Positions 1 to 64,000 of a stretch of 64,000 bases of DNA are shown here, in pieces. Source of the stretch: Rapana venosa. Its lineage: Eukaryota; Mollusca; Gastropoda; Neogastropoda; Muricidae. Made by a program: the position numbers and the translations under genes. How positions within the stretch are numbered: position 1 is the stretch's first letter; the number at the start of each line of letters is the position of its first letter. The notes beneath the pieces were generated by a model that did no database searches, was not told where the DNA came from, and worked only from the letters and a program-made list of their open reading frames with translations. The DNA is taken from assembly GCA_028751875.1 (NCBI GenBank), contig CM054154.1:57832567-57896566 (forward strand), written 5' to 3'.

Positions 1-400
1 TTTCCTTCATTTTCTATCTGAAGTTGTTTCTTTCTGAACTCTTTCCTTCATTTTCTATCTGAAGTTGTTTCTTTCTGAACTCTTTCTCTCATTTTCTATC
101 TGAAGTTGTTTGTTTCTGAACTCTTTCTCTCATTTTCTATCTGAAGTTGTTTCTTTCTGAACTCTTTCTCTCATTTTCTATCTGATGTTGTTTGTTTCTG
201 ACCTCTTTCTTTGAAGTTGTTTCTTTCTGAACTCTTTCCTCTCATTTTCTATCTGAAGTTCTTTCTGAACTCTTTCTCTCATTTTCTATCTGAAGTTGTT
301 TCGAACTCTTTCTCTCATTTTCTATCTGAAGTTGTTGCTTTCTGAACTCTTTCTCGAATTTTCTATCTGAAGTTGTTTCTTTCTGAAGTCTTTCTCTCAT
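1..400. repeat. 41-bp minisatellite, about 9-10 copies
   Basis: A tandem array whose unit reads roughly ttttctatctgaagttgttt followed by ctttctgaactctttctctca. Starts of the 'tttctatctg' core fall at 11, 52, 93 and 134, giving a 41-bp period; later units carry small deletions. It runs off the left edge of the window. The same unit, more diverged, recurs at about 41640-42310 and in degraded form at 8450-9060 and 24834-25444. Pyrimidine-rich on the plus strand. Confidence 0.93.
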
Positions 401-410
401 TTTTGTTTAG

Positions 411-480
411 CAGAACCAGCCGATACAGAGACTCCTTTCTGCCCACAGCTGTCAGAGTCTTTAACAGTCAACACCAGTGA
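411..480 (+). pseudogene. C-terminal remnant of a LINE ORF
   Basis: A short open stretch reads RTSRYRDSFLPTAVRVFNS before a stop. The pattern R-x-S-R-[YF]-R-x-S-F-[FL]-P-x-A-[VI]-R is common at the very C-terminus of LINE ORF2 proteins of the CR1/L2/Jockey-like groups. Only about 20 residues are present and nothing upstream continues it, so this is a fragment placed by pattern recognition only. Confidence 0.45.
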
Positions 481-519
481 CAGCAACACCTGTAAACAAC
501 AGCATCTCTGCCTGCACCT

Positions 520-612
520 GAGAGCGAGAGAGAGAGAGAGAGGAGAGAGAGAGACGAGAGAGAGAGAGAGAAGACGAGAGAGAGAGTGTGTGTGTGTGAG
601 TGTGATTGTGTG
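520..612. repeat. GA-rich then GT-rich microsatellite
   Basis: Imperfect (GA)n from about 520 to 587 passes into (GT)n at about 588-612. Long apparent Ser/Leu-rich reading frames on the minus strand here are products of the repeat and not genes. Confidence 0.9.
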
Positions 613-630
613 TTTTTGTGCTGTGTGTGG

Positions 631-900
631 TTCAAAGTCAACAATTTTATTTCCAGATGGTACATTGAATAAGCAATGCATTTGCTTTTTGTCATCAAGC
701 CATCTATCTACGAACAAATTTCTTAATGATTATACTGAAATACTACATTATTACATCCTTTACAATTAAAATAAACCATTAAAAAGAGAAAAATCGATAA
801 GATAATACATTGAAAAATACAAATTACCTTATATACATATACACGCACACACAATACTCATACACACCTGCGCGCGTGCGTGCTCACATACACCACACAC
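631..900 (-). mobile_element. LINE-A 3' end, minus strand
   Basis: The reverse complement carries the same terminal sequence as the LINE-A 3' ends at 2341-2420 and 51930-52025: 'gatagatggcttgatgac', an A-rich stretch, 'caatgtaccatctg', then 'gttgactttga'. Upstream 3'-UTR sequence continues to about 900, where it meets an AC microsatellite. No coding part is included. Confidence 0.75.
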
Positions 901-914
901 ACACACACACACAC

Positions 915-944
<30 letters not shown>
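893..944. repeat. AC microsatellite
   Basis: (AC)n, slightly interrupted, between two LINE-A pieces of opposite orientation. Sequence after it matches what follows the 500-N gap at 33889, so the gap probably hides this same low-complexity stretch in the second version of the locus. Confidence 0.9.
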
Positions 945-946
<2 letters not shown>

Positions 947-2425
947 GTATCAAAAACAAAAATCAGTTCAAGACACAGCTAAAAAGCCATCTAATGCATG
1001 AATGCCTAGAATTGACCAATAAGGCAGATCAACCATGATTAATACGGCAAAATCAACCATACTTACATTTATCAGCATTAATGGTATTCCTTACAACAAC
1101 AAAATTTCAAGTATGTCTTACTGTACTAGGCAATTCTACAGTCATACACGCTGTTTATGTGTGGAGGGAGGGGAGAGGCAGAAAGAGGCACACTAATCAT
1201 GCAAAGATGTAAGAGTAATCTATACAAGCTAGTAAATAATCTGCAATGTTGAAACAAGTGGAAAGGAGGAAATTTTTTAAAATCTTTTTATGGTAAACCT
1301 GATAGCTTGATATGTGCCTCCCTCCTCTCTCTCTTCTCTCTCATCTCTCACTCTCTCTCTCTCTCTCTCTCTTCTCTCTTCTCTCTTCTTCTCCTCTCCT
1401 CTCCTCCCCTTTTCCCTCTCCTCATCCCCTTTGTCTTGTCTAATTCAATGATTTTATCGTGGTGTTGTTTTTAATTGCAGTTAGAGATGAGTTTATTAGT
1501 ACTATTATAAGCGATACTGTTTTAGTTTGATATTGTTTTAGTTTGATAGTCCAATTTGATTAGGGGCTTTTGAATTCTGTATCGTATAGGGGTTCTACTT
1601 GTTTTGAATAATTGTTGTTTTTTAAAATTTTTAAATTTCTCTATTTGATTGAAGGTGTTTTTCCCCTTCCCCCTTGATACTCCTCCCCCACCCCCATCCT
1701 TTCCAATGCTTTCTGTTATCATCGTTATGTTGTTGTCTCATGGTGATGGGGATCATTTGTTATATTGTTATCTCATGTAAAGGGGGTTTGTTTGTTGTAT
1801 TATTGAATCTCTATTATAAACATCATTATTGTAATCTTATTGACTATCTTGTTTTGATGGTTATTGTGTGAAAAATATAAATTTTTTTAAAACGCTATTT
1901 GAAGAGTATGAGCGCATAAAAAGCACAACGTTTGCTGGGTGGGGGAGGAGAGGAGGGAGGTCATTGAAGGTAAAAATTGTCAGTAATGACGAATACCTAG
2001 TATTTTCTAACGTTTTAATTCTGTACCTTTTTATTATCTAAAGTATAAACGTGTAAGAATGGATGAAACAGTAGGTGAAGTAAAATTTTTTTGTCCTGAC
2101 GTTTTTTATTTTCTCTTTTTAATTCTTTAAAAAATTTTTATTTAAATGTTGTGTGGACGTGAGCGTGCACGCGCTCAGGTGTGCATGAGTATGGGTGTGC
2201 TGTATATGTGTAAAGTGGTAATTTGTATTTTCAATGTATTTCCTTATCGATTTTTTCCCTTTTTTTACTGGTTTAACTAAATGGTAAATGATGCAATAAT
2301 GTAGTGTCTTAGTATAATCATTACGAAAATTGTTCTTAGATAGATGGCTTGACAGGAAAAAAACAAATGCATTGCTTAATCAATGTACCATCTTGAAATA
2401 AAATGTTGACTTGACTTGACACACA
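941..2425 (+). mobile_element. LINE-A last codons and 3' UTR, plus strand
   Basis: Begins in the last codons of the LINE-A ORF (reading FKTQLKSHLMHEC in one frame), the same C-terminal helix as FKT/YKTHLKRYFMNK at 50510-50550. A roughly 1.4-kb non-coding 3' UTR follows, containing a CT-rich run (1320-1415), and ends in 'ttgacttgacttgacac' plus AC repeats. It matches 33889-35010 closely. Together with the minus-strand copy starting at 2436 it forms a tail-to-tail inverted repeat. Confidence 0.75.
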
Positions 2426-2435
2426 CACACTTAAA

Positions 2436-4795
2436 AACAGAATGTTTTAAGAATTAAAAAAAAGAAAATCATAAAACATAAGGACAAACAAATTACTTCA
2501 CCTACTGTTTTATTCAATCTTTTACGTTTGTACTTTAGATAATAAAAAGGTACAGGAACAAAACGTAATACTAGACATTGATTGCGTCATTACTCATTCT
2601 CTTCAAATAGCGTTTTTAACAAATAATATATTCACACAATAACTATCAAACAAGAAAGAGAAGTCAAATAAGACAATGATAATGATTATTATCATAGAGA
2701 TACAATAATAACAACAATCACCCATCAACATAACACAACAATATAACAAATAATCCCCATCACCATGAGAAACAACATAACGATGATAACAGAAAAGCAT
2801 TGGGAAAGGATGGGTTGGGGGGGGGGGGAGTATTAAGGGGTAAGGGGAAAAAAATTTCAACCAAAAAAGAAAAATAATAATAAAAAAACCAATTATTCAA
2901 ACAAGTAAAACCCCAATACCATACAAAATTAAAAAGGCCATAATCAACTGGACTATCAAACTAAAACAATGTCAAAATAAAACAATATCGCTTATAATAG
3001 TACTAATAATCTCATCTCTAACTGCAATAAAAACAGCATCCATGATAAAATCTATTGAATTAGACAAGAGAAAGGACATGAGGAGAGGAGAGCAGAGGAG
3101 AGAGAGAGAGAGGACACACTATCAAGCTATCAGGTCTACCATTTAAAAAAAAATTCCCCCTCCTTTGCACGTTGTTTTAAAATATGTAGATTATATACTA
3201 GATTGTATAGATTACTCTTACTTCTTTGCATAAATAGTGTGCCTCTTTCCTGCCTCCCCCTCCCTCCACACATATTCAGCCTGGACTGTAGAATTTCTAG
3301 TCACAGTAAGACATACTTGAATTTTTTTTTTAAAGAAATGCAGTAAGTGCTGATAAATTAAGTAGGTCGATTTGCCTATTAGTCATGGTTGATTTGCCTT
3401 ATTAGTCAATTCTAGGCTTCATGCATTAGATGGCTTTTAGCTGTGTTTTGAACTGATTTTTGTTTTTGATACATTTTAAGCGTTTTGGAAGCTTGTTTCC
3501 CTAATCACTACTGAGTACAAGAAGTTTGTTTTGTAAAGATTATTTCTTGTTGGGAAGGTTAGTAGATGATTATGTCTTGTTCATTGACTTTGAAGCTATT
3601 GGTGATCTTTGGAGGGCATTTCCATTGACAATTTTCTGAACAAATAGAGCTTTATTTAGATAAAGTCTCTTTTTAAGGGTTGGATATTGTTTGCTTGTAA
3701 TCATTTATGGTTAGGGGGCTTGGTTTTAGTAGAACAATTCAGTGCTCTTTTATATTAATCGAATGTGATATTTTTTCGATGGGTTTAGATAAGACAGACA
3801 GAATTGAAATTGGTCTGTAATTTGAAGGACAGGCAGGATCACCTGATTTGTGGACTGGTAGGATTTTTGCATTTTTAAATATGACAGGAAAGTTGTTTTT
3901 CTATATGCGCAAGTTATACAAGTATGTCAGTGTTTCAGCTACAACTTGACCACAAAGTTTAATTATTCTTCCATCTGGATTGTCTAAACCACATGTTCTG
4001 GAACTTTTTTGAAGAGACAGGCCTTCCAAGATGTCTGTGGTTGTCATTGGCAGTAGTTTAAATGGGAATTTTATTTCTTTTGATTCGATATATTGTTCTA
4101 AGTAATGCAGATCATTTTCATTTGACTTGTCATTCGATATTGCTTTGGTGGCAATGTTTGAGAAGTAGTTGTTCAATTCATCAGTGATATATCTTTAACT
4201 GTCTGTTGATTTTTGATATAGGGTTTTTTACATAATGTATTGATGGGTTTCATACTTGCGAGAGTTGATAGTTTAATTAACAACTTTTGAAAAAAAACGT
4301 TTTGATTTGCGTTTTAGTGAAGTTACTTTTTTCTTTTTGCTCTGAACTCTCTTTTGAACCATGTGTTTTTCAAATAGTCTCTTAGGTGTATTTCGGATTC
4401 TATGTGTTTTTTTTATCCAAGGTGGTTTAATTTTTTTTTTAACTCTTTTTTTATGAAAGGGGTTGTTTGTGTATAATGAAGTCAAATTCTAACTCGAATT
4501 TTCAGGCAGTTCATCTGGGTATTGATTTGCCTTTAATTAGGTCAGGTAATGGAGTTTGTAAGTTGAAAGAAATCTTGCTCGTTACAAGTTTTTAAACTAT
4601 TGTTAAAAATCGTTTTATGCTACTGTAGGTTATGTAACGATTTTTAAACAAGTAAAGACATGGATTTATGATCACTGACATCACTGAGGGAGCATATATT
4701 TGTTAAGTGTTATTTTGTAGTTAGTGTAGATATGATCTATTAATGTTCTAGATTGATTTGTTATCGAGTTGTCTATTATTAGTTGTTTTAGGGGA
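2436..4795 (-). mobile_element. LINE-A, internally deleted, minus strand
   Basis: On the minus strand the order is: end of the endonuclease domain (about 4795-4490, degraded), linker and RT N-terminal part (about 4480-3850), a jump directly to the C-terminal domain (about 3790-3480), then 3' UTR down to 2436. The RT core with motifs A, B and C is missing. The parallel copy at 35720-37565 has the same deletion in better sequence. Many single-base losses here look like sequencing error. From 4441 onward this overlaps the exactly repeated 6.5-kb block. Confidence 0.75.
3901..4176 (-). pseudogene. LINE-A linker and RT N-terminus (degraded)
   Basis: The 91-residue open frame is identical over its length to the C-terminal part of the 159-residue frame at 36634-37113. 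It ends with LCGQVVAETLTYLYNLRI, the helix that precedes RT motif 1 in CR1/L2-like enzymes. It includes the segment CGLDNPDGRIIKL, the counterpart of the conserved 'G-D-x-I' RT motif 0. No catalytic residues are present, so it cannot be active. Confidence 0.7.
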
Positions 4796-4839
4796 AAATA
4801 CGGCTTCTGCTTTAAAGTTTATAGTCCTGAACTACGGCT

Positions 4840-7800
4840 TTTGACAAGGGGGCGTACAAAATATGTTTGTGAAAACAGTAAATAACAAATTGAATCGTGA
4901 TTATACTATTAGGTTTGGTAAAAACGAAAGGATCCATACGTTATAGCGAACTATTTATATGTTTAACATTGGCGTTTATAGCATTTACAGTAATAAAAAA
5001 GTGAAATACGTGAGCAGTTACAATTAAGTGTGGCAAAGAACGGGTCATCCAGTATAGCCGTAACTAATTATAATTGTTAAATCGGCTGATTATACATTTC
5101 AAAATCTCGAGTTGATACCAAAATAAGGAAAAAGAAAAATCAAACTGAATGCAAAAACAACATTCATTAAGAATCATTCAATTACAAGTAAATCTGTTAT
5201 TGAGAATAATGTTATAAGGTTGACTATTATAATGTTTATAAAGTTATGCTGACATGGATTGTTTAATTTTGTGTTTGCATAAATTAGCTAATATATATTC
5301 ATGTTCTATTAGGACGACAAAATATAAAAATAAATGACTTTTGATTTTGTAGACTTAGAATTATGTGTTTTGTATAGTTTATATGCTTTACTTGAAAACA
5401 AAAAATTTGAATTTGTAGTCAAGTATGACACATAATGGACATGGTAATTGCATGGCAGTCTCAGTTGGAACATTTTTATTTGATTAAAACCCAGTGTTCT
5501 AAGGAATCGAGGATAATTAAGGAGTGCCTTTTATAGGAACTATTGAATAGGATATTTTTTGTTGCAAATGATTTGTGAAAAAAAAAACCAGCTATTTTAT
5601 TTTTACTTTCAAAACATCTGGTGCCAGTATTGTTTTAACTGAGCACATAAGCTATTTTGATTGAAGAAATGGCGCTATCATACAATCCAAGCCATGCTTG
5701 ACAAATCTTTTCAATTGTAACTCAGTTTCTTACCCATTCCATCTGTATAATAAAATGTTCGTAAGGCTGTTAATAAACGTGTTTGTGGAAGTTTCAATAG
5801 TTTTACCCAATATTATGCATTTACAACGGTTTTATATTTATAAAGGAATTTTGTCATCTATACGTAGTTTAGATGAAGTGTATTGAAATTTAAAAGTTTA
5901 TGGCCACATGTGTGAATTTTTCTATGTGCGTATTTATTATAAGCCCATATTTCTGAAGCGTAGATAAGCATGGTTATATTGTGTGTAAGTAATTCCAGAA
6001 TAGGGAACAGTCTATTGAGTTCAGTTTGTTATGTTTTTAGGATTTTATTAACTTTTTTTTCCTTCTACAGATTCTGGCATGAATTTGGTATTAGCTTTGT
6101 TTTGCAACACATCTAAATATTATACTATTATATTTTTACTCAGATTTCAATAAAACCATTTTTCACGCAAGATAAAGATCTTCTAAAACACACTGATTGT
6201 TTTTTCATATATGCAAATCAAAATTATCTATCCTCTTTTAAGTATTTATGGTGGGCAAAGATAACGTCTCAGGAAACGATAATATAGGTAGCAAAAAGTA
6301 GTAAGAACCTCGATTGGGGAATTAATTTGAATGCCGATGTTTTCTTTTTTGATAATCAAAGTTAGTCTACTACGAACCGAAACAGTGGGTCAACTACAAC
6401 TGTTATCCTTGGAGGCATTCAACGAATTGTGAATATTCAATTTGATACAAGTAGTATTGCATACTAAATAGTAGAGGGCCTTATAATTTCTTTTACACGT
6501 TTTTTTGTCTTAATTCACATTAATTCTATTCACAGAATAACCGCCTTTTAAATTCTACAAATGCAACTAAATTTTTTTTATGGACAGCCAAAGTTTTGAA
6601 CAGCGGTAAGAGTAAATATTGTATCTAAGTGTGTACTGTCGCTCTAAATCTTGTTAAATATTTTTTTCTTGTTATCTGCATGCGTTTAATCACTTGTTCA
6701 ACTGAAGTTATTAAGTTTACTTAATACTAGGGTGGAGTGCAATCGCGATCAGTTATCACGCATTATTCACTTATTTTATGTATCGGATTTTAAGATTTTG
6801 CCCCTGCAAATGGAAATCATTCTTTTTAAAAGGGTTAAATAAACTGAACACAAGAAAAAGTAATTACAGCTGAGTTTGATATTTCAGATTTTCAATTTTT
6901 ATCAGGGCAGCACTTTTTTCTGTTTTTTAAATGTTTAATAGCATAATTATTCTCATTTGAGTTATAGGAATATTAAACAATGGTTAAACATCTTTTATTT
7001 ATGTAGTACTTACATTATTTGTGTTTTGCACAATACAAGTAATTAAAAACTTCAAAAAATGATATATTGTTGATTAGTGATGTTAATTATTACTTAGTGA
7101 TTACGATAAAAGATTGATGATGGCAGACGTTTTGGAGTATTAGAATATCTTTTAGTTTCTTGCTTATTTCGTAAAGTCGTTTCTTTGTTTTTTAGATGAT
7201 TGTATTATTTTCGTGACGGTAGTGTAATCTTTTTGTTTCTTACATTGTTTTATACTTTGAAACTGGTTATAATAGTCTTTCACTTCTTGTATCTTTTGCT
7301 CAATTCAGGCTCGGTTTTACTATTTTTCTCTATTTACTGCTAGTCATGGCAGAGCTCCATACGGCTTACAACGTGATTAAGTTATAATCCGTGTTCATGT
7401 GAGCGGGGTGTTTCTATGCTTCTTGAAATTCTGAAAATCTAAATTCATGTTTATATACTCTACAAATCTTTGACCTATAATTTTTTACATCTCTTTTTTA
7501 TTTCGATATACCAGTATTATTATTTCCCAGGGTATTTCAACGGGGGGGTGTACGACTAACACATAATACAAGATAAAAACAGATACAATTGATAGGTACC
7601 AAGAAAATAACACTAAGCTTGCAACTTAGGGGACAAAAGTATATCCTCTATCACTCAAAAACATTCCAGATTTTGTCCCAATAAAAATAAATTTGCAAGG
7701 ACTGCCAAAATTGTATCGTTCTCTGTAGAGGCAGACACAAGTTCATATTCACAGTTCATATAATATAGAGTTATTTGAATCAATTAAAGGTCGGTTGTAT

Positions 7801-8450
7801 CTTGCGAGTTGGCATTAAAGTTTACAATATGAAAATAAGTAATCTATTTGAAAAAATATTGCAATAATGTTTCTTATAGTACAAACAATTTTAATTAATT
7901 TTTATTGTAAAGAGGACACTTTGGCACAATATAGACGTATACTAACTCTTTATAACTTACATAGTTTGTTTTTTAATGGCATTGTTGTACACTTATTTCA
8001 ATTTCTATTACGTGTTTTTTTTAAAGACTTTTACTAATAGAAGACACTCCAGAATTTTCATGCTGGGAAGTTTGTTTGAGGGGGATGAACTTTATTAATC
8101 TAGAAAACACCACTGTACTCAACGTAGAGTCAAGAAAGTTTCAGTGAGGCAAAATCCTGAACTTATTTAATAGTGTATTTCACGGAGTCATTTTAATTTA
8201 TTACAAGTTTTAACATTATATATGTAAAAATGTCATTCCTTGCTGGCAGGTGTCTGCCTTTTTTAAGATGTAGGAGAGTGATTCTGCGACTGTGTCTTTG
8301 CTGTCATGGCTGCTTTTGAGCGAGATACGGATTGCGGGAGTACGAGGAAATGATCCTGTTGTGGTAGGACTGAGGGTCAAGTGCTGAGCCTCACTGGCTG
8401 TTAGGACAGCCACGTCTCAGCGCGGGATCCGCCAACCGTCGCATGAGATT
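4840..8450 (-). pseudogene. LINE-D, degraded first copy
   Basis: A collinear but frameshift-riddled version of the LINE-D at 37570-41640. Recognisable anchors: the 3' end motif 'gacaaggggg' near 4848, the pair of 114-bp 3'-UTR repeats (about 4870-5060), and the upstream N-terminal segment around 8216-8420. The longest open frames are about 62-65 residues, against up to 248 in the better copy. I attribute most damage to sequence error because non-coding flanks are equally affected. Confidence 0.7.
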
Positions 8451-9060
8451 TTCTTTTATTCCTTCATTTTGTAGATAGTTGTTGATTGAATCTTTTCTAT
8501 TTTAGCGAAGGTGTTGTTTTTGAATCTTTTATATGCTAGTAACGTTATAGTTTCTTCAATTCTCTCTTTTTTCTTTTGAAGTGTTGTTTTTACTCTCTTT
8601 CTTTTTCATTTTTAGCTAAGTTGTTGCTTTAACTCTTCTTTTTTTAGTCAAGTTGTTGCTTTTTGAATAACTTTTCTTCTTATTTCTCTTCTCTCTTTCT
8701 TTCTTTCTTCTTCTTCTCTCTCTGTCGTCAAGTTATTGTTTCTTACTCTCACTCACTTTTTTTATTGAGTTGTAGCTTAGAACCTTATTCACCTTATTTC
8801 ATTCAATTGTTGCTTTTGATTCTCTCATTTTTAGCTTTAGAGTTGGTTTCTGACTTTTCTACATTTTATAGCTGACGTTGTTTTTTTTGAAGTCTTCTAT
8901 CTTTTTTTGTGAAATTGTTGTTTTTACGTTTAATTGTTTCTAGCTTGAAAGTTGTTGTTTCTGAAGTTCTCTTATTTTTGCTCAAGAGTTGCTTTTGAAA
9001 TCATTCAATGTTAATTTGTTGCTTTGATTTGTTATCATATTTTATTGTCTATGTACTCCT
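8450..9060. repeat. 41-bp-type minisatellite, degraded copy
   Basis: Irregular units with the core 'ttttagctcaagttgttgct' alternating with T/C-rich spacers. It corresponds to 41640-42310 and to the regular array at 1-400, with many bases missing. It lies just upstream of the LINE-D 5' end (LINE-D is on the minus strand). Confidence 0.75.
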
Positions 9061-9239
9061 ATCTTTAGTTTGTTTGTTTATATTTTGTAAGCAGTGTTAA
9101 CTAGTAGCTCATTTTCGTCAAATCCAAACTTTTTTCTCGTGAGAAATGACTTATAGTTTTCTTGCTTAACAAAACTGTATTTCCTTTGCAAAATGTTGAA
9201 ATTTTAACTGAACAGAAATCATAGAACAGTTTTTAAAAA

Positions 9240-9665
9240 ATATGAACAAAATAAAAATGGAAAAGTGGACTTGATTATGAATGGGACCTATAAAGTATTA
9301 TGACACTTTGAATCAGCTCAAGAATTTATTTAAAACTCATTTTCTATCTTTTGTTTTCATTCATTCTGTCGTTCTACCAAGAACTCCCACCCCCAATCAC
9401 TGCGGGTGTGTAAAACCTTTCTGTGTGGTGTGCGCGCACCGCGTTGTGTCTTTAATTTTGGAATTGGTTAAAAAAAAAATTATTGTAATGGTTGATTGTG
9501 AAAAGCATCGGATGAATGATTGAAAGGGCTTTGATTTTTTTTGGCAAGATATAGATGTAGAAATTTCATTGTATTATTATTTTATTTTAATTAATTATTA
9601 TATTATTTTTCCTTTATTCAATCATCATTCCTCATTTCATCATCATCATCTCATATTCATGATTA
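9240..9665 (+). mobile_element. L2-like LINE 3' end, degraded copy
   Basis: Corresponds to 42550-43010. It holds the last codons of the L2-like ORF ('aaaactcattttctatctt' region), a C-rich stretch, GTG/CGC-rich 3' UTR and the terminal 'caagatatag...agaaatttcattgta' followed by a collapsed ATT/CAT repeat (about 9570-9660). Too eroded to read as protein. Confidence 0.6.
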
Positions 9666-10973
9666 GTATATAGAACCAGAACAATGCATATATAAAAGTT
9701 ATGAAAACATGAACAGAAGATTTAAATGTAAACTCTGTATCCCTTTGACACAAGTTCTATAGAGTTTAGTCATATAACTGAAAACAAAAATTGTAGTTGT
9801 AGAAAATGTAACAGGAATCTTTCTTGTTTGAAGGATTTAAACTTATGCTACAACTCACTAGAGAGTCATACTTAAATATATCAATAACACATGATGTGAA
9901 AGCTATCTGAAAAAATAATCACAATTATTATTCGTTAAACCAGTGGAATAAAAGAAAAAAACTTTACACACAAAAAATGTTGAAGCTATACCACATTATT
10001 TTGAAATACCTAAACGTGACTATTATAGTATCACTACAAAAGCATGTGAAAACAACACAAAACCATAAATATGTATTAGAATAATAAAGTTATGCTTTAC
10101 TTCCAAATATTTTCACTTACTACAAGTGAAATGAAAAACACGATTACCAAATAAACTAATCATAGTACATTATTGCGAAAAAACTTATTTAATCAGGGCC
10201 GGTAATTGGTTATGCTTTCTAGTTTCTTGAGAAAAAATCTCTACTAAGTCAATACAAACACTGAGCGAGTAGTCGGAATCAAATGTTATAATGCGATTTA
10301 GTTATTTAGATTTAAATTCTTGTGCATTAAAGTTCAATAATTTTGTGATAATGAGTGATCTTTATAAATACAGATCAAAGACAGAAAAAATTTATTTAAA
10401 TTACTAAAGTTTTATTCAAAGTTGAATCTTATTACCGCCACTTGTAAACAAATCGACGAAATGAGTTTAATGTCATTAATAGAAATAAAAATCAAATCAC
10501 TGATGTTACAATTCAACTTAACTGGGAGTTAATAGTTAGATAAACTTCATAAATTGTATTCCAGAAATTAGTGATATTCAATGTATAACTATCAAAAGAA
10601 ACATGAATGTAACATACACTAAGTGCATAATTCAATGAGTTTGAGTTGATAACTTTCTATTTTGTCCCATGCATTGGTTTCCCGCGCATAACAAGTGTTT
10701 TTTGAAGGCAGAATCATGACTAGGAAGAGAAGTATTGGCATGTAGGACTTTCCAACTGATGTTAAGAGCACGAGTTAATCTCAATCATTCCGGGAGGAAT
10801 ATATCGGCTAGACATATTTTGTCTGCTTGTTTGTACACTCTGTTTTTGACTAGGAAAGCTAGAAAGTCTTCAAATAGATCTTAGTTTTGGAACACTAACA
10901 TAAATTATACCAAAATTTGTAAACTTCACAAGTGTACATTTGCAGACAACAATTTGTAACCTACAGCAAAACT
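9665..10973. other. AT-rich DNA, no gene seen
   Basis: No open frame, RNA gene or recognisable repeat. It aligns by eye with about 43012-44580, which has more C bases. The duplicate lies at 26049-27357. Confidence 0.6.
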
Positions 10974-11376
10974 AAATTTATTTCAAAAGACAGCACAGTG
11001 CCACAGCCCAAAGGAATAATAGCCCATTTTTTAAAAGAAAAAAGCACAACAAAAACTTGTACAAATAAAAAAGGGGACAAAAAGTATGTTGGACATAAAG
11101 TCTAGAAGAAGTTGTAGAAATCAACTCAGAAAATGCTTGTTGGTGGAGAGCAAAGCCTTCCCTAATCATACTACACAATGAAAACTACTTTTTGTGCTCA
11201 ATATATATGTTAGAAGCAGAGGGGAGTGTTTTGACAGGTATGTCTGAATGTGCCACTTCAAACAATGAGATTCAGCTGTGCTTTGAAATGCTTGTTCCCA
11301 TTGAGATAATCATATAAATTATGGTAGTTACTTGTGAAATCCAATTTTCAAAGATTTAGGAGAAATATAGATCATT

Positions 11377-11515
11377 AAGAGAGAGAAGCGAGCGAAGAGA
11401 GGTGCGTGATAGAGGGGAGAGCGAGGTGCGAGAGGAAGAGATGTGGAGACTGAGAGAGAGGAGAGGCGAGAGAGAGAGAGAGAGAGAATGAGAGCGAGAG
11501 AGTAGAGAGGAGGGC
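11377..11515. repeat. GA-rich tract
   Basis: Imperfect (GA)n with scattered C, corresponding to 45045-45175. The overlapping Ser/Leu-rich minus-strand frames of up to 110 residues are low-complexity translations of this tract. Confidence 0.85.
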
Positions 11516-12581
11516 GCACCTACAAACAATACATAATTCATTGCTATAAATATTTTTATTATGCATTGACGTCCATGAAGTAGCGAGTAGATGCATTGAG
11601 ACACAACGACACACAAACTGTTCGCTGAAAACAAAAGATACCAGAAAAAAACATATTGAAATGTTGAATACAAAAAGGGGTATCAACAGAGGAAGTAAGG
11701 TAAACAAACTTGGAACTCTAAGGTATGGCTAGAGAATGGTAAAAATATGAATGAAAGCGATTAGCAATATTAAATAGTTGAACTACTAAAAATAATGTTA
11801 ATTGTTTTCATAAGCAAAAAAGAAATTGAGACATTTTTGTATTTTGAAATTGGTGTTTATAATGCTTATAGCAAGAATTTGACTACAAGTTAATTTTGAA
11901 ATAATTATTGCATAAAAAATTATTTTCTCTATTACGGCAGTGCATGGTTGGTGGTGGTGGTGTATGCGTGCGTTCGTGTGTGGTGGGCGTGTGTGTGTGT
12001 GTGTTTGTGAGAGAGATCAAAATAGAACTTATTTCTCCTTCTAACGACACCAAATATAATGTTTGTGAGTGTTATTTATAATATGTTGCATGTATGTGTG
12101 AGTGTATGGTAATTTAATATGAATTAAACAAATGAAGGAATAGAATAGTTGAAAATGAGGTGTTTGGTTGTGACTGGTTGTTATGAAAAGGAGGCCGATT
12201 TGATTTGCACCCGTTTTCCATGACATAGTTTAGATAATGTGAATAGCAGGTATACCTAATCTCATAAAATGATAAGACAATAGAAGATCCAGTACAAAAT
12301 AGCATTTTCATAAATCAACATGATATTTTGATTGAAACAACAAAATATCTGCAACAACACTCTTGTTGGTCAACGGCAGAAGTTGATTTTAAGAGACAAA
12401 CGGAAACAATTCCCAAGGTACCTTAATGGTCCAACAGCTAAATTACGGGTAAACAGCGAGACATGGCCGGGTAAAAAAGGCCACAGCCTCCCAAACAAAA
12501 AAGGACCGATGAATAATTTAAAAAGAAATAAAGAATTTATAATAATTTGACATGATATACATTATTGGATTTGAAACTAGA

Positions 12582-13355
12582 GCCCCCCACCCCACCTCCC
12601 CCCCCCCACCCCCCCCCCCCAAATGAATAATCAAAACACTGCTGAAATGATTTTCAATTTGATCCTATAATGAGAAGTGACAATGATTAAAAACTGTTTA
12701 GTTGGCTTTCTCATTACCTATCCGTAGGACTATGGCCATTGGTGGCATATGAACTTTTGCAGTAGTTCCTCATCCGGGTCTGGCTTTCGGTTGCAAGTCG
12801 TTCCACAGGTCAGTCCATTCTTGATGTTGTTTACATCGTTTTCTTGTCATGCATTCGTTCTTGTAATGTTCTGTAGAGGACAGTTTGGCCAGTAGAGGTT
12901 GTGTGACATGCCGATCCATTTAAATTGCGTTTTTTTCATGAGTAAGATTTTTTATCCGTCTGATGGCGTTTTCCTTTGGTTTTAACTCCTCATCAGTGAT
13001 ATGTGATTGTGATTCTGTTTGAGTACCAAGGAGTTTGTCGAAAGCTCTCTCACCTTGCTGTATCCTTTTTCCATGTACTGTTATGGTTCCGTTTATGGGT
13101 TCAAAATATGATGGTCTAGGAACGATCAGTTGATTGAAGTGTTGGGATGTTGTTGTTCAGAGTCTTTCAGTTTGGTCATTGCAGTGTGGTTGGGCTGTAT
13201 GGAGAGATTTAGGTTTGATCTTTCTATTACATAGTAGATAGAAGAAGTTTGTGGATGTCTTGCTTTAAATCTGTCGGTGTGTGTATTGGATCCATCTTGT
13301 TACTGGGTTTTCTCTGCATGATCTGATGATTGTGGTAATACATTTTACATGATTA
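12582..13355 (-). pseudogene. RTE-2 C-terminal domain, degraded, plus poly-C tract
   Basis: A C-rich tract (12582-12620) is followed by the degraded counterpart of 46470-47205. Short identities such as 'catttaaattgcgtttttttcatga' fragments and 'tctgatggcgttttc' establish the alignment. No frame longer than about 70 residues survives. See the better copy for the domain description. Confidence 0.6.
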
Positions 13356-13359
13356 TGTA

Positions 13360-13740
13360 CGTGGTCGGAGGTTAGAGGTAACGCACTCGCTAACGAGCGA
13401 AAGAGTGTGGAAGTGTGCGGTGAGGTAATATTGTTTGGGCCAGAAACTTTTCATCCTGGGACGATGAGTGGTGGTTTAGGGTTGCTAGGCTTACGGGAGA
13501 AGATAAACGCGAGATTGTGGATAATCTGATATTTAGCGCCACGCAAAAGAACCACGGCAAAAGATAGTTGTCCCTGGCAACATTATTGATGGGGGGGGGG
13601 GGGGGGAAAAAGAATAGGTAGGCAAAAAATAGTAAGGTCAGGAAAAGAAAAATAAGGTGGAGCTGTCTTGTGGCGCGCGTTCTAGGCGGAGCGGACCTTT
13701 AGTCGGAATTGCGTGACTTAAAGTTGGTATCATCGGTTGC
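13360..13740 (+). mobile_element. tRNA-derived SINE, degraded copy
   Basis: Corresponds to the SINE at 47213-47625. Visible pieces: head 'gttagaggtaacgcactcgc', body 'gggccagaaacttttcatcc', 'atatttagcgccacgcaaaa', 'agttgtccctggcaacatta' and a tail resembling 'ggagctgtcttgtggcgcgc'. A 17-base G run interrupts the body where the other copy has 'tgtagaaaaaa'. Confidence 0.7.
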
Positions 13741-14704
13741 AGCACGAGTTGTAGAACAAAGTGGTTTTTAGTGTATAAGAGAGGTGGAATATTTGCGACA
13801 TCAAAATGTACCAAAATATAATCAGCAACCAAGAAACACTTCTTCTCAAAAATTTTTAAAAAACGATATGAAGAAAAACCAAAATCAGGCTTTAAAAAAT
13901 ACATAACACAGTTAAATCGGCGGCAGAGTAGACAGTACTCGGCAAATGAAGATATTTTCTGTCTGTTAAGGAACTAAGTTTCTTTAGGACAACGAATACA
14001 CAATCAGAAATGCTTAAATCCTCTACAAAAAAGCATTCTGGTAGGTTAGGTGTGGTGGTGGTTGTATAGGGATAGTTAGGAAGTAGCATCGCCATCAACC
14101 TTTTGTAGTATTCAAGTTTTGAACTTCCATTATCAGCCGAGTTTATGTGATTGAGGCGTGACTGTGTGATATTCTTTTCTTTTTATCTCAAAATTTGATT
14201 TAGAGACATTGTTGCTTTTGGAAAGTAAAAACGGAGAGGTTTCAGCTGATGATCGGTAAAGAATTGCCTCTTGAGGTCTTTTTATTTTCATAAACTCTCA
14301 ATTTAAAATGAACCATTCTTGAGTTATGCAACTTGCGTCTTTTCAACTATGATGTGATGAAGTCACGATTGAATTATCGTTTAAAGTTGTAGAGTCTAAA
14401 GAGAAACAAATTCGATGACTGGAAAAATCGCTCAAAATAAAACTGATCGATCAACATTTGATGTTCACTTTCTGAAATCATTTTCATTTGCACGTTCAGC
14501 CAAAGACATTTTTCTTATCAGATGTCATTCTGAATTTCTTATGTCCGGAAGAAAGCTTTGATATGAAATGTTGGTTTTTCCAAGGGGGGGGGTGGGTGTG
14601 GGGAAAACATTGTATTGCAAAAAATTTGGAAATGATTTTTGTCATTTAATTTACCATTTAGGTTTCATTTTGGGCAGAACAATGTTTAGCTTGTTAGTCA
14701 AGTT

Positions 14705-14925
14705 TGGCACGTTTGGGGGACAATAACGAGGTCCGTGTGAAAACACGCCGAACAATTCGAGCACGTTTAACCGTTACGCTTTTTGGAAGATAAGGAGTAG
14801 GCAATGTGTGGGTCGGGAACGGATGACAAAATTTACAAAACTGAATACACAACGGGGGACTGGATGAACATTGCTCAAGAATACTTATCATTACTTGAAA
14901 TAAAGAATATTTTTTTTACTCAAAA
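14705..14925 (+). mobile_element. SINE tail fragment, degraded copy
   Basis: Matches 48630-48845: 'ggggacaataacgaggtccg', 'acacgccgaacaattcgagc', 'gtgtgggtcgggaacggatg', 'acaaaatttacaaaactgaa'. The same tail is part of the more complete SINE at 31272-31560. Confidence 0.65.
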
Positions 14926-15204
14926 TGTTCACCATGGGGGTACTGAGTTTATCAATATTACCTACTCAAAAACGCATAAGTAATTCTCTTTTTTTTTTCC
15001 TCTCTTTCTCTCTCTTTTTTTTTTACAATCAGGGATAGCATCGGGACAGATGGGGACAGCAAAAGAGAGGAAAAAGAGACAGAAATGTGTGTCACATACG
15101 CACCAAAACACGCACTCACGCCACACGCAAGCCGTACGCAGCGTCGCACGAGCTCGCAACAACAAACACACACACCACCAACACACCACACAACAAACAC
15201 AACA

Positions 15205-17915
15205 ACAGAAGTTTTTTCAAGTCGTTTACAACATGCAAAAGTTATACTGTCCATAAACCTCAGGTGACTGCTTTCTCTTCACTTACTGCCAATTTCACTT
15301 TCGCTCTGTACTCATCTAAGACATTGTGAAAAAATATACAAAATCCTAATTTTCCTTTATAAAAACAATTATTGACGCGGATCAATCAGGGTTTCGTAAA
15401 AATATTCTGTAATGCTTAAATAGTGCGAAGTCTAAACATTATAAATGAACAATAAGTTTATGGCCTTTTTTGTTGGTTTGACAAAAAGCATTTGCTTGTG
15501 ATCAACATCTTTGTTCTTGGTAAATGAATTGTCAAAACTGTGAAGTTATCAACTATAGAAAGTATATGTTAATAGGCAGCCGATTTGTATCTGTACATAA
15601 ACACAGCTCCGACTATCCCTTAGCATGGTGTTATAATGTCAGTATTCGGGACATCTGTTTTCGTATCTGTAAAAGAATATCTGTTTATTAAATGTAAAGT
15701 GAAATGTTTGAACCCGTACACTTCTTAAGTAGTGATTCAGATCAGTCGCTAACTCGACACTTCAATCTGAATTCCGATTGTTCTTTGGACTAATGAAAAC
15801 ACCAAGTCCTTAAATGCACAAAAAACGTGTATGTTAACGTTCGAAAGACAGAAAAGCAAAAATGTAATGATAGGGTTCACTTGCGTGTTGGGGATAAACG
15901 GAATGTTGAAGAATTGACTAAAAAATATTGGTATACCATTGAAAAAATAATGATATGGACTGATACGACTGTCATAGGTACGCTAGTAAGGTCTTCAATT
16001 TATTCCAAAAATAAAAACATCTCTAATAATTTTCGCAACAAATTTTTTTGCTGGTCATTTTAAATATAGATATGCGTCAACTCTTTGGATAATGAGAGGA
16101 AGAACTTTGAAATTATTCAAGATGACTATAAACTAGAGTAAACTTGAATTGTTCTAAAACAAGCACTCGAATTGTGGATTATAAGCAAATAAATATCTGA
16201 CATTCGAAAGACTAAATTCAATAAAGTGGTTTCTGCAAAAAGTTGTTAATAAATGTTCACGATTACAAAGCTTTAAGTACAACAAACTAGACACAACACT
16301 TTGCTAACTTCAAGAAGAAATATAATCTGTAAATCGAGCTTTGTATTAAGGCGTGGTGTGGAATGAACTTCCCAAATTGAAATTCTTAACCTAGATCAGT
16401 TTAAAAAATCTACAAAAGTATTTTATGAATAAAGTAAGAAACGATTTTTAAGTTTAAGGAGTGATTAAGTGTCATGACGTTGATTTGTATTAAAAATGAT
16501 CTGACCTAAGTTATCATATCATATAGACGTAATGTGTAGCATAGATATATATCTGGGTTGATATGATATCAACGACGAATATATTGGTGTGTGGTGTGTG
16601 TGCGTGTTGTGTGTTGTTGTGTGTGTGTTTTGGTGTGTGTGTGGTGTGTGTGTGTGTGATATTGTGTTTTTGTGTACAGTGAGTGTGTACACGATTTGTT
16701 CGATGCGTTGTTATATTATTGTTGTGCTCTTGTTCGTTTGGCGTTTTTACTTTTTTGCTGTTTAGGCCTTTTTTATGTTCTTTTTGTATTACACTTAAAA
16801 ATGTGATTTATTTATTTTGTAGTGTTAGTTTCTGATTATCTGTATTAGATGAGCTAAATTGTTATTGCGTGAGTTAGTCTGCTGGGTGGGTTTAATTGCT
16901 GAATTTTTCTTTGATCGAAGGATTACGTTGTCTGCTCCAAATCAAAAAGACATGTAACATCTTGGTTGTATTGGAACCAGGGGGAAGGGAGGGAATGGGT
17001 TCTTTGTCTATAAACTTCCATTCTGCTCTGAAATTCCCACATCTCGCTGTTGGTTATTATGTATTCCTTATATATGATTAATTATGTGGTTTGACGGGGA
17101 TATGGTGCGGATCGCTGTATGTGTATGGTAAACTGTATAATGATACATCAGTTTCCTTGTTTATTATTTGTTTGTTGTTGTTATTGTTTGTAGTAGTGGT
17201 AGGGGTGGGGTTTGGTTTATATTCCTATTGTTTGTTTTGGGATTAGGGTGGATTTTTGGGGAGGGGGAGGGATATTTAGGATTTTTTTCTCGTCTTGTGT
17301 TAGTTCTTATGTTCTTCTTTGTCGCTTGGCTGTTATTTTGTCTTTGTTCGTTATTGTTGTTGAGTGGGTGTGTATCTTTGTTGTTTGTTTGATTGTTTAT
17401 TTCCTTGTTGTGGTTGTTCTAGGTTGATTTCAATTTTATTGAAGTATTAATCAGTTGTGTTTTCTGTTGAAGGTTTGTGGTATATGTGTGTGTGAGAGGG
17501 GGGGGGGGGGGGTGCGAAAATCAGTTGGTGTGTTTTTTTATTGTTTATTTCGTTTTGTCTTTCTTAGGGTTTTTTTTTGGGGTGGGTTTTTACTTGTTTT
17601 TTTTTTAGTTATGAGGGATATTTTTTCACGATTTTTGAATTATTTGAAATGTTATGGTCTAATGTTTTTATGGGTTTTTTGTTTTGTTTTTTATTCACAT
17701 ATTGCATATGTTATAGGGTTTTTTAGGTGTTTGATTTGTTATCGTATACTAGATTCAGTTTTTTTTTTATTTCTATGGTCTGATATACCATTAATTTTTT
17801 TTTCGTTTTTTTTTTTTCTTTAGATAGACGCTTGATGTAAAAAATCAAATGATGTTTATTCAATGTACCTTGAAAAATAACAGTTTGACTTTGACTTTGA
17901 CTTGACTTGGACACC
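15205..17915 (+). pseudogene. LINE-A RT, C-terminus and 3' UTR, degraded copy
   Basis: Corresponds to 49195-52025. RT sequence (about 15205-16440) is broken into frames of 80 residues or fewer. It is followed by a GT tract (about 16578-16660), T-rich 3' UTR and the LINE-A terminus at 17821-17915, ending 'tttgactttgacttgacttg'. Frames of 70-122 residues in the T-rich part (17168-17823) are Phe/Leu/Val-rich translations of UTR, not membrane proteins. Confidence 0.7.
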
Positions 17916-18117
17916 ACACACAAAATACCTATGTCAGGTTTCGGTACAATATCCAATCATAATTTGTTTGTAATTGTGTGGTAAGTGTTGTTGTCAGTAT
18001 ATTTTTATTGATTGAAAATCGTTTTAATACACTTCAGAATCTCTTAGGTAAATGGTTAGCAGCACAGCAACTTTTAATGATGACTTTCATAGGATTAGAT
18101 AGCAAAGTAAAAAAGTA

Positions 18118-18300
18118 TGAAAGAGAGAGAGAGAGCTGAGCGAGAGCGAGAGAGAGAGAGGGAGAGGCGAGAGAGATGAGAGAGCTGAGAGAGAGAGAGA
18201 GATAGAGATGAGAGAGCGAGAGGCGAGAGAGAGCGACGCTTTTGACGCTTTGCACCAATTTATGTATTGCCAAAGTTGTATTGGGACAAGGGGGGTTATA
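18118..18300. repeat. GA tract next to a LINE-D-type 3' end motif
   Basis: (GA)n at 18118-18235 is followed on the minus strand by the motif running from 'cccccttgtcccaatacaa' to 'taaattggtgcaaagcg'. This is the degraded form of the 'ccccttgtcaa...gacaataaa' terminus seen at 37570-37615 and 52355-52400. Confidence 0.6.
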
Positions 18301-19399
18301 CACGACTTTTTTTGCTAAATACCAAATAATATACAAGATAAAATCCTATGATGCATTTTTAGAATTGAAAACCAACAAAACAAAAAATGAGCTCTTATGA
18401 TGGATAGACTTTAAGTTGAGTAAACTAGTTTCAAATTGAAAACAAACGTTATAACAAGGGATGAAATAAGGCACCATATAGCAATAACTAAACATAAATG
18501 AAAAGAAAATTCTTCGAATGCTCTTAATAGGACATCCATTGACCTTATGTAGCGAGGCGAGATAGGAGGGGGGGGGGGTGGAGGCGGAACCCTGTGTGAA
18601 ATGTACTTCTTCATGAATTCCTTACTTGACGCACTGATAAGGACAACGCTATGCTTTAAGCTTCAATGTAAAAAACTCAGACACTCTACACTACAAAAAT
18701 GAATACAGTAATGAAAAACGATGAGATTTCTTAAGAAAAAACATTCTACTAAATCAAATTGATCACTACAAAAGAAAACTACCACTCAAGGTTCTGAATG
18801 GACTTCATACAAGGATCCCCAGATAAACAGGCACTTGCCAAATAGTGAATAAACGCCAGTAATCAATTGAAACTTCCAAAAGAATGACAAGAATTAACAG
18901 ACTTTAAATCTCAAGTCAAAGTGTTAATTTCGGTCGCTTTTTGCAAACCAAATTTAACTTAGTAGTTCTAACCATGAAAACCTTTAAAAGAAGTACGAGC
19001 TAAGTAAATCACACAAAAATGAATGAATTTGGTCGCACCTTGACTAGCAAATAGGTCGTGAGATTTGATTATGGACCTCTGGTTTTTATCTTATACTGGG
19101 TGAGTATACACTGTGGGTTCACAATTAACGTCTCTACCGGATTTTCATGAAGAATAATGCTGACATTAAGTACATTATTCAGTCCATTGAATTTGTTGAC
19201 ATCGTTTTCATGCCATATATGGCTAGGCTAGATTTTAGGTAGCAGTGATACTATGTTGGCACAAACACACTGTGTTATGTGAAGTGATAATCGTGGTTGG
19301 GTTAGGTGCGCCTTGTGATATCTTCTTCCTTTGAGGATTTCAGGGTAGGTAGTGTAGTGCCAATCTGGTAGGTAATCCAACGTGCTTACTCTTGAATAA

Positions 19400-19740
19400 A
19401 TTCGTTAAACTTTCCACTTTCTTTGATTTCAGACCGTATTTTTCTCACATTGATAGCTATTTCCTAAATTATTAATATCTTTGATAGTAATATGTCATTA
19501 AAATCATTTCTGATACCATCTTCCTCAAAACAGTTAGTTCTTGATTTACCAACATTTGATTTACCAATAGCTTACATTTGGGAAGCAATCCATGTCTATT
19601 TTCTTCTTTGATGTACCTATAATTTTTTTATCTATATGGAAATTTAAAGCCATATATCTAAAATATTTCATTGTTTTATTTAGGGATATCACTCAGTTTA
19701 CAAAATCTGATTTAAGCCCTTCGCCAAAAAACAAAGCTTC
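19400..19740 (-). other. Degenerate coding-like repeat, degraded copy
   Basis: Counterpart of 53560-53960, with units starting 'ctttgattt' at 19421 and 'ctttgatagt' at 19479. Spacing is no longer a multiple of three, consistent with lost bases. See the better copy. Confidence 0.45.
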
Positions 19741-20190
19741 AATTTATCCAATGTCTGAAATCTAACAAATTTCAGTCGGCTACACATGTTACTACAAGCA
19801 TAGATACCACAAGTTCCCTAACAACATGATTCTTGGTGAATCTTAGCCAACAAGCACGCTTGCATTTTATTAAATGATCTGCCCTGCCGTCATTCGCAAC
19901 CTGAAGTGACTCGTGAGATCAATTCTCTCTAAATGCATGGGTTAGTCTATTCCAAGTGGAGAGAACTAATCGCGACTCAAAAGTCCTTGGAACCGATCGA
20001 AACTTTATAAAAGTAGTTGAATGCAAAATTAATTTTCAACAAACTCAAAACCAAAAATGATTTGTTTCTCTTTTTTCGATTATTTACGTTTTTCCCAAAG
20101 GAGGTATTTGAAGGGAAATGTGGAAGAGGGGAGGGGGGGCTGTTCCGTGTTTGGGGGAGGAGGCACCAATTTTTGGATATCTAGTGCAGA

Positions 20191-21180
20191 AACAGACTGA
20201 ATTGAATTGGTCTGTTTAATTTGAAGGACGGCAGGTCCAGATTGTGGACTGGTAGGCTTTTTGCATTTTAATTGACAGAAAGTTTGTTTTTTATTGGAAC
20301 GTACTCCCGCAATGTCCAGAGTTTCGGCTAAAACTTGACCCAAAGTTTATTTTTTCAATCAGGATTGTCTAAACCCTGGTCTGGTAACATTTTTGAAGAG
20401 ACAGGCCTTCAAGATGTCAGTGGTGTCATAGGCAGTAGTTTACATGGGAATTTTATTATTTTGCTTGATATATGTTAATAATGCAGCTCCATTTTTTCAT
20501 TTGATTGTCATTGGTTATTGTTGGTGGCAATGTTTGAGAAGTTAGATGTTCAATTTCATCTGTGCTATATCCTTTAATTGTTGTTGTTTTTGATATAGTT
20601 ATTACATAATGTATTGATGGATTTTCCCATATTGGGAGGTCTAGATGTAATTAAAAACTTTTGAAAAAAAAAACGTTTTCGATCTTTTGCGTTATAGTGT
20701 GAAGTTACTTTGTTTGTTTGTGCTCTGTAACTTGCTCTTTTGAACCATGTGTTTTCAAATCGTTCTTAGGTGTAATTTCGCAGATTTATGTGTTTTGTTA
20801 TCAGGTGGTTTTATTTTTTATTTAAACTCTTTTTTTATGAAAGGGGTTGTTTGTGTATAATGAAGTCAAATTCTAACTCGAATTTTCAGGCAGTTCATCT
20901 GGGTATTGATTTGCCTTTAATTAGGTCAGGTAATGGAGTTTGTAAGTTGAAAGAAATCTTGCTCGTTACAAGTTTTTAAACTATTGTTAAAAATCGTTTT
21001 ATGCTACTGTAGGTTATGTAACGATTTTTAAACAAGTAAAGACATGGATTTATGATCACTGACATCACTGAGGGAGCATATATTTGTTAAGTGTTATTTT
21101 GTAGTTAGTGTAGATATGATCTATTAATGTTCTAGATTGATTTGTTATCGAGTTGTCTATTATTAGTTGTTTTAGGGGAA
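20191..21180 (-). mobile_element. LINE-A fragment at a suspected false join
   Basis: From 20191 ('aacagactgaattgaattgg') the sequence is LINE-A on the minus strand, matching about 3794 onward and 36525 onward. It includes a decayed version of the linker/RT N-terminus (20340-20700) and then the endonuclease end inside the exact block. It follows directly on 'ctagtgcaga', where the other version of the locus continues differently, so I suspect the assembly jumped between copies of LINE-A here. Confidence 0.7.
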
Positions 21181-24100
21181 AATACGGCTTCTGCTTTAAA
21201 GTTTATAGTCCTGAACTACGGCTTTTGACAAGGGGGCGTACAAAATATGTTTGTGAAAACAGTAAATAACAAATTGAATCGTGATTATACTATTAGGTTT
21301 GGTAAAAACGAAAGGATCCATACGTTATAGCGAACTATTTATATGTTTAACATTGGCGTTTATAGCATTTACAGTAATAAAAAAGTGAAATACGTGAGCA
21401 GTTACAATTAAGTGTGGCAAAGAACGGGTCATCCAGTATAGCCGTAACTAATTATAATTGTTAAATCGGCTGATTATACATTTCAAAATCTCGAGTTGAT
21501 ACCAAAATAAGGAAAAAGAAAAATCAAACTGAATGCAAAAACAACATTCATTAAGAATCATTCAATTACAAGTAAATCTGTTATTGAGAATAATGTTATA
21601 AGGTTGACTATTATAATGTTTATAAAGTTATGCTGACATGGATTGTTTAATTTTGTGTTTGCATAAATTAGCTAATATATATTCATGTTCTATTAGGACG
21701 ACAAAATATAAAAATAAATGACTTTTGATTTTGTAGACTTAGAATTATGTGTTTTGTATAGTTTATATGCTTTACTTGAAAACAAAAAATTTGAATTTGT
21801 AGTCAAGTATGACACATAATGGACATGGTAATTGCATGGCAGTCTCAGTTGGAACATTTTTATTTGATTAAAACCCAGTGTTCTAAGGAATCGAGGATAA
21901 TTAAGGAGTGCCTTTTATAGGAACTATTGAATAGGATATTTTTTGTTGCAAATGATTTGTGAAAAAAAAAACCAGCTATTTTATTTTTACTTTCAAAACA
22001 TCTGGTGCCAGTATTGTTTTAACTGAGCACATAAGCTATTTTGATTGAAGAAATGGCGCTATCATACAATCCAAGCCATGCTTGACAAATCTTTTCAATT
22101 GTAACTCAGTTTCTTACCCATTCCATCTGTATAATAAAATGTTCGTAAGGCTGTTAATAAACGTGTTTGTGGAAGTTTCAATAGTTTTACCCAATATTAT
22201 GCATTTACAACGGTTTTATATTTATAAAGGAATTTTGTCATCTATACGTAGTTTAGATGAAGTGTATTGAAATTTAAAAGTTTATGGCCACATGTGTGAA
22301 TTTTTCTATGTGCGTATTTATTATAAGCCCATATTTCTGAAGCGTAGATAAGCATGGTTATATTGTGTGTAAGTAATTCCAGAATAGGGAACAGTCTATT
22401 GAGTTCAGTTTGTTATGTTTTTAGGATTTTATTAACTTTTTTTTCCTTCTACAGATTCTGGCATGAATTTGGTATTAGCTTTGTTTTGCAACACATCTAA
22501 ATATTATACTATTATATTTTTACTCAGATTTCAATAAAACCATTTTTCACGCAAGATAAAGATCTTCTAAAACACACTGATTGTTTTTTCATATATGCAA
22601 ATCAAAATTATCTATCCTCTTTTAAGTATTTATGGTGGGCAAAGATAACGTCTCAGGAAACGATAATATAGGTAGCAAAAAGTAGTAAGAACCTCGATTG
22701 GGGAATTAATTTGAATGCCGATGTTTTCTTTTTTGATAATCAAAGTTAGTCTACTACGAACCGAAACAGTGGGTCAACTACAACTGTTATCCTTGGAGGC
22801 ATTCAACGAATTGTGAATATTCAATTTGATACAAGTAGTATTGCATACTAAATAGTAGAGGGCCTTATAATTTCTTTTACACGTTTTTTTGTCTTAATTC
22901 ACATTAATTCTATTCACAGAATAACCGCCTTTTAAATTCTACAAATGCAACTAAATTTTTTTTATGGACAGCCAAAGTTTTGAACAGCGGTAAGAGTAAA
23001 TATTGTATCTAAGTGTGTACTGTCGCTCTAAATCTTGTTAAATATTTTTTTCTTGTTATCTGCATGCGTTTAATCACTTGTTCAACTGAAGTTATTAAGT
23101 TTACTTAATACTAGGGTGGAGTGCAATCGCGATCAGTTATCACGCATTATTCACTTATTTTATGTATCGGATTTTAAGATTTTGCCCCTGCAAATGGAAA
23201 TCATTCTTTTTAAAAGGGTTAAATAAACTGAACACAAGAAAAAGTAATTACAGCTGAGTTTGATATTTCAGATTTTCAATTTTTATCAGGGCAGCACTTT
23301 TTTCTGTTTTTTAAATGTTTAATAGCATAATTATTCTCATTTGAGTTATAGGAATATTAAACAATGGTTAAACATCTTTTATTTATGTAGTACTTACATT
23401 ATTTGTGTTTTGCACAATACAAGTAATTAAAAACTTCAAAAAATGATATATTGTTGATTAGTGATGTTAATTATTACTTAGTGATTACGATAAAAGATTG
23501 ATGATGGCAGACGTTTTGGAGTATTAGAATATCTTTTAGTTTCTTGCTTATTTCGTAAAGTCGTTTCTTTGTTTTTTAGATGATTGTATTATTTTCGTGA
23601 CGGTAGTGTAATCTTTTTGTTTCTTACATTGTTTTATACTTTGAAACTGGTTATAATAGTCTTTCACTTCTTGTATCTTTTGCTCAATTCAGGCTCGGTT
23701 TTACTATTTTTCTCTATTTACTGCTAGTCATGGCAGAGCTCCATACGGCTTACAACGTGATTAAGTTATAATCCGTGTTCATGTGAGCGGGGTGTTTCTA
23801 TGCTTCTTGAAATTCTGAAAATCTAAATTCATGTTTATATACTCTACAAATCTTTGACCTATAATTTTTTACATCTCTTTTTTATTTCGATATACCAGTA
23901 TTATTATTTCCCAGGGTATTTCAACGGGGGGGTGTACGACTAACACATAATACAAGATAAAAACAGATACAATTGATAGGTACCAAGAAAATAACACTAA
24001 GCTTGCAACTTAGGGGACAAAAGTATATCCTCTATCACTCAAAAACATTCCAGATTTTGTCCCAATAAAAATAAATTTGCAAGGACTGCCAAAATTGTAT

Positions 24101-27100
24101 CGTTCTCTGTAGAGGCAGACACAAGTTCATATTCACAGTTCATATAATATAGAGTTATTTGAATCAATTAAAGGTCGGTTGTATCTTGCGAGTTGGCATT
24201 AAAGTTTACAATATGAAAATAAGTAATCTATTTGAAAAAATATTGCAATAATGTTTCTTATAGTACAAACAATTTTAATTAATTTTTATTGTAAAGAGGA
24301 CACTTTGGCACAATATAGACGTATACTAACTCTTTATAACTTACATAGTTTGTTTTTTAATGGCATTGTTGTACACTTATTTCAATTTCTATTACGTGTT
24401 TTTTTTAAAGACTTTTACTAATAGAAGACACTCCAGAATTTTCATGCTGGGAAGTTTGTTTGAGGGGGATGAACTTTATTAATCTAGAAAACACCACTGT
24501 ACTCAACGTAGAGTCAAGAAAGTTTCAGTGAGGCAAAATCCTGAACTTATTTAATAGTGTATTTCACGGAGTCATTTTAATTTATTACAAGTTTTAACAT
24601 TATATATGTAAAAATGTCATTCCTTGCTGGCAGGTGTCTGCCTTTTTTAAGATGTAGGAGAGTGATTCTGCGACTGTGTCTTTGCTGTCATGGCTGCTTT
24701 TGAGCGAGATACGGATTGCGGGAGTACGAGGAAATGATCCTGTTGTGGTAGGACTGAGGGTCAAGTGCTGAGCCTCACTGGCTGTTAGGACAGCCACGTC
24801 TCAGCGCGGGATCCGCCAACCGTCGCATGAGATTTTCTTTTATTCCTTCATTTTGTAGATAGTTGTTGATTGAATCTTTTCTATTTTAGCGAAGGTGTTG
24901 TTTTTGAATCTTTTATATGCTAGTAACGTTATAGTTTCTTCAATTCTCTCTTTTTTCTTTTGAAGTGTTGTTTTTACTCTCTTTCTTTTTCATTTTTAGC
25001 TAAGTTGTTGCTTTAACTCTTCTTTTTTTAGTCAAGTTGTTGCTTTTTGAATAACTTTTCTTCTTATTTCTCTTCTCTCTTTCTTTCTTTCTTCTTCTTC
25101 TCTCTCTGTCGTCAAGTTATTGTTTCTTACTCTCACTCACTTTTTTTATTGAGTTGTAGCTTAGAACCTTATTCACCTTATTTCATTCAATTGTTGCTTT
25201 TGATTCTCTCATTTTTAGCTTTAGAGTTGGTTTCTGACTTTTCTACATTTTATAGCTGACGTTGTTTTTTTTGAAGTCTTCTATCTTTTTTTGTGAAATT
25301 GTTGTTTTTACGTTTAATTGTTTCTAGCTTGAAAGTTGTTGTTTCTGAAGTTCTCTTATTTTTGCTCAAGAGTTGCTTTTGAAATCATTCAATGTTAATT
25401 TGTTGCTTTGATTTGTTATCATATTTTATTGTCTATGTACTCCTATCTTTAGTTTGTTTGTTTATATTTTGTAAGCAGTGTTAACTAGTAGCTCATTTTC
25501 GTCAAATCCAAACTTTTTTCTCGTGAGAAATGACTTATAGTTTTCTTGCTTAACAAAACTGTATTTCCTTTGCAAAATGTTGAAATTTTAACTGAACAGA
25601 AATCATAGAACAGTTTTTAAAAAATATGAACAAAATAAAAATGGAAAAGTGGACTTGATTATGAATGGGACCTATAAAGTATTATGACACTTTGAATCAG
25701 CTCAAGAATTTATTTAAAACTCATTTTCTATCTTTTGTTTTCATTCATTCTGTCGTTCTACCAAGAACTCCCACCCCCAATCACTGCGGGTGTGTAAAAC
25801 CTTTCTGTGTGGTGTGCGCGCACCGCGTTGTGTCTTTAATTTTGGAATTGGTTAAAAAAAAAATTATTGTAATGGTTGATTGTGAAAAGCATCGGATGAA
25901 TGATTGAAAGGGCTTTGATTTTTTTTGGCAAGATATAGATGTAGAAATTTCATTGTATTATTATTTTATTTTAATTAATTATTATATTATTTTTCCTTTA
26001 TTCAATCATCATTCCTCATTTCATCATCATCATCTCATATTCATGATTAGTATATAGAACCAGAACAATGCATATATAAAAGTTATGAAAACATGAACAG
26101 AAGATTTAAATGTAAACTCTGTATCCCTTTGACACAAGTTCTATAGAGTTTAGTCATATAACTGAAAACAAAAATTGTAGTTGTAGAAAATGTAACAGGA
26201 ATCTTTCTTGTTTGAAGGATTTAAACTTATGCTACAACTCACTAGAGAGTCATACTTAAATATATCAATAACACATGATGTGAAAGCTATCTGAAAAAAT
26301 AATCACAATTATTATTCGTTAAACCAGTGGAATAAAAGAAAAAAACTTTACACACAAAAAATGTTGAAGCTATACCACATTATTTTGAAATACCTAAACG
26401 TGACTATTATAGTATCACTACAAAAGCATGTGAAAACAACACAAAACCATAAATATGTATTAGAATAATAAAGTTATGCTTTACTTCCAAATATTTTCAC
26501 TTACTACAAGTGAAATGAAAAACACGATTACCAAATAAACTAATCATAGTACATTATTGCGAAAAAACTTATTTAATCAGGGCCGGTAATTGGTTATGCT
26601 TTCTAGTTTCTTGAGAAAAAATCTCTACTAAGTCAATACAAACACTGAGCGAGTAGTCGGAATCAAATGTTATAATGCGATTTAGTTATTTAGATTTAAA
26701 TTCTTGTGCATTAAAGTTCAATAATTTTGTGATAATGAGTGATCTTTATAAATACAGATCAAAGACAGAAAAAATTTATTTAAATTACTAAAGTTTTATT
26801 CAAAGTTGAATCTTATTACCGCCACTTGTAAACAAATCGACGAAATGAGTTTAATGTCATTAATAGAAATAAAAATCAAATCACTGATGTTACAATTCAA
26901 CTTAACTGGGAGTTAATAGTTAGATAAACTTCATAAATTGTATTCCAGAAATTAGTGATATTCAATGTATAACTATCAAAAGAAACATGAATGTAACATA
27001 CACTAAGTGCATAATTCAATGAGTTTGAGTTGATAACTTTCTATTTTGTCCCATGCATTGGTTTCCCGCGCATAACAAGTGTTTTTTGAAGGCAGAATCA

Positions 27101-27357
27101 TGACTAGGAAGAGAAGTATTGGCATGTAGGACTTTCCAACTGATGTTAAGAGCACGAGTTAATCTCAATCATTCCGGGAGGAATATATCGGCTAGACATA
27201 TTTTGTCTGCTTGTTTGTACACTCTGTTTTTGACTAGGAAAGCTAGAAAGTCTTCAAATAGATCTTAGTTTTGGAACACTAACATAAATTATACCAAAAT
27301 TTGTAAACTTCACAAGTGTACATTTGCAGACAACAATTTGTAACCTACAGCAAAACT
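20825..27357. repeat. 6,533-bp block, second exact copy
   Basis: Identical to 4441-10973 as far as I checked, at a constant offset of 16,384. Contents at the shifted positions: degraded LINE-D (about 21224-24834, minus), minisatellite (24834-25444), L2 3' end (25624-26049), AT-rich DNA (26049-27357). After 27357 it runs straight into an L2-like LINE, whereas the first copy continues as the better third copy does. The right-hand junction is therefore unique to this copy. Confidence 0.93.
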
Positions 27358-28024
27358 TCAGTTTTCCACCAAGAGTTTCAATCACTTTTTGGGGGACCAA
27401 TTTCAGCCTCTCTCCCAAGAAACTTATCAATCTGGTGACTTTAACTTCCACTTGACAACCAGTCTTCTCCTGATTTTAGCCTGTTTCTTTTTCTTTGTCC
27501 AACCACTCTCTTTCCCAGCTGGTAAACGAACCAACACACCGATCTGGTCACATTTTAGACTGGCTTATCACTGATGTTTCATAAGGTCTATTAACCCCTC
27601 TAAACACTACAATGATGTTCTCAGCCAACTGCTTGATGAGCATGCACCTCCCACTGACCGTCTCCTGCCTGATAGGCCATGTGCGCCATGGAAATAATAG
27701 TAGTAGTAATAATAATAATAATAATAATGAAAATAATAATAAATGGAATTTATATAGCGCTGTATCTTGCACAGACAGATCAAAGCGCTTGCACTCAACT
27801 CATTCTTACACAGTCATACAAACAATAGCAAGTAATAGTTCTAACAAGTCCAAATGCGCGCGCACACACACAACACACACACACACACACACACCCACAC
27901 ACACACAACACACACACACACAACACACACACAGGTTATACACTTTGGCAGGGTGATGGGATTTTGGGCTGTTGAAAAGCAGGGATAGCTATGAAATGAA
28001 ACAGAAGAGGAAATTCTTACGATA

Positions 28025-28138
28025 GAGTACAATGCAATACAATACAATACAATACAACACAATACAGTACAGTACAGTACAATACAATACAACGCAATCC
28101 AATGCAATACAATGCATTACATTACAAAACAATACAAT
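28025..28138. repeat. AATAC pentanucleotide microsatellite
   Basis: About 22 units of aatac/caata with variants 'agtac' and 'aacgc'. The same array is present at 61389-61500. The apparent Tyr-Cys-Ile-Val-Leu repeat proteins on the minus strand are translations of it. Confidence 0.92.
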
Positions 28139-28141
28139 ATA

Positions 28142-28266
28142 ACACACACCCCACACGCATAGGTGCGCACGTGCGCGCGCCCGCACTCACACACACACCA
28201 CACCACACATACACCCCCCCCCCCCCCCACATACACACACCACAACACACACACACACACGCACGC

Positions 28267-28327
<61 letters not shown>

Positions 28328-28335
28328 ACACACCA
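28142..28335. repeat. AC microsatellite with poly-C interruption
   Basis: (AC)n interrupted by GC-rich and C-run segments. Its length differs from the counterpart at 61503-61680, which explains part of the changing offset between the two L2 copies (33,367 at the left end, 33,351 at the right). Confidence 0.92.
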
Positions 28336-28956
28336 AGCACGCTTTCTACATCTATATAGCGCCTTGCTTTGGGTAAGCTTATTTTTACATTATAATTATT
28401 ATCATTGCTGCATCCTACACTGCTGCCGCTGCTGCGATAGAGCCTAGGGGGTAGTAGACGTCTACATTTTTGTGGGTGCTAAAGATTTCCTATCAACTAA
28501 TCATGCCGTCTTCTGTAACTAAAGTTATTGTCATCGGTTATTTTTGCAGGAAAAAATAATCTTGCTTTCTTTTTGTAAAGGAAAATCTTTTTTTTTATTG
28601 CATGATTATTATTGATAATAGGGATGAGGTATGATACTGCTATGGAAGTGCAAGCGCTTTGAGACTACTTGCAGGTTTGTACTCTACGCTTACTATCATA
28701 TTATATCCCAACGTCAACCGGGCCCCAGAGATACAGACACTTTTACTCTTACACCATAACATCCTGGCAAACGCAGGCAACTAGAGCGTCAGTGGCGAAA
28801 ATCAAAAACGGAGATTGATAAGCAGCTCTTTCGAAAACAAGTAAACAAAGTCAAATTTTTAATTCTTTCAGAAAAACCCAAAGTATTACTCTTCTCAAGT
28901 TCTTGATGCCATGTCAATGAAATCTCTTTTCTCTCACATCTACTCTTCTTGGATCT

Positions 28957-29667
28957 GTGAAGGCAAGCCCTCTGCCTTCCATCCACAACCACTCTGAACT
29001 TCCGTCTATATTTTCTGCGTTCTTTTCTGGAAAAATCCATAATATTCGCTCCAAACTGGATCAAACTCCTTTCCAGCCTGTACTTCCTGATCCCCAATTC
29101 TCTCGTACTCCTCTCATTTTCTTTCATCTGACAAGTGAGAAAGAAATCATGACAATTCTGAAAGAAATGACTATAAAATCATATGATCCCATACCTGCTT
29201 CTCTTTTCATTCAGTGCCTACAACAACTTATCCCCACTATCACGAAAATAGTAAACTCATATCTTGTTTTAGCAAATGTTCCATCAGCTCTCAAATCTGC
29301 TATAGTCACTCCTCTACTCAAAAATCATGACCTTGATCCTAAAATTCTGAAGAATTATAGACCTGTTTCCAATATACCTTTTATTTCTAAAGTCCTTGAA
29401 AAAGTAGTTCTCAAACAGCTCAACAACCACCTTCTCTCCAACAGTCTTCTTCCTGAGTTTCAGTCTGCCTATCGCGTCAACCACGGCACTGAAACTACCC
29501 TAATACACACCTTAAACACGCTTCTACTTTCTTCTGACTCAGGGAAAATCTCCTTTCTCACTCTACTCGACTTATCAGCAGCCTTCGATACTATAGACCA
29601 CTCAGTTCTTCTCTCCCGTCTTCAAAAAAACGTTTGGTGTTACTGGCTCAGCCCTCACCTGGTTTAA
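28957..29667 (+). pseudogene. L2-like reverse transcriptase, N-terminal two-thirds
   Basis: This 236-residue frame covers RT motifs 0 to A. It has YDPIPASLF (motif 0), KSAIVTPLLK (motif 1), NYRPVSNIPFISKVLEK (motif 2), EFQSAYR and LLDLSAAFDTIDHSVLL (motif A with the first catalytic Asp). It breaks by a frameshift after QKNVWCYW. Upstream linker sequence (28769-28956) is in another frame. The copy at 62308-63018 encodes the same residues. The protein is non-functional as written. Confidence 0.88.
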
Positions 29668-30720
29668 TTCATACCTTACTGACCGATTCCAGACAGTTGC
29701 AGTAAACAAGATTCAATCAATACCTGCCAAACTAGAATGCAGAATCCCACAGGGATCAGTTCTAGGCCCTGTTCTGTTCACTCTTTACACTACCCCACTG
29801 TCACATATAATTAACCAACATCAAATCAACCATCATTTTTATGCAGATGACTCTCAAATTCTAAGCAGTGACACTACTGAAAATCTGCCTTCTCTCTTGA
29901 CAAATATAGCCTACTACTTCAAGATATTCAAAACTGGATGATCCAGAACAAATTACAGCTAAATGCAGATAAAACCAAACCATACTCGTAGGGACCAAAC
30001 ACAAACTCTCTTCCATTACAACAGCTTCCATAGAACTCGGCAATACATCAGTCCCTCTATCCACTGCTGTGAAGTATCTACTTGTTGTTGACAACACACT
30101 ATGCAAAAATTAATCACCCAGACCTGTCAGTCTTGCTACTATCAATTACGGTGTATTAGTGCCATTCGAAAGTATCTGTCCAGAGATGCAACATCCAAAC
30201 TTGTCACTTCTCTCATTCTTTCAAGTCTGGACTATTGCAATGCTCTTTTGGCTTGTCTGCCAGCATCATCTATCCACTCCCTTCAACCTATACAAAACTC
30301 TGCAGCTCGACTAGTTCTCAGAAAGAAAAAATTCTGAGCACATTACTCCTCTCTTGCGATCTCTCCACTGGCTGCCTGTGCCACAGAGAGTAAACTATAA
30401 GATACTTCCACAATACAGCACCTTCCTACCTCTGTGAATGTCTTCACCTGTACACACCTTCACGTTTCCTCCGCTCTGCTGCAGACACCTTGAGCCTACG
30501 AATACCTAGATTCAACCAATTCACTGTTGGCCGCCGCTCTTTCTCTATTTCGGGTCCATCGACATGGAATGAGCTCCCTCTCTCTCTTCGCCAAAAACCT
30601 AGTTATGACACTTTTAAATTCAGCCTCAAGACATATGTATTTCAAACCTAAGATTTTCCCCCTCCTGTTTCATATCAGAGCTATCCCACCTTCACTAACC
30701 CATGTTCCATCACCCTGCTA
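29650..30720 (+). pseudogene. L2-like RT motifs B-C and C-terminal domain
   Basis: Following the frameshift: FNSYLTDRFQTVAV, GSVLGPVLFTLY (motif B), then FYADDSQILSS (motif C, at about 29838), each in frames joined by small shifts. The segment at 30101-30337 reads ISAIRKYLSRDA and LDYCNALLACLP, the thumb and C-terminal region of L2/CR1 enzymes. Near 30560-30640 come the 'STWNELPLSLRQ'-type and 'TFKFSLKTYVFQT'-type endings typical of the clade. Several stops interrupt it. Confidence 0.82.
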
Positions 30721-30748
30721 AAGTATATGACCTGTGCCGCCCGCGCGG

Positions 30749-30799
<51 letters not shown>

Positions 30800-30990
30800 T
30801 TGAAAAAAACATTTGACTATTGAAATTTCATTTCATAGATTTGGTCTGCAGTGTACCAACGTTTGTAATATCTGTTTGTATAAACTATTGCTTGCTCGTA
30901 ATTGGTTGCATGACTGTGTATGATTAGATTGAATGCATGCCGTTGATTTGTCTTTGCAAGATATAGTTCTATATAAGTTCCATTTATGAT
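30721..30990 (+). mobile_element. L2-like 3' UTR and terminus
   Basis: A GT microsatellite (30749-30797) is followed by 'tttgactattgaaatttcat', unique sequence, and the terminal 'tttgcaagatatagttctat' 'ataagttccatt'. The same terminus, with a TTA repeat as tail, is seen at 42880-43010. That identifies the 'tatatagcgc' repeats at 27748 and 61107 as reversed copies of this end. Confidence 0.7.
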
Positions 30991-31271
30991 TGCTATTAAT
31001 ATATCTGATGTCAAACGTTGCTCTTTTGAGCTCCCAAACTGGAATGGGGGATACTGCGCCCCTTTTAGGATATGTATATTTAGATTTAACCCGGCATTCA
31101 TTAACGTTTTAGATGTATATGAACCTAGTGTGGTATTGGAGGATTTCGACCTTGCTCTCTTTGGAAAATCACTGTCAGACTTGAGGTTTATTACTGATTG
31201 TAGTCATTTTTATAAGTCAAACTTTGTATTATAAATGTACTACACACAAAGGGGGGTGGGGGAGGAGGGGG

Positions 31272-31560
31272 GACGGGTTAGCCTAGTGGTTAGAAAATTG
31301 CGCTCCCAATCTGACAACCCGGGCTCGATTCCGTTCAAGGGTATATTTTTCCCCTGAAGTTAACATCAGTGCAGACTCCTCTGTCCTCAAAAGTCCTTCG
31401 GATGAGACTATAAACCAAGGTCCCGTGTGCGAACGCACGCAGAACATGTTGCGCACATGTTAAATCATGTTCTGCTTTTCGTAATAGTAGGCCATTGTTT
31501 GCCGGTGGGAACAGATGACAATTTACAAAACCGATATAAAAGAATAAATTAAAATAAAAT
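31272..31560 (+). mobile_element. tRNA-derived SINE
   Basis: The head has RNA polymerase III promoter boxes: A box 'gttagcctagtggttagaaa' (31277-31296) and B box 'gggctcgattcc' (31321-31332). The body follows with 'cttcggatgagactataaac', 'caaggtcccgtgtgcgaacg', 'tagtaggccattgtttgccg' and 'acaatttacaaaaccgat', then an AAATAAA-type tail. A functional tRNA is unlikely because no cloverleaf 3' half follows. Other copies of the body lie at 14705-14925 and 48630-48845. I think this is a mollusc-type SINE, but cannot name the family from sequence alone. Confidence 0.82.
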
Positions 31561-32845
31561 AAATAAAAATAAACACTTCTGAGGCTTTTTAATAGTAAAA
31601 GTCCAGATGCACTATATGTTTTTACACATAAGGCATGGACACTTAGAGCTAGTTTGTATGCCCTGCCCTCAATAATTTTAAGTTTTCTTAATAACTATTT
31701 TGGAGCATTAAACAATACTTTTTGGCCATACGTCAGTTTTGAAGGAATTTAAGATGTCGAAAGGTGTAATAATGTAAGTGTATCTTGACCCCATGGCTGT
31801 TTGCTTATAACTTTTAAGATATTTTAAGTTTTCCTCGATGTAGCTAGAATATATTCAATATGATTGTTCCATGTGAACTTTGTTGTAAGGAAAACTATGA
31901 GGAATTTAACTGTTTGTTTATAATCGAAAATTCCACCATTTATTATAAAACTGGGCATTGTTGATGGATTTGATCCATTATTTAAAAGCATCATATGTTT
32001 TTTATCACTTGATAGCTGTAAATCATTTTCATTCATATTGTTAGCTACCATATCTAATTCGTTTTGGTACAGCTTTTTGATGTAGTTTAAGGATCTTTCT
32101 GATGCATTCCTTTGCATTGCTACATTCATCACATGCATATTGAGCTAATTATACGTTTTTTGACAACATTTTTGGCAAGTTATAATTATGATGTTAAAAA
32201 ACATAGGAGCAAGAACTAAACCCCTGTGGAAATGTCCATTTGGAGAGATTTCGTTGATGGATACGTAGTCCCTATTTTGGTTCTAATTCTTCTGTTTTCC
32301 AGCAGATCTTTTGCAAAGTTATCATGTGCCTGATAATCCAATATTCTTCAGTTAACATAACAATCGAGACTGCCGTACTTGATCATAGGCTTTGGCAACG
32401 TCAAAATAAGTTGCTGAAAGACATTTTCGTCTGGCAAACTAATGCTTGATTTGAGTGGTTAATTTTACAGGATGATCGATGGATGATCTTCCTTTTCTGA
32501 AGCCAGCTTGATTACCAGGAATAATTTTATCTTTTTCACAATAGTAAGTAAGTCTGTTTAAGTAATTTCCCCCCAATACTTAACAGTCATGCGACACAAG
32601 TGCTATGGGCATATATGCATTTACATTGGTGTTTGGCTTACCGTTTTTAAGAATTGGGACGATAATTGATTGCTTCCAGACTTTAGGTAAAATACTGATG
32701 ATCCAACATTTATCAAAAAAATTTTCAAAGAAAATGTCAACCCATTTATTTGGTAAGTGTTTAATCATTTCATTAGAGATAGCATTGATACCAACAGATG
32801 TCTGCTTGATTGGTAACGATTGAGATAGCATCTTTCATTTCCAAT
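31560..32845 (-). mobile_element. LINE-E, truncated RT element, minus strand
   Basis: Minus-strand order: RT motifs 0-2 (32831-32580; GINAISNEMIKHLPNKW and VWKQSIIVPILKNGKP), then frameshifted 'NQAGFRKGRSSIDH' and the 'AKAYDQV' motif A region (32530-32380), motif B-like 'PQG' (about 32220) and the thumb region (32138-31824; LQLSSDKKHMMLL, FTWNNHIEYI). The C-terminus and 3' side lie in 31800-31560. The layout fits a Jockey- or I-like LINE. It starts inside RT motif 0, so it is 5'-truncated. Motif C is not readable. Confidence 0.72.
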
Positions 32846-32852
32846 CTCTATC

Positions 32853-33388
32853 TTGTCCACATTCAAAACCCTTAGAGACACATATCAACAACATATTCAC
32901 ACCACCTTAAACCGGTATCATTTGTTCCATCCTAATCAATCTGGTTTCAGGGCTAACCACTCCTGTCATACTGCTTTGACAAGCTTAGTTGATCAGTGGC
33001 TTACTGACATCATTAATAATAAAATCACTGGAGTTATTATAGTAGACTTTGCTAAGGCGTTTGATGTGATTCACCACACTCTGTTATTAAAAGAACTAAA
33101 ATTGTATGGTCTTTCAGGTAATACCGTCAAACTCATATTATCATTTCTTTCCGAGAGAAAAGAAGTTGTTTCAGTTAAAGTCAACACATCTAAAGTACTG
33201 TCGAACAATTATGGCGTCCCCCAGGGATCTGTCTTAGGGCCATTTCTTTTCTCTGTATACATCAATGACTTACCCTTATCTCTAAACACACAATTTGAGT
33301 TATTTGCAGATGATACAACTATTCATACCTGTCATTCTCAGTTGACGAAGTTTCTTCTGCTTTACAAAAAAGTAATTATCACCCTTTG
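32853..33388 (+). pseudogene. LINE-A reverse transcriptase core, cut by the gap
   Basis: This is the best RT core of LINE-A in the window. In order: NQSGFRANHSCHTALTSL, the motif A segment GVIIVDFAKAFDVIHH, then GVPQGSVLGPFLFSVYINDL (motif B) and LFADDTTIHTC (motif C, both Asp present). The open frame continues to 33388, where 500 N begin. The N-terminal half of the RT is missing (it starts head-to-head with LINE-E). After the gap the last codons and 3' UTR of the same family follow, so the gap lies inside one element. Relatives: 49195-50567 (+). Confidence 0.85.
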
Positions 33389-33888
33389 NNNNNNNNNNNN
33401 NNNNNNNNNNNNNNNNNNNNNNNNNNNNNNNNNNNNNNNNNNNNNNNNNNNNNNNNNNNNNNNNNNNNNNNNNNNNNNNNNNNNNNNNNNNNNNNNNNNN
33501 NNNNNNNNNNNNNNNNNNNNNNNNNNNNNNNNNNNNNNNNNNNNNNNNNNNNNNNNNNNNNNNNNNNNNNNNNNNNNNNNNNNNNNNNNNNNNNNNNNNN
33601 NNNNNNNNNNNNNNNNNNNNNNNNNNNNNNNNNNNNNNNNNNNNNNNNNNNNNNNNNNNNNNNNNNNNNNNNNNNNNNNNNNNNNNNNNNNNNNNNNNNN
33701 NNNNNNNNNNNNNNNNNNNNNNNNNNNNNNNNNNNNNNNNNNNNNNNNNNNNNNNNNNNNNNNNNNNNNNNNNNNNNNNNNNNNNNNNNNNNNNNNNNNN
33801 NNNNNNNNNNNNNNNNNNNNNNNNNNNNNNNNNNNNNNNNNNNNNNNNNNNNNNNNNNNNNNNNNNNNNNNNNNNNNNNNNNNNNNNN
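33389..33888. other. Assembly gap of exactly 500 N
   Basis: A run of 500 N, a conventional placeholder length for a gap of unknown size. From RT motif C to the last codons about 0.6-0.7 kb of LINE-A plus an AC tract would be expected. Any reading frame across it is artificial. Confidence 0.98.
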
Positions 33889-34314
33889 ACACAAAATGTA
33901 CAAAAACAAAATCAGTTCAAGACACAGCTAAAAAGCCATCTAATGCATGAATGCCTAGGAATTGACCAATAAGGCAGATCAACCATGATTAATACGGCAA
34001 AATCAACCATACTTACATTTATCAGCATTAATGGTATTCCTTACAACAACAAAAATTTCAAGTATGTCTTACTGTGACTAGAAATTCTACAGTCACACGC
34101 TGTTTATGTGTGGAGGGAGGGGGAGGCAGGAAAGAGGCACACTAATCATGCAAAGATGTAAGAGTAATCTATACAAGCTAGTAAATAATCTGCAATGTTG
34201 AAACAAGTGGAAAGGAGGAAATTTTTTAAAATCTTTTTATGGTAACCGATAGCTTGATAGTGTGTCCTCTCTCTCTCGTCTCCTCCTCTCTCTCTCTCCT
34301 CTCTTCATCTCTCT

Positions 34315-34345
<31 letters not shown>

Positions 34346-35010
34346 CTCTCCTCTCCTCTCCTTTCCTCTCCTCATGCCCTTTGTCTTGTCTAATTCAATA
34401 GATTTTATCGTGGATGTTGTTTTAATTGCAGTTAGAGATGAGATTATTAGTACTATTATAAGCGATACTGTTTTAGTTTGATATTGTTTTAGTTTGATAG
34501 TCCAATTGATTATGGGCTTTTGAATTCTGTATCGTATAGGGGTTCTACTTGTTTGAATAATTGTTGTTTTTTTAAAATTATTAATTCTCTATTTGATTGA
34601 AGGTGTTTTTCCCCTTCCCCCTTGATACTCCTCCCCCACCCCCATCCTTTCCAATGCTTTTCTGTTATCATCGTTATGTTGTTGTCTCATGGTGATGGGG
34701 ATCATTTGTTATATTGTTATCTCATGGTGATGGGTGTTTGTTGTTATTATTGTATCTCTATTATAATAATCATTATTGTAATCTTATTTGACTTATCTTG
34801 CTTTGATGGTTATTGTGTGAATATATCATTTTTTAAAAGCGCTATTTGAAGAGTATGAGCGCATAAAAAGCACACGTTTGCTGGGTGGAGGAGGAGAGGA
34901 GGGAGGTCATTGAAGGTAATATTGTCAGTAATGACGAATACCTAGTATTTTCTAACGTTTTATTCCTGTACCTTTTTATTATCTAAAGTATAAACGTGTA
35001 AGAATGGATG
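33889..35010 (+). mobile_element. LINE-A last codons and 3' UTR, second version
   Basis: Matches 941-2060 nearly base for base. It starts at the last codons (NQFKTQLKSHLMHEC in one frame) and runs through the 3' UTR, including the CT-rich tract (34260-34370). The final part of the UTR is lost in the corrupted stretch that follows. Confidence 0.78.
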
Positions 35011-35720
35011 AAAGAAAAGGTGGTAATTTTTTTGGTTTTTGTTTTTTTTTTTTTTAAAAAATTTTTTTTTTAAAGTTGGGGGAGGAGGGAGGTGGGTTGG
35101 TGAGTATTTTGGGTGATTTTGTTTTTTGGAAAAGAATGTTTTTTTGTTTTTTTTTTCTTTTTTAAAGGAAAATGAGGAAAGTTGTTTATTTAAAAAAATT
35201 TTAAAAAATTGGGGGTAGATGGCGCAGAAAAAAAATGGTTTTTTGAATTTGAAAAAAAGGATTCCCCAAAAAAAAAAAATTTTGTTAAAAAAAAAAAAAG
35301 GAAAAAAAAAAAAGGGGGGAAAAAAAAAAATTATTAAAATTTTTTTTTAAAATTTTTATTTTAAAATTTAGATTAATAAAAAGTAAGGAAAAAGGAAAAA
35401 ATTGAGGTAATATTTTTAAAAGGGGGTTTTAAAAATATTATTAAATAAAAAAAAAAAAGTAAATAAAAAAATTTGATTTTTTTGAGAAAATTTAAAAAAA
35501 TAATAAAATAAAAAAATTAAAAAAAAAATTTAAGGAAAAAAAAAAAATTAAAAAAGATTTGGGGTGGGGGGGGGGGGGGAATTAAGGGGAAAGGGGGAAA
35601 AAACAAAAAAAGAAAAAAAAAAAAAAACCAATTATTCAAAAAAGTAAAACCCCCAAAAAATACAAAATAAAAAAAACCCCTAATCAAATGGACTATCAAA
35701 TAAAAAAAAGCAAATAAAAC
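35010..35720. other. Corrupted, homopolymer-filled consensus
   Basis: Almost only runs of A, T and G: for example uninterrupted T runs near 35040-35065, A runs near 35270-35320 and a G run near 35565. Short islands ('ccaattattcaaaaaagtaa') still match the reversed LINE-A UTR. In the first version (2060-2960) the same position holds ordinary sequence at the turn between the plus and minus LINE-A copies. I interpret this as failed base calling or polishing at the axis of an inverted repeat. Confidence 0.75.
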
Positions 35721-36386
35721 ATACGCTTTAAAAGTTTCTTAATCCATCTTAACTGCAATAAAAAAACATCCCTGTTTAAAATCTATTTTAATTAGACAAA
35801 AAGAAAGGAATGAGGGGGAGGAGAGCAAGGGGAGAGGGGAGAGAGGGAGGGGGAACACCTATCAAACATCAGGTCTACCTTTTAAAAAAAAATTCCCCCC
35901 CCTTTTGCACGTTGTTTTAAAATTTGTAGATTATATACTGTTGTTAGATTCTCTTTTCTTTGCATAAATAGGTGCCCCTTTCCCCGCCCCCCTCCCTCCC
36001 CATATTTTAGCGGACTGTGAATTTCTAGTCACAGAAACTACTTGAATTTTTTTTTTAAAGAAAAACAGTGGTGATAAATGTAAGTATGGTCGATTTGCCC
36101 TATTAGTCATGGTTGATTTGCCTTATAGTCAACCCTAGGCATTTCATGCATTAGATGGCTTTTTAGCTGTGTCTTGAACTGTTTTTTGTTTTGATACATT
36201 TTTAAGCGTTTTGGAAGCTTGTTCCATAATCACTACCTGAGTACAAGAAGTTTGTTTTGTAAAGATTATTTCTTGGTCTGGGAAGTGTTAGTAGATGATT
36301 ATGTCTGTGTTCATTGACTTTGAAGCTATTGGTGATCTTTGGAGGGGCATTTCCATTGACAATTTTCTGAACAAATAGAGCTTTAT

Positions 36387-36500
36387 TTAGATAAAGTCTC
36401 TTTTGAAGGTTAGGATATTTGTTTGCTTGTAATCATTGATGGTTAGGGAGCTTGGTTTTAGTAGAACAAGTTTCAGTGCTCTTTTATATAATCGATGTGA
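36387..36500 (-). pseudogene. LINE-A C-terminal domain fragment
   Basis: Reads HRLYKRALKLVLLKPSSL and INDYKQTNILTFKRD, matching HRLYKRAVKLVLLKTSTL in the 49845-50567 frame. The upstream part of the same frame is out of phase with the RT. The junction with RT motif 2 lies at about 36500-36530. Confidence 0.8.
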
Positions 36501-36633
36501 TATGTTTTTCGATGGGTTTAGATAAGACAGACAGAATTGAAATTGGTCTGTAATTTGAAGGACAGGCAGGATCACCTGATTTGTGGACTGGTAGGATTTT
36601 TGCATTTTTAAATATGACAGGAAAGTTGTTTTT

Positions 36634-37113
36634 CTATATGCGCAAGTTATACAAGTATGTCAGTGTTTCAGCTACAACTTGACCACAAAGTTTAATTATT
36701 CTTCCATCTGGATTGTCTAAACCACATGTTCTGGAACTTTTTTGAAGAGACAGGCCTTCCAAGATGTCTGTGGTTGTCATTGGCAGTAGTTTAAATGGGA
36801 ATTTTATTTCTTTTGATTCGATATATTGTTCTAAGTAATGCAGATCATTTTCATTTGACTTGTCATTCGATATTGCTTTGGTGGCAATGTTTGAGAAGTA
36901 GTTGTTCAATTCATCAGCTGATATATCTTTAACTGTCTGTTGACTTTTTGATATAGGTTTATTACATAATGTATTGATGGATTTCCATACTTGGCGAGAG
37001 TTGATAGTTGTAATTAACAACTTTTGAAAAAAAACACGTTTTGATTTGCGTTTTAGTGAAGTTACTTTGTTTCTTTGTGCTCTGAACTGCTCTTTTGAAC
37101 CATGTGTTTTCAA
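36634..37113 (-). pseudogene. LINE-A linker and RT N-terminus
   Basis: A 159-residue frame. A basic stretch (SLKRKSKRVFFQ) is followed by WKSINTLCNKP, the region just after the endonuclease in CR1/L2-like LINEs. Then come ELNNYFSNIATKAI, CGLDNPDGRIIKL (motif 0) and VVAETLTYLYNLRI (helix before motif 1). It stops by frameshift at motif 1. The 91-residue frame at 3901-4176 is identical to its end. Confidence 0.8.
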
Positions 37114-37652
37114 ATAGTCTCTTAGGTGTATTTCGGATTCTATGTGTTTTGTTATCCAAGGTGGTTTAATTTTTTATTTAACTCTTTTTTTATGAAAGGG
37201 GCATGTTTGTGTATAATGAAGTAAATTTCCTAATCGAAAATTCAGCAGCTTCATCAGGGTCTCTGATTTGCTATAATTATGTCATGTAATGGCGAGTTTG
37301 TCAAGTCTGAAAGGAAATCTTGCTCGTTAAAGTTTTAAAATTTCCTGTAAAAAATAGTTTTATGCCCTACTTTAGGTATTTTGATACGATTTTTAAACCA
37401 AGTAAAGCACACTGGATTATGATCACTGCATCCACATGAGGGAGCACATACTTGTGTTATGTGTTATTTTGTAGTAGTGTAGATATGATCTATTAATGTT
37501 CTAGATTGATTTGTTATCCGAGTTGGTCTATCTATTAGTTGTTTTAGGCCAAACATACGCTTTAATGCTTTAACAGTTTATTGTCACTGCCCAACTAGGC
37601 CTTTTGACAAGGGGGGTAACACAAATATGTTTGTGAAACAGTAAATACAAAT

Positions 37653-37867
37653 TGAAATACGTGATCAATACAATTAGGTTTGGTAAAAAGAAAGGATCCA
37701 TCCACGTATAGCGAACTAATTATAATGTTAACATTGGCGTATATACATTTACAGTAAATAAAAAAGTGAAATACGTGATCAGTACAATTAAGTTTGGCAA
37801 AAAGAACGGGTCCATCCACGTATAGCGAACTAATTATAAAGATAACATTGGCGTATATACATTTACA
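37653..37867. repeat. Two 114-bp tandem repeats in the LINE-D 3' UTR
   Basis: 'gaaatacgtgatcaatacaa' at 37653 recurs as 'gaaatacgtgatcagtacaa' at 37767. Each unit continues through 'ccatccacgtatagcgaact' and 'aacattggcgtatatacatt'. The units differ by a few substitutions. Both are also visible in the degraded copies near 4890-5060. Confidence 0.88.
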
Positions 37868-38007
37868 AATCACCTAGTTTATACAAAATAAAGGAAAAAG
37901 AAAAATCAAACTGAAATGCAAAAACAACATTCGATTCGACCATCCATTCAAATTACAAGTAAATCTGCTTACTTGAGAATACATTGCTCTTTAAGGTGAC
38001 TATATCA

Positions 38008-38256
38008 TCACATGTTTATATAGTTAATGCTGACATGGCTTTGTCTTAATTTTTGTGCTTCTGCAATAAACTTAGCTACATATTTAATTACATGTTCGTT
38101 TTCAGACGACAAAATATAAATAATAACTGGACTTTCTGTTTCTTGTAGACTTAGGAAATTATGTGTCTTTCGTATAGTTTCATATGCTTTACATTGAAAC
38201 AAAAATTGAATTTCATCGTCAACAGTATGACCACATAATGGACATGGTAATTGCAT
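38008..38256 (-). CDS. LINE-D C-terminal Cys-rich end
   Basis: An 82-residue frame beginning QLPCPLCGHTVDDEIQFLF, then QCKAYETIRK. The C-x2-C ... D-E-x-x-F-L-x-x-C pattern is found at the C-terminus of many LINE proteins. It probably binds nucleic acid or zinc, though the final His/Cys ligand is not certain. It continues the frame group of 38345-38776 after a frameshift and ends at a stop at 38008. Confidence 0.75.
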   Translation of the reverse strand: MQLPCPLCGHTVDDEIQFLFQCKAYETIRKTHNFLSLQETESPVIIYILSSENEHVIKYVAKFIAEAQKLRQSHVSINYINM

Positions 38257-38344
38257 GGCTGTCTCAGTCTGGAACCATCTTTTATTTGCATTAAAACCCA
38301 GTGTTCTTAACCTGAATCGAGCATAATTAAGCCTGTGCCATTTA

Positions 38345-38776
38345 TCAGTAACTATTGATAGATATTTTTCTGTCTGGAATACAGATTTGAACCCAAAAAA
38401 ACCCAGCTATATTTATTTTTACTTTCCAAATCTGAGTGCCAGTTTTGTTTAAAAGAGCAAATAAGCCTATCTTTGAATTCCGAAAGAAACTGGCGCTCAT
38501 CCATACAATCCCAAAGCCATGCTCTGACAAAACTCTTTTAACTTGATATACCCAGTTCTCTTTACCCAATTCCATCTGTATAATTAACATGTCGTAAGGC
38601 TGTCTACATAAACGTGTTTGTGGAAGTTTCAATAGTTTTAACCAATATCTAATGCATTTCACAAAGGTTCTTATATATAAAGGATATCTTCCTGTCACTC
38701 CATATAGTACAGTATTAGATGAATGTATTGACATATTTAAAAAACGTTTCATGGCAAATGTGTGAACTTTTTCCAT
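38345..38776 (-). CDS. LINE-D C-terminal region
   Basis: A 143-residue frame: KVHTFAMKRFLNMSIHSSN, YGVTGRYPLYI, KCIRYWLKLLKLP, then VKRVLSEHGFGIVW. This block between the RT thumb and the Cys-rich end is conserved in one-ORF LINEs of this type. Its biochemical role is unknown to me. It lies upstream of 38256 with one frameshift between. Confidence 0.72.
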   Translation of the reverse strand: MEKVHTFAMKRFLNMSIHSSNTVLYGVTGRYPLYIRTFVKCIRYWLKLLKLPQTRLCRQPYDMLIIQMELGKENWVYQVKRVLSEHGFGIVWMSASFFRNSKIGLFALLNKTGTQIWKVKINIAGFFWVQICIPDRKISINSY

Positions 38777-39022
38777 GTGCGTATTTACATATAAGCCCCA
38801 TTATTTCTGAAGCGTAGATAAGCATGGTTCTATCTGTGTGTCAAATAATTTCCAGAATAGGGAACAGTCTATTGAGTTCAGCTTTCGTAATGTTTTTAGG
38901 ATTTCTATTACACTTTTTTTCCCCTTCCTACAAGATTCTTGCCATGCAAAATTTAGACTTAGCTTTGTTGAAAACACCATCCCTAAATATTTATACGTAT
39001 TAACTATTTTTACATCAGCATT

Positions 39023-40139
39023 TCAATAAAACCATTTTTCACGCACTGATAAATGATCACCCATTCTAAAAACAATAATGTTTGTTTTTTCCATATTTAC
39101 TGACAAATCAAAATTATCTACCTCCTCTTTTAAGATATTTAACTGTTGCTGCAAACCGATAACAGTCTCAGACAAAAGAATAATATCGTCAGCAAAAAGT
39201 AGTAAGAACACCTCGATTGCGCCAGGAATTATTTGAATGCCATGTTTTCCTTTTCTTGATAACTCAATAGTTAGCTCATTTATAAAGAACGAAAACATCC
39301 GTGGGCTCAAAATACAACCCTGCTTCACTCCCTTGGGGCATTCAAAGAAATGTGAATATTCATTTCTTGCACGCACACACGCTAGTACTGAATTATAAAT
39401 AGCTCTGAGGGCCATATATAATTTCCCTTTTCACACCGTTTTTTCGTAGTACATTCCACAATATATTTCTATTCACAGAATCAAAGGCCTTTCTAAAATC
39501 AACAAAAGCAACATAAATTTTTTTACTGGACAGCAAATGTTTTTGAACGAGAGAGTAAAGAGTAAATATATGATCTACAGTGCTGTACTTCGCTCTAAAT
39601 CCCGCTTGCTCTTCAAATATTTTTTCTTCGTTATCTGCCCACTGAGTTAATCTCTTATTCAAAATGAAAGTATTAAGTTTACTTAATACTCTGGTGAGAG
39701 CAACTCCGCGATAGTTATCAGCATTATTAACATCTTTTTTATGTATCGGAATTATTACTGATTTTGCCCACTGCAAAGGGAAATCACTCTTTTCAAACAG
39801 CAGGTTAAATAACTGAACAAGAAAAGTAATTACAGCTGAGTTTGCATATTTCAGCATTTCTCCAATTATTTTATCAGGTCCAGCACTTTTTCCTGTTTTT
39901 AAATGTTTAATAGCATCAATAATCTCATTCTGAGTTATAGGATTATTAAACAATGGTTCAAACATATTTTCATCTTCTTGTAGTACTTCCACATTATCTT
40001 GTGTTTCTGCACAATTAAAGTAATTAAAAACCTTCAAAAAATGATCATACCATTGTTGAATAGTGATGTTATTATATACTAGTGACTTACGACTAACAGA
40101 TCTGATGATGGACCAGAACGTTTTGGAGTCATTAGACAA
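39023..40139 (-). pseudogene. LINE-D reverse transcriptase
   Basis: Two overlapping frames (40139-39393 and 39415-39023) joined by one single-base shift near 39405. First frame: HLKTGKSAGPDKIIGEML (motif 0), AKSVIIPIHKK (1), NYRGVALTRVLSKL (2), EEQAGFRAKYST, VAFVDFRKAFDSVNR (A, catalytic Asp). Second frame: GVKQGCILSPRMFSFFINEL (B), LLFADDIILLSE (C, both Asp), SVNMEKTNIIVFR (D region). All RT motifs are present, so apart from the frameshift the enzyme looks complete. The single shift may be a sequencing error. Confidence 0.88.
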
Positions 40140-40192
40140 ATCTTTAAGTTTCTCTGATCTCTTTTCGTCAAAGTCTTTTTCTTTTGTTTTTC

Positions 40193-40702
40193 TTAGACTG
40201 ATGTATTATTTTCGTGCGGTAGTGTACATATTTTCTGTTTATCTACATTCGTTTTATAACTTTGAAATCGTTTTAATAGTCTCTTAACTTCTTGTTTCTT
40301 TTGCTCACATTCAGCATCGAACCAGTCTTTACATTTTTTTCTACCTTTTCTAACTGCTCTGTCCATGCATGCAGCAGCCCTACATAAGGCCTTCACAAAG
40401 TGATCTACACTGTTATTCACATCCGTGTTCAATAGCTGAGAGGCTGTTTCTATGCTTTCTTGAAATTCTGCACTATCTAATTCATGTTTATATACCTCTA
40501 CAAAATCTTCTGACCATATAATCTTTTCTACACTCTCTTCTTCTCTACTTTCGATACTAACACAGTCATTATCTACTTTCCATGTTATTTCACGGGGCGG
40601 TGCTACGAATAACACACTCCCCAATACACAGATCAAAAAAATGATAACAATTGACTGGTACAAGAAAATAATCAATAACGCTGCATCCATTAGGAGACAC
40701 AA
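40193..40702 (-). CDS. LINE-D endonuclease-RT connector
   Basis: The last about 130 residues carry a helix-rich connector: VEKIIWSEDFVEVYKHEL, ASQLLNTDVNNSVDHFVKAL, MDRAVRKGRKKCKDWFDAEC, EQKKQEVKRLLKRFQSYK. 'WFDxEC' is a hallmark between endonuclease and RT in several LINE clades. The first about 35 residues are an out-of-frame reading of the endonuclease end, whose true frame gives VSPNGCSVIDYFLV. Confidence 0.75.
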   Translation of the reverse strand: MCLLMDAALLIIFLYQSIVIIFLICVLGSVLFVAPPREITWKVDNDCVSIESREEESVEKIIWSEDFVEVYKHELDSAEFQESIETASQLLNTDVNNSVDHFVKALCRAAACMDRAVRKGRKKCKDWFDAECEQKKQEVKRLLKRFQSYKTNVDKQKICTLPHENNTSV

Positions 40703-41354
40703 AGGTATAATCCCCCTCCTATCACCTCACAACAACCATTCAGAATCCTCATGTCAAACATAAAACATAAATCTAGCAAGGACCTGCCAAAATTGTTCAT
40801 CGTTTCATCCTTAGAGGCACGCACACAAAGTTCATCATTCACATCATCATACTCCACATCATCCAAGTAATTTGACATCACTTCAAGGTCGGCTTGTTCC
40901 TTGCCAGTCCTGGCATTCAAGTCTCCTACAATCATGAAATTAAAGTCATCTATTTGAAAATATTGCAATAATGTTTCCTCTAATAATACAACACCATCTT
41001 TAATTAATTTTTCATTGTAAAGAGGACCACCTTCTGGCACAATATAGCACGCTATCAAAATAACATCTTTATCCAAATTAAAAATACGTTTGTTTATTCT
41101 AATGGCAATCTGTTGTCACACTCTATTTCAATTTCTTTTACGTGTTTTTCTAAAGACCTTCTTACTAATAGAAGCACTCCTCCAGATTTCCTTCCATGAT
41201 GGGACAGTTTTTGAGCCGGGACATGAAACTTTATATAATCTAGAAAAACACCACTGTAATCAAAATTAGAGTCAAGAAAAGTTTCAGTGAGGCACCCAAA
41301 ATCGAAATTATTTACATAGTTTATAAAGGAGACATCTTTTAATTTGCTGTACAA
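40590..41354 (-). pseudogene. LINE-D APE-type endonuclease
   Basis: Pieces in order: LYSKLKDVSFINYVNNF and CLTETFLDSNF (catalytic Glu) at 41354-41094; KLSHHGRKSGGVLLLVRR; then MIVGDLNARTGKEQAD (Asp-Asn) in the frame 41076-40690; then SVIDYFL (catalytic Asp) in a third frame around 40660. This enzyme would nick target DNA for target-primed reverse transcription. The final Asp-His motif is not clearly readable. Two frameshifts separate the parts. Confidence 0.82.
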
Positions 41355-41385
41355 GTTTTCACCATTATAATTTAAAAATGTCCAT

Positions 41386-41640
41386 TCACTTGATGGCCAG
41401 GCCTGTCCTAGCCTTTCTTAAGCTGCTAGGGCGCTGACTCCTGCGACTGTCTTTGCTGTCACTGGCTGCTTTGCCGCGAGCAGACGACTTGCGCGGCAGG
41501 TTACGCAGGAAATCACGCATCCCTGTCTGCTGGTAGGACAGAGGCCCGTCACGTGCTGCACGCCCCTCACTGGCAGTAGGACACGCCACGTCACAGCGAG
41601 GGGAATCCCCGCCAACCGTCGCTGAGCTCTCCCTCTCTCT
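41386..41640 (-). CDS. LINE-D basic N-terminal segment with PIP-like motif
   Basis: An open frame from the GA-rich border down to a stop at 41386, ahead of the endonuclease (which is in another frame after a stop). It contains YQQTGMRDFLRNLPRKSS and then a Ser/Arg/Lys-rich stretch (DSKDSRRSQRPSSLRK). QTGMRDFL at 41529-41506 fits the PCNA-interacting consensus Q-x-x-[MLI]-x-x-F-[FYL]-like form. No ATG is seen near the start, so initiation is unclear. The degraded copies do not preserve the motif. Confidence 0.55.
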   Translation of the reverse strand, partial: RERESSATVGGDSPRCDVACPTASEGRAARDGPLSYQQTGMRDFLRNLPRKSSARGKAASDSKDSRRSQRPSSLRKARTGLAIK

Positions 41641-42310
41641 CTCTCCTCATTTTGTAGTCCAGTTGTTGATTCCGAACTCTCTTTCTCATTTTCTAGCGAA
41701 GGTGTTGCTTTCTGAACTCTCTCTCTCATATGCTAGCTAAAGTTATTGCTTTCTTAAATCTCTCTCCTTTTTTCTATCTGAAGGTGTTGTTTTCTAAACT
41801 CTCTCTCTCTCCTCATTTTCTAGCTCAAGTTGTTGCTTTCTAAACTCTCTCATTTTCTAGCTCAAGTTGTTGCTTTCTGAACTAACTCTCTCTCTCTCTC
41901 TCTCTCTCTCCTCTCTCGTCTCTCATCTCTCTCTCTCTCTCTCTCTCTCATATGCTAGCTCAAGTTATTGCTTTCTTAAATCTCTCTCTCCTCTTTTTCT
42001 ATCTGAAGTTGTTGCTCTCTGAACTCTATCTCTCATTATCTTCCAATTCAATTTGTTGCTTTCTGAACTCTATCTCATTTTCTAGCTTCAGCTGTTGCTT
42101 TCTGAACTATCTCTCTCATTTTATAGCTGAAGTTGTTGCTTTCTGAAGTCTCTCTTTCATTTTCTAGTTGAAATTGTTGCTTTCTTAAGTCTCTAATTTT
42201 ATAGCTGAAGTTGTTGCTTTCTGAAGTCTCTCTCTCATTTTCTAGCTCAAGTTGTTGCTTTCTGAAAACTCATTTTCTTGCTTAATTTGTTGCCTTCTGA
42301 TCCCTTGCTT
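41640..42310. repeat. 41-bp-type minisatellite, irregular
   Basis: About 15 units around 'ttttctagctcaagttgttg' plus 'ctttctgaactctctctctc', with CT expansions (about 41880-41950). Related to the array at 1-400. It directly abuts the 5' side of LINE-D. Confidence 0.85.
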
Positions 42311-42549
42311 ATCATTTTCTTATTGCTCTTTGTACTCCCTATCTTTAGCTTTTGTTTTTCATATCTGTCATAGCAGTGTTCAACATAGCTAGCTAATTTT
42401 CCCCGTCAAATCCAAAATTTTTCCTCGCTGAAGAAATGACTCATATAGCTTTTCCTCTGCTTCAACAACTGTTTCTTCCTTTTGCAAAATGTTTGAAATT
42501 ATTAAATGAACAGAAATCAATAGAACAAGATTTTAAAAAATATGAACAC

Positions 42550-43011
<462 letters not shown>

Positions 43012-45044
43012 AATACTTCATCATAGAACACAGAAATAAAACTGCACATATATAAAAGTTAATGAAACAACATGAACAGAAGCAATTTAAATGTACACAA
43101 TATGTATCACCTTCTGACACAATGTTACCACTAGCAGTTTAGCTCATACTAACTGAAAAACAACAAATTGCATAAGTCTTTCAGAAACTGTTAACAGAAA
43201 TCTTTCTTCTGTTTGCACAGGATACTACACACTTATGCTTCCAACTCAAATAGAGAAGGCATACTAAACTATATCAATATCACACTGATGCTGAACAAGT
43301 CATCTGAAAAAAATAATAACAATTAATACTCTCAGTAACACCAGTGAAAAAAAGAAAAAAACCCTGTCACACACAAAAACTGTTGCACAGCTATCAACAG
43401 CAATCTATTGTGAACAATACCACTAACAAGTGACTATCATAGTATCAATCACAAAACCAGCATGAAAACAAAACAAACACACCATCAAATCACTGTATTA
43501 GCCAATAATAACAGTTATGCTGTACTTCCAAATATTATCACTGCACTACCACAGTGAAATGAAAATCAAGATTACCAACCATAAACCTACATCATTGTAC
43601 ACATTAGTGAGAAAAAACTTCATTTCAATACAGGGCAAGGTAAATCTCGGTTACCTGCCTTCTATAGTTTCTGTGAGAAAAAATCTCCTCACTAAGTCAA
43701 TATCAACACTGAGAGAGTAGTCAGGATCACAACTGTTATAACATGAGATTTAGCCCTTATTCTAGATCTAAAATTCTCTTGTGCACATTAAAGTTCAATC
43801 ACATTTTGTGCATACATGGACGTGCACATCCTTTCATAAATTCACACTGACTCAAAGACAGAACAAAATTTATTTAAAATATAATAAATATTTCTATCTC
43901 AAATGTTGCAATCTTTCTCTCACAGCCACACACATATGCACACAAACTATCCAGAAACTCCATTGAGATCTCATACATGTAATTATTAGAAATAAACCAT
44001 CAAATACACAATCATGTTACATTCACACTTACACTGGGAGTTAATAGTTAATAACAATTCACATCAAACTTGCTATTCCAGAAACTTCAGTGATATTTCA
44101 CATGTATAACTATCAAAAAGAAACCATGAAATGCTCAACATACACAATCACGTGACATTCACATTCACACTGAGTTTGACTGTTGATAACATTTCATTTC
44201 ATATCAAACTTGCCACTTGGTTTCCCAGCGGCATAACATAGTGTATTCTGAAGGCTGGAATCCCATGCTCCAGGCCAAGTTGGAAGTTATCTGGATTGTC
44301 AGGACCCCTTCCTCCCCACACTGCACCATGCTAAACCAGCAGCAAAAAGTTCAATCTCCCAATCATCCCAGGGAGGAACTATATAGGCCTAGCACAGCAT
44401 TTTGTCTGCCTTGTTCTGTCACCAACTATCGTCTCTGACTAGGGACAAGCCTAGAAAGGTCCTTCAAACAAAGAACCTCACTTCATGTTTTTGGCAACAC
44501 TCCACAACTAAAATTATACCAAAACTTTGGTAACACTTCACAAGTGTAAAATGCAGCCAAACCAATTTGTAACATCAATCAAAACATAAATTCTATTTCC
44601 AAAGACAGCAAAGCTGACAAAGCCAAAACTGGAATAAAGCCCCATTTTTTAAAAGATAAAAGCAACAACAAAAACTGTACAAAATAAAAAAGGGAACAAA
44701 AAGCCTATGTTGGACATACAAGTATAGCCAACCCAGAAGTATGAAATCAAACAGAAAAACCCTGATCTGATTGGTGGAGAGCAACCAAGCACTTTCACTC
44801 AATCACTACTACAACCAATGAAAACCATTCTTTTCTGCTGCCACCAATTATATAGGTTCATGAGCAGAGGGTGTGATTTGAAAGGTATGTATGAATGTGC
44901 ACACTTCCCAACAACTGCACGGATTCAAGCTGTGCCTTTGAAATGCTCTGTTCCCCCCCAATTGAGCAATATATCACTATAATTATGGTTAGCTTACCTT
45001 ATGAAAACTGCACATTCTCTCAAAGATTTAGAGAAATATAGATC
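43012..45044. other. AT-rich DNA, no gene seen
   Basis: No frame with recognisable protein similarity and no RNA gene. Short frames (for example 44217-44438) have no codon or motif support. Corresponds to 9665-11376. Confidence 0.6.
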
Positions 45045-45175
45045 ATTAAGAGAGAGAGCGAGCGAGAGAGAGAGCGGGGGAGAGAGAGAAGAGAGAGAGG
45101 AGAGTAGAGGAGAGGAGAGAGAGAAGAGAGAGAGAGAGAGAGGAGAGAGAAGAGAGAGAGGAAGTAAAAAGATGA
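45045..45175. repeat. GA microsatellite
   Basis: Imperfect (GA)n, about 130 bp. Its counterpart is 11377-11515. Confidence 0.92.
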
Positions 45176-45645
45176 GAGGGGGGAACACTAATACACAATC
45201 CACACTAATTCCATTGGATATAAATATTTTTATTACTGAACAATGAAGTCACACTGAAGCTAGCGAGTAGCATTGCATTGCAGACACAAAGACACCACAA
45301 ACTGTCTCCTGAAAACAAAAGATCACCAGAAAAAACCATCATTGAAATTGTTGCATAAACAAAAGGGTCCATCAACAGAGGAAGTAAGGTAAACCAAACT
45401 AGGAACTATCATGGCCTACTGGATCAGAGCCAATGGTTACAAAAATATGAAAACGCGACTTTGCAAATACCTTCAATAGTTTGAAAAAAAATATGTTAAA
45501 TGTTTCATAAGCAATACAAAGAAATGTGCATTCTTAGTATTTCCTGAATGGTGTTTATTATGCTATATAGCAAGAATTTGACTACAAGACTAATTTCTGA
45601 AATAATTATATGCATAACAAATTATTTTCTTCTCATTTACCGCGC

Positions 45646-45652
45646 ACGTGCA

Positions 45653-45700
<48 letters not shown>

Positions 45701-45722
45701 TGTGTGTGTGTGTGTGTGTGAG
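45646..45722. repeat. TGCG then TG microsatellite
   Basis: (TGCG)n for about 50 bp passes into (TG)n and (GA)n. The tetranucleotide part can form alternating purine-pyrimidine (Z-prone) DNA. The degraded counterpart at 11949-12012 is mostly GT. Confidence 0.9.
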
Positions 45723-46348
45723 AGAGATCAAAATCAGAAAACTTTTTTTCCATTATATGACACCAAATATAAACCTGTTTGTGAGTGTATATATATATAT
45801 ATGTATGCATGTATGTGTGTGTGTACGGGTAATTTACATTATGAATTTAACCAAATGAAGGATCTGAAAGTCTGAAAGTGGTGTGACCCTGTTGTTTTGA
45901 AAATGGAGGCAGATTTGATTTGCAAACACCGCTCCTTCCTAAATGACACCAATAGTTTAGATCTTGTCCGAATCAGCAGAATACCCATAATATCATAAAA
46001 CTGAATACAAACACAATAGAAGCATCCAGTACAAAATAGCCATTTTCATAAATCAACAATGACTATTTTGATTGAAAAAAAAACAAATATTGCACACAAC
46101 ACTATCTGCTTGGTCAACGGAGACAGTTTGATTTCTAAGAGACAACACGGAAACAATCTCCAAAGGTACCCTACCATGGCTCCAACAGCCTTCAAATCTA
46201 AGGGTCAACACAGCGAGAAACTGGAAAGGGTAACAAAGGCCAAGCAAAACAAAAAAAAAGACGAAACTGAATCAATTAAACAGAAAAAAGAATTTTTACC
46301 TAATTTTGACCCTGATCCATAATTATTGTGACTTTGACACACCTAGTG

Positions 46349-46371
46349 CCCCCCCCCCCCCCCCCCCCCCC
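46349..46371. repeat. Poly-C run of 23
   Basis: Twenty-three C in a row. Its length is unlikely to be reliable. No genes are seen between 45723 and this run. Confidence 0.9.
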
Positions 46372-46469
46372 AAATGAATAATCACAACCAATGCAGAATA
46401 TTGTATTTCAACTTTGATCACATCAATGAGAGTGACAATGACTTAACAACTGTTTAGTCGTGGCTTCCT

Positions 46470-47212
46470 CTCACCTTCACCTATCCCGTAGTCCTATGGA
46501 CCATTGGGGCACTACTGAACATTTTGCAGTCAGCTTCCTCCACTCCCCGCGGTCCTCTGCTTTCTGTAGCAAGTCGTTCCACTCAAGGCTACCAGTCCAC
46601 TCTCTGATGTTGTCTTCCCATCGTTTTCTCTGTCTGCCTCTTCGTCTCCCTCCTTGTACTGTTCCCTGTAGCAGGACAGTCTTGGCCAGTCCAGATGTTC
46701 GTGTGACATGCCCGAACCACTTAAATTTGCGTTTTTTTCACTGAAGTCAAGATTTTTTCATACAGTCTGATGGCGTTTTCTAATTTGGTTTTAAACTCCC
46801 TCATCAGTGATGTGATTCTGTATGAGATACCAAGGGGTTTGCGAAAGCTATCTCCATTGCCTGTATCTTCTTTCAATGTCCACTGTTATGGTCCACGTTT
46901 CAAAATGCGTTCAAAACTATGGACATGGTCAGGGAACGCATCAGTCTGATCTTGAAGCTGGTGGCGATGTTGTTGTTCCAGTGGACTTTCAGTTTGGTCA
47001 TTGCAGCTGTGGTCTGGGCTGTCCTGGAGAGAATTTCAGGTTTTGATCCTTCATCCTATACCATAGCTCCCAGATAGATGAAGTTGTGGAAGGTCTTGCC
47101 TTCTATAATTATGTCGGTGCTGATGTCATTGGCATCATTTGTCATCAACTGGGTTTTCTCTGCACTGATCTGCATGCCATTGTGGCTAACTATTTTTAAA
47201 TGATTCATGTAC
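46470..47212 (-). pseudogene. RTE-2 LINE C-terminal domain
   Basis: Minus-strand reading with several frameshifts: QISAEKTQLMTNDAN (after RT motif C), IIIEGKTFHNFIYLGA, MTKLKVHWNNNIA, then KRKFKWFGHVTRTSGLAKT, GGRRRGRQRKRWEDNIREW and LTAKCSVVPQWSIGLRDR before a stop at about 46470. The 'WFGHV.R' and 'RRGRQRKRWEDN' blocks are classic RTE-type C-termini. It begins at the SINE boundary (47213), so the rest is missing. The second half of the RT fusion at 59557-60017 belongs to a similar family (SAEKTKLMSNSA). Confidence 0.82.
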
Positions 47213-47625
47213 AGTGGATCGGTGGTCTAGAGGTAACGCACCTGCCTAAAGAGCGAAAAGTCCGTGTCGGAAGTGTGCGGTGGAATAATCCCCGTTTGGG
47301 CCAGAAACTTTTCCCCCATCCACTGGACCATGAGTGGTGGTTTGGGTGCTAGGCTTTCGGGTGACACGATAAACCGAGTTCCCGTGTGTTACATATGATA
47401 TTTAGCGCACGCAAAAGAACCCACGGCAAAAAGATAGTTGTCCCTGGCAACATTATGTAGAAAAAAGCCACTCTGGTAGGCAAACAAATAGTCACAGTCA
47501 GGAAAAGAAAAAAATAACGGGTGGCGCTGCTCTTGTGGCGACGCGCTCTCCCCCAGGGAGAGCAGCCCGAATTTCAGGCAGAGAAATCTGCCGTGACTTA
47601 AAGTGGTATACAATAGCGTTGCACG
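47213..47625 (+). mobile_element. tRNA-derived SINE, nearly complete
   Basis: The tRNA-like head 'ggtggtctagaggtaacgca' carries an A box; a decayed B box lies near 47275. The body has 'gggccagaaacttttccccc', 'gataaaccgagttcccgtgt', 'acgcaaaagaacccacggca' and 'agttgtccctggcaacatta'. The 3' part has 'ggtggcgctgctcttgtggc', 'gacgcgctctcccccaggga', 'gagcagcccgaatttcaggc' and 'agagaaatctgccgtgac'. I recognise the 3' blocks as a SINE common in gastropod sequence, from memory. It sits exactly at the end of the RTE-2 fragment. Confidence 0.82.
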
Positions 47626-48629
47626 CAAGAGTTGTAGAACCAAAGTGGTTTTCAGTTGCATTTCAAGTGACAGGTGGATATTTGCGACAAAACAAATAGC
47701 ACAACAAAAGATAAATCAGCAACCCAAGTAAACCACCCTGCTCTCTCAAAAATTTTTAAAAAAACGAATGAAGAAAAACAACCATCAGCGCACTTTACAA
47801 CAAATACATTAACCCACAGTAAAATACCGGTGCAGAGTAAGACAAGACTGGCAAATGAAGATATTTTATGTATGTTAAAAGAAACAAGTTATCTTTAGGA
47901 AACGAATACACAAAAGGAACCTGCTTACAATAACTACAAAAACAAGCTTTCTGGTAGGTTGGTGTGGGAGGTGGTGGTAGGGATAGTTAGGAAAGTAGCA
48001 TCAGCCATCAATCCTTTGTAGTCATTCAAGTTGAACACCATTCCATTATCAGCCGAGTCTATGTGATACTGAGGAGTGACTGTGTGATCATTCTTCTCCT
48101 TTTTATCTCATAATTCTGAGATTTAGACGACAATTGTTCGCTTTTGGAAAAGTAAAACTGGAGAGGTTTAAGCTGACTGATGGTACAAAGGTATTGCATC
48201 TTGAAGTCTTTCTTTTCATAACCTACCTCAATTTAAAATGAAAACATTCCTTTAGAGTTACAGCAACTTGCGTCCTTTTCAATACTGATGTGATGAAGTA
48301 CACGCATTGAATTTCCTCAGTTTAAAGTTGTCAGAGTCTAAAGAGAAACAAATTCTACTGACTGGAAAAATGCTCAAAATAAAACTGACCGATCAACATT
48401 TGTTGTCACTTCTGAAATCATATTCTCAATTTGCACGTTTCAGCAAAGTCATTTTTCATTATCAAGAATGTCCATTCTGAATTTCTCTATGTCGGCAGAT
48501 ACGATTTGTTATCGAAAATGTTTCAGACTTGTTTTGCAAAATTTGGCAAATGCACTTTTTGTCATCTTAATTTACCATTCTAGGTTTCCAACTTTTGGCA
48601 GATAATGTTTTGCTCTTTCTATTCCAAGT
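47626..48629. other. AT-rich DNA, no gene seen
   Basis: No recognisable protein, repeat or RNA. Corresponds to 13741-14704. Confidence 0.55.
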
Positions 48630-48845
48630 TTGCACGTTTTGGGGACAATAAACCGAGGTCCCGTGTGCAAACACACGCAGAACATCTCGCGCACACGTTT
48701 AAACCCGTTACGCTTTTTGGAAGAGTAGGCCATTGTGTGCCGGTGGGAACGGATGACAAAATTTACAAAACTGAATACACACGGGGACTGGATGAAAAAA
48801 GCTCAAGAGTACTTATTCCATTATCCTTGAAATAAACGAATATTT
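48630..48845 (+). mobile_element. SINE tail fragment
   Basis: Carries 'aataaaccgaggtcccgtgt', 'acacacgcagaacatctcgc', 'gagtaggccattgtgtgccg' and 'gacaaaatttacaaaactga', the same blocks as 31410-31545. The tRNA-like head is absent, so it is 5'-truncated. Confidence 0.75.
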
Positions 48846-49049
48846 TTTTTACTCAAAAAGTTCCACACTTGGGGGTAACGATGCTTTCATCACCCCTAAT
48901 TACCTACTCAAAACGCATAAGTAATTCTCTTTTTTTTTTCCCTCTCTCTCTCTCTCTCTCTTTTTTTTTTAAATCTAAGGACTAGCAAGAGGACAGCAAT
49001 GGGGACAGCAAAAATGAGAGGAAAAAGAGACAGAAATCGTGTGTCCCAC

Positions 49050-49116
49050 ATACACACACACACACACACGCACGCACGCACACACGCACGCACGCACGCA
49101 CGCGCTCGCACGCACG

Positions 49117-49168
<52 letters not shown>

Positions 49169-49190
49169 ACACACACACACACACACAGAT
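49050..49190. repeat. AC microsatellite with ACGC units
   Basis: (AC)n and (CACG)n, about 140 bp. It directly abuts the 5' end of a truncated LINE-A. Confidence 0.93.
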
Positions 49191-49194
49191 GTTT

Positions 49195-49844
49195 TCCTCT
49201 CAAGTTTAAAAAGGCAAAAGTTATACCTGTCCATAAATCAGGTGACTGCTCTTCTTCCTTCAAATTACAGGCCAATTTCAATTCGCTCTGTTACTATCTA
49301 AACCCATTGAAAACATATACAAACATCCCTAAATTCTTACTTTATAAAAAACAATCTATGCACGAGGATCAATTTAGGGTTTCGTAAAAACTATTCCTGT
49401 CCACTGCTCTAACTCAGCTCGCTGACAGTCTCCTACACTCTATAAAATGACAATAAGTTTACTGGCCTCCTTTTTGTTGACTTTGAAAAAAGCATTTGAT
49501 GTGATCAACCACTCTTTGTTTTTTGCGTAAATTAAAATTTTACAAACTGCCACCGAAGTTATCCAACTACTAGAAAAGTTTCTGTCTAATAGGCAGCAGC
49601 TTGTATCTGTAAATAACCAAGCATCAGAACTACTACCCATTAGACATGGGGTACTACATAGCTCAGTATTGGGACCACTCTTGTTTTCAGTCTATGTAAA
49701 TGATATACCCTGTTCTATTAAATGTAACTGTGAAATGTTTGCTACGATACCACTCTCTTTTGTAGTGATTCAGACTCCAGCAGATTAACTCGCAAACTTC
49801 AATACAGTATTGACAGATTGATTATTTGGACTCAATGAAACCAC
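49195..49844 (+). pseudogene. LINE-A reverse transcriptase, frameshifted
   Basis: Begins in RT motif 1 ([12 protein letters not shown], about 49210). Pieces in three frames follow: [10 protein letters not shown] (motif 2), GFRKNYSCPL, FTGLLFVDF-KAFDVINHSL-like motif A (about 49460-49510), SSVLGPLLFSVYVNDIP-like motif B (about 49655-49705) and MFATI/'ADDT'-like motif C (about 49735), with several missing or extra bases. The intact relative for motifs A-C is 32853-33388. The 5' truncation lies at the AC tract. Confidence 0.78.
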
Positions 49845-50567
49845 ATGTCCTTAAATGCACAAAAACCAAAGTGTATGTACGTATCAGCAAGACAGAAAAG
49901 GCAAAAAATGAATGATAGGTTTCAACCTCTGTTGTTGGATAACGGAATAGTTGAAGAAGTTGACTCACATAAAATATTAGGTGTTACCATTGACAAAAAT
50001 ATGACTTGGACTGATCACATAATGTCACTAGGTAAACGCCTAGCTAACAGGCTACTTCAATTATCCAAAATAAAACACTTTCTAAATAATCATTCTCGAA
50101 AACTATTTTTTTACGGTCACATTCTACCAATCATTGACTATGCGTCAACTATTTGGGATACCTGCAGAGGAACGAACTTGAAATTCATTCATCGCTTATA
50201 TAAAAGAGCAGTAAAACTTGTATTGTTAAAAACAAGCACCCTGACAATTGAGGATTATAAGCAAATAAATATCCTGACATTTCGAAACCGACTTTTATTC
50301 AATAAAGCTGTGTTTATGCAAAAAGTTGTTAATCAAAATGCACCTCCCAAGATTACCAAAGCTTTCAAAGTTAACCAACATAGACACAACCATTTGCTAA
50401 CATTTCCAAGACCCAGAAATAACCTATATAAATCGAGCCTCTTGTATTCAGGCAGTGACCTGTGGAATGAACTGCCCCAAAATTTGAAATGTATTAAAAC
50501 CAAAGATCAGTATAAAACACATCTAAAAAGATATTTCATGAATAAAAGTACAGAACACGACTTGTAA
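49845..50567 (+). CDS. LINE-A RT thumb and C-terminal domain
   Basis: A 240-residue open frame: SLNAQKPKCMYVSAR (post-motif-C region), HKILGVTIDKNMTWTDHI (motif E-like 'LGV' grip), FFYGHILPIIDYASTIW, FIHRLYKRAVKLVL, NHLLTFPRPRNNLYKSSL, SDLWNELPQNLKC and QYKTHLKRYFMNK at the end. The 'DYASTIW', 'LYKRA.+' and 'LWNELP' blocks are typical of CR1/L2/Jockey-type LINEs. The ATG used here is internal to the original ORF. Upstream frameshifts mean it is not an independent gene. Confidence 0.88.
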   Translation: MSLNAQKPKCMYVSARQKRQKMNDRFQPLLLDNGIVEEVDSHKILGVTIDKNMTWTDHIMSLGKRLANRLLQLSKIKHFLNNHSRKLFFYGHILPIIDYASTIWDTCRGTNLKFIHRLYKRAVKLVLLKTSTLTIEDYKQINILTFRNRLLFNKAVFMQKVVNQNAPPKITKAFKVNQHRHNHLLTFPRPRNNLYKSSLLYSGSDLWNELPQNLKCIKTKDQYKTHLKRYFMNKSTEHDL

Positions 50568-50727
50568 GCTTAAGAGAGTGATTTAAGTGTCACTGACGTT
50601 GATCTTGTCATTAAAATCAGATATGACCAAGTTTTCATATTCATATAGAGTACATGTGTAAGCATTGATCTATATATGGGTTGATATGATTTCAACCCCA
50701 GCACGCTTTGAATCTGGTGTGTGCGTG

Positions 50728-50806
<79 letters not shown>

Positions 50807-52025
50807 AAGTGTGTGTGTACAAGTGTGTGAGTGCGTGTGTGTTGTGTAATTGGTTCGGTTTGGGTTTTTTACTTTCTTGCTGTTTTGGCCTTTTTATGTT
50901 CTTTTGTATTACACATAAATATGCTGATTTATTTACTTTTGTCGCTGTTAGTTTTCTGTTTCATTGTATTAGATGAGCTAAATTGTTATTGCTGACGTTA
51001 GTACTGCTGGGTGGGTTTACATTGCCTGAATTTATTCTTTGATCGAAGGATTAACGTTGTTCTGCCTCAAATCAAAAAGCACATGTACATGTGTGTATAT
51101 GACCCGGGGAAAGGGAGGGAATGGGTGTCTTTGTTATACTTCTTTGCTCTGAATCCAATAGCTGTTGGTTATTCTTGTTTTCCTTATATATGAGTATATT
51201 ATGTGGTGAAGGGGATATGGGTGAGGATGTGTATGTGTAGGTAACTGTTTAAATGATACATCAGTTTCCTCTGTTTATATCCATTTGGTTGTTGTTGTTA
51301 TTGTTTGTAGTGGTGGGGGTGGGGTTCTGGTTTATTTTTCCTTTTGTTTGTTTTGGGATTAGGGTGGTTTTCTTGGGAGGGGAGGGATATTTTGGACTCT
51401 TTCTCGTCTTTTGTTAGTTCTATATTGTTCTTCATTTGTCTTGGCTGTTATTCTTGTCCATATGTTAGTTATTGTTGTTGTTGTGTGTGTATATTTGTGT
51501 TTGTTTGATTGTTTATTTCCTTGTTGTGGTTGTTCTTGTTGATTCAATTTTTTTGTTGTATTATTCAGTTGTTTGTATGGTTGAAGGTTTGTGCGTATAT
51601 GTGTGTGTGTGAGAGGGGGGGGGGGGAGAAAAGCAGTTGGTGTGTTTTTTTATTTTTATTCTGTTTTGTCTTCTTTGGGTTTTTTTTTGGGGGGGGTTTG
51701 TTACTTGTTTTTTTTTTAGTTATGAGGGATATTTTTTCAAGATTTTTGAATTATTTGAATTGTATGGTCTAATGTTTTTCTGGGTTTTTTGTTTTGTTTT
51801 TTATTCCACATATGCATATGTTATTGGGTTTTTTGGGGTTTGATTTGTATAGTTTACCATAGATTAGTTTTTTTTATTCTATGTCTGCATATACATTATC
51901 TTTTTTTTCTCGCTTTTTTTTTCTTTCTTTAGATAGACGGCTTGATGAAAAAAAGCAAATGCACTGCTTATTCAATGTACCATCTGAAAATAACAGTTTG
52001 ACTTTGACTTTGACTTGACTTGACA
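50568..52025 (+). mobile_element. LINE-A 3' UTR and terminus
   Basis: A GT microsatellite (50720-50815), T- and G-rich sequence with frames of 60-103 residues that have no protein support, a G run (51616-51628), and the terminus 'tagatagacggcttgatgaa', 'caatgtaccatctgaaaata' and (TTTGAC)n 'gactttgactttgacttgac', followed by AC repeats. Ends of this type are also at 2341-2420 (+), 631-720 (-) and 17821-17915 (+). Confidence 0.8.
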
Positions 52026-52239
52026 CACACACACACAACATACCCAATGTCCAGGTTTATGTACAATATCCAATCAATAAACTTGGTTTGTATATTGTGC
52101 TGGTAAAGTGTCCTGTTTTCAGTATATTTCTTATTGATGCAAATCGTTTTAACACACCTTCAGACATATCTTAGGTAAAATGGTTAGCAGCAACAGCAAC
52201 TTTTTATGATGACTTTCATAGATTAGGAAGCAAGTAAAA

Positions 52240-52244
52240 AATAT

Positions 52245-52339
<95 letters not shown>

Positions 52340-52400
52340 GAAGAGACGCTTTTGACGCTTGACCAATTTATTGTCATTGCCCAAAGTGGCCTATTGACAA
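52240..52400. repeat. GA microsatellite next to a LINE-D-type 3' end
   Basis: (GA)n at 52244-52345. Then, on the minus strand, 'cccccttgtcaataggccac' leads to 'caatgacaataaattggtca' (52400-52355), the same terminal motif as LINE-D at 37615-37570. The sequence to its right (52400-52640, minus-strand upstream) is therefore probably a LINE-D-type 3' UTR, without coding sequence. Confidence 0.7.
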
Positions 52401-52640
52401 GGGGGGTTATACACGACTTTCTTTTGTAAATACAAATAATACAAGAAAAATCCATGATGCATTTAACGCAATGAAAACCAAAAAAAACAAAAAAATGAGC
52501 TCTTATGAATGGATACGACTTTAAGCTCTGACGTAAACTCAGTTCCAAAATGAACACAAAGTAATAACAAGGATGAACAATAGGAACCAATAAGCAATAA
52601 CTAAAATAATGAAAAGAACATTCTAGAATGCTATATTAGA

Positions 52641-53559
52641 CCATCCATTGACATTGTAGAGAGAGAGAGAGGAGGGGGGGGGGGTGGAGGGAAAACCTGT
52701 GCACATGTCACTTCTTCATGAAGTCTTACATGACGACTGATAAAGGACAAAAGCTTGCCTTTAACGCATTCAAATGTAATAACTCAGACAACTAATACAC
52801 ATCACAAACACTGAATAAGTATGAACAGATGAGATTACTTCCAAGAAAACACATTCTAACTAAATCAAATTGTCTACATACCATCAAAGAAAACTACCCA
52901 CATAAAAGGTGAATGACTTCAAACAAGGATCCCACAGATAATACCAGGCAACTTTGCAAAATAGGAATAACACACGCCAGTAATAAATTGAACAATTCAA
53001 AAAGTTTGACAAGAATAAACAGACATTTAACTCTCAAGCTTCAAAGCTGTTAAATTTGGTAGCTTTCTTGCAAACCCATACTTCTAACTTAGTAAGTTCT
53101 AAACATGCACACACCCTTTAAATGAAGTACGAGCTCACGTACATCCACACACACACAAATGAATGAATTAGTCGCACCTCTGATAGCAAAAAGGTGTGAA
53201 GATTATGATTATGGACATCATGGTTTTTATCTTAACTGGGTGAGTACTACCACTGTGGGTTCAATTCAACGTCTCTACCCCAGGATTTTCATGATGAATA
53301 ATGATTACATTACAGTTCTTCAATCATTCCATGATTTCTGCTTGCTACATCGTTTTCACATGACCATATATGGTAGGCCTAGATTGTTAGGTAGCAGAGC
53401 ATACACACCTGTTGGAACAACACACACTGTGTTATGTTGACGTGATACTCAGCTGGTTGGGTCAGCGTGGCCTTGCTGATATCTTCCTTACTTTGATGAC
53501 TTTAGGGTAGAGTAGTTAGCTGCCAATCTGGTAGGTAATCCCAAAGTGCTTTATCATGT
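52641..53559. other. No gene recognised
   Basis: Contains a short G run (52674-52683) and AT-rich sequence. No frame has support. Corresponds to 18560-19400. Confidence 0.55.
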
Positions 53560-53960
53560 ATATATTCGTAAACTTTCCACTTTCTCTGATTTCAGAAAGT
53601 AATTTCTCCACCATCTGATAGCCTATTCTCCTAAAATATTTATTATCTTTGATTTAACTATGTCATTCAAATTTCTGATACCATCTTCTAAAACATTTTG
53701 CTTCTCTGATTTCACCACACCATTTGATTTATCCAATAGCTAACACTTTGAAGCAATCCCCTGAATAATTTTCTTCTTTGATGTCACCCTATTCATTTTA
53801 TTCAATATATGAAATTCTAAAGCCATCTCATAAAATATTTCACTTGTTTGATCTTATGATATCACTCAGTTTATCAAACATCTGTATTTCGCCCCTTCGA
53901 CACAAACACACCACAGCCTTCAATTTATCCATGATCTGAAACTCCTAACACATTTCAGTA
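53560..53960 (-). other. Degenerate repeat encoding about 19-24-residue units
   Basis: Plus-strand unit starts 'ctctgatttc', 'ctttgattta', 'ctctgatttc', 'ctttgatgtc' and 'gtttgatctt' lie at 53584, 53647, 53704, 53776 and 53845: spacings 63, 57, 72 and 69, all multiples of three. On the minus strand units read FDKLSDIIRSN, HILNKMNRVTSKKKIIQGI, LLDKSNGVVKSEKQNVLEDG and NLNDIVKSKIINIL, broken by stops and shifts. The pattern [IL]-x-[DN]-K-x-x-x-[VI]-[VT]-K-S-x-K looks like an amphipathic helical repeat. No family recognised. It could be a decayed exon of a host gene. Confidence 0.45.
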
Positions 53961-54539
53961 GGCCTACACCTGTACTAAAGCATAGAATTACACCAAAGTT
54001 GCCATCACACCCATGATTCTTGGTGGAATCCTTAGCAAACAAGCAACGCTTGCATTAACATGATCTGCCCTGCCCCGCTCTTCTGCCAACCTGAAGCTGC
54101 AGAGAACATCTCTCTATATGCACTGGGTCTATTCCAAGACTGGCAGAACTAATCCAGAGATCAACAAGTCCTTGAACCGATCGAAACTTTATAAAAGTAG
54201 TTGAAAGCAAATTAATTTTAAAAAACCCAAACAAAACTGATTTGTTTTTCTTTTTCGATTCATTTTCCGTCTCTTCACAAACTGAGGTATTAGACAGGGA
54301 AGTGGATGAGGGGAGGGGGGCTGTGTCAGTGTTTGGGGGAGGAGGCACACATTTTTGGAATACTAGTGCAGAGTAAGTGAAAATGACATGACTGACCTAC
54401 CATTCAAAAATTGCAATATGCAGCTCTTGAATTATGCTTAAGTAGACTACAACTGGCAAAACGTAAAAAATAACCCCAAAATAACCACATTTGTAACAAG
54501 ATCTAACAAGTTAACAGTAGAAATCGTTTGTCTAATAAT

Positions 54540-55430
54540 AACAATAAAAGGAAATATATTCCACCAAAACAGAATGTCGTTAAAAATCCGTAATAATCAT
54601 AACAAATAACCTATGCAATAACGATTTGAAAAAATTAAACATCAACAGAGGATCACTGAAGATTGCTGATGACGATAATGAGCTAAGAATGGGTTTGTAG
54701 TCTTTCAGCATCTGGCATATTAGTATATGTTCAACAGTTAAACTGTGATCACATGTGACATATGCAAACAACGTGTCCAATATATACTTATAAAACAGTT
54801 CAATTTCCATCTGAAGGAAAGAGATGTAATCAGTTTTATTGGTTAACAATCTGTTTCCTGTTTTTTAACACAAGACTCAAGGTGTACCATTTCTCTATAT
54901 ATACATCTAAACAACTCACTTTTTCTCACACAGGAATAACTTTTGCTTTGCCTTTTGAACAATCTGACAGCATTCTTGCAGTGACAAATGGAGTTTAAAT
55001 TTGCAACATCTGATAAACCTTTGCCCCTGTTTTGCTAAAATGTCAACATTTGTATTACAACAATTATTAGACCAGCGTGAGATGGAATGCAACAAAAAGT
55101 TACATCTGAGCCTTTTAATGCCAGATGTCATTGACTAGTTCAGATCTAACTTTAGTATACATAGAACTGATGGCTTGAATTACTGATTTTGAATCAACAC
55201 AAAAAAGTATTTGAAAGACAACTTTTGGAAAATCAGTTACAAAAATCAAGAGCCATTAATACTGCTACGAGTTCTGCTGTAAAAATTGATATATTCTCCC
55301 CAAGATAAAATTTATGTTCAGTTTTTAGATCTGACATAATGTGCGGCACCAGCTTTGTTGTTCAAGACTGAACCATCTGTAAACACTTTTAATTGATTGG
55401 AATAATTTTCTTCTAAATGAATTTTTGCAT
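54540..55430 (-). pseudogene. I-type LINE C-terminus with RNase H domain
   Basis: Minus-strand order: FTDGSVLNNKAGAA (about 55375; first RNase H Asp), AELVAVLMALDF (Glu) and VDSKSVIQAI (Asp) in shifted frames at 55290-55170, then 'SHAGL' (55080), then QKLFLCEKK. After this, the frame 54849-54580 gives CDHSLTVEHILICQM, the Cys-His end with 'HIL..C' that follows RNase H in I-clade LINEs. It carries many frameshifts. The RT itself is absent. Confidence 0.72.
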
Positions 55431-55439
55431 GAAAAGACA

Positions 55440-55785
55440 CTAAATTTATATTACTATTCTTATTCTATCAATATATAGTAAGTGAGTGATGGGTTTTGCG
55501 CTGGATGGCAGCAGGGTGTGTCTCTCTGCGTTTGAGTGTTGTGTTTGTGCTTTTTTCTTCATTCAGCAATACAAGTTTGATATCTACGTGTTTGTGACTC
55601 CATCTTGCACTGACTGGTCAGAACAGTTTTCCTTATTATCATTGACATTTTGAATTATTTTGATTTATTATTTTCATTTTCTTATAATGTTTTGAAGATT
55701 CAACTGAATCAATCAGTTGTGTTCAACTGACATTGCTGGTCCTTGTGACCCATTTTACTGTAACCCTGCTGCTGTGACAACTGCA
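55440..55785. other. No gene recognised
   Basis: AT-rich; no supported frame. It separates the I-type fragment from the L2-like element. Confidence 0.5.
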
Positions 55786-56124
55786 CGTGAAGAACAAACT
55801 CAGATCCCCCCCCCCCCCCCCACCACCACCACCACAACTACCCAGTGCTCCTTCTACTGATATGACACTAAATGCTGAAGACATGAGAGCATTGCTCTCA
55901 CATGGGTTTTACAACATACCATACAGACTTAAACAACACATTTCAACCTTAGGAATCAACCACAACAAAACTAGACGAGGTATAGGTCCTAGCAGACACC
56001 ATTGCCTGTGGCCCCCTACATCCCTCTCTGTCCTCACTTCTGACGTCACTACCGCTGTAACCATTGACAACGCTGCTTCCCTTCCCTCTGATCCACCTGC
56101 TTCTTCCTGTGTTTATCTTCTTCT

Positions 56125-56745
56125 TTCTTTCATCTGCCGCTGGTGCCTTTCGGCGTCGCGGGGAGACACAGACGTCTTTCTGCAGCAAGGCGGGAGGCTT
56201 GATGTAGTGACAGGTCATGGGCTCGCAGGGTGTCAGCCATGGAGTCGCTCCATCGTCTCCTTGGTCTACCTCTGGCTTTCCAGCCATTGAATTTGGTGGT
56301 GTATGCCCGTAGGGCTGGTTGGTTGGGCGGCATTCTAGTGAGGTGACCAAACCACCTGATCCTTTGTTGTTCGATGTGGGAGAATTGGTGTTAGTCCGAC
56401 CATGTCTCTGATCACCTCATTCTTGATCTTGTCGAGTCTGGTCTTGTTGACAGCTTTTCTCAGGCAGCGCATTTCACATGTGACCAATTTTCTCTCTAAG
56501 GCTTTTGTTAGGGCCCATGTCTGACACTGGTATGTGAGTGTTGGAACGAAGATGACGTTGATGAGTTTTGCCTTGGTGCTCATTGGGATGCTGGAATGTT
56601 TTAGAAAGGGGGCGAGTTGGTAACTGACTGCGTTTGCTTTCTGGCATCTTGTGTTTATGACTTTGATAAAACGTGTTCTGATAATGTGTATCATGGTGTG
56701 CATGAAACTGCAAATCCCCAAACTTCCCAGTTCTTTCACCAGGTT
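56125..56745 (-). mobile_element. RTE-1 LINE 3' fragment inside the L2-like LINE
   Basis: Minus-strand frames: HSSIPMSTKAKLINVIFVPT, TYQCQTWALTKALERKLVTC, LRKAVNKTRLDKIKNEVIRD (56739-56335), then, one frame over, RWFGHLTRMPP and GRPRRRWSDSMADTL (56345-56130). These are RTE C-terminal hallmarks. It ends at a TGA followed by 'aagaaagaagat', an RTE-like short tail. It is 5'-truncated at about 56745. L2 sequence on both sides shows insertion into the element. Confidence 0.8.
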
Positions 56746-56849
56746 CTACACCTGACTCTCAATCCAAACTTTTGTCTGCTCTTCCACTCTCCACATCTTT
56801 ACCATCACCTTCATCCTCTTCCTCTGACAGTTATCCTAATTCACCACAG

Positions 56850-57498
56850 TCATCATCAACCCCTCTGCCTCCTTCTAACATCCTTCACATGTGCTTGTTC
56901 AACGTGCAGTCTGTCTGCCTTCTGGGCAGGTAAAGCTGATCTCATTTCTGATTTCATCTCTGAAGAGAATATTGATCTAACATTTCTTACAGAAACCTGG
57001 TTAAAACCACACGGTCATGAACAGAAAATAAAACAACTGACACCACCTGGTTATAAAACTCTTTCTCTTCCCCGACCCTCCCGTGGAGGTGGCATTGCCA
57101 TCGTTTATAAAGATACACTCGAACCTGCTCTTTCTTTCCGTCACTCCCTTCGTTTCTCACCTGAATCTTTCGAAGTCTGTGAACTCATCTTCAACACACC
57201 TGGCCACTCTATTACTTTCTGCTGTCTTTACCGTACACCTCCAAGCCGTAAGAATAATCTGACATCTTCCATTTTCCATCAAGAGTTTCAGTCACTCCTG
57301 GATCACTACAGCCTCTCTCCCAGAAAGATTATTATTTTCGGTGACTTAAACTTCCACTTCGACAACCAGTCTTCTCCTGATGTCAAACGTATTTCTCTTT
57401 CTTTGTCAAACCACTCTCTTTCTCAGCTCGTAAACGAAGCAACGCACAGACCAGGACATATTTTAGACTGGCTAATTACCCATGTAATAACAGCGTGA
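56850..57498 (+). CDS. L2-like endonuclease domain
   Basis: Part of a 293-residue open frame whose first about 75 residues are inside the reversed RTE fragment and are not real. Real L2 sequence begins near 56750. Catalytic features: FLTETWLKP (Glu), FGDLNFHF (Asp-Asn), LDWLIT (Asp). The final S-D-H motif lies beyond the insertion, at about 60050. The enzyme would nick target DNA. It is truncated at 57498 by the inserted RTE element. Confidence 0.85.
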
Positions 57499-57608
57499 AG
57501 GGGGGTTCCAGTTTATCCTGAAGTTCCTTGCTCGGTAGGGTGGATTATGTGCGACAGGTAACCCTCGATCGTCATCCAGCGACTGTCCACATCAGAAAAC
57601 CTCTCAGA

Positions 57609-58313
57609 ATGGGTACATGGAACATACGGACTATGCTACAAAAAGGAAAATTGGAAATCTCAAACAGGAAATGGAAAGAATGAACCTCAATATACTAGGA
57701 CTTTCAGAAGTGAGATGGAAAGGAACATGCTGCATAACATCCGACAACTACACCATTCTACTCAGGAGGAGATCAACACCAGAAAGGAGTTGGCATGATT
57801 CTAGATCAAGAAACCTCAAAGACCATCAAAGGTTTCTGGACTGTAAATGACAGAGTCCTGATAGTAAAACTTAAGGGTACACCTTTTGACATTGGAATAG
57901 TACAAGTATATGTACCAACAGCTGATAAAGATGACGCAGAAATTGAGGAGTTTTATGAAAATATCGAAAAGGCAATGAAGCAACTGAAGTCTCAAGATAT
58001 CAGAATAATAATGGTTGACCTCAATTCAAAGGTAGGAAAAGGGAAAGATGAAACCACAGTTGGCTCATTTGGAATAGGAGTGAGAAACGAAGAAGGAGAG
58101 CAGCTCACAGAATGGTGCAAGGAACAAAAGCTGGCTGTCATGAACACATGGTTTGAAAACCATCCAAGAAGATGCTGGACGTGGAAAAGCCCTGGCGACA
58201 GAACCAGGAATCAAATAGATTACATCCTGATTCAAGAACGCTTCTGTAACTCTATAACATTTTGTAAGTCTGTGGAGGTGATCATGTCCCAGTTATCGGG
58301 ACAATGCGACTAA
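57609..58313 (+). pseudogene. RTE-1-type APE endonuclease
   Basis: Starts with MGTWNIRTM in one frame; LNILGLSEVRWKG (catalytic Glu) is in the frame 57617-57850. It is then shifted into 57795-58313: IGIVQVYVPTADKDDAEI, IIMVDLNSKVGKGKDE (Asp-Asn; the usual Gly before Asp is Val here), CWTWKSPGDRTRNQIDYIL (Asp). A 'GDHVPV' terminal motif follows in another frame at about 58278. Two frameshifts. Likely inactive as written. Confidence 0.82.
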
Positions 58314-58446
58314 AATTGAAAAAATTGTCAAAAGCAAAAAGAACACCAAAACTGCAAATGAACATGCTACAAACTGACGAAGAAATCAAAGAAAAATACA
58401 AGATCAATGTTGGAAACAAATTCATGGCCTAGATCAACTCGCCACT

Positions 58447-58728
58447 ATGGAGGAAAAATGGCAGATGATGAAAGATAGCATCAGTGAGGCAGCAAAAGAA
58501 TATATACCAGTCATAAATAGAAAGGAACATCAGAAGTGGATGAGCTCCAAGATTTTAAACCTAATGGAAAACGGGAGAAAGGCAAAAGTAGATGAAAAGA
58601 AGTATAAAGAACTCGACAAACTGGTTAAGAAAAAGTGTAATGAAGCCAAGGAAGAATGGATAAATATGCAGTGCAAGGAAATTGAAACGATGCAAATTTT
58701 GATAGCAAACTTATGCATGAAAAAATGA
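58447..58728 (+). pseudogene. RTE connector between endonuclease and RT
   Basis: A 93-residue, Lys/Glu-rich helical frame: WQMMKDSISEAAKEYIPVIN, RKEHQKWMSSKILNLMENGR and LVKKKCNEAKEEWINMQC. This W-[ML]-[ST]-x-x-I-x-x-L-M-x-x-R pattern is typical before RTE reverse transcriptases. It overlaps the RT frame by 16 bases through a single shift. Confidence 0.78.
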
Positions 58729-60017
58729 AAGATGTGACAGGGAAGTTATCATCTTCAAAAACAAGTTGTATAAAGTCGAGAGATGGAGATATACTCATGG
58801 AAAAAGAAGATATTCTTAACAGGTGGTCAGAATACATCAAAGAGTTATACCACGACGACAGAGGTCCACCTCCTCATATTAGCAACGAAGATGGCCACAT
58901 AATCATGGAAGACGAAGTGAGACATGCACTCATCAAGATGAAAAGTGGTAAGGCGCCAGGACCTGATGATATCCCATCTGAATTGATAACAGTCCTGGAT
59001 GAAGTGGGAATTAAGGCAGTCACAAAACTATTAAACAATATATATGACACAGGAGAAATTCCGACAGATATGAAGAAGTCCATCTACATTGCGATCCCTA
59101 AGAAACTGGGTACAGCTGAATGTGACCAACATCGTACAATCAGCCTGATGAGTCACCTAACCAAAGTTCTTTTACGAATACTCATGAAGAGAATGAGAAA
59201 TAAAATACTCCTAGAAATATCAGAAATGCAATTTGGATTCTTGGCAGACAAAGGCACCAGAAATGCAATCTTTGCATTAAAAACTCTCATGGAAAGATCC
59301 ATTGAGGTCCAGAAAGACCTATACCTCTGCTTCATTGACTACTCAAAAGCGTTCGACAAAGTACGACACTCCGACTTGTTTGATATTCTGGCAAGGCTAT
59401 ACATCGACGGGAAAGATCTTCGAGTCCTCAGAAAAATATATTGGGAACAGGAGGCAGCCATTAGAGTCGACAATGACATCAGTCAATATAGACCAATCTG
59501 CAGGGGTGTGAGGCAGGGCTGCGAGTTCTCACCTGATTTATTTAATGTATATAGTGAAATTGATTTTAAGAAGGCCTTCGATAGAGTATGGCATGACGCT
59601 CTGTGGGCCACCATGAACAAATTCAACATGGGCCAGAAGCTGATCCACACCATCAAGGAACTCTACTCAAAGGCCACCAGTGCAGTACTCGTACAGGGCA
59701 CGGTAGGGGAATGGTTCCGTACCTCAGTTGGGGTCCGACAGGGATGTCTGCTGTCGCCAACACTGTTTAACATTTTCCTTGAACGCATCATGACTGACGC
59801 CTTGGAAGACCACACAGGCACAGTCAGCATTGGAGGGCGAACAATCACCAACCTCAGGTTTGCCGATGACATTGACGGTCTGGCAGGAAATGAAGAGGAA
59901 CTGGCCAACCTAGTGAAGCAACTGGACGAAATATCCTCACGATACGGCATGGAAAACAGCGCCGAGAAAACAAAGCTCATGTCAAACAGTGCCCAGCCAA
60001 TCACCACCAAGATCTGA
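58713..60017 (+). CDS. Fused RTE reverse transcriptase with two A-B regions
   Basis: A 434-residue uninterrupted frame. Residues about 1-282: motif 0 KSGKAPGPDDIPSEL, motif 1 KSIYIAIPKK, motif 2 HRTISLMSHLTKVLLR, motif A FIDYSKAFDKVRH (207-219), motif B GVRQGCEFSPDLFN (265-278). At residue 282-283 (59557) it jumps back to a second motif A, IDFKKAFDRVWHD (283-295), a second motif B GVRQGCLLSPTLFN (340-353) and motif C FADD (383-386), then SAEKTKLMSN, and stops. The second part is more GC-rich and resembles RTE-2. A protein with a duplicated palm half is unlikely to be an active polymerase. Confidence 0.88.
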   Translation: MHEKMKDVTGKLSSSKTSCIKSRDGDILMEKEDILNRWSEYIKELYHDDRGPPPHISNEDGHIIMEDEVRHALIKMKSGKAPGPDDIPSELITVLDEVGIKAVTKLLNNIYDTGEIPTDMKKSIYIAIPKKLGTAECDQHRTISLMSHLTKVLLRILMKRMRNKILLEISEMQFGFLADKGTRNAIFALKTLMERSIEVQKDLYLCFIDYSKAFDKVRHSDLFDILARLYIDGKDLRVLRKIYWEQEAAIRVDNDISQYRPICRGVRQGCEFSPDLFNVYSEIDFKKAFDRVWHDALWATMNKFNMGQKLIHTIKELYSKATSAVLVQGTVGEWFRTSVGVRQGCLLSPTLFNIFLERIMTDALEDHTGTVSIGGRTITNLRFADDIDGLAGNEEELANLVKQLDEISSRYGMENSAEKTKLMSNSAQPITTKI

Positions 60018-60150
60018 TCACATCTGTATCTATCACTGATGAACTATTTTCTGATCATTCCGCTGTTTTTTTCTCTAAAAACATTGCAAAGCCTATCAGA
60101 AAGAAAGAGTTTGTCACACGTCGCAATCTCAAGGCCATAGATGTTTAAAC
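60016..60150 (+). pseudogene. L2-like endonuclease end after the insertion
   Basis: Reads LITSVSITDELFSDHSAVFF (S-D-H catalytic end) and KEFVTRRNLKAID before a stop. This is the direct continuation of the L2 endonuclease interrupted at 57498. At about 60150-60180 it meets the N-terminal linker of another L2 copy. Confidence 0.8.
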
Positions 60151-60179
60151 TTTCTCTTCACAAGCTGCTGACAACAACA

Positions 60180-61055
60180 ATCCCTTGACTGACCCCATTC
60201 TTTTACCATCTTCCATTCCTGACTCGCAATCCATACCCTTGCCTACTCTTCTACTGCACATGTATCTACCATCACCACCATCCTCTTCTTCTGATAGTCA
60301 TAGTCAATCACTGCTGTCTTCTTCAACCTCTCTGCCTCCCTCAAACCTTCTCCACATATGTCTTCTCAACACCTAATATGTCCTGATGGCAAAGCCCACC
60401 CAATTTCTGACTTCATTTCTGAACACAACATAGATATAACTGGTCTTACAGAAACTTAGCTAAAACCACTAGGCCACGAACCAAAGATAAAACATATGAC
60501 TCCACCTGGCTACAAAACTCTTTCTTTCCCCCGACTCCCGTTGAGGTGGCATTGCCATCGTCTACAAAGACACTCTGCATCCAACTCTTTCTATCTGTCA
60601 TTCCCTTCCGTTTTCACCCGAATCTTTCGAAGTCTGTGAACTCAACCTCACCTTACCTGGTCACTCTGTTACTTTCTGTTGCCTTTACCGTCCGCCTCCC
60701 AACCGTAGAAACAATTTGAGGTCTTCAGTTTTCCACCAAGAGTTTCAATCACTTCTTGACCATTTCAGCCTCTCTCCCAAGAAACTTATCAATCTTGGTG
60801 ACTTTAACTTCCACTTTGACAACCAGTCTTCTCCTGATTTTAGCCTGTTTCTTTTTCTTTGTCCAACCACTCTCTTTCCCAGCTGGTAAACGAACCAACA
60901 CACCGATCTGGTCACATTTTAGACTGGCTTATCACTGATGTTTCATAAGGTCTATTAACCCCTCTAAACACTACAATGATGTTCTCAGCCAACTGCTTGA
61001 TGAGCATGCACCTCCCACTGACCGTCTCCTGCCTGATAGGCCATGTGCGCCATGG
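60180..61055 (+). pseudogene. Second L2-like LINE: linker and endonuclease
   Basis: Starts in the Ser/Pro-rich linker (LPSSIPDSQSIPL; SSSSDSHSQSLLSSSTSLPP), then the endonuclease with stops: a decayed TGLTET, GGIAIVYKDTLHP, FSPESFEVCEL, HQEFQSLLDHFSLSPKKL, GDFNFHFDNQSSPD. It ends in YNDVLSQLLDE and RPCAPW at about 61050. From 60723 it is nearly identical to 27356 onward; the first version lacks everything to the left of that point. Confidence 0.82.
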
Positions 61056-61635
61056 AAATAATAGTAGTAGTAATAATAATAATAATAATAATGAAATAAT
61101 AATAAATGGAATTTATATAGCGCTGTATCTTGCACAGACAGATCAAAGCGCTTGCACTCAACTCATTCTTACACAGTCATACAAACAATAGCAAGTAATA
61201 GTTCTAACAAGTCCAAATGCGCGCGCACACACACACACACACACACACCACACAAAACACACACACAAAACCAACACACACACACACACACACAGGTTAT
61301 ACACTTTGGCAGGGTGATGGGATTTTGGGCTGTTGAAAAGCAGGGATAGCTATGAAATGAAACAGAAGAGGAAATTCTTACGATAGAGTACAATGCAATA
61401 CAATACAATACAATACAACACAATACAGTACAGTACAGTACAATACAATACAACGCAATCCAATGCAATACAATGCATTACATTACAAAACAATACAATA
61501 TAACACACACCCACACGCATAGGTGCGCACTGCGCGCGCCCGCACTCACACACACCACACCACACATACACCCCCCCCCCCCACCCTACACACACCCCAA
61601 CACACACACACACGCACGCACACACACACACACAC

Positions 61636-61674
<39 letters not shown>

Positions 61675-62120
61675 ACACACCAAGCACGCTTTCTACATCT
61701 ATATAGCGCCTTGCTTTGGGTAAGCTTATTTTTACATTATAATTATTATCATTGCTGCATCCTACACTGCTGCCGCTGCTGCGATAGAGCCTAGGGGGTA
61801 GTAGACGTCTACATTTTTGTGGGTGCTAAAGATTTCCTATCAACTAATCATGCCGTCTTCTGTAACTAAAGTTATTGTCATCGGTTATTTTTGCAGGAAA
61901 AAATAATCTTGCTTTCTTTTTGTAAAGGAAAATCTTTTTTTTTATTGCATGATTATTATTGATAATAGGGATGAGGTAATGATACTGCTATGGAAGTGCA
62001 AGCGCTTTGAGACTACTTGACAGGTTTGTACTCTACGCTTACTATCATATTATATCCCAACGTCAACCGGGCCCCAGAGATACAGACACTTTTACTCTTA
62101 CACCCATAACATCCTGGCAA
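61056..62120. mobile_element. Insertion inside the second L2-like copy
   Basis: Counterpart of 27692-28768: (TAA)n, a reversed L2 3' end, AC repeats (61228-61294), the AATAC array (61389-61500), AC/C repeats (61503-61680) and the unassigned 'ctatatagcgccttgctttg' segment. Same junctions with the L2 coding sequence, so it is one insertion event seen twice. Confidence 0.75.
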
Positions 62121-62307
62121 ACGCAGGCAACTAGAGCGTCAGTGGCGAAAATCAAAAACGGAGATTGATAAGCAGCTCTTTCGAAAACAAGTAAACAAAG
62201 TCAAATTTTTAATTCTTTCAGAAAAAACCCAAAGTATTACTCTTCTCAAGTTCTTGATGCCATGTCAATGAAATCTCTTTTCTCTCACATCTACTCTTCT
62301 TGGATCT

Positions 62308-63018
62308 GTGAAGGCAAGCCCTCTGCCTTCCATCCACAACCACTCTGAACTTCCGTCTATATTTTCTGCGTTCTTTTCTGGAAAAATCCATAATATTCGC
62401 TCCAAACTGGATCAAACTCCTTTCCAGCCTGTACTTCCTGATCCCCAATTCTCTCGTACTCCTCTCATTTTCTTTCATCTGACAAGTGAGAAAGAAATCA
62501 TGACAATTCTGAAAGAAATGACTATAAAATCATATGATCCCATACCTGCTTCTCTTTTCATTCAGTGCCTACAACAACTTATCCCCACTATCACGAAAAT
62601 AGTAAACTCATATCTTGTTTTAGCAAATGTTCCATCAGCTCTCAAATCTGCTATAGTCACTCCTCTACTCAAAAATCATGACCTTGATCCTAAAATTCTG
62701 AAGAATTATAGACCTGTTTCCAATATACCTTTTATTTCTAAAGTCCTTGAAAAAGTAGTTCTCAAACAGCTCAACAACCACCTTCTCTCCAACAGTCTTC
62801 TTCCTGAGTTTCAGTCTGCCTATCGCGTCAACCACGGCACTGAAACTACCCTAATACACACCTTAAACACGCTTCTACTTTCTTCTGACTCAGGGAAAAT
62901 CTCCTTTCTCACTCTACTCGACTTATCAGCAGCCTTCGATACTATAGACCACTCAGTTCTTCTCTCCCGTCTTCAAAAAAACGTTTGGTGTTACTGGCTC
63001 AGCCCTCACCTGGTTTAA
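62308..63018 (+). pseudogene. L2-like reverse transcriptase, second copy
   Basis: The 236-residue frame is the same as at 28957-29667. Motif A LLDLSAAFDTIDHSVLL is present; motif B and C (GSVLGPVLF, FYADDSQ) follow in other frames at 63110-63215. The C-terminal domain continues at 63453-63689 and to the window edge. Confidence 0.88.
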
Positions 63019-64000
63019 TTCATACCTTACTGACCGATTCCAGACAGTTGCAGTAAACAAGATTCAATCAATACCTGCCAAACTGGAATGCAGAATCCCC
63101 ACAGGGATCAGTTCTAGGCCCTGTTCTGTTCACTCTTTACACTACCCCACTGTCACATATAATTAACCAACATCAAATCAACCATCATTTTTATGCAGAT
63201 GACTCTCAAATTCTAAGCAGTGACACTACTGAAAATCTGCCTTCTCTCTTGACAAATATAGCCTACTACTTCAAGATATTCAAAACTGGATGATCCAGAA
63301 CAAATTACAGCTAAATGCAGATAAAACCAAACCATACTCGTAGGGACCAAACACAAACTCTCTTCCATTACAACAGCTTCCATAGAACTCGGCAATACAT
63401 CAGTCCCTCTATCCACTGCTGTGAAGTATCTACTTGTTGTTGACAACACACTATGCAAAAATTAATCACCCAGACCTGTCAGTCTTGCTACTATCAATTA
63501 CGGTGTATTAGTGCCATTCGAAAGTATCTGTCCAGAGATGCAACATCCAAACTTGTCACTTCTCTCATTCTTTCAAGTCTGGACTATTGCAATGCTCTTT
63601 TGGCTTGTCTGCCAGCATCATCTATCCACTCCCTTCAACCTATACAAAACTCTGCAGCTCGACTAGTTCTCAGAAAGAAAAAATTCTGAGCACATTACTC
63701 CTCTCTTGCGATCTCTCCACTGGCTGCCTGTGCCACAGAGAGTAAACTATAAGATACTTCCACAATACAGCACCTTCCTACCTCTGTGAATGTCTTCACC
63801 TGTACACACCTTCACGTTCCTCCGCTCTGCTGCAGACACCTTGAGCCTACGAATACCTAGATTCAACCAATTCACTGTTGGCCGCCGCTCTTTCTCTATT
63901 TCGGGTCCATCGACATGGAATGAGCTCCCTCTCTCTCTTCGCCAAAAACCTAGTTATGACACTTTTAAATTCAGCCTCAAGACATATGTATTTCAAACCT

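Follow-up and report, generated by a model that had tools for sequence, protein, structure and literature searches.

False duplications in genome assemblies arise from haplotypes and from read errors and are often about as long as a read, as described in PMC8081667 and PMC9516828, where one example of a false ‘homotype’ duplication is attributed to a bug in FALCON. Some long-read gap fills are also described as keeping read-level error; those made by LR_Gapcloser from simulated PacBio reads are given a mean identity of about 88% in the DENTIST paper (PMC8848313), and the account of LR_Gapcloser itself (PMC6324547) has a single gap filled, in some cases, from two reads. The window analyzed here, a stretch of 64,000 nucleotides from an assembly of the gastropod Rapana venosa, contains an exact repeat that is most likely an artefact of data processing or assembly and not a duplication in the organism's DNA. 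At face value, the stretch would count as a segmental duplication accompanied by extra diverged transposon copies; it is most likely neither. The features are collected in Table 1.

Table 1 Features of the 64,000-nucleotide window. R denotes the unit of 16,384 bases, with index counted from 0.
Feature	Coordinates	Strand	Basis
Left flank, near-clean consensus	3500..4440	+	96.1% identity to 36228-37179; 93% over last 235 bases
Whole raw-read-like patch, 22,917 bases	4441..27357	+	71-89% identity to third copy, strong C loss; flanks 93-100% and 96-100%
Exact repeat, first appearance	4441..10973	+	R index 633-7165; identical to 20825-27357
Rest of R, first turn (index 7166-16383)	10974..20191	+	80.2% identity to 44577-54372, same C-loss pattern
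Restart	20191..20192	+	third-copy position drops from 54372 to about 36527, without filler sequence; exact base known to within a few bases
Head of R (index 0-632)	20192..20824	+	80.5% identity to 3808-4440, 83.0% to 36527-37187; C loss 0.227, G loss 0.038
Exact repeat, second appearance	20825..27357	+	identical to 4441-10973
Right flank, clean consensus	27358..30649	+	98.7% identity to about 60725-64000; no C bias
500-N scaffold gap between two contigs with the same locus	33389..33888	.	self-comparison
Third copy (yardstick), probable other haplotype	35560..54372	+	self-comparison of window
Endonuclease and reverse-transcriptase ORFs, LINE-like element	56617-57498, 57795-58313, 58713-60017
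Further reverse-transcriptase ORFs	28957-29667; 39393-40139; 32853 onward	minus (39393-40139)

The exact repeat and its error signature

Base-by-base comparison of the two appearances gives identity at 6,533 of 6,533 positions, in a match that cannot be extended by one base at either edge. Their offset is exactly 16,384, and this is also the commonest offset among the 60-mers shared within the window (6,474 pairs; next, 928). The initial annotation had described this repeat, its lack of a net indel and its offset, all of which the alignment confirms. It had also placed a third copy at 37190-44580. That copy exists, but it is longer: 2811-20190 aligns with 35560-54372, and 20192-27356 with 36527-44585.

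The third copy can be used as a yardstick for sequence quality. In bins, identity to the contig right of the N gap is 93-100% over 3500-4440, 71-89% over 4441-20190, 81-85% over 20192-20824 and 96-100% over 27357-30649, the last compared against about 60724-64000; the window offers no yardstick sequence for 30650-33388. As in a raw-read gap fill, the borders between clean and read-quality sequence are sharp on both sides, near 4441 and 27357. The near-clean left flank loses both C (0.052) and G (0.045), and its consensus quality drops to 93% over 4205-4440, right before the patch, as at a thinly covered contig end.

Within the patch, the three noisy stretches 20192-20824, 4441-10973 and 10974-20190 match the third copy at 83.0%, 79.5% and 80.2% identity. 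In the same order, the C of the third copy is lost at rates of 0.227, 0.433 and 0.341 and the G at 0.038, 0.030 and 0.025, a 6- to 14-fold difference, while the rates for A and T are 0.09-0.10 and 0.04-0.055. Transitions and transversions number 3/28, 63/254 and 67/400. Of 44 bins, 43 show more C loss than G loss; the other contains two C and shows no loss. The following base has some influence on isolated C (0.20-0.27 before G, 0.41-0.44 before T), but its loss stays within 0.20-0.44 across the nine contexts, compared with 0.01-0.04 across the nine for isolated G. Dense single-base losses common to both copies had been noted before; this was right and can be sharpened, in that C is chiefly lost. 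The earlier stress on homopolymers is not borne out as regards losses, which are mostly one-base deletions away from homopolymers: only 158 of 620 single-base deletions in 4441-10973 and 197 of 663 in 10974-20190 lie next to the same base, compared with background values of 0.47 and 0.48. A template of 17,193 bases corresponds to 15,750 noisy bases, a ratio of 0.916, and the longest stop-free frames reach 80, 126 and 80 aa in the three noisy stretches, compared with 242-443 aa in four clean stretches.

Evolutionary change affects both strands and tends to favor transitions. In 4441-27357 only C is heavily lost, and on one strand, transversions far outnumber transitions, and most deletions are of one base and lie outside homopolymers; because of this, we infer from the letters that the patch is raw-read sequence and not consensus, and that its one-strand C loss is base-calling noise of one sequenced strand and not the work of evolution. 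The loss of one base may point to a weak dye channel, of the PacBio type. More generally, copies that have truly diverged can be told from raw-read sequence by whether one base is lost in strong excess on one strand.

An old diverged paralogue was considered as the cause of the 79% identity and rejected, because the loss is mainly of one base on one strand, transversions prevail and a reverse-transcriptase ORF is broken. ORFs no longer present in the noisy copies are retained in the third copy. Its 248-aa reverse-transcriptase ORF (39396-40139, minus strand) survives in each noisy copy as fragments only, in two frames, with 50% identity over 80 residues and 38% over 101 residues.

Two independent derivations of one locus, 3808-4440 and 20192-20824, are 80.5% alike, and two raw reads would differ at least equally, so that 6,533 identical letters represent one sequence used twice. 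The proposal that the same consensus had been used twice is thus supported as to the double use, the shared losses being read errors, but not as to consensus, since the sequence looks like a raw read. It is highly improbable that the locus was in fact recently duplicated in tandem and that a single uncorrected sequence was inserted at each of the two sites. Exact identity and tandem order are the only features that formally fit a fresh duplication, and against them stand letters that are raw-read noise, in a region where two derivations of a single locus are about 20% apart, a joint without homology and a length that is a power of two. In self-comparison, the third copy has no such tandem duplication. 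Separately sequenced loci are not what the two copies represent, their raw-read errors being shared over the full 6,533 bases.

A unit of 16,384 bases and its restart

In the second pass, the exact repeat is preceded by a head of 633 bases (20192-20824), which is a noisy version of the left flank 3808-4440; in the first pass, the clean left flank stands in its place. Head and 4441-20191 together make 633 + 15,751 = 16,384 bases, the unit R. This sum equals the offset for any exact restart base, so unit length and offset are one fact. Along the whole patch, R begins at index 633 and continues to its last base, after which it starts anew at 0 and breaks off at index 7,165. The initial annotation had allowed that the 2^14 offset might be a buffer or block artefact, a suggestion made more likely by the finding that the offset is also the length of the whole noisy unit.

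Both joints of the patch were compared for similarity. As a positive control, the overlap of the head of R with the left flank scores 170, against a shuffled mean of 14.0. The continuation of R after its exit has no resemblance to the right flank (score 12 over the first 300 bases, shuffled mean 11.2), and when 10974-20191 is compared with the right flank, the 15 best matches all lie within the CA/GT arrays of the flank. A search for a right anchoring of the read in 54373-60723 gives nothing at E 1e-3; at E 10, the best among the 30 matches listed has E 0.052. At the restart, the end and the start of the unit have no similarity in the third copy, scoring 11 and 11 against shuffled means of 12.4 and 12.0, so neither overlap nor recombination explains it. 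No homology was thus detected at either the restart or the exit.

These comparisons bear on the origin of the unit. If the repeat were an assembly-graph edge of 16,384 bases, either a cycle or a repeat edge, written out 1.4 times, exact copies with shared errors would also be expected. However, a cycle requires the unit's end and start to overlap, which they do not in the third copy, and the first pass starts from a clean left flank, unlike R's head. We regard such an edge as very unlikely.

A two-sided fill is a more serious competitor, though still a doubtful one. Here a read R of exactly 16,384 bases, a length reached by chance or because reads had been cut to length, would have been placed twice, with its tail laid from the left contig end and its head from the right. 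This yields the observed order of tail then head and requires no particular patch length. However, R past index 7,165 should then resemble the right flank, which it does not, and, unless read length was capped, hitting exactly 2^14 bases would be a coincidence that we estimate at about 1 in 10,000.

The reading that we prefer, and hold to be probable, is that a 2^14 wrap or a stale buffer acted on a longer read while a gap was being bridged. One uncorrected long read would have bridged two clean contig ends, one near 4440 and the other near 27358; for positions beyond base 16,384 of the sequence in storage, the letters would have been taken a second time from its start. Possible causes are a 14-bit index that wrapped, a 16,384-byte text buffer that kept its old contents, or a double reading of one 4,096-byte page in which bases are packed at 2 bits each. 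On the first turn, the read would take over from the clean left flank at index 633 and run to index 16,383; on the second, it would begin at index 0 and give way to the clean right flank at 7,165. R would then be one read, cut from an original of at least 23,550 bases. The patch has nearly the right length, 22,917 bases against 23,543 for the corresponding interval of the third copy, but the wrong letters after 16,384, as expected if an index wrapped or a buffer went stale. Against this reading stands a length discrepancy: the 6,350 third-copy bases that the patch lacks predict about 5,820 noisy bases where 7,166 are present, and about 1.35 kb is left unexplained unless this haplotype carries an insertion there or the flank was joined elsewhere in a repeat.

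The simplest reading of R itself is one read with drifting quality, its error pattern being common to the whole unit but not uniform. C loss is 20/88 in the head and 43/125 in the following 800 bases (Fisher p 0.07); it is highest in the middle of R and falls along the tail, to 0.14-0.36 in sizeable bins from 16574 on. Insertions rise from 25 per kb in 4441-10973 to 50 per kb in 10974-20190. Because C loss varies along R and insertions rise, R may instead be two joined reads.

We propose only tentatively that such a wrap reflects a systematic, so far unrecognized fault in a program for read handling or gap closing, which would return the first bases again once a stored read passes 16,384. Among the papers listed in literature searches, no description of a 16,384-base restart fault was seen, which is a weak negative; two of these papers, PMC13419748 and PMC9679248, contain the number 16384 once each. 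If the proposal is true, every raw-read fill longer than 16,384 bases made by the faulty program carries a false exact repeat with a period of 2^14, and a simple genome-wide test for repeats of this period follows. As a screen, exact repeats with a power-of-two period inside raw-quality stretches can be used to mark faulty fills.

The third copy and other content of the window

The two contigs flanking the N gap, 938-30649 and 33889-64000, share pieces in the same order. Identity is 98.7% between 27356-30649 and 60723-64000 and 92.0% over 938-2151, where there is no C bias (C 0.025, G 0.034); it is only 74% over 2811-3310, in a cruder alignment and within an inverted-repeat region. Gaps of 500 N are a default of some Hi-C scaffolders. 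Judging from this self-comparison, the third copy is probably the other haplotype, set beside its allele by scaffolding across the 500-N gap; a nearby paralogue is possible.

Both contigs contain long inverted-repeat arms, about 70-85% alike, at 944-1912/2593-3475 and 33893-34647/35562-36202, and the contig right of the N gap begins within one such arm. The arms possibly belong to a transposon whose termini are long inverted repeats. A 41-base tandem unit forms related arrays at 7-403 and 41637-42300; the latter lies inside the third copy, and the array at 7-403 is therefore separate.

When 10 ORFs were submitted, seven matched reverse transcriptase or endonuclease and three matched nothing. 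The sequence at 62308-63018 repeats the reverse-transcriptase ORF at 28957-29667. Among the 120 matches listed, of 3,959 obtained with only 7,986 candidates scored, 10 name an organism; we take these to be a rotifer, a sea spider, a crab and sea slugs. A bacterial or phage origin is not supported, the domains found being reverse transcriptase and endonuclease. No tRNA was found in the window in a search with bacterial settings, and no Rfam match reached the gathering score.

Comparison with known assembly artefacts

False ‘heterotype’, or haplotype, duplications offer the closest parallel for the third copy. As in the cases described in PMC8081667 and PMC9516828, the contigs flanking the 500-N gap share a locus in the same order, at 98.7% in its clean right part. 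Heterotype duplication would account for the third copy in this way, but not for the exact repeat.

The patch can be likened to an uncorrected long-read gap fill, with low-identity sequence between clean contig ends, and it may bridge a former gap. Of the two flank overlaps that a filling read should have, the left is present and the right was not found in the comparisons above. The false restart sets the patch apart from the gap fills described in the accounts of LR_Gapcloser (PMC6324547) and DENTIST (PMC8848313).

The repeat itself is most like a false ‘homotype’ duplication, in which one locus appears twice through read errors or an assembly step (PMC8081667, PMC9516828). Its extra copy comes from the same genomic sequence with sequencing errors, the read-error pattern being identical in both copies. 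The homotype duplications described in these two sources lie at contig boundaries or represent under-collapsed sequence, whereas here letter-identical raw copies lie in one contig, with a restart after 2^14 bases and no gap; the sole N run of the window lies outside the interval between them. Because neither a gap nor a contig boundary separates the copies, the repeat is classed as resembling a homotype duplication and not as a typical case of one.
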